From the NCBI GenBank assembly GCA_037176725.1, contig JAZBRS010000026.1, positions 99,121,501 to 99,185,500 of the forward strand: a stretch of 64,000 nucleotides of DNA, written 5' to 3'. The notes under the pieces were generated by a model, which did not search any database, was not told the DNA's origin, and saw only the letters and a list, made by a program, of their open reading frames with translations. Source of the stretch: Posidonia oceanica. Its lineage: Eukaryota > Streptophyta > Magnoliopsida > Alismatales > Posidoniaceae. A program made the position numbers and the translations under genes. Below are positions 1-64,000 of the stretch, one piece after another (within the stretch, counting starts at the first letter, position 1; every line of letters begins with the position of its first letter).

Positions 1-3000
1 AGGTCCTCCCAAGTGAAGGGGAGCTAAAGGTGCTTAGTGTGTGCAGAGGGATGCTAAAATGCAAGGCTAAATGAATGCAGAATGCATGCACAAGCAAGAA
101 GAAACAAGGGGAACAAATTTGGAAAAGACAGGAGTTCAAAAGCATTTTTGGAAAAGAAGAGGGGCTAAAATGCAAATTTTCACCAAAGATGGGGTCCACA
201 GAGGAGGGTTTTGAAAACAGGAGAGGGCAGAGGGTTATTTTGCAAAAGACTGGGTTCAGAAAGCTTATTTGAAAAGAGGGTATGCATTGGAAGAAGTTTT
301 GAAAACAAAAAGAAATCAGAGTGCAATTTTGGAAAAAACTAGGGTCTAAAATGCAAATTTTCCAGAAAACAGGGTTCTGGGGAGTCTGGGAATGCAAGTG
401 GAGGGTCTACATGCAATTTTGTAAGCATAGGAGCTAAGATGCAACTTTAGGGGTAAAACAGTCTTTTTATATAGTTTTTAAAAGATGCAGGGACCTATGT
501 GTGATTTTTGAATCATGCAGGGGTCAAATATGCAATTTTGTATGGTAAATATGCTCTGAAAACACTGATAAAGGACTGATGTGTAATTTTTGAAAAAAAC
601 AGGGGCCAAAATGCAATGCAGTAAGCAAAAATGCATGCAAATGGTTACTGTCCATTTAAAATGGACCTAAATGCAAATATGCAAAAACAGGGGGGAAAAT
701 ATGCAATGCAGTATGCAAAAATTAAAAATAAAACCTAAGTTACTACAGTGCATGGACCTATATGCAAAATCAAAAACATGCAGGGATGCAGAATGCAATT
801 TCATATGGTAAAATTAATGCAATTAAATGAACTGGCTTAGGGCAGGACTTAAGTGCAAAAATCGAAAACAGAGGGGCTAAAATGCAAAATAATACAACAG
901 CACAGCACAGTAAAAGGACTGAAAAGAAAATACTGAAAAGCACAGATATTCAGAGCAATTTAGCATGATATTTAATTAAAAACTAAGCTGATTAAATGAA
1001 TAGAGGACTAAAACGTAAAAATGAGATAACTTAAGGCAGACATGCAATATTAGCACAGAAACTATATAAACAGAAAAATAAAAGCACAGTGCTTGGCCGG
1101 CGGTGGCTGGCACTGTAGCAGCGAGCCACCGGCGCTCACCACCACCGGCACAGGAGGGCTGCGGGCGTCCGGACCGGCAGAGGACGATGTCGGCGATCGT
1201 GCGGAGCTCCGGAGACCAACTGGGGACCATTCTGCTGGCCGGAGCGCGCGGAGAGCAGGAGACCGACGCCGGAGAAGAAGGGAAGACCGGCGAGCTGCAG
1301 ATGGAGCTGGAAGGCTTGGAAGCCAACTATGATCAGCGGGGAAGCAGCAGGAGGAGGAGAGAGAGCGGGGAAGGTAAGAAAATACCTACGTCCGTGTCTG
1401 GAGCGCCCTCCCGACCTCAGCAGTGTCGGAGGTGGCCGGTGGAGGTCGTCCGGTCGCTGCGGGCGTCGCCGGCTGCTCGCGAGGGCTGGAGCTGCTTCAG
1501 AATGTTCTTCTGGTGCTTCCCAGTCGTCCGGACGCGAGCTTCGAAGCTCAGGCGGCGATTCGGCAACTTTGGGTCCACAGGTGGTAGCCGGAGGTGGGGG
1601 AAGTTGTTTGCTGCTCCTCAGGTTGGATGGGATCCTCCGGGGGATTGCTGGAGGTCCGGGGAACGGTTCTGGATTGTTGGATTAGGCTTCTGGAGAGCGT
1701 GAAGAAGATTTGGAGGTTGGGTCGGTTTCTGATCAGTGGAGAAGGCAAGTGTTTGTTGTGTTGCTCTCGGCCTGTGGTGAGGGAGAGGGCTGGAGGTCTG
1801 GTGCTCTGGAAAGGTGGATGTCTGGTGATTATCTGGGTGGAGTTTGATAGGAAGTGGTGGACTGGAGCGAAGGGAATTGAGAAGAGAGTTAGGTTGGGTT
1901 CAGTTGGCTTTTCAGGTGGATTTCTGGGGTGATTTCAGTGGGGGAATGGCCGTGAAATGGTGTAGGAATGAAGGCTGGTTGCTGGGTGGATTTCAGGGGG
2001 AAAAGGAGAGGAATTTGGGTGGAGGATGCTGGGGAATTGGAGGCCTCTCTCCGGGATGCCAAGGAGGACACTCAGGCACTCTTTTCTCACTCTCTCCTCT
2101 GGAATTAGAAGGTGAAGAGGAGGAAGAAGGGAGGTCGCTCCGGTGGAGGAAGTTGGATTCGATCTCTGGTTTTGCTAACACTGGTTCTCTCTGATTGCTC
2201 ACACTGATTGCCCACCGAAGAAGATGCTCTGAACGAATGGACGGAAGCTTATATGAGGAGGAGATGGCCGCTGGCGCGCTGCTGAATTTGAATTCAATCG
2301 GCGGCACTGCAGCAGACAGGAGACGGCGAGGCGACCGGCATTGAAAGCTTCCGAAATTGGTGCTGAGATGGAAGAGAGGCGGCGAGCTGCTGTAGGTGAT
2401 AGGATGGAGGACTTCGAATTTGAATGGGTGGAGGGAACTCTGTTGCAGGCCGCTCGCGGGAGAGAAAACCGGTGGAAATGCCGGCGGAGGGAAGAGAAGG
2501 AGAAAGAAGAAAGGTGGGCCGGACTGTGCTGTGGGCCGAGAAAAAGAAGGAAAAAATGAAGGAAAAAGAGAAATGGGCCGACGGGCCCAGTAAGGAAAAG
2601 AAAGAAAGAAAGAAGAGAAATAAGAAAAAAAGAAGGGGTAGAGTAGGGAAATAAAATTAATATAAATGAACTAAAAATAAGTAAAAATACTAGGAAGGCT
2701 GTGTTGTGAATTAGGATTTTAATTAGATTTTTTAATGATCATTTTGGGTTGATTAATGTGTTTTGGGCTCGATTAGGGTTTTAGGGCTTTGGTTTTGCTT
2801 TTAATTAGTTTTCACTTGATTAAGTGTTTGTTAAACCTTTTTTTAAAATTGTTTTAAAAATTGTGTTTCCCTTGTTAAGCATTTAGGATATTGATTAGGA
2901 TTTTTTAGGATTTATTTTCGTATTAATCAGGATTGTTTTTGGGTTTTTAGTTTTAGTCTTCTAGGGTTTTCTTTTCTTAAGTCTTTCAAATTATGCTTTG

Positions 3001-4149
3001 GTTTTTATTTGTTGATTTTTTCTTGAAGTTTTTAGTTAGATTTCTCTGATTTGATGGGGTGTTTTTAAGTCTTTTAAGTGTGTTTTTATTTTCCTTTTAA
3101 TTAAGTTTTTTAACTTGCTTTTTCTTAGGTTTGTTAGGTTAAGTCTTTTGCTTCTTTAATTACTTGTTTTAATGTTTGTTTTTTGATTCTTATTTTTAAG
3201 GTTTGTTTTTTAATTCTTCTGATGGGGTTTTTACCTTTGGTGGGTTTCGGTTTTATTTTAGTTTTTTCCTTGATTTTTCAGTGTTTTCTTTTGATTTGTT
3301 TTGCATTTTTTAGCTTACATGCTTGGTTTTCCTTTTAGTTTGATTTAGTTAAGTTTAGGTTTTTAATTGCTTGTTTAATGTTTTTTAATTGTTTTTCTTA
3401 GGGTTCTGATTTGTTTCTTTTATATTTTGGGGTTTTACAGATTTTTAGGGGTTTTCATGGATTTTTACAAGAGAAGGCAAAGGAAAAGAGAAGGAAGAAG
3501 GAAAAGGGAAAAAGAGGGAAATAAAAGGAAAAGAGATAGGTTGGAGAGAAATGATTTTTAAAATTCAGGAAAAAAGCTAAAAATAAAGTAAAAATAGGAA
3601 TAAGATAGAGAAGGGATAGAAGTACAAAGGGGGCCCACAGCCAGGCCAGAAAAAGGGCAAAAAGGCGATGAGAAGAGAGATGATAATCAGGAGAGAGAGA
3701 GGAGAGAGAAAATGATAATCCCGGAGAGAGAAAAGGATAATTTGGATGAAAGGGGGTCTTAAGGGTCTTGGAATGGGGTGAAAATTGGTGAGTGGGTAGT
3801 CTAGGGTTTGAGGTGTTGGTCCTGAAGTTTTGGTTTGATTCTAAGAAGGTTTTGGAGGGGTTTCAAAGTGTAGAAAAAGGGGAGTTTTGCCTAGGTTTTC
3901 TAGGGTTTTTGGGAATGGTCTAGGTTTGGAAATTTCTGGGTTCTTGGGTAGGCTTGTTAAGTGAGTGTTGGTGGGTTTTCCTATGGGTTTTGGTTAGGTT
4001 TTGAGCTTGGGAAGAGGGGTAAAGGCTTTGGTCAAGATGGGCTGATTTGGAGGGTAAAGAAGAGGATTAGGGTTTAGTTTTGGGGTTTGAGTCCAGCAAT
4101 CATCAGGAGGGCTCCAAGGATCCAAGCCTGCCAAGATGGGGTGTCAACA
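1..4149 (-). repeat. LTR A: 3' LTR of element 1 (left end outside window)
   Basis: It matches 24587-28818 almost base for base and ends on the plus strand with TGTCAACA at 4142-4149, so on the minus strand it begins TGTTGACA. By comparison with the complete LTRs B and D about 1.8 kb are missing at the window edge. It has an AT-rich part (1-1090), a GC-rich part (about 1090-2660), a T-rich part and a purine-rich part. Relative to LTR C it lacks about 86 bp near 1995, between two short direct repeats (GTGGATTT). The open frames in the GC-rich part are not supported as genes. Confidence 0.9.
2248..2254 (-). promoter_or_regulatory. Candidate LTR TATA box (LTR A)
   Basis: The minus strand reads CATATAAGC here, and the same motif is kept in LTR C at 26915-26921. 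It sits at the boundary of the GC-rich part, which would then be transcribed leader. TGGGCC motifs, common in plant promoters, lie upstream on the minus strand near 2520-2590. The start site is inferred, not shown. Confidence 0.35.
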
Positions 4150-4165
4150 GATGCCCCTCCCTGAG
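4150..4165 (-). other. Polypurine tract of element 1
   Basis: The minus strand reads CTCAGGGAGGGGCATC directly before the LTR start TGTTGACA. This is the expected place and composition for the plus-strand primer of an LTR element, and it fixes LTR A as the 3' LTR. Confidence 0.8.
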
Positions 4166-4696
4166 CAAGGTCAAGCGGAGCGAGGCCGCTGCTCAGGGTT
4201 GACAAGACACCCCATCTGACCGGCGGGAGCAGCGGGTTGCTATGGGCGTGAGCTACTTATTCGGCGGATGCACCGAAGATCGTAGCTTGTTGCCGCAATG
4301 CAAGATGCTAGGTGCAGATGGATGATGCTAAGTGCGATGCATGCTGGTGCAAATGCAATGCAAGAAGTTAGCATAAAAGTTAGCCAAAATGCTGATGCTG
4401 TGCAAGTGATGGTGATGATGCTAAAGTAATATGCAGTGCTAGCTGAGGAAGTGCTAAGATGATGCAAGAGGAATGATAAAAAGGCGCGATGTGGCGCGAG
4501 GATCTGGCAGGGAGGCCAGACTTGCGCGACAAAGCGAGGGAAAAACAGGGTGCAGCCTGTCCCCGCCCAGGGAGCAAGCTAGCAGAAAAGAAAAAAGGGT
4601 GCGAGGGGAGAGAGGCCAACTCTCCTATCGCAAAAGGGGTTTGCGTGACTTTGCCTTCCTGGGACAAGGCCACGCCAAAAAGGTGATAAGGTGACG
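4166..4696. other. Non-coding 3' region of element 1
   Basis: Nothing coding is convincing here. The stretch contains ATGC-rich low-complexity sequence (4300-4470) and leads into the 27-bp array. Confidence 0.5.
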
Positions 4697-5665
4697 GGCT
4701 TATCGTCCGGATAGTTTACGGTCCTATCAACCGGGAGTGATAGTTTAGGTTATCAGCCTGGAATGACAGTTTACGGTCCTGTCAACCGGAAGCAGTTGTG
4801 AGTGATAGTTACTGGATATCAGCCGTATAACATGGTTGTGTGGGATAGTTTACAGTCCTATCAACTGGCGGATAGTTTACAGACCTATCAACTGGCGGAT
4901 AGTTTACAGACCTATCAACTGGCGGATAGTTTACAGACCTATCAACTAGAAGCCACAAACCATGAGTGATAGTTACTGGATATCAGCCGTATAACGCAAA
5001 TGTCGGATAGTTTACAGTCTATCAACTGGAGCGACAGTTTACGGTCCTGTCAACCGGCGGATAGTTTACAGACCTATCAACTGGAGGATAGTTTACAGTC
5101 CTATCAACTGGAAACGGCATTGCGAGGGACAGTTACTGGATGTCAACCGTATAACATGATTGCGCGTGATAGTTTACAGTCCTATCAACTGGCGGATAGT
5201 TTACAGACCTATCAACTGGCGGATAGTTTACAGACCTATCAACTGGCAGATAGTTTACAGACCTATCAACTGGAAACGCGCAATGATGAGGGATAGTTAC
5301 TGGATATCAGCCGTATAATGCAATTGCTGGTGATAGTTTAGGATATCAGCCTAGCGATAATTTACAGTCCTATCAACTGGTGGATAGTTTACAGACCTAT
5401 CAACTGGAGGATAGTTTACAGACCTATCAACTGGAAACCGCAATTGCAAAGGACAGTTACTAGATGTCAGCCGTAAAACACAACTGTGGGCCAACCATGG
5501 ATCGGCCCAGATGATAGTTTAGGTTATCAGCCTGAGAGCAGATAGTTTAGGATATCAGCCTGAGCAGATAGTTTAGGATATCAGCCTGAGCAGATAGTTT
5601 AGGATATCAGCCTAAGAGTGCTTGATTGTTTGATAGTTTCGGATATCAGCCTAGAATGTGATTGA
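4697..5665. repeat. 27-bp tandem array with stem-loop core
   Basis: The unit is about 27 bp, core GATAG-TTTACAGAC-CTATC followed by AACTGG. Variants read GACAG/CTGTC, or GATAGTTTAGGATATCAGCC. Because 27 is divisible by three, the plus strand happens to stay open at 5000-5296 with a 9-residue peptide repeat (ADSLQTYQL); this is a by-product of the period, not a gene. Confidence 0.9.
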
Positions 5666-5671
5666 TTGTTT

Positions 5672-5760
5672 GATAAGAGGGGATGAGATCATGATGAGAA
5701 TTACTGCTAAAGAGGGGATGAGATCATGATGAGAACTATTGCTAAAGAGGGGGTGAGATC
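5672..5760. repeat. 34-36-bp tandem array, left part
   Basis: The unit begins GAGATCATGATGAGAA and contains GCTAAAGAGGGGGT. The array is interrupted at 5760 by solo LTR B and continues at 11610. The last five bases (5756-5760, AGATC) are one copy of the target duplication. Confidence 0.9.
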
Positions 5761-8700
5761 TGTAGCGATCCCGATCGGAATCAGGCTCGCTATATATAGC
5801 GGCGATTGAGATCCGAGGAAGAGGCTCAACTCGAAAACACTTGAAATCGAGGAGAAAAAGGAAAGATAAGACAAATCAGAGTCGCCACCATGTCCATTAA
5901 CGGGAGACAAGGAAAACCGGGGAAATGCGTGGATTAACACGCAAAACCAAGCAAGAAATGCAAAGCAAAGCAATGCAAAGGAAAACAAATGCAAACAAAT
6001 GCAAATGAGATGACTCTAGCCTAGGATAAGGGCAGTACGGTCATTGCGGGCCAGAAGACAGGGTAAGGACTCCTGTTACGTGCGGGGAAGGTGTTAGGCA
6101 CCCCCGACACGCCCGAGAATCGGTCTTTCTAGGCTTACGCTCGCATACGCAGGGAAATGCAGGATTGAATGCCTATGTGCCTATAAATGCCTGAATGAAT
6201 GCTCAAGGTGTGCTCTAAGTGGGGAGAAACAAAGCAAGGAAGTAAACGTGCTCTCTGAGTGCTCAGTTACGCTGTCCGCGTTCCGAATTAGGCGAAACCT
6301 AGCTCGTGAGAACTCCAGACAGTAAGCATCACAGCCCTATATGCAAATGCAGGCGAGAAAGCAAAACAACGAGGAAATCATGCAATGCAGTCGGCATGCA
6401 AGGGAAAACGGCGTAAAACACGCAAAACTAGACGAGAAAAGAGCGACGCACGCAAAACGAAGCAAAAGGACAAAACCGGCACGCAAAACAAGCGAGAAAG
6501 CAAGGCAGCACGCAAAACGAGACAAGGAAGCAAAGAAGCACGCAAAGCGGTGCGAAAACGAGAGCGACACGCGAAACAAGCGAGAGAATAAAACCGGCAT
6601 GCAAAACGAGCGAGAAAGCGAGGCAGCGCACAAAATAAGGCAAGAAAACAGATGGGCACGCAAAACGGTGCCAAAACAAGGGCGGGCACGCGGAACGGTG
6701 CCAAAACCGCGAAGCAAAAACCCCGGGAAAGCCATGCAAATGCAAGAATGCAGAAAAAGATTAGAAGGGGCCAAAGGAGAGGCAAGACAACGTGTGTGTA
6801 AAAGCAGACGTCGCTTAGGACCACTCAGAGTAGGTGTGAAGACCTACGGAGGGGAGAGTGTGCAAACGGAGGGATTACCACCTCTTTGCGACTGTTTCCC
6901 GCTAAACCGTTCCACGGTGTGTCTCGCATGCTGTCCAAAGCTCGCGATGCGATCGGATCGTGGAAAAGGGGGAAAAAAGTCACATTAAGTGGCAAATCTA
7001 GGGAAAACACAACGCAAAACACTCAGGAGTACGCGAAACAGGGATTGGGAGATAGAAGCAGAAAGGAGAGGCCCTATTCTGCATGCCCAAAGAGACGGAA
7101 AGCGAAAACAAGAAAAAACTGTGCAAATGGCATGCAAATGCAATGCAGGGGTTCAAGAGGACATACCTGGAGATCCGGGGGCCTGATCTGAGATCTGTCT
7201 AGTCCATGCTGAAGAGCGCCTCGCTGCGGTCGCCTGGACAGCTTATTTGAGAAGATCCAACAGCCGGATTGAAAGATATCGCAGCTTCAAGGCAGAAGGG
7301 CCAGAACAGGGGAGAAGAACAGATCTAGGTGTTCAGGAGGTCCTAGGGATGTGCAAAAAAGTCCTCCCAAGTGAAAGGGAGCTAAAAGTGCTTGGTGTGT
7401 GCAAGAAGATGCTAGAATGCAAGACTAAATGAATGCAGGATGCATGCAAAAGCAAGAAAAGGCAAAGAGAAGAAACTGGGAAAAACCAGGATTTCAGAAG
7501 GCATTTTGAAAAAGAAAGGGGCTAAAAATGCAAATTTTCCAGAAAACAGGGGTCTACAGGAGAGGGTTTTGAAAACAGGAGGGAGCAGGGCTTCGTTTTG
7601 TAAAAAAAACTAGGCTCAGAAAGCTATTTTGAAAAGAGGGTATGCTTTAGAAGAAGTTTTGAAAGCAGAAAGGGATCAGAAAGCAATTTTGGAAAAATTC
7701 GGGTCTAAAATGCAAATTTTCCAGAAAACAAGGTTCTGGGGAGTCTAGGAATACTAGTGGAGGGTCTGCATGAAATTTGGTAAGCATAGGAGCTAAGATG
7801 CAACCTAGGGGCAAAATGGTCTTTTCACATGATTTTTGAAAGATGTAAGGACCTATGTGTAATTTTGAAATCATGCAGGGGCTAAAAATGCAATTTAGTA
7901 TGGAAAACATGCTCTGAAAATCAGGAACAGGACCACAGTGCAATTTTTAGAAAAAACAGGGTTGAAAATGCAATATAATAAGCTAAAATGCATGCAGCAC
8001 AGTTACTGTCCATTTAAAATGGACCTAAATGCAAATATGCAAAAATAGAGGGGAGAGAAATGCAATGCAGTATGCAAAATAAGAAATAATAGCTAAGTTC
8101 CTACAGTGCATGGACCTACATGCAAAATCAGAAACATGCAGGGACTTAGAATGCAATGCAGTATGGTAAAATATATGCAAATAAATGCACTGATTATGAG
8201 CAGGACTTACATGCAAAAAACGAAAACAGAGGGGCTAAAATGCAAAATATTATAACAGCACAGCACAGTAAATGGACCAGATTGCAAATACTGAAAAACA
8301 TAAATAAAAACAGCAATTTAACATAGTATTTAATTAGAAACTAAGCAAAAATAAATGGCAGAAGGACTAAAGTGCAAAAATTGAAAAACTTAAACTAAAC
8401 ATGCAATATTTACATCTAAAACTATACTGAAGAAAAAATAAATGAACAGTGTTGATCGTCGACGGCGACGAGCACTGTAGCACAAAGCTTCTAGAGCTTG
8501 TGGCCGTCGACAGGGGAGGCTGAGGATGCGCGGGACTGGCGGAGGGCGACGTCGGCGATCGTGCGGGGCTCCGGGGGTCGACTGGAGCTCGCTCTGTTGG
8601 TCGGAGTGTCCGAAGGAAGAGCAGCCGGCACCGGAGAAGGAGAACTGTCCGGCGAGTCGTGGACGGAGCAGGAGGACCGGAAAACCTATTCTAAAGGCTG

Positions 8701-11609
8701 GGGAAGCAAGAGAAGAAGAAGAGGAAGCTAAGGGAAGCAATGGTTACCTTTTTCCGCGCCTGAGTCGTTCCCCTGATGTTAGTGGCTTCAGCTGTCGCCG
8801 GTGGAGGCCGTCCGGTCGCTGCAGACGTCGCCGGCTGCTCGCGAAGGTTGGGATCGCTTCAGAACGTCCCTCCGGTGCTTCCTGATCGACCAGACTGAAG
8901 CTCTACTGCCCAGGTGAGGTTTCGGCTCTTTTGGGTTCTGAGGATGCTGCCGGAGGTTGGGGGAGGTGTCTGCTGCTCGTCGGTTTGGATGGAGCCCTCC
9001 GGGAGGTTGCTGGAAGTTCGGCGAGTGAGGTTGGATGCTCGGAGAGGGTTTCTGGAAGGTGTGGAGTGGTCTTGGAGCTGGGTCGGTTTTCCGGGCTGAA
9101 GATGGTCCAGGTGTTTGTAGTGGAATTCTTGGTCTGTGGTGAACGGTTGGGTTCGAGGCCGGAGGCTTTGGAAAGGAGATGGCTTGGGGATTATATGGGT
9201 GGATTTTGGGAGGCAATGGTGGACTGGAGTGGAGGGAATTACAAAGGGAGTTAGGTCGGGTTGCAGTTGGCTTCAGGTGGTGTTTCAGAGCGATTTGGGT
9301 GGTGGAATGGCTGGGGAATGATGCTGGGAGATGGCTGGGTTTTGGGTGAACTTTGGGGGAGGAATTGGGAGAAGGATGAAGGCTTGGAGGGGGCTGGTTT
9401 GCTGGGAAAAAAAGAGGAAGTTTTGCTGAATTCAGAGGAAGAAAATGGAGGAGGTTCTGCTGGGGGGATTGGGCTCTGATGAGGGCTTCTCTCCGGGATG
9501 TCGAAGACTCACAAACGCTCTCTTCTCCTCTCTCTTTTCTCTGGAATTGAAAGAAATGCAGAGGAGAAGGAAGGTCGCACAGGTGGGAAGAAGGTGGAAT
9601 TGCTCTCTGGTTTGCTCTCCACTCTCTGGTTTGCTGGTGGTCTCTCGTTGCTTGCTTGTTCACTGATGGTTTCTGATGGAGTTGAAGGAATGGACGGGAG
9701 GCCTTTTATTCGGAGGAGGCCGGCTGCTGGCGCGCTGGAAATTTTTGAAATCCACCGGCGGCCACTGCAGCAGAGAAGACTGGTGTCGGCCGACTCCGGA
9801 AAAACCGCTGAGACGAGGGAGAGGCGGCGAGCTGCTGTAGACGATAAGATGGAGGCTTGAATTTGAATGGATGGAGGGAAGGCTGTTGCAGCGAGCTCGC
9901 GGGAGAATCGGTGGAAAGAAAAAAACACAGAGGAAGGCTGAGGAAGAAGAAGGGTGGAGATGGCGGGCCGGACTGCTGCGGGCCGAAGGAAAAAGGAGGA
10001 GAAATAAAAGAAAAAAGGAAACGGGCTGGATTGAGCCCAGTAAGGAAAAGAAAGAAAGAAAGAAGGGAAATAAGAAAGAAAGAGAGGGTAGAATGGGGAA
10101 ATAAAATAGGTAAAAAAAAAAAACTAAAAATAAATAAAAATGCCAGAAAGATTGTGCTGTAGATTAGGATTTTAATTAAGATTTTTAATGGTTATTTAGA
10201 GCTGATTAATGTGTTTTGGGCTTAATGAGGGTTTTAGGGTTTTGGTTTTGCTTTTAACTAGTTTTCTCTTGATTAAGTGTTTGTTAAACCCTTTTTAAAT
10301 TATTTTAAAAATTGTGTTTCCCTTGCTGGAAATTTAGGATACTGATTAGGATTTTTTAGGATTTAATTTTGTATTAATCAGGGTTGGTTTTAAGTTTTTA
10401 AGTTTTAGTCTTCTTAGGGTTTCTTCCTCTTAAGTCTTTCAAGTTATGTTTCGATTTTTATTTATTGATTTTTTCTTGAAGTTTTTAGTTGGATTTTTCT
10501 GGTTTGATAGGGTGTTTTTTAAGTCTTTCAGATGTGTTTTTCTTTTCTTTTTTAATTAAGTTTTTAACTTGTTTTTCTTATGTTTATTAGGTTAAGTCTC
10601 TTGCCTTCTTTAATTACTTGTTTTAGTATTTGATTTTTTTAATTCTCCTTTTTGGGTTTGCTTTTTAATTCTTCTGATGGGTTTTTACCTTTGGTGGGTT
10701 AGGATTTTATTTTAGCTTTTTCCTTGATTTTTCAGTGTTTCCTTTTGATTTGTTTTGCATTTTTTAGTTTGCATGCTTGGTTTTCTTTTTAGCTTGCTTA
10801 AGTTAAGTTTAAGTTGTTAATTGCTTGTTTAACATTTTTTAATTGTTTTTCTTAGGGTTCTGATTTTTTTGTTTTCTATTTTGAGGTTTTGCAGATTTTT
10901 ATGGGTTTTTGTGGATTTTTGCAAGAGGGAGCAAAGGAAAAGAGAAGGAGGAAAGAAATGGAAAAAAGAGGGAGATAAAAGGAAAACAGATAGGTTGGAG
11001 GAAAGTGATTTTTAAAAAATTCAGAAAAAGTGTTAAAAATAAAGTAAAAATAGGGATAAGATAGAGGAAGGATAGAAGCACAGAGGGGGCCCACAGCCAG
11101 ACCAGAAAAAGGATGAGAAAGGGATGAAAAGAGAGATGAAAATCAGGAGAGAGAGAGGAGAGAGAAAATGATAATCTCGGAGAGAGAAAAGGATAATTTG
11201 GGTGAAAGAGGGTCTTAAGGGTCTTGGAATGGGGTAAGAATTGGTGAGTGGGTAGTCTAGGGTTTGAAGTCTTGGGTCTGAAGTTTTGGTCCGATTCTAA
11301 GGAGGTTTTGGAGGGGTATCAAGGTGTAGAAGAAGGGTAGTTTCTCCTAAGTTTTCTAGGGTTTTCAAGGATGGGTTGGGTTTGGAAATTCCTGGGTTTT
11401 TGGGTAGGCTTGTTGAGTGGATAGTGGTGGGTTTTCCTATGGATTTTGGTTAGGTTTTGAGGTTGGAAAGAGGGGTAAAGGTTTAGGTCCAAAAGGGCTG
11501 TTTTTGAAGGGCAGAGAGGAGGATTAGGGTTAGGGTTTGGTTGGGGTTTGATCCAGCAATTACCAGGAGGGCTCCAAGGGTCCAAGCCTGCCAAGATGGG
11601 GTGTCAACA
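5761..11609 (-). mobile_element. LTR B: complete solo LTR, 5.85 kb
   Basis: The plus strand starts TGTAGCGATCCC and ends GGTGTCAACA, the same termini as LTR D. AGATC flanks both sides (5756-5760 and 11610-11614), and both flanks belong to the same 35-bp array, so this is a solo LTR left by recombination between the two LTRs of a former insertion. It diverges clearly from A and C, which resemble each other more. It contains the ~30-bp array (6390-6725), the A-rich ATGCAA stretch, a GC-rich part (8450-10110), a T-rich part and a purine-rich part. No gene is supported. Confidence 0.93.
6390..6725. repeat. ~30-bp tandem repeats inside LTR B
   Basis: Irregular units of about 30 bp built around GCACGCAAAACGGTGCC. 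The same array is in LTR C (23683-23945) and LTR D (35395-35760). Both strands stay partly open, giving basic or hydrophobic low-complexity peptides that should not be read as proteins. Confidence 0.8.
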
Positions 11610-12118
11610 AGATCATGATGAGAACTATTGCTAAAGAGGGGTGAGATCATGATGAGAATTACTGCTAAAGAGGGGGTGAGATCATGATGAGAACTATTGC
11701 TAAAGAGGGGGTGAGATCATGATGAGAATTACTGCTAAAGAGGGGGTGAGATCATGATGAGAACTATTGCTAAAGAGGGGGTGAGATCATGATGAGAACT
11801 ATTGCTAAAGAGGGGGATGAGATCATGATGAGAACTATTGCTAAAGAGGGGGTGAGATCATGATGAGAATTACTGCTAAAGAGGGGGTGAGATCATGATG
11901 AGAATTACTGCCAAAGAGGGGGTGAGATCATGATAAGAACTATTGCTAAAGAGGGGGATGAGATCATGATGAGAATTACTGCTAAAGAGGGGGTGAGATC
12001 GTGATGAGAACTATTGCTAAAGTGGGGGTGAGATCATGATGAGAACTATTGCTAAAGAGGGGGATGAGATCATGATGAGAACTATTGCTAAAGAGGGGGT
12101 GAGATCATGATGAGATGA
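11610..12118. repeat. 34-36-bp tandem array, right part
   Basis: Continuation of the array broken by LTR B, about 14 further units. Positions 11610-11614 (AGATC) are the second copy of the target duplication. Confidence 0.92.
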
Positions 12119-12430
12119 AGAGGGGGATGAGGTAATGATGAGAATGATTGATTGATAAGATATCGGACTTATCGGCCGGCAAAGAGGGGGTGAGGTAATG
12201 ATGAGATAAAGAGGGGATGAGGTGATGATGAGAATGATTGATTGATAAGATATCGGACTTATCGGCCGGCAAAGAGGGGATGAGGTAATGATGAGAATGA
12301 TTGATTGATAAGATATCGGACTTATCGGCCGGCAAAGAGGGGATGAGGTAATGATGAGAATGATTGATTGATAAGATATCGGACTTATCGGCCGGCAAAG
12401 AGGGGATGAGGTAATGATGAGAAGAAATCA
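12119..12430. repeat. 63-bp tandem array
   Basis: About four to five units that share GAGGTAATGATGAGAA with the preceding array and add a stem-loop GATAAG-ATATCGGA-CTTATC followed by GGCCGGC. The period divisible by three keeps the minus strand open, which is fortuitous. Confidence 0.9.
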
Positions 12431-12589
12431 TCCTATTATACCAGGAATATCATAGGGGAAAGAGGGGAAGGATGATACCAAGGGGCGATCAAAAGATGCC
12501 CCTGGTGTCGGGATGACACCAGGGGTTGGCCAACACGTCCTTGGCATCGAAAGCAGAGGGAGATGACAAGATTGTCGTGCTTGTCAGAC
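12431..12589. other. Short unique spacer between arrays
   Basis: No gene seen. It holds an imperfect inverted sequence around ATGCCCCTGGTGTC and GACACCAGGGG near 12495-12525. Confidence 0.4.
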
Positions 12590-13040
12590 GAGTAGTTTGG
12601 GGTACCAGCCCGTTGGGGACTCAGCTGGGGATGATCAGCTGAGGAGGATGACAGGTTGACGGACCTTTCGCCGAGCAGTTTGGGGTGCCAGCCTGCTGGG
12701 GACTCAGCTGGGGATGATCAGCTGAGGAGGATGACAGGTTGACGGACCTTTCGCCGAGCAGTTTGGGGTGCCAGCCCGCTGGGGACTCGCTGGGGATGAT
12801 CAGCTAAGGAGGATGACAGGTTGACGGACCTTTCACCGAGCAGTTTGGGGTGCCAGCCCGCTAGGGACTCAGCTGGGGATGATCAGCTGAGGAGGATGAC
12901 AGGTTGACGGACCTTTCACCGAGCAGTTTGGGGTGCCAGCCCGCTGGGGACTCAGCTGGGGATGATCAGCTGAGGAGGATGACAGGTTGACGGACCTTTC
13001 ACCGAGCAGTTTGGGGTGCCAGCCCGCTAGGGATGATGAT
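12590..13040. repeat. 83-bp tandem array
   Basis: About five units. Each contains GACAGG-TTGACGGA-CCTTTC-GCCGAGCAG, TGGGGTGCCAGCCCG and a CAGCTGGGGATGATCAGCTG palindrome-like stretch. The first part closely resembles the 49-bp unit of element 2 (30216-30611). Confidence 0.9.
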
Positions 13041-13339
13041 CCAACTGGGGGCGACCAGCTGGGGACGCTAGATGGCATAGCTTGACGACGAGGATCCGCA
13101 GAGGCTCCGGACTCCAGATTGGGTGCTGAGGACTTTGCTGCGTTGTGATGTCTGCAAGTCTGGTTAGAGGGCCCAAGATGGTGATGATAATGATATGCAA
13201 TACAGCAAAGAATCTTGATGTGCAAGCAGAAAGCAGAAACAGTTTTTCATTGATAAAGCTTGGTGGGTACAATGCCTGTGGCAGGCCAGAAATGTACAGC
13301 ATAGTCTGAAAGAAGACCATATGATGGTTGCACAAGGGC
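13041..13339. other. Spacer downstream of the DUF7745-like ORF
   Basis: No coding sequence is convincing. On the minus strand it follows the stop of the ORF at 13340 and may be its 3' untranslated part. Confidence 0.4.
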
Positions 13340-14680
13340 CTAGTCAACTCGGGCCTTCTTCGACTGCCGGGAGTCGGGGAACAAAGGGCCGCCTGGCGGA
13401 ATTTCAGTGATAGGCCAGAGCTGTCGGACTTCAGCTTCATACTCAGGGGTGCATCCTACACCTCTCACAGCTGCAATGTCTGTAGATTGGACCCCATGCT
13501 GCATCAGACTAGCAAGCTTCTTGGTTGGGGCAGTTGTGCTGAGAGGGTACATCTGTAGAAGCTGGGGCGCTGTACTGTCAATGAAGGCGCCTTGCTGGAA
13601 GCCGAACTGGCGCATGACCCTGATTGGGTGGTACTCTACGCCTGCTGTGAAACCTGGAAGAATGATCAGCCGCATGTCACGCGCGCTGAAGAAGACAGTG
13701 AATGGTTCTGCTGCAGAGGGGACAATACGCCAGGTTATAGCGTCGTCAGTCAGTGCTGACAGCCTCTCGTATTCTTCTTTGACGCTCTTCTCTGTCTTGG
13801 CACGGGCGCTGCTGCAGTAGGCTTCAAAGGCATGCACTTGAGGGCGCAAGAGGTTCGTCTCTAAGTGCGCGGTCAGCCAGACTTGTATGAGTGCTCCGCA
13901 ACCGTGGAAGTGGCGGCAGCGATGAGAGATGCGGTCCAGCCCGCGATAGGTCTCTGCCAGGACAACTGGTGCCAGGTCTATGTGCTGGGTCACCACAGCT
14001 AATGCAATTTCTGCAACCTCAATGGCCACTGTCAGTCGACCATGGGTAAAGATCAGCTCGCCCAGGAAGCGGATAACAAATCCTCGGAGCCACAGCTCAT
14101 CTCTGAGTTCTGCGCGCTTGTTCATGATATCATCGAAGTGCGCAAGGCGAAGCATAGGTTCAGGCCTGCTGGTGCAGATTAATTTCTGTTGACAGGTTCG
14201 AGTTGGGAGCCCAGTCAGCTAGCTCAGGACCTGGAGGTATCCGTCGCGCCTCATGAAAACAGGCGGCCCCAGGATCTTGGAAAAGCCGCAGATCCGACGC
14301 ACCTCTTCCAGTGTAGGTGTCAGCTCAGTCTTGTTGAAACGGAAGACATGATGCGCCGGCTTCCAGAATCTTGCGGCAGCACACAGAAGGTGGCGGCTGA
14401 CCTCCACATCAGCGGCCTTCAGCAGCTTGGTTGGTATGCCCCACAGGCGTAGCTGTTCACAGTCTTGTAGAGTGAGCCTGCTGATCCATTCTCGCAAGGC
14501 TTCCGAGCAGTGTGCAGGAGTTAGCAGAGTAGGAAAGCCCATTACGCTGATTGCAGAGGGACAGGCAGATAGCTGCAGAAGCTTGAAAGTACCTGCTATC
14601 AATAAACAGTCAGATCTCGCAGGCGTATATTCTTTGACAATAAACAGAAGCTGAGACTGAAAATGTAGTTCCATATGCAT
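13340..14680 (-). pseudogene. DUF7745-like accessory ORF of element 1 (one TAG)
   Basis: About 446 codons on the same strand as pol and downstream of integrase. Two open parts (14680-14222 and 14218-13340) are in the same frame, separated by one TAG at 14221-14219 where CAG fits. Recognisable stretches are a leucine-rich start with WISRLTLQDCEQLRLWG, then FWKPAHHVFRF and ELTPTLEEVRRICGF, and in the second half VVLAETYRGLDR and FHGCGALIQVWLTAHL. These resemble the DUF7745/plant mobile domain family, widespread in plants and often carried by transposons; its biochemical role is unknown to me. The true start could be upstream of 14680. Its place between pol and the 3' LTR suggests an extra gene of the element. 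The family call is from memory of motif patterns. Confidence 0.65.
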
Positions 14681-15991
14681 TCAGCAGTTGATAACAGAAC
14701 ATGGTAGTTAAGCATAAATAAACAAAGGGAATTGGCAGCAGTCCGGCGAATGCGGGGGCGAGGGCCGGTAGGAGATCTGGACCAGCACAGCTTGAGTGTC
14801 GTCAATGTGCTCTGCTGGGGAGAAGTACTGCCTCAGGGCCTGAGCGTGTTGCAGAGCAGAGAGATTGATGGAAGAGGGAAGGAATGAAAGAGGATGCTCG
14901 TATGCATGATGCAGGTGATATGCTTATGAAGATGAGTAGTATGCTTGGATGGATGAGTATGCTTAGGTGCCCTCAGCATACAGAGCGCTTTGGTACCTGC
15001 TGCGAAGGAAAGGGAGTGGTCCTTGACTCACTGGGCCCTACCTAGACTCTTGGCTTGCTGGTGGCGCTCCAGAACGGGTTGTTGGCATTATACGGGTGGT
15101 GGTGTGGTGAGGACAGGCTATTGGCCAAACTCTCAGGACCTACACCTATTCTTTCAGCTCTCTTTTTTTTTTTTGATTGATTTCTCCCTCATAGGTATGC
15201 AGTCTTTCTCTGCCCCTAGCCAGGAGAAGGGTGAGTGTTCGCTCTTGAAGGGATGTGGTAGACCCTTTTAGGCTTGACATGCTGGGGATCTCTAGTGAGG
15301 CATGGGGGATAGCGGTGCCTGTGTTTTTCGGGCTACATTTTGCCTTTTTTCTTGTTTTTTGCTTTGCTTGCTTTTTCTCTTTTTTTTTGGTTTTTGTTCT
15401 TTCTCTTTTCTCTTCTTTTTTTTTTTTTTACTTGTTGTTTTGCTTTTCTCTTTTTTTTTTTTCAGGCTTTTGCTATCCCCATTTTGGTGGCAAAAGAAGG
15501 GTGCTTGGATTGTAATGGATTTAGGCTTTGGGTCTGTTGTGTGATGGGTAGGAGGAGCAGAGTTAGACCGCACACCCCTATCTCTAGGGCCGGCTTCTAT
15601 CTTCGTCTTCTGTTCCTTGGATGTGCCCAAACCTAGGTGTCTACTCTCGCTTTTTCAGACTCACATCCTAACATTTTTTCTCCCTCAGAGGTGTATGTCC
15701 TTGCGAGATTAGGCGGTTCGCCTGTCCTCGTTGGTGGTGGCTCCCTCACTAGCTAAGACATCTGAGTAGTGCCAGGTGAGGTAGGACGACTCTTTCCAGA
15801 GCAGGCAAGCACTTCCAGTTTTCATCACCGGGCCAAAGATACAATGCTTGAGAGGATGACGATGATGATTCGAAAGGAAGGGATGCAAGAGTTGAAAGGA
15901 TGATGATGATGATTTGAAATAAAGATGAAGCAAGAAGGTGAGAATGCAAGCGCAAGTGGGAGAAGGGCATCTGCAACGGGGCCGCTTTCGG
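14681..15991. other. Spacer between pol and accessory ORF
   Basis: No gene supported. It includes T-rich runs (15160-15180, 15340-15460) whose translations look like membrane proteins only because of pyrimidine bias, and ATG/GATG-rich low-complexity sequence near 14880-14970 and 15840-15960. Confidence 0.5.
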
Positions 15992-17644
15992 TTACTGATA
16001 GTACTTCTTTAGATAGCAGAGGTTGACGGGCTCAGACTGCTCGACCCGGTCCATATCCTCAAGAGTTGCAGCGCCTCCCGAAAAGATCTGCTTGACCACG
16101 AAGGGGCCACGCCAGTTGGGTCGGAATTTCCCTCGACCGTCAAGCAAGTGAATGGCACGCAAGACAAGGTCCCCTGGCTGAAAGTTTCTAGGCTGGACCT
16201 TTTTCAAGAATGCTCTGGCCATCTGCTTCTGATAGCAGTGAGCGTTGTGCATAGCTTGCAGCCTGCGCTCATCAATTAAGTTCAGTTGGATGCAGCGGTC
16301 TTCGACCCATTCTGCCTCTTCCATCCTAGCTTCTCGTAGGATCCGCATAGAGGGGATCTCTACTTCAACAGGCAATACCGCTTCCATTCCGTATACCAAA
16401 GAGTACGGGGTGGCTCCTGTAGAGGTCCGGATTGATGTCCTGTACGCCCAGAGTGCGTACGGGAGCTTGTCGTGCCAATCCTTGTGGGTTTCTGCCATTT
16501 TCTTCAGAATCTTGACAATGTTCTTGTTTGCAGACTCCACTGCTCCGTTCATCTGTGGCCGATAGGGTGAGGATCGATGATGCTTGATCTTAAGACTTTG
16601 CAGGTATTCCTCGATCCTTTTGGCAATGAAGTTTGTGCCATTATCAGAGATGACTGAGTGCGGGACCCCATATCGGGCAACGATATTGTTTCTGATAAAT
16701 TTTTCTGTTGCCACAGCGGTGACTGTTCTATAAGAGGCTGCTTCCACCCACTTGGTAAAGTAATCGATCGCTACCAGAATGTAACGATGACCATTTGAAG
16801 CAGCAGGGTGGATGGCGCCAATGACATCGATCCCCCAGGTGGAGAATGGCCATGGCGAGGACATGTTGCGTAGCTGATGTGGAGGGGCCTTGATGAAGTT
16901 ACCATGAATCTGACAGTTGTGGCATCTACGCACGAACCTGCAGCAGTCGGCCTCCATGGTCTGCCAGAAATATCCTTGGAGCATGATCTTCTTGGCCAGG
17001 AGGACGCCATTCATGTGCGGGCCACAGGTCCCCGCATGCACTTGGAGCATCAGCGTGTCAGCCTCCGATTTGTTCAGGCAGCGTAGTAGCATCTGATTGT
17101 ATGACCTTCTGTACAACTGCCCGGCCCCTAACACATACTTTGACGCCAGACGCGCCAAAGTTTTCTTGTCTGCTGCCGTGGTATCAGGAGGAAAGCTACC
17201 AGACTCCAAGAAGGATTTTATATCTTGATACCAGGGCTGCCCCTCTACTGGATCCACCTCTTCTATGTTCATGCAGTATGCAGGCTGCTCGATGCGAGTG
17301 ACTGATACATCCACTGTGCTATCTTCTGAAATGGTGAGCCAGGATGCCAGAGTTGCCAATGCGTCTGCATACGCGTTCTTGGCTCTGTTCATGTATGTGA
17401 AGCAGATGCTCTCAAATTCTTCCATCAGCCTCAGCAGGTGTTCGTGATACGGCACAAGTTTGGGATCTTTTGTCCTCCAGTCGCCGTTCACTTGAGAAAT
17501 CACCAGCATGGCATCACCGTGCACATGCAGCTTCTGCGCCTCATGCTCGAGGGCGACTTTCAACCCTAGGATGCATGCTTCGTACTCCGCTTCATTGTTT
17601 GTGCATGCGAAAGTCAGCTTCCACGCGAAGGGAATCATCTGTCC
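15992..17644 (-). CDS. Archaeal-type RNase H (most) and integrase of element 1
   Basis: An open segment of about 548 codons, the 3' part of the polyprotein. The first 100 residues carry the rest of the second RNase H: NNEAEYEA (Glu), HVHGDAMLV (Asp) and AYADALATL (Asp). Integrase follows: a zinc-binding HHCC part ending CHNCQIHG, then the catalytic triad in WGIDVIG, VISDNGTNF and NGAVESANK, then a C-terminal part with FQPGDLVLR and GPFVVKQI. All catalytic residues of both domains are present. Integrase would insert element cDNA; the second RNase H is characteristic of the Tat lineage. It is separated from the upstream RT by a TAG at 17647-17645, so a full polyprotein needs readthrough. The first Met here is only the first in frame. 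Confidence 0.9.
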   Translation of the reverse strand, partial: GQMIPFAWKLTFACTNNEAEYEACILGLKVALEHEAQKLHVHGDAMLVISQVNGDWRTKDPKLVPYHEHLLRLMEEFESICFTYMNRAKNAYADALATLASWLTISEDSTVDVSVTRIEQPAYCMNIEEVDPVEGQPWYQDIKSFLESGSFPPDTTAADKKTLARLASKYVLGAGQLYRRSYNQMLLRCLNKSEADTLMLQVHAGTCGPHMNGVLLAKKIMLQGYFWQTMEADCCRFVRRCHNCQIHGNFIKAPPHQLRNMSSPWPFSTWGIDVIGAIHPAASNGHRYILVAIDYFTKWVEAASYRTVTAVATEKFIRNNIVARYGVPHSVISDNGTNFIAKRIEEYLQSLKIKHHRSSPYRPQMNGAVESANKNIVKILKKMAETHKDWHDKLPYALWAYRTSIRTSTGATPYSLVYGMEAVLPVEVEIPSMRILREARMEEAEWVEDRCIQLNLIDERRLQAMHNAHCYQKQMARAFLKKVQPRNFQPGDLVLRAIHLLDGRGKFRPNWRGPFVVKQIFSGGAATLEDMDRVEQSEPVNLCYLKKYYQ

Positions 17645-19597
17645 CTAGGGCGTGGTCAGCACTGCGCCTACGCCTCGGCCCTTTTTGTTGACTGCACCAT
17701 CAAAGTAGAGCTGCCATTCCTCTTGTTTCTTAGGATCTTTCTGCTCAGAGTCCTCCATTGCAAAGAGAATGTCTTCGTCAGGGAACTGTGTCTGGAGGGG
17801 TTGGTATTCAGGCAGAGGAAGGTCAGCAAGATGGTCTGCCATGGCCTGACCCTTCATGGATTTCTGTGTGACAAAGGTGATGTCGTACTGAGACAATAAC
17901 ACCTGCCACTTAGCACATCTGCCCACCATGGCCGGCTTTTGGAAAAGGAACTTGATAGGATCATGCCGGCATAAGAGCTGTACTGGGTATGCCATCATGT
18001 AGTGCCTTAGTTTCTGTGCAGCCCAGACAAGGGACAAACAGGTCTTCTCTAGTGTACTGTACCTGACTTCGCATTCATTAAATTTCTTGCTCAGGTAATA
18101 GATGGCGCGCTCCCTTCTACCAGATTCGTCATGTTGGCCCAAGACGGCGCCCATGGAATGCTGCGTGGTAGAAAGGTAGAGAAGCAAAGGTCTCCCTGGT
18201 GTAGGCGGGACCAGGACAGGAGGCTTGATCAGCAGCTGCTTGATCTTGGCAAATGCAGCCTGACACTCCTCGCTCCAGTGAATCTGTGCATTCTTCTTCA
18301 AGAGCTTGAATATGGGCTCGCAGATGGGCGTAAGCTGTGCAATGAAGTGGCTGATATATTGTAAACGCCCAAGCAGACTTCTGACTTCTTTTTCAGTCCT
18401 AGGGGGTGGCATGTCCACGATGGCTTGTGCTTTCAACGGGTCCACCTCAATCCCCCTTTGGCTAACAATGTAGCCGAGCAATTTGCCAGAAGACACCCCG
18501 AATACGCACTTCTTGGGATTCAGGCGCAGCTTGTACTTCCGTAGACGGTCAAAGAGCTTTTTGAGACAGGTAAGATGATCTTCAGGCTCTTTGCTTTTAG
18601 CAATCATGTTGTCTACGTAGACCTCTACTTCTTGATGCATGAGGTCGTGGAACAGCGCAGTCATGGCCCTCTGATAGGTCGCACCAGCATTTTTCAGGCC
18701 GAACGGCATGACTTGGTAGCAGAAGACTCCCCAAGGGGTGATGAATGGAGTCTTTTCCATGTCTTCTTCTGCCATTTTGATTTGATTGTATCCAGAAAAG
18801 CCGTCCATGAAGGAGAGCATCTTGTGGCCCGCTGTATTGTCGACTAGGATGTCAATGTGAGGCAACGGAAAGTCGTCCTTGGGACTCGCCTTGTTCAGGT
18901 CCTTGTAGTCGATGCAGATCCGGATTCGGCCATCTTTCTTGGGCACAGGTACAATGTTTGCCAGCCATTTAGGATAAAGAACGACCTTCAGAAAGTTGAC
19001 CCTGAGCTGCTTCATTATCTCTTCTTTGATCATGAGCAGCCACTATGGTCGCCATCTTCTTAGTTTCTGCTTTACTGGCTTGGCATCCGGGTTTAAGGGC
19101 AGATTGTGCACCACTACTTCTATGTCAAGGCCGACCATATCCTCGTAACTCCAGGCGAAGACATCCGCGTATTCTTTCAGGAATGCGATGAACTCTGCTC
19201 GAGCCTGGGAGGACAGCTGGGCGTTGATACGAACTTCTTTGACTTCCTCAGCTGTGCCGATGTTGACAACCTCTGTTTCTTCTTCAACATGGAGGTTGGG
19301 GCCTTCTGGGTCGTCGTCATAGGGCCGGAACTTGGGCAATGATTCATCAGTCTCATCCATGCCCGTATCATCATCCTCTCCATAAGCAACAAGTTCCGAG
19401 AGGATCTCTTTCTCAAAAGAAGGGCTTGTGATGTCGAAAGAGCGCATGTGTTCCGCTGCTTGGCCCTGGTGACGCTTCAGGATGGTCACGCTTACTCTAG
19501 TGTTCTTGTAGCCTCGGTGCGCGACCTCCATCCCAGCAACTCCTTCTGCTGTTTGCTCTGGCCTGACTAATTCTGCTGAGTGCTCTGCTGATTCCAC
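17645..19597 (-). pseudogene. Reverse transcriptase and RNase H of element 1 (mutated)
   Basis: The upstream part (19597-19046) has the conserved run EFIAFLKEYADVFAWSYEDM, then a TAG at 19045-19043 where the plus-strand copy (element 4) has CAG. The main part carries RT motifs VPKKDGRIRICIDYKDLN, FPLPHID, SFMDGFSGYNQI, MPFGLKNAGATYQRAM, then YVDN at 18608-18619 where YVDD is needed. RNase H follows (LLLYLSTTQHSMGAVL, AIYYLSKK), then the start of the second RNase H (WQLYFDGAVNKKGRG) up to the TAG at 17647-17645. RT copies element RNA into cDNA; loss of the second Asp of YVDD should abolish this. The product is therefore inactive even if the stops were read through. Confidence 0.92.
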
Positions 19598-20390
19598 TGA
19601 GGGCCTTGCTGATTGTTCTGCTGTTGATGCTGCTGACTATTCTGTTACTGATTCTGCTTTCTACTCTATTATTGCTGCTGCTTGCACTACTGATGCTTCC
19701 TCCTCCGAGTCTTCCAGTGTGCTTGCAGAGGATATGCCGGACTGGCGGCTGATCTGAGCACTGCCGCTCGATATACTACTCAAGTGAGGCATGTGTTGCA
19801 CAAACCACCTAGACCCCACCTTCTGGTTGAAGAGTGATGAGCTCATCTGGTCTAGGGGAGTCCGGCGCTGCTGAGGCTTCTTCCAGGACCATGATAGAGG
19901 CATGGTCTTCTTGCCGAGGAGGGTCCGTAACCACGGCTTTCCCTTTCCTTTCTGCGGCTTGATGCTCTGCCAGGTCTTCTGCTATCGACTTGATCTGTTC
20001 TTGATAGAGTAGCTCTAAGTCAGACATCCAAGAATCGACCTGGGCTTCTATCGCCACTCCTTCTTCCTCGTCCGAGGGGGAGTCGACGTAGTAGGCGCCG
20101 GGGGCCTGCGGTACTGGCCCGGCTGCAAGACGGATTGCTGCCCTTGGAATCTGCATGATCTGGTTCACGGGCGCGTCCGCTGATGGCAGTTCTGATGTAG
20201 AAGGCCCAAATAGACAAGTCAGCGGTGCCATAGATGGATATGCTGCCAGGCTCACTGTTGGAGAGTAAGCAGGGGTGCTCTTCAGAGGGCTCAAGGGCCC
20301 GGAGAGTGTAGTGCTCAGTTGGCCTTTTGTATCGGGCCGTAACTGAGAGAGTGCAGCCTCTGACGCCATGGGGTCTTGCCATGAGAGCTG
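19598..20390 (-). pseudogene. Protease-RT linker of element 1, broken
   Basis: A low-complexity linker between protease and RT. Its homologue in element 4 (46251-47500) has the same order: PMASEAALSQL, YYVDSPSDEEEG, SDLELLYQEQ, DELITLQP. In-frame TAGs occur at 20393-20391 (inside CAG-TAG-CAG) and twice near 19650-19675, and a one-base insertion near 19818 shifts the frame. No catalytic domain is recognised. Confidence 0.75.
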
Positions 20391-21794
20391 CTACTGGTTG
20401 TCGGGAGGATGCGAAGCGGACTGCGCCTGCTGCATTCTCGGAGATGTGGATGCTGAAGCGGGCTGAGCCGCACTGCTGACTGTACTGATTAACTGCCCCT
20501 CCAGAGATAGGGACAGTGGCACTGATGTTGCTGTGACCGCTGGTAGCATGCTTGGTTCTGCCAGAAGGAGTGTCTCTGACTCCTGCACTGCTGCTGTCTG
20601 TACTTGGGAAGCTGATGTGGCTGCAAAAGAGTGGGAACTTGCCTGCTCTGCCACAGGGCCTGCTGAGCTGCCTGCTGTTTCTGCCAGAGGAAGAGCTGAA
20701 TAGATTGGCTGTGTGGCCTCTGCTCTGATCACTGTTTCTGCTGTGCTGGTTGGGACTGCCTCTGTTGTACCAGACTGCTCCTCATCCGAGTAGTAGTCCT
20801 CAACACACACCCAATCCTCTGTCGGTACCGTGTCTTGATCGTCGGATGATCCCAGGGTTCCAGCACTGGTAAAGTTAGTGAGGTCTCTGGGAATGGCTGA
20901 TGCATGGTCCTTGAGCTGGAAGCAGTGATCTTCGTTGGTCTTTGGCTCGTAGCCGAGGCCTTCAGATTTCCTTCGCTCCACTGCTACGATCGGCTCTGCG
21001 ATTCCCTGGCCGTGACGCCCAAGCGGCGTACCCTTTATGTAACCCCACCTGTGACATACATTCTCGACCATTCGAAAGGGGTTGCTGTGAACGGTCAAGG
21101 AGTTGACACGTTCAAGATCAGGAACGAAGTTAACTGGCTCGCACCGGTTAACGCGATAGAGGGCTTCAAAAGTCTCGGGGTCAAACGGGATAGATTGCGA
21201 AGACACGGGAGAGACTGCTTCAATCCGCTCCTTCTCAAAGTTCTCCGCCATGACGACAATGACATCATCGCCACGACGGTACTGTATCATTCGATGGAGG
21301 GTCGAAGGAAGGACCTGATGCTTGTGGAGCCAAGGGCGCCCAAGCAGAAGATTGAAGTTAGGTTTCAAGTCGACAACATAGAATTCTACGTCGAAGACGA
21401 CTGGACCGATAGCCAGAGGGATAATCAGAATCCCTAGAGCGTCATGGTGAGTATTGTCAAAGGCTGTCATTCCCTTCACGGCTGGCGTAATGTCCTCGGC
21501 TTTGAATCCGAGCTTGGTTGCAGTACGCAAGGGGCAGACGTTAAGGCCTGACCCATTATCAACCAGTGTTAGGGGAATGCGAAAGTTTTTGAACTGCACC
21601 GTGACGAATAGGGGCTGGTTGTGATTAATCCCCGCCGGAGGCAGCTCATCACTCGTAAAAGAGATGACCTGGGGCTCCGCAATCAACCCAACCATGCTCT
21701 CCAAGGCAGAAGGCTCAATGGACTGGGACACACGGGCAGCCTGGAACACACGAAGAAAAGCCTCGCGGTGTTCGGCAGAGGTGTGGATCAAGTC
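20391..21794 (-). CDS. Aspartic protease part of element 1
   Basis: An open segment of about 466 codons. The retropepsin core is LVDNGSGLNVCPLRTATKLG, with the D-N-G form of the active site known from plant Ty3/gypsy elements, followed by VVFDVEFYVVD and NLLLGRPWLHKHQ, the usual C-terminal end of the fold. After it a region with WGYIKGTPLGRHGQG resembles a G-patch, common behind protease in Tat elements. The C-terminal 170 residues are Ser/Ala/Gln-rich linker. It is separated from gag by a TAG at 21797-21795. It would cleave the polyprotein during particle maturation. Confidence 0.85.
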   Translation of the reverse strand, partial: DLIHTSAEHREAFLRVFQAARVSQSIEPSALESMVGLIAEPQVISFTSDELPPAGINHNQPLFVTVQFKNFRIPLTLVDNGSGLNVCPLRTATKLGFKAEDITPAVKGMTAFDNTHHDALGILIIPLAIGPVVFDVEFYVVDLKPNFNLLLGRPWLHKHQVLPSTLHRMIQYRRGDDVIVVMAENFEKERIEAVSPVSSQSIPFDPETFEALYRVNRCEPVNFVPDLERVNSLTVHSNPFRMVENVCHRWGYIKGTPLGRHGQGIAEPIVAVERRKSEGLGYEPKTNEDHCFQLKDHASAIPRDLTNFTSAGTLGSSDDQDTVPTEDWVCVEDYYSDEEQSGTTEAVPTSTAETVIRAEATQPIYSALPLAETAGSSAGPVAEQASSHSFAATSASQVQTAAVQESETLLLAEPSMLPAVTATSVPLSLSLEGQLISTVSSAAQPASASTSPRMQQAQSASHPPDNQ

Positions 21795-23682
21795 CTAGAT
21801 AAAAATGTCGGCTTTGACCTTCTTAAGCTGGGAGGTTAAGTCGGCTTTAGGTTGGCTCCTTCTAGCAACTGGAGGGGTGATTCTAGCAGGTTCTGAGGGG
21901 GTAGTGGCAGGAAGCTGGGTTACTACAGGCTGGGTAGGGATTTGGCTAGTTACAGGTTGATCTGGAGTTGGATCTACTATGGGTTGGCTAGAGGGTGGGG
22001 GCATAACAGGTCTAGGGTGAGTTGGCCTAATTGCCGGTGTTGGGGGCCTATAAACCCTCCCCGATCGCGTTACTTCCGCGCACATCTCTGTGGCGTAGCT
22101 GTAAGGGACGCGATGGGTGTCCAGGGTCAAATCAATGACGACTGGAGCACGTGCTGCGAGCACAGGAGGGGTTACAGGAGGACCTACGGGGTACTGAGGT
22201 CTCTCTAGAGGGTATGGTTGTTGGGGTGGGAAGGCTGGGGTTGGTTGCGGTCTACCTAGAAGGTGTAGCTGAGGTCGCCCTAAGAGGTGGATGGGGGAAC
22301 TAGGTTGGGCCCTAGCTAGAAGGTGCACAGGGGATTGAGCCTGGGGAAGCACGGTGGGAGGCGCGAGAGGGCGCTCCGGCCTGGCACGCGGTCGGATCAA
22401 GTGAATTCCCGACTCGGAGCCGGCAACCGCCGCGAGATAGAGACTGACTGGGAAAGGCTCAGAGATGTCAGAGATGAGATCAGAAAGGTCTACTACAGAG
22501 GTAGCAGGCCCAGAAGGAAAGACAGAGTGGATGCCTGAGGTTCCCGCCCCTCCCGGATAAGTGTGCTCCGGTAAAGGTTGGCGGGTGATGCCAGAATGAG
22601 GGGGAACAACTGAGCATGCAGATGCATGAGTGTGTGCTTGAGTGGATGCCTCGTGCGTGTCGATCACAATCGTCCCCGATTCGATCAAGTCCTGAATAGC
22701 GTTCCACAGGGAGAAGCAATTGTCCGTCGAATGCCCGGCGCTTCGATGGAAATTGCAGAAGAGGTCCGGCCTAAACCAATGCGGTAGAGGACTTGGTGGC
22801 GGACGAACCTCCGGGAACCTCAGGAGCGATGCAACCTTTGGCAAGATGGCCGTGAGTGGTTCCACCAGTGGGGTGAAACTACGCCTCTCAGTAGGTGGTC
22901 TTCTTTGCCTTGGGTGTGAGCCTTGCTGAACCGGTGCGGCAGGATAGACCGGTCTAGCGGTGGTAGTGATGTGTGGTGTGTGTGGATTCCTAGGTGTAGG
23001 AGCGTACACCATCTGAGCTGGGGCAGGCCGGGATGGCAAGCGAACAGGCACAGCAGGGGAGTCGACGAATGCAACAGCGGATTTCGGCGAATCCTTCCTC
23101 TTCGGGTGGTTGTTGCTGCTGCCGCTGTTGTTGTTGTTGTTGTTGGAGGCACTGCTGTTGGCACTGTTACTGCTGATCACTACCTGCTTAGCGAACGCAG
23201 AGAGAGCTGGGAAGTTGCCACTCCGCAAAGAACTCTCCACGCGCGCTCCAACTCTGATGAGTGCCGCAAAAGTAGTGACTGGTTGGATGCTAAGCAAAGC
23301 TCCGAGAGACGGCTGCGCCCCTTTGATAACGATCTCGATAGACTCCTCGTCAGAGGGTCTATCTCGAACCTGAGAGGCAAGGGCGCGCCAGCGGCCGACG
23401 TACTCCCCGAACGGCTCACCAGAATTCTGCTTGATTGCGATCAAGTCCGCCCTCTTTGGGACCAGATCGAGGTTGAAGGAGTATTGCTCCAGGAACGCCT
23501 GACTGAGGTCGTTCCAAGTCTTGATGGCTGACATATCAAGCGATGTGAACCACTTGAGTGCCAGCCCGGTCAAACTCTTCTGGAACAAGCGGATCAGCAA
23601 CCTCTCGTCAGCCTGAAGCTGAGCGAGATCACCGCAATACGCCTTCAAATGTGCTACGAGGCAGCCCCTACCATTATACTTC
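21795..23682 (-). pseudogene. gag of element 1, 5'-truncated and fused to LTR
   Basis: Gag homology begins at KYNGRGC near 23681 and runs through HLKAYCGDLAQ, LIRLFQKSLTGLALKWF and FGEYVGRWRALASQV to a zinc-binding CNFHRSAGHSTDNC motif near residue 430 of the open frame, then a Pro-rich tail. The intact N-terminus seen in element 2 (33155 to about 32092) is missing. The frame instead continues to 24020 into LTR C repeats, so those first residues are not gag. Primer-binding site and leader are also lost. Gag would package element RNA. Confidence 0.88.
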
Positions 23683-26600
23683 GCAAGAGAAAACGGCGTA
23701 AAGCATGCAAAATTTGGTAAAAACAAGAAAGCGCGCAAAACGGTGCAAAAAGACAAGGTCGGCGAGCAAAACGGGCGAGAAAGCAAGGCGGCACGCAAAT
23801 CGGTGCAAAAGATGGTGACGGGCATGCAAAACTGTGCCAAAAACAGGACGAGCGCGCAAAACGATGCGAAAGACAAAGCAGGCACGCAAAACGGTGCCAA
23901 AACGAGAACGGGCACGCAAAACGGTGCCAAAAGCTGCGAGATAAAACCTCGGAAAACTGTGCGAATGCTAAATGCAAAGAAAAGATTAGAAGCAGAAAAA
24001 GGAGAAGCAGAACAGCGCATGTATGAGAACAGGCGCTGTTCAGGGCCACACAGAGTAGGTGTGAAGACCTACAAAGGGGAGGGTGAGCAAACGGAGGGAT
24101 TACCACCTCTTTTGCGACCATTTCCCACTAAACCGTTCCACGGTGTGTCTCGCATGCTGCCCAAAGCTCGCGATGCGATCGGATCGTGGAAAAGGGGGAA
24201 GAAAGTTACATCAAGTGGTAAATCCAGGGAAAACTTAACACAAAACACATGGAGAAACGCGAAACGGGGATCTGAGTTGATAGACAAGAAGAAGAGGTCC
24301 TATTCTACATGCTTAAAGAAACAGAAATCGAAAACGAGGAAAACTATGCAAATGGCATGCAAATGAATGCAATGCAGAGGTTTAGGAGGACATACCTGGA
24401 AATCCGGGAGCCTGATCTGAGATCTGCTTGGTCCATGCTGAAGAGCGCTTCGCTGCGGTCGTCTGGGCAGCTTGCTTGAGAAGATCTAACGGCCGGATCG
24501 GAAGATATCGCAGCTTCAAGGCAGGAAGGCCAGAATAGGGGAGAAGAGCAGATCTAGGTGTTCAGGAGGTCCTAGGGATGTGCAAAACGTCCTTCCAAGT
24601 GAAGGGGAGCTAAAGGTGCTTAGTGTGTGCAGAGGGATGCTAAAATGCAAGGCTAAATGAATGCAGAATGCATGCACAAGCAAGAAGAAACAAGGGGAAC
24701 AAATTTGGAAAAGACAGGAGTTCAAAAGCATTTTTGGAAAAGAAGAGGGGCTAAAATGCAAATTTTCACCAAAGATGGGGTCCACAGAGGAGGGTTTTGA
24801 AAACAGGAGAGGGCAGAGGGTTATTTTGCAAAAGACTGGGTTCAGAAAGCTTATTTGAAAAGAGGGTATGCATTGGAAGAAGTTTTGAAAACAAAAAGAA
24901 ATCAGAGTGCAATTTTGGAAAAAACTAGGGTCTAAAATGCAAATTTTCCAGAAAACAGGGTTCTGGGAGTCTGGGAATGCAAGTGGAGGGTCTACATGCA
25001 ATTTTGTAAGCATAGGAGCTAAGATGCAACTTTAGGGGCAAAACAGTCTTTTTATATGGTTTTTAAAAGATGCAGGGACCTATGTGTGATTTTTGAATCA
25101 TGCAGGGGTCAAATATGCAATTTTGTATGGTAAATATGCTCTGAAAACACTGATAAAGGACTGATGTGTAATTTTTGAAAAAAACAGGGGCCAAAATGCA
25201 ATGCAGTAAGCAAAAATGCATGCAAATGGTTACTGTCCATTTAAAATGGACCTAAATGCAAATATGCAAAAACAGGGGGGAAAATATGCAATGCAGTATG
25301 CAAAAATTAAAAATAAAACCTAAGTTACTATAGTGCATGGACCTATATGCAAAATCAAAAACATGCAGGGATGCAGAATGCAATTTCATATGGTAAAATG
25401 CATGCAATTAAATGAACTGGCTTAGGGCAGGACTTAAGTGCAAAAATCGAAAACAGAGGGGCTAAAATGCAAAATAATACAACAGCACAGCACAGTAAAA
25501 GGACTGAAAAGAAAATACTGAAAAGCACAGATATTCAGAGCAATTTAGCATGATATTTAATTAAAAACTAAGCTGATTAAATGAACAGAGGACTAAAACG
25601 TAAAAATGAGATAACTTAAGGCAGACATGCAATATTAGCACAGAAACTATATAAACAGAAAAATAAAAGCACAGTGCTTGGCCGGCGGTGGCTGGCACTG
25701 TAGCAGCGAGCCACCGGCGCTCACCACCACCGGCACAGGAGGGCTGCGGGCGTCCGAACCGGCAGAGGACGATGTCGGCGATCGTGCGGAGCTCCGGAGA
25801 CCAACTGGGGACCATTCTGCTGGCCGGAGCGCGCGGAGAGCAGGAGACCGGCGTCGGAGAAGAAGGGAAGACCGGCGAGCTGCAGATGGAGCTGGAAGGC
25901 TTGGAAGCCAACTATGATCGGCGAGGAAGCAGCAGGAGGAGGAGAGAGAGCGGGGAAGGTAAGAAAATACCTGCGTCCGTGTCTGGAGCGCCCTCCCGAC
26001 CTCAGCAGTGTCGGAGGTGGTCGGTGGAGGTCGTCCGATCGCTGCGGGTGTCGCCGGCTGTTCGCAAGGGCTGGAGCTGCTTCAGAATGTTCTTCTGGTG
26101 CTTCCCAGTCGTCCGGACGCGAGCTTCGAAGCTCAGGCGGCGATTCGGCAACTTTGGGTCCACAGGTGGTAGCCGGAGGTGGGGGAAGTTGTTTGCTGCT
26201 CCTCAGGTTGGATGGGATCCTCCGGGGGATTGCTGGAGGTCCGGGGAATGGTTCTGGATTGTTGGATTGGGCTTCTGGAGAGCGTGAAGAAGATTTGGAG
26301 GTTGGGTTGGTTTCTGATCAGTGGAGAAGGCAAGTGTTTGTTGTGTTGCTCTCGGCCTGTGGTGAGGGAGAGGGCTGGAGGTCTGGTGCTCTGGAAAGGT
26401 GGATGTCTGGTGATTATCTGGGTGGAGTTTGATGGGAAGTGGTGGACTGGAGCGAAGGGAATTGAGAAGAGAGTTAGGTTGGGTTCAGTTGGCTTTTCAG
26501 GTGGATTTCTGGGGTGATTTCAGTGGGGGAATGGCCGTGAAATGGTGTAGGAATGAAGGCTGGTTGCTGGGTGGATTTGGGGGAGCAATTTGGAGAAGTA

Positions 26601-28818
26601 TGAAGGCTGGGAAAGGTTTTGGTTTACTGGAAAATGAAGAGGTCGGTTGGCTGTGGATTTCAGGGGGAAAAGGAGAAGAATTTGGGTGGAGGATGCTGGG
26701 GAATTGGAGGCCTCTCTCCGGGATGCCAAGGAGGACACTCAGGCACTCTTTTCTCACTCTCTCCTCTGGAATTAGAAGGTGAAGAGGAGGAAGAAGGGAG
26801 GTCGCTCCGGTGGAGGAAGTTGGATTCGATCTCTGGTTTTGCTAACACTGGTTCTCTCTGATTGCTCACACTGATTGCCCACCGAAGAAGATGCTCTGAA
26901 CGGATGGACGGAAGCTTATATGAGGAGGAGCTGGCCGCTGGCGCGCTGCTGAATTTGAATTCAATCAGCGGCACTGCAGCAGACAGGAGACGGCGAGGCG
27001 ACCGGCATTGAAAGCTTCCGGAATTGGTGCTGAGATGGAAGAGAGGCGGCGAGCTGCTGTAGGTGATAGGATGGAGGACTTCGAATTTGAATGGGTGGAG
27101 GGAACTCTGTTGCAGGCCGCTCGCGGGAGAGAAAATCGGTGGAAATGCCGGCGGAGGGAAGAGGAAGGAGAAAGAAGAAAGGCGGGCCGGACTGTGCTGT
27201 GGGCCGAGAAAAAGAAGGAAAAAATGAAGGAAAAAGAGAAATGGGCCGACGGGCCCAGTAAGGAAAAGAAAGAAAGAAAGAAGAGAAATAAGAAAGAAAG
27301 AAGGAGTAGAGTGGGGAAATAAAATTAATATAAATGAACTAAAAATAAGTAAAAATACTAGGAAGGCTGTGTTGTGAATTAGGATTTTAATTAGATTTTT
27401 TAATGATCATTTTGGGTTGATTAATGCGTTTTGGGCTCGATTAGGGTTTTAGGGCTTTGGTTTTGCTTTTAATTAGTTTTCACTTGATTAAGTGTTTGTT
27501 AAACCTTTTTTTTAAATTGTTTTAAAAATTGTGTTTCCCTTGTTAAGCATTTAGGATATTGATTAGGATTTTTTAGGATTTATTTTCGTATTAATCAGGA
27601 TTGTTTTTGGGTTTTTAGTTTTAGTCTTCTAGGGTTTTCTTTTCTTAAGTCTTTCAAATTATGCTTTGGTTTTTATTTGTTGATTTTTTCTTGAAGTTTT
27701 TAGTTAGATTTCTCTGATTTGATGGGGTGTTTTTAAGTCTTTTAAGTGTGTTTTTATTTTCCTTTTAATTAAGTTTTTTAACTTGCTTTTTCTTAGGTTT
27801 GTTAGGTTAAGTCTTTTGCTTCTTTAATTACTTGTTTTAATGTTTGTTTTTTGATTCTTCTTTTTAAGGTTTGTTTTTTAATTCTTCTGATGGGGTTTTT
27901 ACCTTTGGTGGGTTTTGGTTTTATTTTAGTTTTTTCCTTTATTTTTCAGTGTTTTCTTTTGATTTGTTTTGCATTCTTTAGCTTACATGCTTGGTTTTCC
28001 TTTTAGTTTGATTTAGTTAAGTTTAGGTTTTTAATTGCTTGTTTAATGTTTTTTAATTGTTTTTCTTAGGGTTCTGATTTGTTTCTTTTATATTTTGGAG
28101 TTTTACAGATTTTTAGGGGTTTTCATGGATTTTTGCAAGAGAAGGCAAAGGAAAAGAGAAGGAAGAAGGAAAAGGGAAAAAGAGGGAAATAAAAGGAAAA
28201 GAGATAGGTTGGAGAGAAATGATTTTTAAAATTCAGGAAAAAAGCTAAAAATAAAGTAAAAATAGGAATAAGATAGAGAAGGGATAGAAGTACAAAGGGG
28301 GCCCACAGCCAGGCCAGAAAATGGGCAAAAAGGGGATGAGAAGAGAAATGATAATTAGGAGAGAGAGAGGAGAGAGAAAATGATAATCCCAGAGAGAGAA
28401 AAGGATAATTTGGATGAAATGGGGTCTTAAGGGTCTTGGAATGGGGTGAAAATTGGTGAGTGGGTAGTCTAGGATTTGAGGTGTTGGTCCTGAAGTTTTA
28501 GTTTGATTCTAAGATGGTTTTGGAGGGGTTTCAAGGTGTAGAAAAAGGGGAGTTTTGCCTAGGTTTTCTAGGGTTTTTGGGAATGGTCTAGGTTTGGAAA
28601 TTTCTGGGTTCTTGGGTAGGCTTGTTAAGTGAGTGTTGGTGGGTTTTCCTATGGGTTTTGGTTAGGTTTTGAGCTTGGGAAGAGGGGTAAAGGCTTAGGT
28701 CAAGATGGGCTGATTTTGGAGGGTAAAGAAGAGGATTAGGGTTTGGTTTTGGGGTTTGAGTCCAGCAATCATCAGGAGGGCTCCAAGGATCCAAGCCTGC
28801 CAAGATGGGGTGTCAACA
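23683..28818 (-). repeat. LTR C: 5' LTR of element 1, truncated at its gag side
   Basis: It ends at 28811-28818 with TGTCAACA and is nearly identical to LTR A. The other terminus is missing: compared with LTR B about 0.63 kb are absent and the sequence joins gag at 23681-23683. It keeps part of the ~30-bp array (23683-23945), the GC-rich part (25680-27310) and a candidate TATA motif at 26915-26921 on the minus strand. Confidence 0.92.
26915..26921 (-). promoter_or_regulatory. Candidate LTR TATA box (LTR C)
   Basis: Same CATATAAGC motif as in LTR A, in the 5' LTR that would drive element 1 transcription leftward. Confidence 0.35.
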
Positions 28819-30215
28819 GCGGGCATGCTTGGTAGCATCACGAGGTGACAAACGAGGGACATGCCGTTCATCCAGGACCTACCCAATGCGGTGGGCGGCA
28901 AAACTTTGAAAAACGCAGAGCCTCTGAGCGAGGTCAGGCAAAGAGTGCTCATCCTTGGCTCCGATTTTCGAAAACAGGGTGAAGAGAAGGTAAGTTATTA
29001 CAGTATACATTTTTTGGTGGCTTTGGACTCAAAGCAACTGCCAAGAGGGTGCTTCTGCACTTTCTAACTCAGGAGACTCGATCCTCGAGCAACGCCATGC
29101 CAAGTTGTGGTCGGTGGCTCTCTTTCTCATTCTTGGCTCAGGATGAGGCTTTGGCTTTGCAGAGAATAGCCTTTGGCTGCAGGCAGGTAGCAGAAGCATT
29201 GGATGCGGCTTCACAGCCTCCGTCTTAATTCCTCGGGGACTGACTACCGCTTTTGACGCTCACAGGATGATGTTTCTTTTCCCCTCATGAGTGATTGGAT
29301 CTACATCTAGCCTTCTTGGAAATAAGTGTTGTCTGCACAGGGGTTGGAGCGTGCTGCTGCGCTCGGAGGGTGGGGCCAGGTCCTCCAGATATGATGTCTT
29401 GTGCAGTTGCCAGTGTGGCGCTTGATGTTGATAACTGAGGTGGCTTCGACGCTCGTCCGAATCACTCCTCTCATGAGCGCCTTCTTTCTTCAACTTCTTT
29501 CTTCATTTTTCTTTTGTGCTCAGCATGCATATCATGTTATCATATTCTTTTGCTCACATGATCTCTATTCTTTCGGGATATGCATGACTTCGCCCTCTTG
29601 GGGTAGCGGTCCCTGATGAGGCATTAAGAGTTCGGCTGATCTGCATACACCCTCAGCCTCTGCAATGTGTGCTTGCAGCCTCTGGCTATGCTCCACTCTG
29701 CTTCGGTCCTCTCCGTGTTCGGTGGACTCTCTTGATAAGGTGGATCCTGCTTGTAGTGTTCTGAAACTCAGCGGGATGCTCTATTCTGCTCTCAGTCTCA
29801 CTTTGTGGCCACATGCAAGAGATGGCGCTGCTCGGGTGAGACCTTCCTGAGACTGTCGCTGCTTGACATCCTCCAGGCGCTGCTTGCTTGTCCATAGCCA
29901 GGTTTCTAATTATACAAATGTTTATGGGTTTTGTATTTTTTAGAAGGGAAGGGACAAGCATGTTTTTAGGTTTTTGCATCGGTTTTGTATTTTTTATGGT
30001 TTTTCAGGTTTTAAGAAAACATAAAAGGGAAAACCAACAGCACTGCGAGAAAATATTTTTACGTTTTTTGATTTTCTTGATTTTTTTTGGTGCTTTTGCT
30101 TTACAGGATGCATGAAATGACATGTATGTGCAGAAAGTGATATGCGTGATGACAGATATGTATAGGATGGCATGAATGCATGAAATGATAGCTATGTGCA
30201 GAGGGACGTGCAAGG
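28819..30215. other. Unrecognised internal sequence of element 2
   Basis: No open frame longer than about 100 codons and no domain recognised on either strand. By position, after the gag and before a 3' LTR, it is probably non-coding element sequence or decayed coding sequence. Confidence 0.4.
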
Positions 30216-30611
30216 TGATAGGTTGACGGACTTATCGCCGAATAGTTAAGGATATCAGCCCGAATGATAGGTTAACGGACCTATCGCCGAGCAGTTAGGG
30301 TTGCCAGCCCGAATGATAGGTTAACGGACCTATCACCGAGCAGTTAGGGGTGCCAGCCCGAGGATGACAGGTTACCGGACCTATCGCCGAGCAGTTAGGG
30401 TTGCCAGCCCGAATGATAGGTTAACGGACCTATCGCCGAGCAGTTAGGGGTGCCAGCCCGAATGATGACAGGTTAACGGACCTATCGCCGAGCAGTTAGG
30501 GTTGCCAGTCCGAATGATAGGTTAACGGACCTATCGCCAAGCAGTTAGGGTTGCCAGCTCAAATGATAGCTTAACGGACCTATCGCCGAGCAGTTAGGGT
30601 TGCCAGCCCGC
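30216..30611. repeat. 49-bp tandem array of element 2
   Basis: About eight units with core GATAGG-TTAACGGA-CCTATC, then GCCGAGCAG and GCCAGCCCG. It is the counterpart of the 83-bp array of element 1. Confidence 0.9.
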
Positions 30612-30774
30612 ATGATGAGATGAATGCAAGAAGTAGAAGAGATGCATGCTTTTTAATGAGTTTTGTTGATTTTATACTTTTTATGATTTTCAGGCAAGGC
30701 GAAAAACCGCAAAAACAAAACAAAACGAAAAGAAAAGACAATGCAAAAAACAAAAGAGAGGTTAGAAGGGCTTA

Positions 30775-30776
30775 CC
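30775..30776 (-). promoter_or_regulatory. Candidate splice donor downstream of gag
   Basis: The minus strand reads GACAG/GTAAGCC. Ogre elements are known to splice an intron between gag-protease and pol; whether this donor is used is unknown. Confidence 0.25.
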
Positions 30777-30874
30777 TGTCAGCAACCTTGGGAGGGAGGT
30801 GCTGGGTTCGCTCCTACGCTGCTGATGTTGTCGGCGGGGTCCACTATTGGCTGCAAAAGTCGGAGAAGAACTTA

Positions 30875-30876
30875 CC
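30875..30876 (-). promoter_or_regulatory. Candidate splice donor downstream of gag
   Basis: The minus strand reads ATCCAG/GTAAGTTC, a full plant donor consensus, about 135 bases after the gag stop. Confidence 0.3.
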
Positions 30877-31010
30877 TGGATGACGCTGCACCTGGTCTTG
30901 CTGTCGACGCTGCCGTTGCATCTCCGAGCATCCCTCGGACGAGATAGGGAGGACGGGAGAAGAGGATCGCGCCGATGGGATCAGAAGGATCCATCGGAGC
31001 AAAGCGGGAT

Positions 31011-33155
31011 TCAGAAAAGATTGGGGTAACCCCCCGAGGTTCCGGCAGAGGAAGGATTGGCTACACTAAGGTGTGCAAGTGCAGGTGCAGGTGTATGTGT
31101 GTGTGCAGGCTCCTGCTTACCAACGCTGATGATCCTGCGGTCGATCAGGCGTTGAACGGCATCCCGGAGAGCGAGGCAGTTGTCCGTCGAGTGCTCGGTG
31201 GCCCGATGGAAACTACAGAACTGATCCGTATCATACCACCACGGAGGGGGATTTGGTGACGGACGGACAGCCGGGAGCCTCAGGAGCGACTCAACTTGAG
31301 GGAAGATGACGCTCAGTGGTTCGGGGAGAGGCGTGTAATCACACTCAGCCCGACGAGGTCGTCTTTGCCCTGGATGGAGTCCTTGCCGAGCGGGTGCGAC
31401 GTGATGCACGGGCTCGACGGTGGCAGTGTACTCAGTGGGTGCAAAATTAGGTGCGTGCTCTAGCGGAAAAGGGTCTAGTTGACTCTCTACATAGGCAGGC
31501 TCCTCGGGAAGATCGGCACATAATTCGGAGAGCTGTTCGGAGCGGTCAGGAGTGGAGCTGTTGTTGTTGTTGCTGCGGCGATTGCTGGAGATGTTGGCCT
31601 GCCTAGCCAATGCAGAAAGTGCAGGGAAATGCCCACTTCGCAGCGAGCTTTCCACGCAGACACCAGCCTTAATCAGCGATGCATGACTAGTGATGTGCTG
31701 AATGCAAAGCAGCGTCCCAATCGCTGGCAGTGCCCCTTTAACGATCATCTCGATAGAATCCTCCTCGGAGGGCTTATCTTTGACTTGGGCGGCTAAGGAG
31801 CGCCAGCGACCGACATACTCCCCGAATGGCTCTTGGGGTCTCTGCTGGATGGCGACAAGATCCTCCCTCTTGGGGATCAGGTCGAGGTTGAAAGCATACT
31901 GCTCAAGGAAGGCCTGAGAAAGATCGGTCCAAGTTCGAACCGCTGCCATGTCAAGGGAAGTGAACCACTTGAGCGCGGGGCCGGTCAAACTCTTCTGAAA
32001 CAGGCGGATAAGGAGCCTTTCATCAGCTCGAAGTTGAGCAAGGTCCCCGCAGTATGCCTTCAGATGCGAAATAGGACAGCCTTTACCCTTGTATTTATCG
32101 AAGACCGGCATGCGGAACTTCGAAGGGAGTGCGGCCTCGGGAAAAAGACAAAGGTCGCGAAACTGGTAAGACTGGTGGACCTTGCCCTGCACTAGACGTA
32201 GTGCTTTCTCCAGAACGTCCATCCTGTCATTGATGGGGTCTGGATTGGCTGCCATAGGAGATGAGGCAACAGGGGCAGGGACCACATACGCCGAGTGGGT
32301 CGCACCTAAGTGCTCCTCCGGATCCACCATCACGTCGCCTGGTGGAGCAACGGGATGGCCGACATATCCGTGCGTGCATGCAGTGTAGGTAGGAAAGTAT
32401 GCTGGGTTCTGAACCTGATGCAAGGGAGATGGATGGGCAATATGCTATGTGGTGCGAGGTGCAGATTGTTGGAGTAACAGTTGCTGCACAGGCGCGATGC
32501 CGGGTAGTGAACCAGTGGGATACTGTGCTCCAACCAGTCCAAAAGACTGATCACCAGGAAAGGGAGTTGTATGCAGTGCATAGTGTTGTGCAGAAGCAGG
32601 AGACAGATGCCGCGCCCCCATCACTGGAGCGGTGTGTAGCTCGGGCGATGGTCTAAGCGGGAGTGCAGTGTGCGCAACAGCAGGCCGCATAGGAACCTCG
32701 GGAGCAACAGGAATACAAGAGGGTCGAACTGATAGAGCCATGCCCTGCAGTGTGTGGGCAAGGTCCATCAGGTGCCGATACCGCACTTCAGGGGTCCCGT
32801 GAGTGGGAACACTGAATTGCAGAACAGGCCGGGAGGCGGACTCAAGAGCTTGAGAACCTAAAGCAAAGGTCGCCGCAGTAGAAGGGATGTTGGGAGCGAC
32901 ATATCCCAAGGACGAAGGGGTCAGAGGCGCCTCCGAAGCGCGAGGGGCGGTCATCGAGACAGATTCGACAACCGGATCCGGAGTGGCGCAAGTTTGCCAA
33001 AGACCCGCAGCAGAAGGGAGTGCCCTAGACGCTTGAGGATCGAATCCTGGTGTCATAGAGGGCACAGAGCGAACAGAAGTGAAATCCGGAGAGACCCAAG
33101 TGGTAAACCCCTCCGAATCAGCGGTAAAGTGGAGCCCACCGACAGACTGGGCCAT
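31011..33155 (-). pseudogene. gag of element 2 (one TAG)
   Basis: About 714 codons from the Met at 33155 to the stop at 31011, open except for a TAG at 32447-32445 where CAG fits. The first 230 residues are Ser/Pro/Ala-rich. The conserved part starts about residue 340: FRMPVFDKYKGKGCPISHLK, LIRLFQKSLTGPALKWF, FGEYVGRWRSLAAQV. A zinc-binding CSFHRATEHSTDNC motif with following NCLALRDAVQRLID lies near the C-terminus. It shows what the truncated gag of element 1 has lost. The start is chosen because it is the first Met after stops in the leader. Confidence 0.9.
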
Positions 33156-34320
33156 TGCTGACTGGGTCTAAGTGAGCAGAAGCTGCGACGAGAGAGAAAG
33201 AAATAAAGTCTAAGGAAAGCTACCGCCGGAAGCGACGAGTAGCTCAAAGGAAGGATGCTCAGAGTCCGGGCAGCGGATCCCGCACGTACCTGCAAAAGAG
33301 TAAAGATGTTAGAGGTTGTATGCAATAAAGAGTTATTAGGGGTGGCATGAATGGCATACATGCAAATGAATGTCCTAAGATGCGCTCTCTCACCATGCAA
33401 GTCTTGAGTAGATGACCTACTAGGACGCACTCAACGGTAGTGGGTTTAGACAGACTCCAGGTCAGAAAAAAGCAGGTCCCCTGTCTAACTCCTGGCCCAA
33501 AGCTCAGGTAATAACAGGGTGGTGCGTTGGTGGCCTCGACCCCGCCAAAGCGTGGGTGGTACCCTCTACTAACACAGACACGACCCCTGAACAGAGGGGG
33601 GATAGACCGACTGACTTGCGCCACGCCCAAAGCGGTGGAACAAGAGGCCAGGACTATCCTTCGCAGACTGTGGGTGGACTCAGAAGAGAGAATGCATGCT
33701 TTCTAAGATGAATCAATCATGCAAGATGCTTTAGAGTCTTTTACTTGCGTTTTATTAACCAGAAAGGGGGGAAAATTGCAAGTTATTGGCTCTAGTTGTG
33801 CTTAGAAGTTATTGTTTAGCTTTATGGTAGCTTTTAGATTAAGCAAAAGGGAAAGCAAACATGTTTCTACTGTCCTAGGCATGGCATACGCAAAGGGGAA
33901 AGAGACAGACAAACATGGCATGCAATCAATCACACAACAAAGCAAAAGGCATGTGCATGGCATGTGCAAGTGTTCGTGGACATAATAGTGAAAGGAAAAG
34001 CACTTATCAGATCAAAAGGAATATATACAGGGCATGTGCGTGCGCAGTGGCATAGCAAATGTGTAAAAAAGCATTCAGCATTCAAAAAGCATGCATTGTT
34101 GCCAAACAAGTATGTAGACATGCATTGTGCGAAAAATAAAGCAATTATAAGCAGATAGATAAAGAAAGACAAAGACAAGTAAGCATTAAAGTAGGTAAGA
34201 GCAGAAGCAAAGAAACAAACAAGCAACAGGCAAGCAATCAAGCAAGCAAACAAGTAAGAGCGCCGCAGCAGGCAAAGCAAAGCAAAACAGAGCGCAAACC
34301 GAGGCCAAGGAGGTGCAAAA
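33156..34320. other. 5' leader of element 2
   Basis: Non-coding region between primer-binding site and gag, becoming A- and CAAA-rich on the plus strand from 33890. No gene supported. Confidence 0.6.
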
Positions 34321-34761
34321 CCTGGGCAGAGTAGCCACGAGGCGACTCGCTAGGAGTTTGCAGAGAAGAGGAAGCAAAACAGGCAAAGGAGGCACAAAGG
34401 CAAACAAGGAAAGCAAATCCCAAGCGAGCGAAAGCGAAGGCGAAAGTCAGAGTCTAGCATCCCCAGCAGAGTCGCCACTGTGCGACTCGCTGGGAGCCGA
34501 CACAGGCAGACAAGCAAACAGACAGGGCAGACAAAGGCACAAAGGCAAACAAAGATGCAAAGCAATCGAGCGAAAGCAAAGGCGAAAGCCGGAGTCTGCT
34601 ATCCCCAACGGAGTCGCCACTGTGCGACTCGCTGGGAGCCGACACAGGCAGACAAGCAAACAGATAGGGCAGACAAAGGCACAAAGGCAAACAAAGCTGC
34701 AAAGCAATCGAGCGAAAGCAAAGGCGAAAGCCGGAGTCTGCTATCCCCAGCGGAGTCGCCA
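34321..34761 (-). repeat. ~142-bp tandem units each carrying a primer-site-like copy
   Basis: Primer-site-like sequence recurs at 34461, 34603 and 34745 (period 142), with a degenerate copy starting near 34321. The first two are followed by GCGACTC, forming a GAGTCGC-CACTGT-GCGACTC hairpin (34469-34488 in the first). The last one abuts the LTR. Confidence 0.85.
34742..34761 (-). other. Primer-binding site of element 2 (tRNA-Arg type)
   Basis: The minus strand reads TGGCGACTCCGCTGGGGATA one base after the LTR end. It begins with TGG as expected for pairing with a tRNA 3' end and resembles the tRNA-Arg site described for Ogre elements (from memory). Confidence 0.8.
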
Positions 34762-34762
34762 C

Positions 34763-37700
34763 TGTAGTAATCCCAATCGGAATCAGGCTTACTATTAGCG
34801 GCGATTGATCCAAGGAAGAGGCTCAACTCGAAAACACTTAAAATCGAGGAGAAAAGAGGAAGATAAGACAAATCAGAGTCGCCACCATGTCTATTACCGG
34901 AAGACAAGGAAAACTGAGGGAAATGCATGAATTAACACGCAAAACCAAGCAGGAAATGCAAAGCATAGCAATGCAAGGGAAAACAAATGCAAATACATGC
35001 AAATGAGGTGACTCATGCCTAGGATAAGGGCGATATGGTCATTACGGGCCAAAAGACTGGGCAAGGACTCCTGTTACTCGCGGGGAAGGTGTTAGGCACC
35101 CCCGACACGCCTGAGAATCGGTCTTTCTAGGCTTACGCTCACATACGCAGGGAAATGCAGGTTTGAATGCCTAAATGCCAATGAATGCCTGAATGAATGC
35201 TCAAAGGTGTGCTCTAAGTGGTAGGAAACAATGCAAGGAAGTAAACGTGCTATCTAAGTGCTCAGCAGCGCTGTCTGTGTTCCGAACCGGGCGAAACCGG
35301 GCTCGTGAGAACTCCAGGCAGTAAGCATCACAGCCCTATATGTAAATGCAGGCGAAAAAAGCAAAACAGCGGGAAAACCATGCAATGTAGGCAACATGCA
35401 AGAGAAAACAGCGTAAAACACGCAAAACGAGGCAAGAAACGAAAACGGCACGCGAAACGATGCGAGAAAGCAAAGCAGCACGCAAAACGAGCGAAAAAGC
35501 AAGGCGGCACGCAAAACGGTGCAAAAGACGAGGTGGGCACGCGAAACGGTGCCAAAACGAAAGCGAGCGCGCAAAATGACGCAAAAGCAAAGCAGGCACG
35601 CAGAACGGTGCCAAAGACGAGAGCGGGCACGCAAAACAGCGCAAAAGAGAAAGCGGGCACGCAAAACGGTGCCAAAACAACGCAGACACGCAAAACGGTG
35701 CCAAAACGAGAGTAGACACGCAAGATGGTGCCAAAAGCAGCGAGATAAAACCTCGGAAAAGCCGTGCGATTGCAAATGCAAGGAAAAGATTAGGAGGAGC
35801 AAAAGGAGAAGCAAAACAGCGCGTGTGTGAGAACAGGTGCTGTTCGGGGCCACACAGAGTAGGAGTGAAGACCTACACTGGGGAGAACAAGCAAGTGGAG
35901 GGATTACCACCGTTTTGTGACTGTTTCCCACTAAACCGCCCCACGATGTGTCTCGCACGTTGCCCAAAGCTCGCGGTGCGATCGGATCGTGGAAAAGGGG
36001 GAAGAAAGTCGCAATAAGTGGTGAATCTAGGGAAAACACAACACAAAACCCTTGGGGAAACGCAAAACGGGGATCGGAGTTGATAGACAAGAAGAGGAGG
36101 CCCTATTCTACATGCTCAAAGAGACAGAAAGCGAAAACAAGGCAAACAATGCAAAAGGCATGCAAATGAATGCAATGCAGGGGTTCAGGAGGACATACCT
36201 AGAAATCCTGGGGCCTGATCTAAAATCTACTTGGTCCATGCTGAAGAGCGCTTCGCCGCGGTCGTCTGGGCAACTTATTTGAGAAGATCCAACGGTCGGA
36301 TTGGAAGATATCGCAGCTTCAAGACAGGAGGGCCAGAACAGGGGAGAAAAGTAGATCTAAGTGTTCAGGAGGTCCTAGGGGTGTGCAAATGGGTCCTCCC
36401 AGGTGAATAGGAGCTAAGGAAACTTTGGTGTGTGCAAAGGGATGCTAAGTGCAAGACTAAATGAATGCAAGTGCATGCAAGAAGCAAGAAAAGACAAGAA
36501 GGGGGATTTTTAGAAAAAACAGGAGTTCAAATGCCATTTTTAAAAGGAAGGTGGGCTTAAATGCAAAGTTTGGAAAAACATGGGGCTTTCAGGCAGGTTT
36601 TGAAAACAGGAGGAGGCAGAGGGCAAATCTGCAAAGGATAGGGTTTTTAGAATGCAATTTTGAAAGAGGGTATGCATCAGGGGAGGTTTTGAAAGCATGT
36701 TGCAAATCAGAATGCAATTTTGGAAATATTAGGGTCTAAAATGCAATTTTTCCAGAAAACAGGGTTCTAGGGAGTCTAGGAATGCAAGTGGAGGGCCTAC
36801 ATGCAATTTTGCAAGCATGGGAGCTAAAATGCAATTTTAAGGGCAAAACAGGCATTTTAAATGATTTTAAAAGGATGTAAAGGACCTATGTGTCATTTTT
36901 AAATCATGCAGGGTCAAAAATGCAATTTAATATGCAAAATATGCTCTGAAATCAAGGTCTGTGGACTGATGTGCAATTTTTAAAAGATGCAGGGGGAAAA
37001 ATGCAATGTAATATGCAAAATATGCATGCCAAATGGCTACTGTGCATTTAAATGGACCTATATGCAAAAATGAGAAAACAGAAGGTAAAACATGCAATGC
37101 AGCATGCAAAATACGAAAATAAACCCTAAGTTCTATAGTGCAAAGGATTTAAATGCAAAAACAGTAAATCACAGGGATACAGAATGCAATATGATATGGC
37201 AAAGTTCATGCATTTAAATTAAATAATCTACTGCAGGACCTATATGCGAAAATGAGAAAGCAGGAGGTAAAATATGCAATGCATCAACCAAAAATTAAAA
37301 TCAGAACCTAAGTTACTACAGTGCATGGGATTTGAATGCAAAAACAGTAAATCACAGGGGTCCAGGATGCAATATGATAAGGTAAACTTGATGCATTTAA
37401 ATTAAATGATCTACTACAGGACCTGGATGCAAAAATTGAAAACAGAGGGGCTAAGCATAAATATTTATAACTAAACAGCACAGTAAAAGGACTGGATTGC
37501 AAATACAGAAAAGCACAGATATTTAAAGCAATTTAGCATGGTTTTAAATTGAAAACATAGCAAGTTAAATGGCAGAAAGACTGAAACGCAAAAATGAAAG
37601 AACTTAGGCTAAGCATGCAATATTCACAAAAAAACTATACTAAAGAGAAAATAAATGAACAGTGTTGGCCGACGACCGTGAGCACTGTAGCAGTGAGCTA

Positions 37701-40667
37701 CCAGAGCTTGCGGCTGCCGGCACAGGGGGCTGAGGGAGGCGCTGATCGGCGGAGGCGGTGCTCCCAGAGCTGGCGGAGGCAGGGCGGCGATCAGCGGAGG
37801 ACGACGTGGCCTGGAACGTGCCGGAGTGCTCGCCGGAGCTCTGCAGAGGCTCAGGGGCTTGGTCCGGCCATTCGACCTAGCGGAGCTGCATTCCGAAGAC
37901 CGGGGGAGCCTCCTGACGTCCGTGCGGAGCTGAGGGAGTCACCAGGATCACGTTCCACTGGCTGGAGCGTCGTGAAGGCTGGAGGACTGCGCCGGAGAAG
38001 ATGACCGGACCGGCGAGCAGCAACGGAGCAGGAGGGCTGGAATCCTACTTCTAAGGGGTGGAGAAGCAGCAAGGGAAGAAAAGGGAGCTAAGGGTGTAAA
38101 GAATTACCTGGCTCCGCGTCTGGAACGTCCTCCCGACCTCAGCAGTTCCGGAGCTGGCCGGCGACGTTCGTCCACTCACTACGGTGATCGTCGGGCGTTC
38201 GCGGAGGTTGGAGCTGCCCCACAGCGTCCTTCCAGTGCTTCTCGATCGGTCAGGTGGATGCTAAGGAGTTCGGAGAAGGATCTGGAGTTTTGTGGGTTCA
38301 GCAAAGTGACTGGAGGTGGGGGGACGTTGTTGCTGCTCGTCGGACCTGATGGAGCCTTCGGGGAGGAAGCTGGAGATCTGGAAAGTCGATTTGGATGGCT
38401 GGCCTGGGTTTCTGGAGAGTGTGGAGGGAGTTTGCAGGTTGGGTCGGTTTCTGGTCAGGAGGAGACACAAGTGTTTGTTGTGGAGTTTGTGGTCTGTGGT
38501 GAACGGCCGGGCTTGAAGTCTGGTGTTTTGGAAAGGTGGAGGTCAGGCAGATTTCTGGGTGGATTTTGGGAAGAAGCTGCGAGCTGTGGTGAAGGATTTT
38601 CAATGGAGAGGGTCGTTCTGGAAGGTGTTGGGTGCTGAAGCTTTGAGATCGATTCTGGGAAGGAATCAGGGTATTTTTTGGGTTCTGGAAGAAGGGTGAG
38701 AGAGCTGGAGACTTGGTGTTTTCAGAGTGTGCCAAAAAGATCCCGGTTGTGAAGGAAAGAAATCGGTTTTGATCTCTTTTCTCTCCACTGAATTCAATGG
38801 TCTGAGGTCAAAGGAATGGGTTTCTGCCATTGTTGGCAGAGCATGGGAGGGGTTGCTGTGCTGGTCTTCGGCCACAGGGCATGGTGGTGATGGAGGAGAG
38901 TCCATGGTGGTGTCAGGCGGAGGTTTGAAAAAAAAAGAGAGGGGTTGGCTGTCGTTTCTGTTGTGAGAGGAGGAGAAGAAGAATGGAAGAAGAAGAAGAA
39001 GAAGAGAAGGAGGGAAAGAGGAGGGGCAAACGGGCTGTGGGCCGGAAAAAGAAAAAAGAAATAAGGAAGAAAGGGAGAAACGGGCTGACGGGCCCAGTAA
39101 GGGAAAAAGGGAAAGAAAAATGGGAAAGAAGGAAGAAAGAGAGGGAAAAGTGAGGAAATGAAATTAGGAAAAATAAATTAAAAATAAGTAAAAATACTAG
39201 AAAGGTTGTGTTGTGAGTTAGGATTTTAATTGGATTTTTTTACTGACTGTTTTGGGTTAATTAGTGTGTTTTGGGCTTAATTAGGGTTTTAGGGTTTTGT
39301 TTTGTTCTTAATTTGTTTTCCATTTGATTAAGTGTTTGTTAAATCTTTTAAATTGTTTTTAAAATTGTGTTTTTCTTGTTAGGCATTTAGGATGTTAATT
39401 AGGATTTTTTAGGATTTATTTTTAGGTTAATTAGGATGGGTTATGGGCTTTTAGTTTTAGTCTTTTAGGATTTTCTTTCTTAAGTCTTTTGAATTAGGTT
39501 TTTGTGATTTTTTATTTGTTAACTTTTCTTGATGTTTTTTAATTAGGTTTCTCTTGTTTGATTAAGTTTTGTTAAATCTTTTTAAAGTGTTTCTCATTTT
39601 CTTTTTGATTAAGTCCTTAGGTTGTTTTTTTCTTAGGTTTGTTAGGTTAGGCTTTTTCTTTCATTAATTGTTTATCTTAGTGTTCTTAATTGTCTTACTT
39701 TTTTTTTAAGGTTTGCTTTTTAATTATCTTGATGGGGTTTTTACCTTTGGTGGGTTTTGATTTTGTTTTAGTTTTTTTCCTTGATTTTACGGTATTTTCT
39801 TTTGGTTTGTTTTGCATTTTTTAGTTTGCATGCTTGATTTTCTTTTTAGCTTGATTTAATTAGGTTTAAGTTTTTAATTGTTTGTTTAATGTTTTTAAAT
39901 TGTTTTTCTTAGAGTTTGATTTGTTTCTCTTATGTTTTGGAGTTTTACAGATTTTTAGGGCTTTTTATGGATTTTAGCAAAAGAAAGAAAAGGAAAAGAG
40001 AAGGAGGAAGGAAATGGAAAAAGGGAGAAATAAAAGGGAAAGAGATGAGTTGGAGGAAAATGATTTTTTAAAATTCAGGGAAAAAGCTAAAAATAAAGTA
40101 AAAATAGGAATAAGATAGAGAAGGGATAGAAGCACAAAGAGGGCCCACAGCCAGGCAGGAAAAAGGGCAAGAAGGGGATGAAAAGAGAGATGATAATCAG
40201 GAGAGAGAGAGAGGAGAGAGAAAATGATAATCCCGGAGAGAGAAAAGGATAATTAGGGCAAATGAAGGTCTTAAAGGTCTTGGAATGGGATGAAAGTTGG
40301 TGGGTGGGTAGTCTAGGGTTTGAGGAGCTAGCTCTGAAGTTTTGGTTTGATTTTGAGAAGGTTTTAGAGGGGTTTGAAGGTGTAGAAAAAGGAGAGTTTC
40401 ACCTAGGTTTTCTAGGGTTTTTGGGAATGGTCTTGGGTTGGAAATTTCTAGGTTCTTGGGTAGGTTTGCTAAGTGGATGCTGGTGGGTTTTCCTATGGAT
40501 TTTGGTCAGGTTTTGAGTTTGGGGAGAGGGGTAAAGGCTTAGGTCAAGTTTGCTTGGTTTTGAAGGGTAAAGAAGAGGATTAGGGTTTGGGTTTAGGTTA
40601 GGGTTTGAGTCCAGCAATCACTAGAAGGTCCCAAATGGTCCGAGCCTGTCAAGATGGGGTGTCAACA
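34763..40667 (-). repeat. LTR D: complete 5' LTR of element 2, 5.9 kb
   Basis: The plus strand starts TGTAGTAATCCC next to the primer site and ends TGTCAACA at 40660-40667. Its plan is the same as LTRs A-C: ~30-bp array (35395-35760), ATGCAA-rich part, GC-rich part (37660-39080), T-rich part and purine-rich part. It diverges substantially from A/C, so element 2 is an older or different subfamily. Confidence 0.93.
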
Positions 40668-41371
40668 GATAGCATCCGTTTTGAGGCTTCTTGCTTAGAG
40701 TACATCTTCGTTCTGATTGGGGGGGCTGGTACTCTTCCCAAACGAACCCTTAACAATCAGCACCTATCATGCCGAGCTCATGTGCATCTATGTTCGCAAC
40801 CCGGAGAAATGCATGAATCAATCTGTGTTGGCTTTTACTATTCAGGGCTTGTCCAGCGCCTGTCTCGGGGGACCGTTCTTCGGCTCACCTTTCCTAGTTC
40901 TGCGCTGGCTAGAGGAACATTTTCTGCTGTCTGCTCTTGATGCTAACCTTCCCTTGGAGGAGTACATTCGTCGATTCTGTGCCTACGAAGTCAAACCCCA
41001 GATGGACTCCTTCAGTCCTCCTTTGTCTTTCTGGACAGTATCTGACCCAGAGTACTTCTTGACGCTGATTGGGGCAACAAAGTTTGTGAGGTACAATCCC
41101 CAACGATGCTTCTCAATGTTGGCCACTCCCCGGGCCATACCTCCCTTGCCTCATTTCTCTGACATGATTCTCTCGTGCTTGAGAGACACCCTTGGGGACA
41201 TCATTTAGGTCTTTTATCAAGCCAACAACTGGGACAGGAAGGGATGGAACTGTGTCCTCTCTTCGTGGGAAAATTCGAACGCGGACCGCAAAGCCATCTC
41301 CCTTGCCACTCATGATGCTTGGTATGAGGGCGTGAGGCCCAAATTAATTATTGAATTTCCTGCCAAGAAAT
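40668..41371 (+). pseudogene. X1: PMD-like gene fragment, cut by element 2
   Basis: The 5' part is missing because LTR D inserted at 40667/40668. The readable frame from 40717 includes FFGSPFLVLRWLEEHFLL and FLTLIGATKFVRYNPQRCF, which parallel X2 (FVGSPFLLSRWL and GPTHFVVYNSHRCF). A TAG at 41206-41208 replaces an expected CAG; the frame then continues VFYQANNWDRKGWN to a TAG at about 41371. Upstream of 40717 the frame appears shifted. X1 and X2 are homologous members of a family I place tentatively with plant mobile domain proteins. No function is assigned. Confidence 0.55.
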
Positions 41372-41513
41372 AGAGGATGTAATCAGTATTGTGGCTTTTA
41401 TCATTAATAGAATTTCACTTTGTTCTTTTCTGTTTCTTTTCAATAAATTCGTATGACTTTTTATCAAGAGAACAAGAAAAAATCAGAGTTCAGAAATGTC
41501 CCTGGATTTAAAA

Positions 41514-41615
41514 CATTGTACGCGGCGAATGGAGCGGCCAACGTTATACGCTGGGAATACCAGTAGATAACGTTTTAGCTTTCGAAACGTTGGACTGGCT
41601 GAATCTCGTGGATAA
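41514..41615. repeat. Decayed 58-bp double-hairpin module and half
   Basis: 41514-41571 keeps the 9-11-9 spacing twice. Its second half pairs GTTAT with ATAAC although both differ from the consensus. A further decayed half starts at 41588. It lies between X1 and Y. Confidence 0.6.
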
Positions 41616-41797
41616 CACTTCGACTTCCCCGATGCGTTGGACGTCCCAGATCACGTGTATAACATTGAATGATATAAAACCTTCATCCTACGCAACGGGC
41701 GGCCACCTTCTTTCCACCTTCTCCAGCAACTGTGAGCTCCCCCTGACCTCTGGCGAACTCACTATGCGGCGGCTCCTTTATTCCTCTCTACTTTTTT

Positions 41798-43626
41798 ATG
41801 AAAATGCAATGGTTCGGCAAGGTGTACATGAAACCGGCAAAACGTGCTCGGACGGGACCTGGGCCATCGTCCCTCGGCAAGCTTGGGGCAGCTCTGACAG
41901 AACCTCCGACGGTGACAGAGGCCGTGACAATAGTTGTGGAAGGCACAACTGTGGTGGGCACGGCTGTGGAGAGCACGACTATGGTGGGCACGGCTGTGGA
42001 GGGCACGACTGTGATGGCAGAAATGGCCAAGGTGGCACCTGTGGAGGCAGCGGTGACGACTGTGGAGGCTGCGAAGGTGGCGGAGACCACGGAGGCTGGG
42101 ACGGCGTCTAAGGTCGTGGTGGTGGGTCCAGCTATTGTGGTGGGTCTGGCTACTGTGGAGGCTAGTGAGGTGGCTGGCGGTGAGGCCGCGAAGGCCAAGG
42201 CAGAGCTAGGTTCTAGTTCCAGCAGCTCCTTCAGCTACGAGGACATGGAGGAGGAGTCTGAGGAGACGGTCTTGGAGATGAGGTCTGAGGCTAGTTTGGA
42301 CGAGGTGGGCCCCACGGTGGATCGGAGGTGAGGCCGGTCGATCCCCTCATCGCGCAGTTCGGTGAGGATGACGGTTGGTGGCGGAAAATGGTGGATTTCG
42401 TCCGACGGGAGGCGAAAGGAGGCACAAGGGATCCCCCGGGATGATCTTCAGAGGGAGCTGTCTTTTAGGGCCAGTGACTAGGCTTCCTAGCTTGCTCTTC
42501 AGGATGCGTGAGTTCAGGAGCTAGAGCGGCAGGTACGGGCTGCTGTTAGTGACTTGGGATCTACTCGCCAGCTTGCTGAGGAGAGGGCTGCTGAGATTGC
42601 CTGACTTGTTGCACAGCAGCAACCCCCGTCGGCGACTGATTCAGCCGCAAAGATTGCCGAGCTGAGGAGGCAGCTAGAGGTGACTCAGGAGGTATAACTT
42701 GCTCTTCTACTTTTAAATTCATATTTCTACTTATGCTAATGGGTTGCTGTTTCTTTTTTGTCCCTTCTTGCAGGATCTGGCAGTGAGCCATGGCATGGCA
42801 GCTCTACTTGAGGGCGAGGTGATGCATTTTCAAGCCAAGGTCATGTGCAGTAGACTTGCCACTGGTCGGCCACTCCCTCTTTATCCATTGTCCATGTCGA
42901 GGCATCGCTCCGGCAGCCGTCGTCCACCGGGTGAGGGGTCTCAGGTTGCGTCCTAGGCTTCTCCAGGTGGTTCGACACGTCAGCCAGTTCGGCCTCCTAC
43001 AGCTCCTTCTTCGGACCATTCAGAGGAGATCTGCTGTCTCCAGGATAAGGTGTAAATGTCTTTATTATTTCCTTTCCGCCTTTTAGTTGAATTTTCCTTG
43101 GTTCTGACACCACCGTTTGTAGGTTGCTTATCTGGAGGGTGAGCTGAAGGAGCAAGCTGGTGACTTCATAGTTGCCAGCTCCGTTAGGAGGCTGGAGGAG
43201 CTGGAGGGGATTGTTGCTGCTAGGGACGCTCAGATTCGGGAGCTGGAGCAGCAGGTCGCCAACAAGGATACCAAGATTGCCCAGGCTCAAGCGGTATGAT
43301 TTGTTTTAGTGCTATTTCGTTTCTATGTCCTAGCTTGTGTCTGATATTTTGATTGCTTCCTTCCTCAGAGTTTGCAAGGCACGGAGGCGTTCACCTCTTA
43401 GCTTAAGGTTGAGCTAGGGCACTACCGGAGGTATGCCTACGTCACTAGTGCCAGGTTGGGGGAGCCTGTTCCTCCTGTACCGAGCCACCAGTCGGGTAGC
43501 CACCGCTCTTGGTCTGTCTCTAGGGCTCCGTTGGGTGTTTCTGTTCACCAGTCACCTCGGTCTCCTATCGTTCCTTCTCTAGCTCCTCCTTCAGTTCCCG
43601 AGGGCGAGGGAGAGAGCCCTTCTTAG
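41798..43626 (+). pseudogene. Y: PMD-gene derivative with the PMD core deleted
   Basis: This is homologous to Y' (minus strand, 57897-54728) but in opposite orientation. The start FGKVYMKPAKRA parallels FGKAYMRPKKLA; a Val/Glu/Thr-rich low-complexity part follows; the frame then shifts near 42330 to DDGWWRKMVDFVRRE. Near 42440 the sequence jumps to DDLQRELSF, so about 2 kb holding the PMD exons of Y' are missing. The coiled-coil part and the Ser/Pro-rich end (APPSVPEGEGESPS) remain, with splice sites such as GTATAACTT (42692) and TTCTTGCAG (42766-42774). Stops include CAG-to-TAG and two CGA-to-TGA type changes. Confidence 0.65.
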
Positions 43627-44108
43627 CTTTCTTGTACTTCAGGGGTATGCCCCGGTGCTCTTGTAGAACAATTATATTTTTGAAATGATATAGATTTTTG
43701 TGTACTTAGCAAAACTTGTCAAATATCTCTTTTAAAATACCTTTCTCAGAGTTAGAATGAGCTTAAGCGACCAATATAGTAAAAGAATGGCACTTAATTC
43801 AAATTAAATTGAAACCAGCATATTCATGTGAAATAGTATGTAAATGACATAGTTACAAAGAAAGATTTCACCTAGGAGCCTTACATTTAAGTTTTGAAGT
43901 CCTCGGCGCTTAAGCGAGCCATTAACTTGATGAAATGAATAACTAGTGATTCTGAATGGCCCGGATGTCCAAGAAATATGAAACCATTGCTCACACGTGT
44001 ATTGCAACTTAATTAAACCTCTGGGACTGATAAAAATGATTTATGCAACTTAATCACGGATTAGGGGATGATCCAGCCAAGTTCAGTGACTTAAGTCACT
44101 GATAAAAT
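43627..44108. other. Y 3' flank
   Basis: It is homologous to the region after the Y' stop (minus strand of 54728-54600), including AGGGGTATGCCC. No gene seen. Confidence 0.5.
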
Positions 44109-44240
44109 GTTATACGCCTCATCTGGTGCGGCCAACGTTATCCACTGTATTTTCTGCGTCCAACGCTGGGAAGCTGATTTAAACGTTATACACCTCACAT
44201 GGCGCAGCTAACGTAGGACGCGCTATATCTCGCGTACAAC
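44109..44240. repeat. Two decayed double-hairpin modules
   Basis: 44109-44164 and 44185-44240, 56 bp each, start GTTATACGC and GTTATACAC. The first ends GCGTCCAAC. They lie between Y and X2. Confidence 0.6.
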
Positions 44241-44457
44241 AAAGCGAGCCCAGAATCTTTTCTTTCCTTTCTTGTTCTTAGCTAATCTTCTGGAATGCTT
44301 CGAAATTCTCTTAATGTCCATGTGGGGAGATTTCCCACGATTTTTCCTATGCTTGTAAAAGCTTGGCCACCCTTTGGAATCTGTGCACACTTGCCCCTTG
44401 CATCTTTGCTTATTTTCTCTTGACATGTGCTTCTTCCTCTCTTCTCCCTTGCTCTCA

Positions 44458-45776
44458 TGGCTTCTGGTTCAGTACCCAATGTTTTCATGCATAACAAGAA
44501 GGGAGTTGCAAAACCTTTGGAGGAGATTGAAGGGCATATGATGTCCCACATCAAAGCGGGGAAGGTATGATTTTCTTCATTGGCCCTTCTATTCTCTCTT
44601 GTTCCTCATGCATTTAACTTTGTTTGTAGGAAATCCTCAACTTCACAAAAACACCCTGCATTGATAATGACTTCCCTTACTATTCTCCTTGGGTGAAAGA
44701 GTTTGTACTTTGGACTTGGGAAAGGAAGTCCGTTATGACCCGTTCATGCTTTGGTGGACTTCTGGATTTATTGGACACAACCTTGGACTGGCCTCTGCTC
44801 CATGCCTCATGCGCCTTCTAGAGTCCTAAGACTCATACTTTCTTCTTTGGGGGCTGTGAGATGATAATCCTAGTGGAGGATGTTCATGGCCTGCTTGGTG
44901 TGACTCAGATTGGAGTGGCCCGGCCGAATATTGATTTTCCATTGCCATACGTGATAGCGGATATGCAGATATTCATAGACCGTATCTTCACTGCTCTGCC
45001 GACTCAACTTGGGACATTTATATTACAGCTTCCGACGGATCAAGGACTCTGCCTCCCAGGATCAGTTGCTGATGTGTCTGCATTTATTGATTGGAGGCCT
45101 CACCATATTTGTCTCCAAAGACTTCTCCTTGGATGTCTATCACATTGAGTTCTTGATAGGTCTTACTAAGCATTTTTGGTGTTCTCCTTCAGTCGCCATC
45201 CTTGCAGCTACATACCTTGGTCTAACCAGTGTCTCAACTGGAGGGGACTTTGTCGGCTCTCCTTTTCTTCTTTCCAGATGGCTGTAGGTCCATTTCCCGA
45301 GGCTCGGGCCTACGAGGACTGATTTGATCGAGGAAAGGGTTTGCTCTTTGTGTTCTGCCCCTATTGATATCTTTGCACCTTCCATGCCCTTCTATCATAA
45401 GCATCAGGCGCGAGGTTCTTCAGTTGAGTTGGAGCTGATAGGGCCCACTCACTTTGTGGTGTACAACTCCCATCGCTGTTTTGAGATGGTGGGGAGGAAA
45501 AAAGGGGTGCCGCCTCAGCTGAGTTCTATTCCTCGTATCCAGGTTCGGGAATGCAGTCTTCCATCTGATGCAGTGATGGTGTACTACATCCGGGCTCTTT
45601 GGTCGTCTCTGGACTACCATGATGATTCAGATGGGACCTCAGCTGCTCCCTTGACTTGCTACCTACTACAGGAGGATGCACACTTGAGTTGGTATTCAAA
45701 GCTACTTCCCAAACCTGAGGAGTGGGTTGAAGCGACTGGTGTGCTACGCAGGAAGAGGAAGAAGACAATTAGATAG
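44458..45776 (+). pseudogene. X2: PMD-like gene with one intron, broken
   Basis: The Met at 44458 opens exon 1 (MASGSVPNVFMHNKKG), which ends at a donor GTATGA (44565); the acceptor TTGTTTGTAG is at 44620-44629 and exon 2 continues in phase with EILNFTKTPC. The motif SPKTHTFFFGGC followed by ILVEDVHGLLG resembles the plant mobile domain pattern. TAG at 44819-44821 replaces a Trp codon before SPKTHT; a frameshift lies near 45045; TAG at 45285-45287 replaces Gln. The frame ends at 45776. The expected protein is about 400 residues. The family call is tentative. Confidence 0.6.
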
Positions 45777-45967
45777 GTAATTATTGTAATTCATTTCTTT
45801 TCTGGACTATGTATTTTCTATTTTCAAGGAAATAAAAGATCTCTTTCTTATTTCGTCTCTATTCGCATGCTTTGGACTGTGTTGAGTTTAGGAATATTCT
45901 CTAGTGGCCTTGGCATTGGATCAAGGGCCCTTTATCAGAATTCTGTAGTTTAAGTCACAGTTAAAAT

Positions 45968-46090
45968 GTAAGACGCTCAAACTGGAACTTGTAACGTAAG
46001 ACGCCTCATATCTCCCGGCTAACATTCCTCTGGTGATCGTTGTCTGTTCTAGATGATGCGTCCAACGTTGGACGTTGAGTTTTGCTCGTT
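45968..46090. repeat. Two decayed double-hairpin modules
   Basis: 45968-46023 has two GTAAGACGC arms; the next copy begins at 46039 and includes a clean GCGTCCAAC-GTTGGACG junction at 46058-46074. They lie between X2 and element 4. Confidence 0.6.
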
Positions 46091-46250
46091 TAATGCGTCT
46101 GACTGATTTTTCTACACAATCTCGGCAAATTTGTTATTCCATCTAGGGGTATTATTGCCCCTAGTCCAAAGTGACCTCTGAAAACTCAGAAACGACCTTA
46201 ATAAAATGGCTTTTGAAATCTTAGGCATAACCTACATACAATGCATTGTG

Positions 46251-48058
46251 GACTACTACTCGGATGAGGAGCAGTCTGGCACAGTAGGGGCAGCCCGGAC
46301 CTGCAGCAAGATCCAACTCGTCTTGACAGCATCTCAGTTAGTTTGTCTGGCCCTTCCCTCCACAGATCATAAAGCAGCAAATTTGGCAGGCCTTTTGGTA
46401 GATTTGACAGTCTCTGATCTTCCTGCAGTCTTATCAGCATCACCGATGCCAGGACAAACAGCTCTGAAGTCAAGGGCACCAGCTCAGGCACAGTTAGCCA
46501 GTCTACTCGCGGCCGCAGTCGCATCAGCACAACTGTCACCCTCTCTGGTGGGTCAATCACTGAGTTCAGCCAGCAGCGCGACTCAGCCCATTTCAGCAGC
46601 CACGTCACAAGCAATGCCGCTGGCTCAGTCAGTTACACATCCTCCTACCTCAAAAGATCAACTCTTGTGGCAGGCCCCCATGGCGTCAGAGGTCGTGCAG
46701 TCACCATCACAACCAGAACCAAAGGCCCTGTCGAGCAGCACAACCTCCCAGCCATTGGTCTCCCAGAAGAACAGCTTCGCCTCCTCTCCAACTATGGCAG
46801 TGACTTTGGCAGCGCACCCATCAGCGACGCTGCTGACCAATCTGTTTGGATCACTGATGATCAGGCTGCCGCAATCTGCCATGCCCGTAGGCCAGCCAAA
46901 GCAAGCACCCAGAACCATGGTACATGTAGCAGCCAGGCCAGAGCTAGAGGCCCTCGGCGCTTACTACGTCGACTCACCCTTGGATGAGGAAGAAAGAGCA
47001 GCAACCGAGGCCTAGGTTGATGCATGGATGGGAGACTTAGAGCTGCTGTACCAGGAACAACTCACGTTGCTAACAGAGGACCTGGCAGCATATCAGGTGG
47101 CCGTGAAGAAGGGGAAAGCCGTGGCTACGGACCCCTCCTCGCAGAAGGACCATGCCTCTATCATGGTCATTGAAGAAGACTCAGCGGCAGTGGCCCCCAC
47201 TAGACCGGATGAACTGATCACTTTGCAGCCACAAGGTGGGTCTGGGTGGTTGGTGCAGCACATGCCTCACTCCAGCAATACCCCGATTGGCCACCAGTCT
47301 GATATACCCTCCACAAGAAGGAGCATGGAGGGGGAAGCATCGGCAGTATAGGCAGTGATAGAATCAGCTGAATCAGCAGAGCCAGCAGTGGCAGAGTCAG
47401 TGGTAGTGCCAGAAACAGAGTTAGCAGCAGTGCCATCAGCAGCGGAGCGGGCAGAGGAGATTGCCAAGACAGAGGTCGCGCATCGAGGATACAGAAACAC
47501 TCGAGTAAGCGTGACCATCCTGAAGCGTCACTAGGGCCAAGAAGCAGAACATCTACACTCCTTTGACATAACAAACCCTACCTTTGAAAAGGAGATCCTC
47601 TCGGAACTTATTGCATACAGAGAAGAAGATGATGTAGGCAAGGATGAGAATGATGGACCATCGCCCGAGTTCCGGCCCTATGACGACGATCCAAAAGGCC
47701 CCAACCTTCATGTCGAAGAGGAGACAGAGGTTGTTAACATCGGCACAACCGAGGAAGCCAGAGAAGTTCGCATCAGTGCCCTATTATCGGCCCAGGCCAG
47801 AACAGAGTTCATTGCATTTCTGAAAGAGTATGCAGATGTCTTCGGTTGGACCTATGAAGACATGGTTGGCCTCGATGTCGAAATAGTAGTCCATAACCTG
47901 CCCTTGGATCCAGATGCCAAGCCAGTAAAGTAGAAGCTAAGAAGATGGCGATCACAGTGGCTGCTCATGATCAAAGAAGGGATAATGAAGCAGCTCAGTG
48001 TCAATTTTCTGAAAGTCATTCTTTACCCTGAGTGGCTAGCGAACATTGTGCCTATGCC
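46251..48058 (+). pseudogene. Element 4, left part: linker and RT N-terminus
   Basis: Homology to element 1 begins abruptly at 46251 (DYYSDEEQSG) and follows it through YYVDSPLDEEE, SFDITNPTFEKEILSEL and EFIAFLKEYADVF to NIVPMP at 48058, where element 3 interrupts. Gag and protease are absent to the left. In-frame TAGs at 47013, 47349, 47532 and 47931 stand where Gln is expected; element 1 confirms CAG or CAA for several. The frame resumes at 62373. Confidence 0.88.
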
Positions 48059-48217
48059 TGTAGATACCCCGTTTTGGCACTCCCTTCATGTTAGTGTAGT
48101 CTGTTGCGTTAGGCCACCTCTAGAAGCTCTTTTCTCAGCTCAAGTACACTCATCAAACTTATTGACACCTGTCCCTGTGGTCGAGAGGGTAAAATTGGCA
48201 AGTTTCCATTTGAGTGT

Positions 48218-48353
48218 GTTGGACGCCGGCTAGTCTAGCATCCAACGTTGGACGCTGTGTGTCATAGTGTCCAACAACAAGTTCCATTTGAGTGTGTTGG
48301 ACGCTGGCTGGTCTAGCGTCCAACGTTGGATGCTGTGACTCATAGCGTCCAAC
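48218..48353. repeat. Two double-hairpin modules in LTR E U3
   Basis: 48218-48275 and 48296-48353, each exactly 58 bp as 9-11-9-9-11-9. The second reads GTTGGACGC, 11 nt, GCGTCCAAC, GTTGGATGC, 11 nt, GCGTCCAAC. They are separated by 20 bp. Confidence 0.95.
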
Positions 48354-48526
48354 GACCTGGTTTTCAGTTTCCCCAAACTTGCCATATTTGGCTGAAATCA
48401 AATTTCGTGCTTTGCCTCCACTAAGTGTCATTTGACCGGTCAAGGCCTTAATGGGTTTTAATGGTCATTAATCAGCCACTTATTGAGGAATATTCTTTGA
48501 TCTTGGCATCTTTGCCTCGGAGTGTC

Positions 48527-48555
48527 GTTGGACACTGTAATGTTCAGCGTCCAAC
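48527..48555. repeat. Single 29-nt hairpin in LTR E U3
   Basis: GTTGGACAC, 11 nt, GCGTCCAAC, 53 bp upstream of the TATA motif. Confidence 0.9.
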
Positions 48556-48608
48556 ACTTCTGAATCAGGAAAGTTGCTGACTTGGCCTTTTTGTTCCTCC
48601 CCTGCTTC

Positions 48609-48616
48609 TATAAAAG
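48609..48616 (+). promoter_or_regulatory. TATA box of LTR E
   Basis: TATAAAAG, conserved in LTR F at 61643-61650, in the right place for an LTR promoter driving rightward transcription from about 30 bases downstream. Confidence 0.65.
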
Positions 48617-49344
48617 CAGGGGTACCCCCACTAGGATCGGGGACAGAAATTGGAGAGATCTGGGAGGGATTTAGGTGTGATTTTCAAGAGAGAAACACAA
48701 TTTTGAGAAAAAGTAGTGAGAGCAAGTAGAAAGTGTTTTGAGCTCAAATCTTGAGAGAAGAGGTGGAGAAAGAGTTTTGTGGGAGCTTGAGTCCTCCTCC
48801 ATCATCCGTGACATCGCATCAACCCCACTTGCATTCCTTGCATAGACAAAAGGGGGCTTTCTTTAATTTTCATTTTCTTTTCACATCATATGTTTAATTT
48901 CGTAGTATAGTGAAGCATTTCATTTCATATATTGTTGTAGCTAGGCATAGTCATACTTAGTTGCAACCGGGGGGATAAAACCCCTCGAGTAAGTACTCCA
49001 CCTTTCATTTTATGTTCATTTTCAATTTGTTTTGAATCATATACTACACTTTGTTAATCCGTATCTTTAGAATCTGTTTTGCAAGGAAAAGAAGAAGAAG
49101 AAGAAACTCATCAAGTAGGGGCACCCTTGGGCAACGCTGGCGTTGTCCCAAGGTAGCTGAACCTGCAACCACACTACATCTCCCCAAAGGCGTCTCGAGG
49201 GCCGGCGAAAGTGAACCAAGAGTGGCGATCACACCAATTCTGTCACCTATGGAGTGACGGAGTTGGATATCAAAAGGGGGCAACGAGGAAGCACTAAATA
49301 GACACAACAAGCTCCTCCTAATCAAAAACCCCATATCCTTAGAT

Positions 49345-49362
49345 TGGCGATCATGGTGGGAC
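49345..49362 (+). other. Primer-binding site candidate of element 3
   Basis: TGGCGATCATGGTGGGAC starts three bases after the LTR end. It starts with TGG as required; the matching tRNA was not identified. Confidence 0.6.
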
Positions 49363-49576
49363 GGCTAAAAGTGCCCCCGTGCTAGGTGAGTGTCCACTTC
49401 TTCTTCTTTCTTTTCCTTTGCAATCTTTCTTTTACTTTTGCGGATTTTTTTCGAGGTCGTGGCGAAATTCCTCGTGGTGTTTTGAGGCACCACGACCCTC
49501 TTAGTATTTGTTCATTAATTATGAACTAAAAAGCATGTTTCTACCTCTTATTTAAATAAGTCTGGTCTGTCAGTGC

Positions 49577-49634
49577 GTTGAAAGTTGTGCAGGGCAGCGT
49601 CCAACATAGGATGCAGCCTATTCCAGCATCTTAC
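49577..49634. repeat. Double-hairpin module
   Basis: 58 bp; second hairpin ATAGGATGC / GCATCTTAC keeps GATGC-GCATC pairing while both arms depart from the consensus. Confidence 0.75.
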
Positions 49635-49818
49635 GTCTCTGGCCAGTTTTTTATCTTTTTTTTGTTGCAATTTCTTCTGTTAGGTTTTTTTCTTTATGTT
49701 GAAAAATGTATGCAACCACCCCTTTCTTTTGTTCTGATTCTCTGGAATAAAGGGGTGTTTGAGTAAAAAAAAAAGAATCTCTTGTTTTAGTTGTCTAAAA
49801 AAAATCTCCTGTTTGTAT

Positions 49819-49876
49819 GTTGGACGCTGCTGTTTAGTGCATCTTACATAAGACGCCAGCACTGTTTGCGTCTTAC
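49819..49876. repeat. Double-hairpin module
   Basis: 58 bp; second hairpin ATAAGACGC / GCGTCTTAC pairs 8 of 9 positions with coordinated changes in both arms. Confidence 0.85.
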
Positions 49877-50588
49877 ACATCTGGTCAGGATTCCTTCTGT
49901 TTTTAAATCTTCTTTTTGTTTTCTTTTTATAACTGACCCAAGGAACGAGGTGTGAGGTGATCGGCTTTGCCATAGGGACCGAAACCCTAATACTTGGGTG
50001 CTTTTTGAAAATCCAAATAAAAATCGAGTTTTCCTTGTAACATGTATGACCCTTGATTGGGAACTAATTTGATTGTGTCTCTTCTTGGATTACACAAAAT
50101 AACCACTTAAATCCTGAGCACCTCTGTTGCAAAGGGCTTAAGAGAGGTGTTTGTGTTGTCACTTGCTTTCACAAGGGGTACTCTTCCTTCCCTTGCTCTG
50201 CATGAAAGTAAGTTAGAATCCCAAGTCCAAATTTATATTCCTTCCCCTCCTTCGGTGGTTTGTTTATCTTGTCTATTATTGTGTTAATACGCGAGAGACC
50301 TGACCAATTCGGAGTACGCTAGGCTCTACCTCTATGGGGTAGGGACCTAAGTGTGCTCAGGCTCCCCAAAGATTCTCAAGAGTTGAGATAGGGGCAGTAC
50401 CAAAGAAGAATAACATTTTGTCCTGTTTGTGAGGATCCATAAATAACCCACGAAGGCAAGGCATACCCAAGCTTTAAGGAACCCTAAGAGTCATGCAGGT
50501 TTAAAACACTAATAACAAAGCGAAATCCAAAAATCAAAATTTTAATCGCTCTTTGAAAGTGTTTCTGTGCAACTCTCTGTTACAAGGT

Positions 50589-50646
50589 GTTGGACGCTAT
50601 ACCAATCTTCGTCCTACGTTGGACGCTGGAACACATCGCGTCCAAC
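50589..50646. repeat. Double-hairpin module
   Basis: 58 bp; both left arms are GTTGGACGC and the last arm is GCGTCCAAC. Confidence 0.93.
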
Positions 50647-51090
50647 ACATTCTCTGTTTATTCCTTTTATTGCTTGATCATTTGGTGGAATTATTGGATG
50701 CTACAGGATGAATGTTTGAACAGGGGTTATAAACAAGTCATCTAAACTCTATCTGGAGTCCTTTCTTTTTTTTTAGATAGTTGTAGTAGATTGTAAAGAG
50801 CTTTTGTAAGTCTTATTGCTTTTCTTTCTTTTGTCTATCAAAGTGTAAGAGTTGTAATATTTTTTCCTTTTATTAGCAAAAAAGAAAGAAAAAAATTAGA
50901 AAGAGGAAAAAAAAAAGAGAAAAAAAAGAAAAAGAAAAAGAGAAGCAAAAGAAAAAAAAAAGAGAAAAAAGGGAAAAGTCCTTGTATGGTCCTGTGATCC
51001 TCAAGAGCACAGGGATTTTGTCCATTAAGAAAAATATCTCTCCAAGGAACAATTGGTGGCACAAAGACAGGGCAGGAGGCAACTGGAAGT

Positions 51091-51148
51091 GTTGGACGCT
51101 TTTGCTATAAACGTCCAATATAGGACGCTACTCGCTCCAGCGTCCTAC
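51091..51148. repeat. Double-hairpin module
   Basis: 58 bp; second hairpin ATAGGACGC / GCGTCCTAC has a matched change in both arms. Confidence 0.93.
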
Positions 51149-51310
51149 ACTGCCATTTCACTTCAGAGCCAATCAGCGCATCAATCGCTTGCCATTTGCC
51201 AAGATTGAACCCAAAAATACAAGGAGGGTGTCCCAGGGAGTTGTGGTAGTCATTTCTGCATAGTCGAGCACTGATTGCATTGGTTAAACCAACCAATAGA
51301 AGGTAAGGGT

Positions 51311-51368
51311 GTTGGACGCTACTAAAGCTTGCGTCATACATTGGACACTGCTGCTGTCTGTGTCCTAC
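51311..51368. repeat. Double-hairpin module
   Basis: 58 bp, ending 46 bases before the first Met of gag at 51415. Confidence 0.9.
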
Positions 51369-51414
51369 ACTTGCTGTAACAGAACTTAAGCAGAAACCAG
51401 AGAAGCTGATTTAA

Positions 51415-52956
51415 ATGTCTGAATCCGAAAGTAGCTACACAGATACAGATAGCATGCCCGAGGAGGAACCCATCATGAGATTATTCGATCCAACCACTGG
51501 AAAAGAACTGGATCCCAACTCGGCCCAATATCAAGTACTGTGTCGCTTCCTTTACAGTGACAACTATCATCCTGGTTCGTCAAATCAAAGAGATGAGGAT
51601 CTCCATCAAGAACAACACCTCCCTAGTAAAAGACTACGAAGGACTGCTGCGGGCCACGTCCCTGAAAATTTGCACCAAAGACAAAACGGCATTGCGCCGT
51701 CGGATGCCCAACACTAGGGGTGGGAAAATGACTCGCTAAGAGGATTCTGAGAAAGGTCGAATCCTCTATTCGTTGAACAGCCACAGCAGCAGCCACATGG
51801 CAAGGGAGCCGATCCATTATTCTCCAACCAACTAGAGCAGAACTATCAGGTTCCTCTTCAGCCTGGTATGAATATACAAGGAGACAATCAACAGTTGCAT
51901 GCCAATCAAGTAGCAAATGCGCAAATTCATGGCGGGCTCAGCAATTTAGCAGAAATGAGGAAGGTCTTAAATTCCTTAGGGGTTCAGACACAAGCTCCCC
52001 CAACTTTTGATATGGGCAAATTCCCACCATTTCAGCTTCCTCCTGGCTTCAAGCATTCAAAAACGCCAAAGTTTGATGGGACTACCAACCCGCAAACCCA
52101 CATCATCTGGTTTCAAATGGAGTCAGCTTCATACTTTCATGACTTGGGCTTCGTCATTCACCTTTTCTTCTATTCATTGGAAGGCGAACCCATGGAATGG
52201 TTCCTTACCCTCTCCGGAGACAACCTCAGTAGCTTCAACAAGATCAAGGAGTGCTTCTTGACCAAATATCAACACAAGATTGAGTCGAAGATGACCTTTC
52301 ATAACTTGAGCAGGGAGACCATGAAGCCGGATGAAGAATGCGTCACCTTTGCAAATAGATGGCGGGAGATGGCTACCAAATCAGGACTGGACATCCCAAA
52401 AAGACAACTTATCCATACATTAATTGCAAATACTATTGGTCCAATGAAAAGGGGGTTTGCAAATGCTTATTGCCCCTCTGTAACTACACTTTATGAGGTA
52501 GCTGCTTCTGTAAAAGAAAATATGCATGAATTTCAGAAAATAGAAGACGATACTAAGTCCGTTCTTCAAGTTGTGAAGTAGCAAGATTTTCCTCTTCAAG
52601 ATTACCGGCAAAATGGCAGCCGCTCTGGGAAAGAAGGCAACACCAGGGGCAACTATAATCATGCAGCTCCACAACAGCAGTCCAAGAGACCAAAACACAC
52701 AAGCTATCCTCCTATCCCAGTCACGTTGATGGACATGTTTGCAGAAATGATAGAGGCCCGAGCAATCGACCTCTCGCCTCGAAGACCTGAAGGGACGAAC
52801 TGCGACAGGAGCAAATATTGCCAGTACCACAGGAGACGTGGGCACAATTTAGAAGACTGCTGGGTCTTTAAAGACATCGTCTATGACCTGGTGGACGTAG
52901 ACGTCTTCAATTGGGATGTACAGATAGAGAGGGCTCAGAAGTTCCACAAAGACTGA
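51415..52956 (+). pseudogene. gag of element 3, frameshifted
   Basis: The best part is 51868-52578: TPKFDGTTNPQTHI, FFYSLEGEPMEWFLTLSGD, KECFLTKYQHKIES, ETMKPDEECVTFANRWREM, the core of a Ty3/gypsy gag domain. A TAG at 52579-52581 stands where CAG fits; the same frame continues to a zinc-binding CQYHRRRGHNLEDC and ends at 52956. Upstream, the start at 51415 (MSESESSYTDTDSMPEEEP) and the stretch IKEMRISIKNNTSLVKDYEG are in different frames, so at least two frameshifts lie between 51490 and 51868. It would package element RNA if intact. It is the only retroviral-type gene in element 3. Confidence 0.82.
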
Positions 52957-53906
52957 AGCCAGCTTCTCAAGAGTCTCTACTGATGGAGGCTACACTAGGG
53001 GCATTTCCCCAAAGTGTTGTAAATAGACTTTTCTTTCTTTGTTTCCGTATTTGTTTCTGCTGAAATATACCCAAATAAGACATCTTTTCCTTCCATAAAA
53101 TATAAATATAAACAAATGAGAAGAAGATTCACTACCCAAGCCTGGGAACTTGAGAACCGAATTGGGAAAGACTATACTTGGTGGTTGGGGCATATCCGGG
53201 CAATGGCACTAAACTTGAATATCTCTGGAGTGCACTGCACCTCAAAAGGTACTACCCTTGACATGCACACAGAGCCACTAGATTGCCCGTGCTTGAGGAC
53301 CTACTATTTCCAAAACCTAGGAGTCATACCTTAGCCTCACCCCACAAACACTTTGTGGGAGGAGGAAAGGAAATTATCCAACATTGAGATAGAGGCAAAT
53401 CATAAGGAGCCCCCTCCCAGTTCATGAATAACAAGTCCAAAAAATGATAAAGTCAAATGATAAAGTCAAGAATCCAAAAAAATGATAAAATCAAAAATCC
53501 AAAAAAAAGATAAAGTCAAAAATCCAAAAAAATCATAAAACCTAAAATCCAAAAAATAAGCAAAAAGATCAAAAAAGATAAGGATAAAATCTACCCAACC
53601 AACATTACCTCATGAAACTGATAACAAATCTGGCCGATGATAAAAATCCTAGGGCACTAGTGACTCCGCGTCGCGTTTTGACCACTCCTATTTAGGACGG
53701 TCACTTGGTACTCGCTTGCGAGTAGATACCATCTTCATGTAGACAACAAATTTGAGGCCAGATTTACTATCCCCCATCTAAGTTTATTCCAAGCAATACA
53801 TGTACATATTCATTATTTCTTTTTTCCTTGGACTAGGGGCAAGGGGCACCCTAGATGGTCTAATCTGATTTTGTTTAAGTTTCTCTGTAGAAAACTTCTG
53901 TTATAT
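52957..53906. other. Non-coding stretch after gag
   Basis: No gene supported. It includes AATCCAAAAAATGATAAAGTC-type short repeats at 53430-53590. Confidence 0.5.
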
Positions 53907-54214
53907 GTTGGACGCAGCCGTGTCTTGCGTCATACATTGGACGCCACTTATTCTGGCGTTCAACGCAGCAAAATAAAAGAAAAAAAAAATAAGAGATGTT
54001 GGACGCCACCTCTTCTGGCGTTCAACGCAGCAAAAAAGGGGAAAATAAGCCAGAGTTGTTGGACGCATCCTATTCTGGCATCATATATTGGACACAATCT
54101 GTTCCGGCGTTCAACGCAGCAAACAAAAGAAAAAGAAAAAAAAATTAAGAAAGAGCTATTGGACGCTATCTATACTGGCGTCCTATGTTAGACGCAGTGA
54201 TAGTTGCATCCAAC
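53907..54214. repeat. Cluster of double-hairpin modules
   Basis: Full modules at 53907-53964, 54058-54115 and 54158-54214 (57 bp) and a single hairpin at 53998-54026, separated by A-rich linkers. The cluster lies just beyond the 3' end of Y' and separates it from gag. Confidence 0.92.
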
Positions 54215-54727
54215 GTTTTTCAGCAACTTAAGTTGCTGAACTTCGCTCATGGCCTTCCAAATCCATGGACAAATTGCCAAACCAATTTCTACCAGTTCCA
54301 GAGGCTTCTACAAGTTCAAATACACATGTGGGAGTTGGTTTCATATTTTTTGGACCTTCTGGCCATCTAGAATCACCTGTTGTTGTTTACATTAAGTTAT
54401 TGACTTATTAAAGCGCCAACGGCCGTGGAATTCAGAATTAAAGCTCGCAAGTGAAATTTTTCTTCATAACTCTGTCATTTGCATATTATTACACGTAATT
54501 AAGCTTGTTTCAAGTTAAATTGAATTAAAAACCATCAGTTGGAGGTGCTCCCCCGACTATTGGTTATCTTAGTTCATTTTCAACTTAGAGAAAGGTAAAG
54601 AAAAAAGAAGACATTTGACAAGTTTGCTAAGTGTGCAGAAAATATTTATCATTTATAAATCTGAGTTTTCTACAATATCACCAGGGCATACCCCTGAGGT
54701 ACAAGTGTTGAAAAGAAAAAGAACAAC

Positions 54728-56454
54728 TAAGTGGCACTCTCCCCCTCGCCCTCGGGAGCTGAGGGAGGAACTGAAGAAGGAGCCGAAGGAGGAGCCGCAG
54801 GGGGCTGCGCCAACTGACGCACCGAGCCACCTGAGGAGGCTTGAGACCCCCCAACCAGTGGATGACGGCTGCTAGAGCGATGCCTCGACACAGACAATGG
54901 AGGAGGAGGAACTCGGCAACCAGTGGAAACACTACCAAGCACAGCCTCCCGTCGGTAATGCATCGCCTCGGTCTTGAACTGAGCTGCCATCGCACGATCC
55001 GCATCTTGTTCCTGCAAGAAAAGACAAAGGAGAAGCATCAAGCCATTAGCATAAACGAGCATATGAACTTAAAAGTAAGAAGAGCAACTTATACCTTCAA
55101 AGCCATCTCCAGCTGCCTCCTCAGCTCGGCAATCTCAATAGCTGAATCAGTCGTCGGTGGAGGTTGCTGCTGTACAACAAGCCGGGCAAGCTCAGTAGCC
55201 TTCTCCTCAGGGAGCCGACGAGCAGAGCCTAGGTCACTAACAACAGTCTGTACCTGCCACTCTAGCTCCTGAACTCGTGCATCCCGAAGAGCAAGCTGGG
55301 AAGCCTGGTCACTGGCTTGAAAAGACAGCTCCCTTTGAAGATCGTCAATTTGCAAAAGCCGGAGCCATAGTCAGAACTGAATCAAGAAATATAAAGGGAA
55401 AGTATACTACTATACTTACCATACTCTGAAGGTGGGAAATCTCCCTGGCATGACCTGGTGGAGGGGCAGAACTAGTCGAAGGCTGCAAGCAAAGAAGGCG
55501 TACTTAGCACAATTTTCAAGGCAGACAACTATGCTATAAACATAAATGCAAACCTGAGAAGCAGAGGCTCGCAGACGCTCAACCTCCTCAGTCAGCTCAG
55601 CAACGCGCCTAACCAAGTCGCGCTCACGCTGACTATACTCGTCAGTAGTCCTCAATTGCAAGGGGCAAGGTCCAAGCAAGTTAGCTGTCAAGAAATACAG
55701 GCAATACAAACATAGAGCTAAATGCTCACCGCTATCTCCATCTGAATCCTATGAGAGCGGACGGACTCCTGTAGCTCGCCCACAGCCATCGTTGCCACAT
55801 CTGGAGCGGTGTCACCCATGGGAAGGTTCGACCGCCCCAGAAAATGAGAGCGATGGAAGACCATGAGCTCACTAAACTGGTCATCCATCCACCTGGCCCA
55901 AGCCAACTCGTCCTCAGCGGTCACGTCAACAGGAGTGGTGGAGCCGCCACGAACCCAGTCCAGCAACTGTGGATCGTAGGTGTCAACCAAGTGGTGAGCA
56001 TGACCACCTCCCCCTCGTACCTCGTGCCAAACTCAGAACAGGTGGGCCTGACGCTGAATCTGCTGGCGCCCCAACTGCCTAAGTGCCCGGCTGATCTGCT
56101 GGAAGTGGCAGTGGTTCCAGCAGTGGAGCCAGATGTCCCAGTCAAAAACTGCCCGGTCCCGAGCTATCTCAGGGACATCCTCATGCTCCCCCTCGGCGTA
56201 AGGACGCCAGGTCACTTGAAAAGTATGCAGTGAATCAGTAAACCCAAATGCAGAATAATATATCAGCAGGGGCATATTACCTGGGCAGGAACAAGCATCT
56301 CGAAGAAGAGATGCTCGACGTAGCGGTGGCCAGTGACCGCCTCAGGTGCATGAGCAGCCAGACCCCAGTGCAGCCCATGCGGGAATGGGATCCCCGCCTC
56401 AGGAACCGAAGGTGGGATGGGCCTCATGAAGGTAAAGTGGTCCCATACCCACAT
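54728..56454 (-). pseudogene. Y' downstream exons: PMD end, coiled coil, Ser/Pro tail
   Basis: Continuation of Y' with several introns. Exon 3 (56454-56281) follows acceptor TTGCAG and reads WVWDHFTFMRPIPP, completing the PMD. Exon 4 (about 56214-55730) reads VTWRPYAEGEHED and carries one TGA at 56035-56033 where CGA fits. Later exons near 55650-55556 and 55480-55420, a coiled-coil exon (DDLQRELSFQASDQASQLAL to about 55095) and a last exon after TTCTTGCAG (55020-54728) ending PEGEGESAT follow. Splice sites look plant-like, but the phases at exons 3/4 and 4/5 do not join cleanly in my reading, so some boundaries are wrong or mutated. Confidence 0.55.
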
Positions 56455-56541
56455 CTGCAAGTAAAAAGAAAGAAAATCATCAGTCGAGCATGAAGAGTAA
56501 ATAATATTTGAAGCTTAAACAAGCAAATAAAGCTTATATAC

Positions 56542-57897
56542 CTGAAAGAATGGTAGGTTCCCGCCAAGCTGGCGAGAACTACCGTCAAAGAACTTGAAGA
56601 ACACAGTGTACAAAAATGCCAAGCTCGCAGCTCGCCAAGCATACTCCCCTACTCGATCTAAGTCGGCAAGCAGGGGCAAGAACACCGCTGAAACCCGCGA
56701 AGTGGCGTGGCTGAAAAGCAAGTTCCCAAACAAAACTAGAAGAAAGGTGTAGAGCTGCTGATCGGCGTCCTCCCCAGGCTCCGTTGCTGTCTCTCGGGAG
56801 TCCTCGACGCGCTGAACCGCCGAGGTAGTAACAAAAAGACGGGGCCCGTACATGACGACCCGTCTCCCCACCAACTCCACCATCATAGAGGTGTAGTCGG
56901 AGTGTACTAGGCCAGTCACCGGGCGTCCCGTCACCTGTAGGCCAGTCAACCGGGCCATGTCCTCTAGCGAAAGGACAAACTCGCCAACCCGGGTCTCAAA
57001 GGAGCTCATGTGAGGGTGGTAGCACTCTGTAGTAGACTCCAAAAGTCCCAACTCAAGCTGGAAGAGCAGAATGGACAGGAAGTGTCCAAACCACATCTGC
57101 CGGAGCCGCTCGTGCTGGAAAGGCCCCAACATCTGGTAGCACCTGAGGACCTGACCCCAGTGATAGTGCACGATGGTGGGAGCCCGACTCTGCAAGAGAG
57201 AGAAGAATTGCCGACAGGGTGCACAAAAATAATACTTGAAATTAAATGGAAATATGGTTACCTGTCCCCTAGCCGCCAGTGCAGCTACTGCAAACTCGGC
57301 TCGGGCCGCATCCCTGCGGAGTGCCGAAGCCTGTACCTCATCGTGCAGTATATGAGCCCGTGTGAAGTCAGGAGGAGCACCAGCGTTGGGCTCTACCTCC
57401 CGTCGAACGAAGTCCTGGATTCTCGCATACCAGCCGTCATCCTCAGCCATCCCGGCAGTAGCAGTGGGGACCGCCTCGGGAACCTCCTCCTCCGACCCCG
57501 ACTCCTCTGAATCCTCGCCGAGAGTGGCTGAAGAATCAGAATCCTCCGAGCCAATAGAGGCGCTCGTCGCCTCAGTCTCCTCGGGCACGTCTACTGGTGC
57601 CCCCACCTCCACAGTCTCCACAGCACAAGCTGCTGCCTCGGGCACGTCTACCAGTGCCACCACCTCCTCAGTCTCCATGGCACATGCTGCCTCGGGCACG
57701 TCTACCGGTGCCACTACCTCCTCTGGCAACTCAACTGCCACCTCCTCCGTCATACCCACTACTGACACCTCCTCCGTCATCTCGACTGCCTCCGGCACCC
57801 TCACTAGAGCCGGCCCAGACTCGCCGAACGTCGATGGGCCATCCCCCCTCTGTGCCAACTTCTTGGGCCTCATGTAGGCTTTACCAAATCTCGGCAT
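56542..57897 (-). CDS. Y': plant mobile domain gene, first two exons (antisense in element 3)
   Basis: The Met at 57897 opens MPRFGKAYMRPKKLAQRGDG, then a Val/Glu-rich acidic stretch. Exon 1 ends at GACAG/GTAACC (57262/57261) and exon 2 starts after TTGCAG at 57189; the 72-bp intron is in phase and open. Exon 2 carries the PMD: MSSFETRVGEFVLSLEDMAR, LTGLQVTGRPVTG, LYTFLLVLFGNLLF, FLPLLADLDRVGEYAWRAAS, and ends at CTTTCAG/GTATAT (56542/56541). PMD proteins are plant proteins frequently carried by transposons, with some host copies acting in silencing; what this one does is unknown. Being antisense to the element would protect its introns during retrotransposition. Double-hairpin modules lie on both sides. 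Confidence 0.7.
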
Positions 57898-58202
57898 AAA
57901 TTGGAAAAGACCGAATAGAGGTCAAAATACAATCTGGAATGATGAAGAGGAGGAGAGGAAAGGAAGAAAGGGAGCTCACCGGAGCTGGAAGCTGTTGTTC
58001 TGGTCGCCGGAATCCGCACTACCGCCGCCGCTGTGCCCTAGCTCCGGCCGTCCAAGCTGCCGAACACCCGAGCTGCCCAACGCCGGAAGAAGCTTGGAAG
58101 TCTAGAAGGAGTTGTCGCCGTCGCTGGAGAAGAGGAGGAAGGGAAGTGGTGAGTAAGAAAATGGGGAAAAAAGGCGGAGAGGTCTGTTAAAGACCCCGAC
58201 GC

Positions 58203-58338
58203 GTTAGACGCTACGCTCCTTTGCGTCAAACGTTGGACGCAGTAAGGAGCAGCGTCCTACACCCCAGGTGACAGTCACATGTTGGACACAAGAAGTTTTA
58301 GCATCATATGTTGGACGCATAAGGCTGTAGCGTCCAAC
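58203..58338. repeat. Two double-hairpin modules upstream of Y'
   Basis: 58203-58260 and 58281-58338, 58 bp each and 20 bp apart, the same 20-bp separation as the pair in the LTRs. They lie about 300 bp upstream of the Y' start, in its likely promoter. Confidence 0.93.
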
Positions 58339-58499
58339 ACTTCAGAGCAGTTTAAAATGCAGAATTTTGCCAGAAAACTTGCAAATCCATTTTCTTCCAA
58401 TACCGAAGGCTTCTACAAGCTAGAATGCACATGGAGATGAGGCCGTCATGATTTTCAAAGCAAAGATCCTGGGGCACCGCCGGGTCAACAAAGCGAAGC

Positions 58500-58865
58500 C
58501 AAAGAAGTATCCTTTTATCTCCTTGGGCAACCCCCTCGGCGTGTTTTATTCCAGTTTTCCCTTGGGCACCCCCCTCGGTGTATTATATCTCAGTTTTTCC
58601 TTGGGCGACCCCCTCGGCATGTTATATCTCAGTTTTTCCTTGGGCAACCCCCTCGACGTGTTTTCTTTTAGTTTTTTCTCGGGTAACACCCTCGGTGTGT
58701 TTTATTCCAGTTTTCCCTTGGGCGACCCCCTCGACGTGTTATATCTCAGTTTTTCCTTGGGCGACCCCCTTGGCGTGTTTTCTTTTAGTTTTTTCTCGAG
58801 TAACCCCCTTGGCGTGTTTTCTTTTAGTTTTTTCTTGGGTAACCCCCTCGGTGAGTCTTTTTAAT
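58500..58865. repeat. ~39-bp tandem array
   Basis: Units of about 39 bp containing CCCCCTCGGCGTGTT and CAGTTTTTCCTTGGGC. The period is divisible by three, so two frames stay open with a 13-residue peptide repeat; not a gene. Confidence 0.88.
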
Positions 58866-58908
58866 TCCAGTTCTAGCCCTTTGGCCAACGCCTAAAGGTA
58901 GATCCTTG

Positions 58909-59300
58909 AGTGTTGGATAAGTCCAGCTCAATCCTTGAGTGTTGGATAAGTCCAGCTCAATTCTTGGGTGTTGGATAAATCCAGCTCAAACCTTGAGTGT
59001 TGGATAAGTCCAGCTCAAAGCTTGAGTGTTGGATAAGTCTAGCTCAATCCTTGATGTTGGATAAATCCAGCTCAATCCTTGAGTGTTGGATAAGTCCAGC
59101 TCAATTCTTGGGTGTTGGATAAATCCAGCTCAATCCTTGAGTGTTGGATAAACCCAGCTTAAACCTTGAGTGTTGGACAAATCCAGCTCAATCCCTGAGT
59201 GTTGGATAAACCCAGCTCAATTCTTGAGTGTTGGATGTCTGATCCAGCTCATTTTCTCTGAGTGTTGGAAGTTTGATCCAGCTCAAGTCTTTTAAATGTT
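58909..59300. repeat. ~29-bp tandem array
   Basis: About twelve units of TTGAGTGTTGGATAAGTCC plus AGCTCAATCC. The period matches the 29-nt hairpin and GTGTTGGA recalls its arm, but there is no inverted partner. Confidence 0.88.
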
Positions 59301-59334
59301 TTGTTTTCCCCTTGGGCAATCCCCTCGGCAAATT

Positions 59335-60175
59335 TGCAAAGAACCTCAGAGCATAACCGGGATACCAAAGCAAAGAACCCTGGAGCATAACCGGGACACC
59401 AAAGCAAAGATCCCCGGATCATAACCGGGATACCAAAGCAAAGATCCCCAGAGCATAACCAAGATAACAAAGCAAACCTATCAAGGAAAGATCCCCAGAG
59501 CATAACCGGGACAGCAAAGCAAAGATCCCCGGAGCATAACTGGGATAACAAAGCAAACCAATCAAAAGTAGATCCCCAGAGCACAACTGGGATAACAAAG
59601 CAAACCTACCAAGGAAAGATCCCCGGAGCATAACCGGGACACCAAAGCAAAGATCCCCAGAGCATCACCAGGACACCAAAGCAAAGATCCCTGGAGCGTA
59701 ACGGGGATAACAAAGCAAACCAATCAAAAGTAGGTACCCCGGAGCACAACCGGACAAACAAAGCAAGCCCCGGAGCACAATCAGACAAATAAAGCAAGCC
59801 CCAGAGCACAACCGGACAAACAAAGCAAGCCCCGGAGCACAACTGGACAAACAAAGCAAACCTCGGAGCATAACTGGGATAACAAAGCAAACCAATCAAA
59901 AGCAGGTACCCTGGAGCACAACCAGACAAACAAAGCAAGCCCCGGAGCACAACTAGACAAACAAAGCAAGCCTCGGAGTACAACCGGACAAACAAAGCAA
60001 GCCCCGGAGCACAACTGGACAAATAAAGCAAACTCCGGAGCACAACCAGACAAATAAAGCAAACCTCAGAGCACAACCGGACAAACAAAGCAAACCCCGG
60101 AGCACAACCGAACAAACAAAGCAAAATCAATCAGCAGAAAGAACCCCGAAGCATGACCGGGTCAACAAAGCAAAG
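59335..60175. repeat. ~32-34-bp tandem array, two subtypes
   Basis: Left part: units of GATCCCCGGAGCATAACC plus GGGATACCAAAGCAA. Right part from about 59760: CCCCGGAGCACAACCGG plus ACAAACAAAGCAA. About 25 units in all. Open frames on the minus strand are cysteine-rich repeats produced by the array. Confidence 0.9.
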
Positions 60176-60700
60176 CCAACGGTATTAGTGAACCCCCTGT
60201 TCACTAACTCCCGGGTCAGAAGATGATGGTCCCCACCGAGAATGTAGGCAACATTCAATGAAAGGACACTTGATTCTGACGAATAGTTCATTGATTCCGA
60301 ATCACGAGATGACGGTCTCTGTCGAGAATGTAGGCAACATTCGATGAAAGGACAACTAATTGTGACGAATAGAGCCAACGTGGTCGGCAGAGAAGAGATC
60401 ATTTCCCCTTTTGCCTGGGAGCATCATGGGCCTCTCGCTCACCAACCCGCGTATCATGAGACGACGTTCCCTGGGAGAGTGTAGGCTACACTCGAGGAAA
60501 GGGCACCTGATCATGACAAATTGCATTCACGCATGTGTCAGTCTGCCTTGGGTGGTGAGAAATATTCCTGAGCCAACCCGGTATACAAATTAAAGCCGAC
60601 GATGAGGGAGGAACCTAATTACCTATCATGACCCCTTTTGTATTCCCGTCAGCACGCATCCATGCATAGCGCATTGTACTACATTCGCATTGAGTGGTCG
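60176..60700. other. Irregular long repeats between arrays
   Basis: Three diverged units with GAGAATGTAGGCAACATTC and GAAAGGACA (60235, 60325, 60475). No gene supported. Confidence 0.5.
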
Positions 60701-60719
60701 TCGGAATCATTAGCTATCC

Positions 60720-60960
60720 ATCCTTTTAGTTTGACCTCACGGGCAACCCCCGTGGCAGTGTCTTTTAGTTTGACCCCCGTGGCATGTCTTTTAGTTTGAC
60801 CCCCGCGGGCAATCCCCATGGCATGTCTTTTAAGTTTGACCTCACGGGCAACCCCCGTGGCAGTGTCTTTAGCTTGACCCCTGCGGGCCATCCCCGCGGC
60901 ATGTTGTTAGTTTGTTCCCCTTGGGCAATCCCCTTGGTCATGTTTCTTTAGCCGACCCTC
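60720..60960. repeat. ~38-bp tandem array
   Basis: Five to six units of AGTTTGACCTCACGGGCAAC plus CCCCGTGGCAGTGTCTTT, each with a CACGGG/CCCGTG hairpin. Confidence 0.85.
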
Positions 60961-61078
60961 TTTGTGTCCCGTCCAAGCCTGGTGGCAGCAGGTATTGGAT
61001 TTCATTTAGGATCTTTAGGTAGTGCCACACGGGGGTATCGTCTCGCCTTGTAGATAGCTTCATGCTGAAGCCATCTCC

Positions 61079-61093
61079 AAGGAGGGGCAATCT
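61079..61093 (+). other. Polypurine tract of element 3
   Basis: AAGGAGGGGCAATC directly before the right LTR; it fixes the plus orientation of the element and resembles the tract of element 1. Confidence 0.8.
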
Positions 61094-62372
61094 GTAGATA
61101 CCCTGTTTTGGCACTCCCTTCATGTTAGTATAGTCTGTTGCGTTAGGCCAGCTCTAGAAGCTCTTTTCTCAGCTCAAGCACTCTCATCAAACTTATTGAC
61201 ACCTGTCCCTGTGGTCGAGAGGCCAAAATTGGCAAGTTTCCATTTGAGTGTGTTGGACACCGGCTAGTCTAGCATCCAACGTTGGACGCTGTGAATCATA
61301 GCGTCCAACAACAAGTTCCATTTGAGTGTGTTGGACGCTGGCTGGTCTAGCGTCCAACGTTGGACACTGTGACTCATAGCGTCCAACGACCTGGATTTCA
61401 GTTTCCCCAAACTTTCCATATTTGGCTGAAATCAAATTTCGTGCTTTGCCTCCACTAAGTGTCATTTGACCGGTCAAGGCCTTAATGGGTTTTAATGGTC
61501 ATTAATCAGCCACTTATTGAGGAATATTCTTTGATCTTGGCATCTTTGCCTCGGAGTGTCGTTGGACACTGTAATGTTCAGCGTCCAACACTTCTGAATC
61601 AAGAAAGTTGCTGACTTGGCCTTTTTGTTCCTCCCCTACTTCTATAAAAGCAGGGGTACCCCCACTAGGATCGGGGACGGAAATTGGAGAGATCTGGGAG
61701 GGATTTAGGAGTGATTTTCAAGAGAGAAACACAATTTTGAGAAGTAGTGAGAGCAAGTAGAAAGTGTTTTGAGCTCAAATCTTGAGAGAAGAGGTGGAGA
61801 AAGAGTTTTGTAGGAGCTTGAGTCCTCCTCCGTCATCCGTGACATCACATCAACCCCACTTGCATTCCTTGCATAGACAAAAGGGGGCTTTCTTTAATTT
61901 TCATTTTCTTTTCACATCATATGTTTAATTTCGTAGTATAGTGAAGCATTTCATTTCATATATTGTTGTAGCTAGGCATAGTCATACTTAGTTGCAACCG
62001 GGGGGATAAAACCCCTCGGGTAAGTACTCCTCCTTTCACTTTATGTTCATTTTCAATTTGTTTTGAATCATATACTACACTTAGTTAATCCGTATCTTTA
62101 AAATCTGTTTTGTAAGGAAAAGAAGAAGAAGAAGAAACTCATCAAGTAGGGGCACCCTTGGGCAACGCTGGCGTTGTCCCAAGGTAGCTGAACCCACAAC
62201 CACACTACATCTCCCCAAAGGCATCTCAAGGGCCGGTGAAAGTGAACCGAGAGTGGCGATCACACCAATTCTGTCACCTGTGGAGTGACGGAGTTGGATA
62301 CCAAAAGGGGGCAATGAGGAAGCACTAAATAGACACAACAAGCTCCTCCTAACCAAAAACCTCATATCCACA
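61094..62372 (+). repeat. LTR F: 3' LTR of element 3
   Basis: 1279 bp, near-identical to LTR E, ending CACA. Modules at 61252-61309 and 61330-61387 (58 bp each), a half at 61561-61589, TATAAAAG at 61643-61650. Confidence 0.94.
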
Positions 62373-64000
62373 GTGCCCAAGAAAGATGGCCGAGTCCGAA
62401 TATGTATCGACTACCGGGACCTGAACAAAGCGAGTCCCAAGGACGATTTTCCATTGCCTCATATTGACGTCCTAGTCGACAACACTGCAGGCCACAAGAT
62501 GCTATCCTTTATGGACGGCTTCTCCGGCTATAATCAGATCAAAATGGTAGAAGAAGACATGGAAAAGACTTCATTCATCACCCCCTAGGGAGTCTTCTAC
62601 TATCAAGTTATGCCGTTTGGGCTGAAGAATACTGGCACAACCTATCAGAGGGCCATGACTACACTTTTCCATGACCTCATGCACCAAGAAGTGGAGGTCT
62701 ATGTAGATGATATGATTGCCAAAACCAAAGAGCCTGAGGATCACCTTGCTTGCCTAAAGAAGCTCTTTGACCGCTTGAGGAAATACAAATTGCGGCTTAA
62801 CCCCGGTAAATGTGTATTTGGGGTATCATCTGGCAAACTCTTGGGCTACATTGTTAGCTAGAGGGGGATTGAAGTGGACCCGATGAAAGTAAAAGCCATC
62901 ATGGACATGCCACCCTCAGGACTGAAAAGTAGGTCCGAGGCCTACTTGGGCGTTTACAGTATATCAGTCGCTTCATTACACAGCTTACGTCCATCTACGA
63001 AACCATATTCAAGCTCCTGAAGAAGAATGCAAAAATCGACTGGAGTGAGGAGTGCCAGGCTATATTTGATAAAATTAAGCAACTTCTGATCAAACCTCCT
63101 GTCCTGGTTCCTCCCATGCCAGGGAGACCTTTGCTTCTCTACCTTTCTACCACGCAGCATTCCATGGGCACTGTCTTGGGCCAACATGACGAATCTGGTA
63201 GGAAGGAGCACGCCATTTATTACCTGAGCAAGAAGTTCAATGAATGCAAGGCCAGCTACAGCACATTAGAGAAGACCTACTTATCCCTTGTCTGGGCTGC
63301 ACAGAAACTAAGGCATTATATGATGGCATACCCAGTTCAGCTCTTGTGCCAGCATGATCCTATCAAGTTCCTCTTTCAGAAGCCAGCTATGGTGGGCAGA
63401 TGTGTCAAGTGGTAGGTGTTGTTATCTCAGTACAACATCACCTTCGTCACACAGAAATCCATGAAGGGCCAGGCCATGGCAGATTACCTTGCTGATTTTT
63501 CTCTGCCTGAATACTAGCCACTCCAGATGCAGTTCCCTGACGAGGACATTCTCTTTGCAATGGAGGACTCTGAGGAGAAAGACCCTGAGGGCCAAGAGGA
63601 ATGGCAGCTGTACTTTGATGGCATTGTCAACAAGAAGGGCCAAGGCATAGGCACAGTGCTGACCACGCCCTAGAGGCAGATGGTTTCTTTTTGCGAGGAA
63701 GTTGACTTCCACATGCACAAACAATGAAGCGGAATATGAAGCATGCATCCTGGGATTGAAAGTCACCCTCAAGCATAAGGCGCAGAAGCTGCATGTGCAC
63801 GGTGATGCCATGCTGGTGATCACTCAACTAAATGGCGACTGGAAGACAAAAGATCCAAAATTTGTGCCATATCACAAACACCTGCTGAAGCTAATGGAAG
63901 AATTTGGGAGCATCTGCTTCACATATATGAACAGAGCAAAGAACGCGTACGCAGACGCACTAGCAACCCTGGCATCTTGGCTCAGTATACCTGAAGACAG
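62373..64000 (+). pseudogene. Element 4, right part: RT, RNase H, second RNase H
   Basis: Resumes exactly at the codon interrupted by element 3 (VPKKDGRVRICIDYRDLN). RT retains the active site YVDDMIAK at about 62700-62724, unlike element 1. Stops: TAG at 62586 (Trp expected), 62859, 63413, 63515 and 63671 (Gln expected). Frameshifts lie near 62912 and near 63690. RNase H (LLLYLSTTQHSMGTVL) and the second RNase H (WQLYFDGIVNKKGQG, then TNNEAEYEACILG) follow, and the window ends inside the latter. Integrase would follow outside the window. Confidence 0.9.

What the first reader, a model, noticed from the sequence alone, without database searches (positions are those of the whole stretch)
48218..61589. 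A recurrent 58-bp module of two abutting 29-nt hairpins
The unit is 9-nt arm, 11-nt loop, 9-nt arm, twice, without spacer. Consensus arms are GTTGGACGC and GCGTCCAAC, so the centre forms a near-perfect 18-20-bp palindrome. Full copies measure exactly 58 bp at 48218, 48296, 49577, 49819, 50589, 51091, 51311, 53907, 54058, 58203, 58281, 61252 and 61330 (57 bp at 54158); single 29-nt halves are at 48527, 53998 and 61561. Fixed arm and loop lengths with variable loop sequence suggest selection or a copying mechanism acting on structure. I know of no described repeat of this form; function is unknown.
Basis: seen in the sequence. Interest (0 to 1): 0.87.

Follow-up and report, generated by a model that had tools for sequence, protein, structure and literature searches.

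The report
Paired hairpin cassettes in plant retrotransposons
A 58-letter cassette made of two tiny inverted repeats occurs tens of thousands of times in this plant-like genome, in jumping genes wherever it was examined, and in most families looked at the middle letters of each repeat change faster than the DNA around them while the arms and the spacing stay put.

Summary
All 17 listed copies lie where stated; in the window the arm pair occurs at spacing 11 and almost no other. The 3'-LTR copies duplicate the 5'-LTR ones, and a diverged 56-57-bp form continues in an older element outside the range. The copies sit in noncoding parts of nested Ty3/gypsy retrotransposons: upstream of the LTR TATA box, in the leader, around gag and an antisense plant-mobile-domain ORF. 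In the 2.96-Gb genome the exact 29-nt half occurs 82,515 times (reversed control 0); exact outer arms 12-40 apart occur 52,901 times, and all 50 listed are 56-58-bp dimers. New: loop centres diverge 1.4-4 times faster than other DNA of the elements, by family, and in the window's family faster than gag four-fold sites, with a transversion-rich spectrum and a peak at the central base. The peak is absent from pooled profiles of two other families. LTR pairs show no clear excess after insertion. Pairing-specific covariation is not seen. Best reading: a cis-acting, probably protein-bound palindrome cassette, akin to Sirevirus LTR palindromes but dimeric and spacing-locked. Binding, transcription and small RNAs are untested.

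The parts
48062..49338 (+). 5' LTR of the inner, apparently non-autonomous Ty3/gypsy element
   Evidence: 96.7% identical to 61096-62369; inserted into the pol of an outer element, imperfect 5-bp target repeat read by eye
48218..48275 (.). 58-bp module, LTR U3
48296..48353 (.). 58-bp module, LTR U3
   Evidence: both hairpins fold, z -8.4
48527..48555 (.). single 29-bp half; relatives have the full dimer here
   Evidence: gap of exactly 29 against L009, L010, L016, L021
48609..48617 (+). TATA box of the LTR, downstream of the three U3 modules
   Evidence: sequence
49577..49634 (.). 58-bp module, leader (first arm decayed)
49819..49876 (.). 58-bp module, leader
50589..50646 (.). 58-bp module, leader
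51091..51148 (.). 58-bp module, leader
51311..51368 (.). 58-bp module, upstream of gag
51868..52581 (+). gag ORF part (237 aa)
   Evidence: Pfam PF03732 E 5.7e-5, 23.7 bits, just under the 24.1 cut-off; 9 homologues, best E 1e-100
53907..53964 (.). 58-bp module, downstream of gag
53998..54026 (.). single 29-bp half
   Evidence: gap of exactly 29 against L014
54058..54115 (.). 58-bp module
54158..54214 (.). 57-bp module (11/10 loops)
56515..57897 (-). antisense ORF with plant mobile domain (460 aa)
   Evidence: Pfam PF10536 E 3.6e-19
58203..58260 (.). 58-bp module, upstream of the antisense ORF
58281..58338 (.). 58-bp module, upstream of the antisense ORF
61096..62369 (+). 3' LTR
61252..61309 (.). 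58-bp module, LTR duplicate of 48218
61330..61387 (.). 58-bp module, LTR duplicate of 48296
61561..61589 (.). single half, LTR duplicate of 48527
41515..41571 (.). diverged 57-bp module of the outer segment (loops 10/11)
44109..44164 (.). diverged 56-bp module of the outer segment (loops 10/10)
44185..44240 (.). diverged 56-bp module of the outer segment
45968..46023 (.). weak diverged 56-bp module of the outer segment
46039..46094 (.). diverged 56-bp module of the outer segment; central palindrome nearly perfect

Best explanation
The module is a cis-acting inverted-repeat cassette of plant Ty3/gypsy LTR retrotransposons. Four copies of one 9-bp recognition word (GTTGGACGC, followed in the loop by a weak T and purine) stand head-to-head and back-to-back at locked distances. 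Shown: location in noncoding segments of the window's elements, arm sequence, spacing 10 or 11, dimeric state, loss in 29-bp steps, loops that diverge faster than their surroundings, no pairing-specific covariation. Inferred: a dimeric DNA-binding protein, of the host or encoded by an element, reads the arms and not the loop, and binding at U3 and between the ORFs promotes transcription or counters silencing, as suggested for Sirevirus palindromes and shown for VANC motifs in VANDAL transposons. Also inferred: the loop, the unread spacer of an inverted repeat, is mutated, most of all at its apex, while the element is active (hairpin extrusion during transcription, or reverse transcription through the hairpin), because LTR pairs of one element show no clear excess after insertion.
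For: Genome counts: N11 82,515; N0-10 14,131, all 50 listed N10; N12-40 52,901, all 50 listed 56-58-bp dimers; controls 0. Arm positions T2 and A6 hardly vary. The 12 distinct window dimers lie in the LTR or in the internal noncoding stretches, none within gag or the antisense ORF. CpG observed/expected 0.96 in modules, 0.43 in the other noncoding DNA of the element, 3' arrays left out. Family A: loop centre 179/512 differences against 1931/22422 noncoding and 32/266 gag four-fold sites; apex 51/83. In one LTR family the loop has 0.268 differences per site and the 11 bp lying 10 bp further on 0.097. Tree-aware changes: 71 on 70 sites against 485 on 2015. In one further module the apex alone varies: 16 T, 14 G, 4 A of 34. 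LTR pairs: loops 8/209 against 102/4379.
Against: No binding, expression, methylation or small-RNA data could be consulted. The element-encoded candidate (PMD ORF) has no shown DNA binding here. RNA folding is strong for 5 of 7 modules tested (z -5 or below), so an RNA role is not excluded. In family B the excess is weak (0.202 against 0.148); in families B and C the centre base is no higher than its neighbours (15/72 and 12/45) and transversions per transition are only 0.70 and 0.69 against 0.54 and 0.38. The LTR-pair sample is small (4 pairs; loops 1.6 times the rest, P 0.16), so a modest rise after insertion is not excluded. A free spacer alone would not exceed the neutral rate, so a second process must be assumed.
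Confidence: 0.5

Rival explanations
1. Small-RNA escape: hairpin- or palindrome-derived siRNAs target the module; arms are held by function, so the loop, the only free part of a 21-24-nt match, is under diversifying selection, strongest at the centre where mismatches block slicing.
For: Hypervariability is seen between elements but not clearly within LTR pairs; transversion excess in the window's family. In maize Sireviruses the palindrome region is described as a small-RNA hotspot with rapid evolution (passages in PMC5311732 and PMC10760457).
Against: Flanking DNA 10-20 bp away is not diversified; a single apex base varies with its neighbours nearly fixed in one module; no small-RNA reads were available.
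Confidence: 0.18
2. RNA element: in the transcript each half folds into a hairpin used for packaging, dimerisation, processing or translation of downstream ORFs; selection keeps the stem and loop length.
For: Strong folding of 5 of 7 tested modules, z -5 or below; modules stand upstream of gag and around ORFs; arms 3:4 covary in the 12 window dimers (P 0.005) and 1:2 weakly in a wider set (z 2.15).
Against: No excess specific to the pairs that would pair; A.C 16 against G.U 10; loops are neither complementary to each other nor clearly self-paired; two of the five strong folds (50589, 58203) are one long hairpin, not two, and the diverged module 44109 does not fold (z 0.53).
Confidence: 0.15
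3. Passenger minisatellite: a 29-bp unit that duplicates and is lost as a block, spread by the elements without function.
For: Exact 29-bp losses, three abutting halves in L003 and L006, similar loops within a module.
Against: Arms are shared by modules whose loops and spacers no longer align, all 50 listed N12-40 places are dimers, and spacing is locked to 10-11; drift would blur these.
Confidence: 0.12

Closest known systems
Palindromic repeated motifs (RM) of Sirevirus (Ty1/copia) LTRs, Bousios et al. 2010, PMC2829016 (section 9 and passages read)
   Same: Many near-identical palindromic copies rich in CpG, clustered in the LTR upstream of the TATA box and again in front of an extra 3' gene; later described as a small-RNA and sequence-evolution hotspot (PMC5311732, PMC10760457, passages)
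   Different: Ty3/gypsy-type elements here; 9-bp arms around a fixed 10/11-nt gap instead of a gap of a few bases at most (my reading of its Table 3); two abutting units as the usual form; copies also in the leader and downstream of gag
VANC-target motifs of VANDAL transposons, Hosaka et al. 2017, PMC5735166 (passages read)
   Same: Short words repeated in noncoding segments of a transposon, diverging between families; bound by an element-encoded protein that removes silencing
   Different: [quoted passage not shown] here they are inverted pairs with locked spacing; no protein shown
Mutable spacers of inverted repeats (non-B DNA), review PMC12887540 (passages read)
   Same: Excess substitutions in the exposed loop of inverted repeats
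   Different: Described there for DNA resident in genomes; here LTR pairs show no clear excess, pointing to the active phase

Membership tests
Sirevirus palindromic RM | Host element is a Ty1/copia Sirevirus | tested here: not met
   PF03732 gag in the inner element (just under cut-off); RVT_1 with RT_RNaseH in the outer element and in L006; that these mark Ty3/gypsy, and the labels Tat and Athila, are recalled
Sirevirus palindromic RM | Dyad-symmetric repeated motif upstream of the LTR TATA box | tested here: met
   modules 48218, 48296, 48527; TATA 48609
Sirevirus palindromic RM | CGG-CCG core | tested here: not met
   arms GTTGGACGC/GCGTCCAAC; one described RM (Tnd-1) lacks the core too
Sirevirus palindromic RM | Small-RNA hotspot | not testable with these tools
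   no read data
VANC-type anti-silencing target | Motif bound by an element-encoded protein that removes methylation | not testable with these tools
   an antisense PMD ORF is present; no binding data
[quoted passage not shown]
   inverted pairs
RNA structure element | Compensatory changes in stems | tested here: inconclusive
   no pairing-specific excess, one exception in the window set; 2,417 fully compensated G-to-A halves exist but 34 of the 50 listed are one module, and the single-mutant count needed did not complete (last try)
MITE or inserted mobile unit | Insertion polymorphism with target-site duplication | not tested
   modules sit at matching places in family copies, and the length changes looked at are 29-bp unit losses

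The most novel reading that the evidence does not exclude
A retrotransposition-linked process rewrites the centre of each inverted repeat: the loop, and in the window's family and one further module the single base at the dyad centre, is diversified without change of length, rich in transversions, at several times the neutral rate, while the flanking words stay fixed across tens of thousands of copies.
Probability: 0.32. Interest if true: 0.88.

Novelty: new variant of a known kind. Interest (0 to 1): 0.75.

Why it matters
Conserved arms with a gap that evolves faster than synonymous sites are a natural experiment: they separate what is read (words and spacing) from what is not, and expose a mutational or selective force focused on the centre of symmetry. 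If the arms bind a protein, this would be a control site shared by several LTR-element families in one genome; if the apex is rewritten during retrotransposition, it gives a countable trace of replication cycles and a direct test of hairpin-linked mutagenesis.

Tried and rejected
Loop inversion (hairpin flip): rejected; no orthologous loop fits better as its reverse complement, though three comparisons tie. Kissing loops: no excess complementarity. Self-paired loops: at most weak (no position significant; z 1.19; P 0.03 for N11 and 0.39 for N10). Wholesale loop swapping: does not explain an apex far above its neighbours in the window's family, but is not excluded in families B and C. Recent tandem duplication of ~230-bp blocks: 17 of 25 spacer comparisons within an element lie below z 2.2, eight at z 2.2-4.2, four of these in family B. 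Viral contigs: one isolated pattern match, taken as chance; the PMD protein found no relative there. A different-looking LTR pair turned out to be exact 29-bp losses. One anchor found only the window copy. One of five LTR pairs (L016/L018) was mispaired, 44% different, and left out. Gapped halves were left out of the position profile (printed).
Full report
What was checked. With at most 2 arm mismatches the window holds 20 halves at loop length 11, 2 at length 10 and none at any other length from 0 to 30; with 3 mismatches 25, 4 and one elsewhere. A scan that ignores the letters and asks only for pairing (27 pairs) gives 9 dimers with 20 or more pairs at 11/11; ten shuffles gave none at lengths 10-11.

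Where it sits. The window looks like a nest of plant LTR retrotransposons. The inner element has LTRs at 48062-49338 and 61096-62369 (96.7% identical), a gag ORF (PF03732, just under the curated cut-off) and an antisense ORF with a plant mobile domain (PF10536, E 3.6e-19); the outer element's pol pieces found no match inside it. It lies inside the pol of an outer element whose RT and RNase H pieces are at 62589-63412. Modules stand in U3 upstream of the TATA box (48609), in the leader, downstream of gag, and upstream of the antisense ORF. The modules 61252, 61330 and 61561 are LTR duplicates, so the window has 12 distinct dimers and 2 distinct singles. The outer segment has diverged relatives with 10-nt loops at 44109, 44185, 45968 and 46039 and a 57-bp one at 41515, again between ORFs (all but 45968); their pairing score alone (16-18 of 27) is within reach of shuffles, so they rest on word and spacing.

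How common it is. In the window's own genome (2.963 Gb, 80 contigs, no name given) the exact half GTTGGACGC-N11-GCGTCCAAC occurs at 82,515 places, the reversed control at 0. Gaps of 0-10 give 14,131, and all 50 listed are gap 10. Gaps of 12-40 give 52,901, and all 50 listed are complete dimers of 58 (37), 57 (10) or 56 bp (3). Three 10-kb stretches taken without regard to hits (L022-L024) hold none. The other loci were chosen because they hold hits. They include copies of the window's own element family (A) and other families. Family B is an LTR-like unit of about 2.7 kb with seven modules in each of L008, L011, L019 and L020; a more distant copy in L006 adjoins RT, RNase H and integrase domains. 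Calling that pol Athila-like, and the window's Tat-like, is from memory. Module starts lie 229-231 bp apart in 21 of 132 distances, mostly in such units; spacers within an element are mostly at chance identity (17 of 25 below z 2.2, eight at z 2.2-4.2).

How it changes: units. The single 48527 aligns to dimers with a gap of exactly 29 in 4 of 9 rows, 53998 in 1 of 4. An LTR pair that seemed to differ in its loop differs by exact 29-bp losses. The two loops of a module resemble each other beyond permutation (z 3.80 with 35 modules; z 3.69 with 24). So whole 29-bp units are lost, and probably gained, and the dimer is the prevailing state.

How it changes: loops. Aligning the inner element to relatives, loops differ at 415/1666 sites against 424/3985 in the 40-bp flanks, 2462/23121 in other noncoding DNA and 377/4793 in gag (rows are not independent). 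In the eight family-A loci alone, without the 3' LTR and the 3' arrays: loop middle 179/512, loop edge 114/619, noncoding 1931/22422, arms 161/1833, gag four-fold sites 32/266 (P about 1.6e-12 against four-fold sites, sites treated as independent). Transversions per transition are 1.1-1.2 in loops and 0.2-0.4 elsewhere. By position, 83 ungapped orthologous halves differ at 51/83 at the exact centre, 24 and 26 of 83 beside it, and 10-19 of 83 at the three outer positions on each side. Tree-aware counts in three regions: 71 changes on 70 middle sites against 485 on 2015 others; a fourth, badly aligned region gave 27/20 against 64/94. Over all four regions 30 of 162 loop changes fall on the 18 centre sites of 195 (P 1.8e-4).

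An independent look. Searching with flank and arm letters fixed, 667 LTR copies were found and 100 listed. Diversity by loop position is 0.08, 0.08, 0.15, 0.28, 0.33, 0.60, 0.42, 0.32, 0.15, 0.15, 0.38. The 11 bp lying 10 bp beyond the arm in the same LTR family (872 copies, 100 listed, many of the same places) has 0.097 differences per site against 0.268 in the loop, and transversions per transition 0.49 against 1.43; one of its positions (3) is itself diverse, 0.49. An internal module (32 copies) varies only at loop positions 2-7. A further module, met in a search for compensated arms, has the centre split 16 T, 14 G, 4 A in 34 of the 50 listed copies while every other position is nearly fixed.

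Other families. The excess repeats with less force and without the centre peak: family C middle 0.363 against 0.150 (centre 12/45, neighbours 17 and 19 of 45), family B 0.202 against 0.148 (centre 15/72, neighbours 17 and 18 of 72); transversions per transition 0.69 against 0.38 and 0.70 against 0.54. Family A in that call: 0.346 against 0.101 and 2.47 against 0.42.

When it changes. LTR pairs of single elements (4 used, 1 mispaired pair dropped) differ at 8/209 loop sites and 102/4379 other sites (P 0.16), and 7 of the 8 loop changes are transitions. From the listing, read by eye, 8 same-strand pairs 9-20 kb apart have 6 identical loops, one single transition, and one explained by 29-bp losses. 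So the excess seems to arise mainly before insertion, in the lineage that is copying.

What it is not. Pairing does not appear to be what is kept: arm identities beyond permutation are highest for 1:3, which cannot pair (z 2.98), then 1:2 (2.15), 2:4 (2.09), 3:4 (1.60), 1:4 (1.29) and 2:3 (0.42); inner arms in another sample z -0.79. In the 12 window dimers alone, 3:4 did stand out (P 0.005). A.C mismatches (16) are not fewer than G.U (10). RNA folding is nevertheless strong in 5 of 7 modules tested. Loops do not flip, kiss or clearly self-pair.

What it probably is. Words, spacing and placement are those of a protein-bound palindrome; the closest known kind is the repeated palindrome of Sirevirus LTRs, also upstream of the TATA box and in front of an extra gene (PMC2829016, section 9). 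VANC motifs show that an element's own protein can bind repeated words in noncoding segments and undo silencing (PMC5735166, passages). Arabidopsis PMD proteins have been tied to a promoter motif (PMC7156037, passages), which makes the antisense PMD ORF a candidate binder, no more. CpG is at 0.96 of expectation in modules and 0.43 in the surrounding noncoding DNA, which suggests that the words were kept against decay until insertion. The fast loop needs a second cause: mutation of the exposed apex while the element is active, or escape from small RNAs. Excess substitution in loops of inverted repeats is described in a review (PMC12887540, passages).

Limits. No expression, binding, methylation or small-RNA data. 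Genome counts are lower bounds by the tool's own note, and only the first places of each are listed. No description of this cassette was seen in seven full-text searches of an open-licence library; Bousios et al. 2016 (Genome Research) is not held and is known to me by recall and by citation.

Noticed in passing
58483-60160: Four tandem arrays with units of 39, 29, 34/47 and 31 bp follow each other in the 3' noncoding part of the inner element.
   Followed up: no
L005, L007, L008, L011, L019, L020, L021: Modules inside LTR-like units often start 229-231 bp apart although most spacers between them share no sequence, as if phased.
   Followed up: partly
17319-20546 (-) and 46503-48058, 62373-64000 (+): Two related pol regions in the window, about 86% identical over 1.6 kb and 73% over another 1.6 kb, on opposite strands.
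   Followed up: no
41804-43617 (+) and 54730-57897 (-): The antisense region of the inner element has a relative on the + strand of the outer segment, also flanked by modules.
   Followed up: partly
L015:1233-2894, L020:6597-9314: Long tandem arrays beside modules in relatives.
   Followed up: no
L001:239-267: One exact match to the palindrome pattern in a 277-kb viral contig, probably chance.
   Followed up: no
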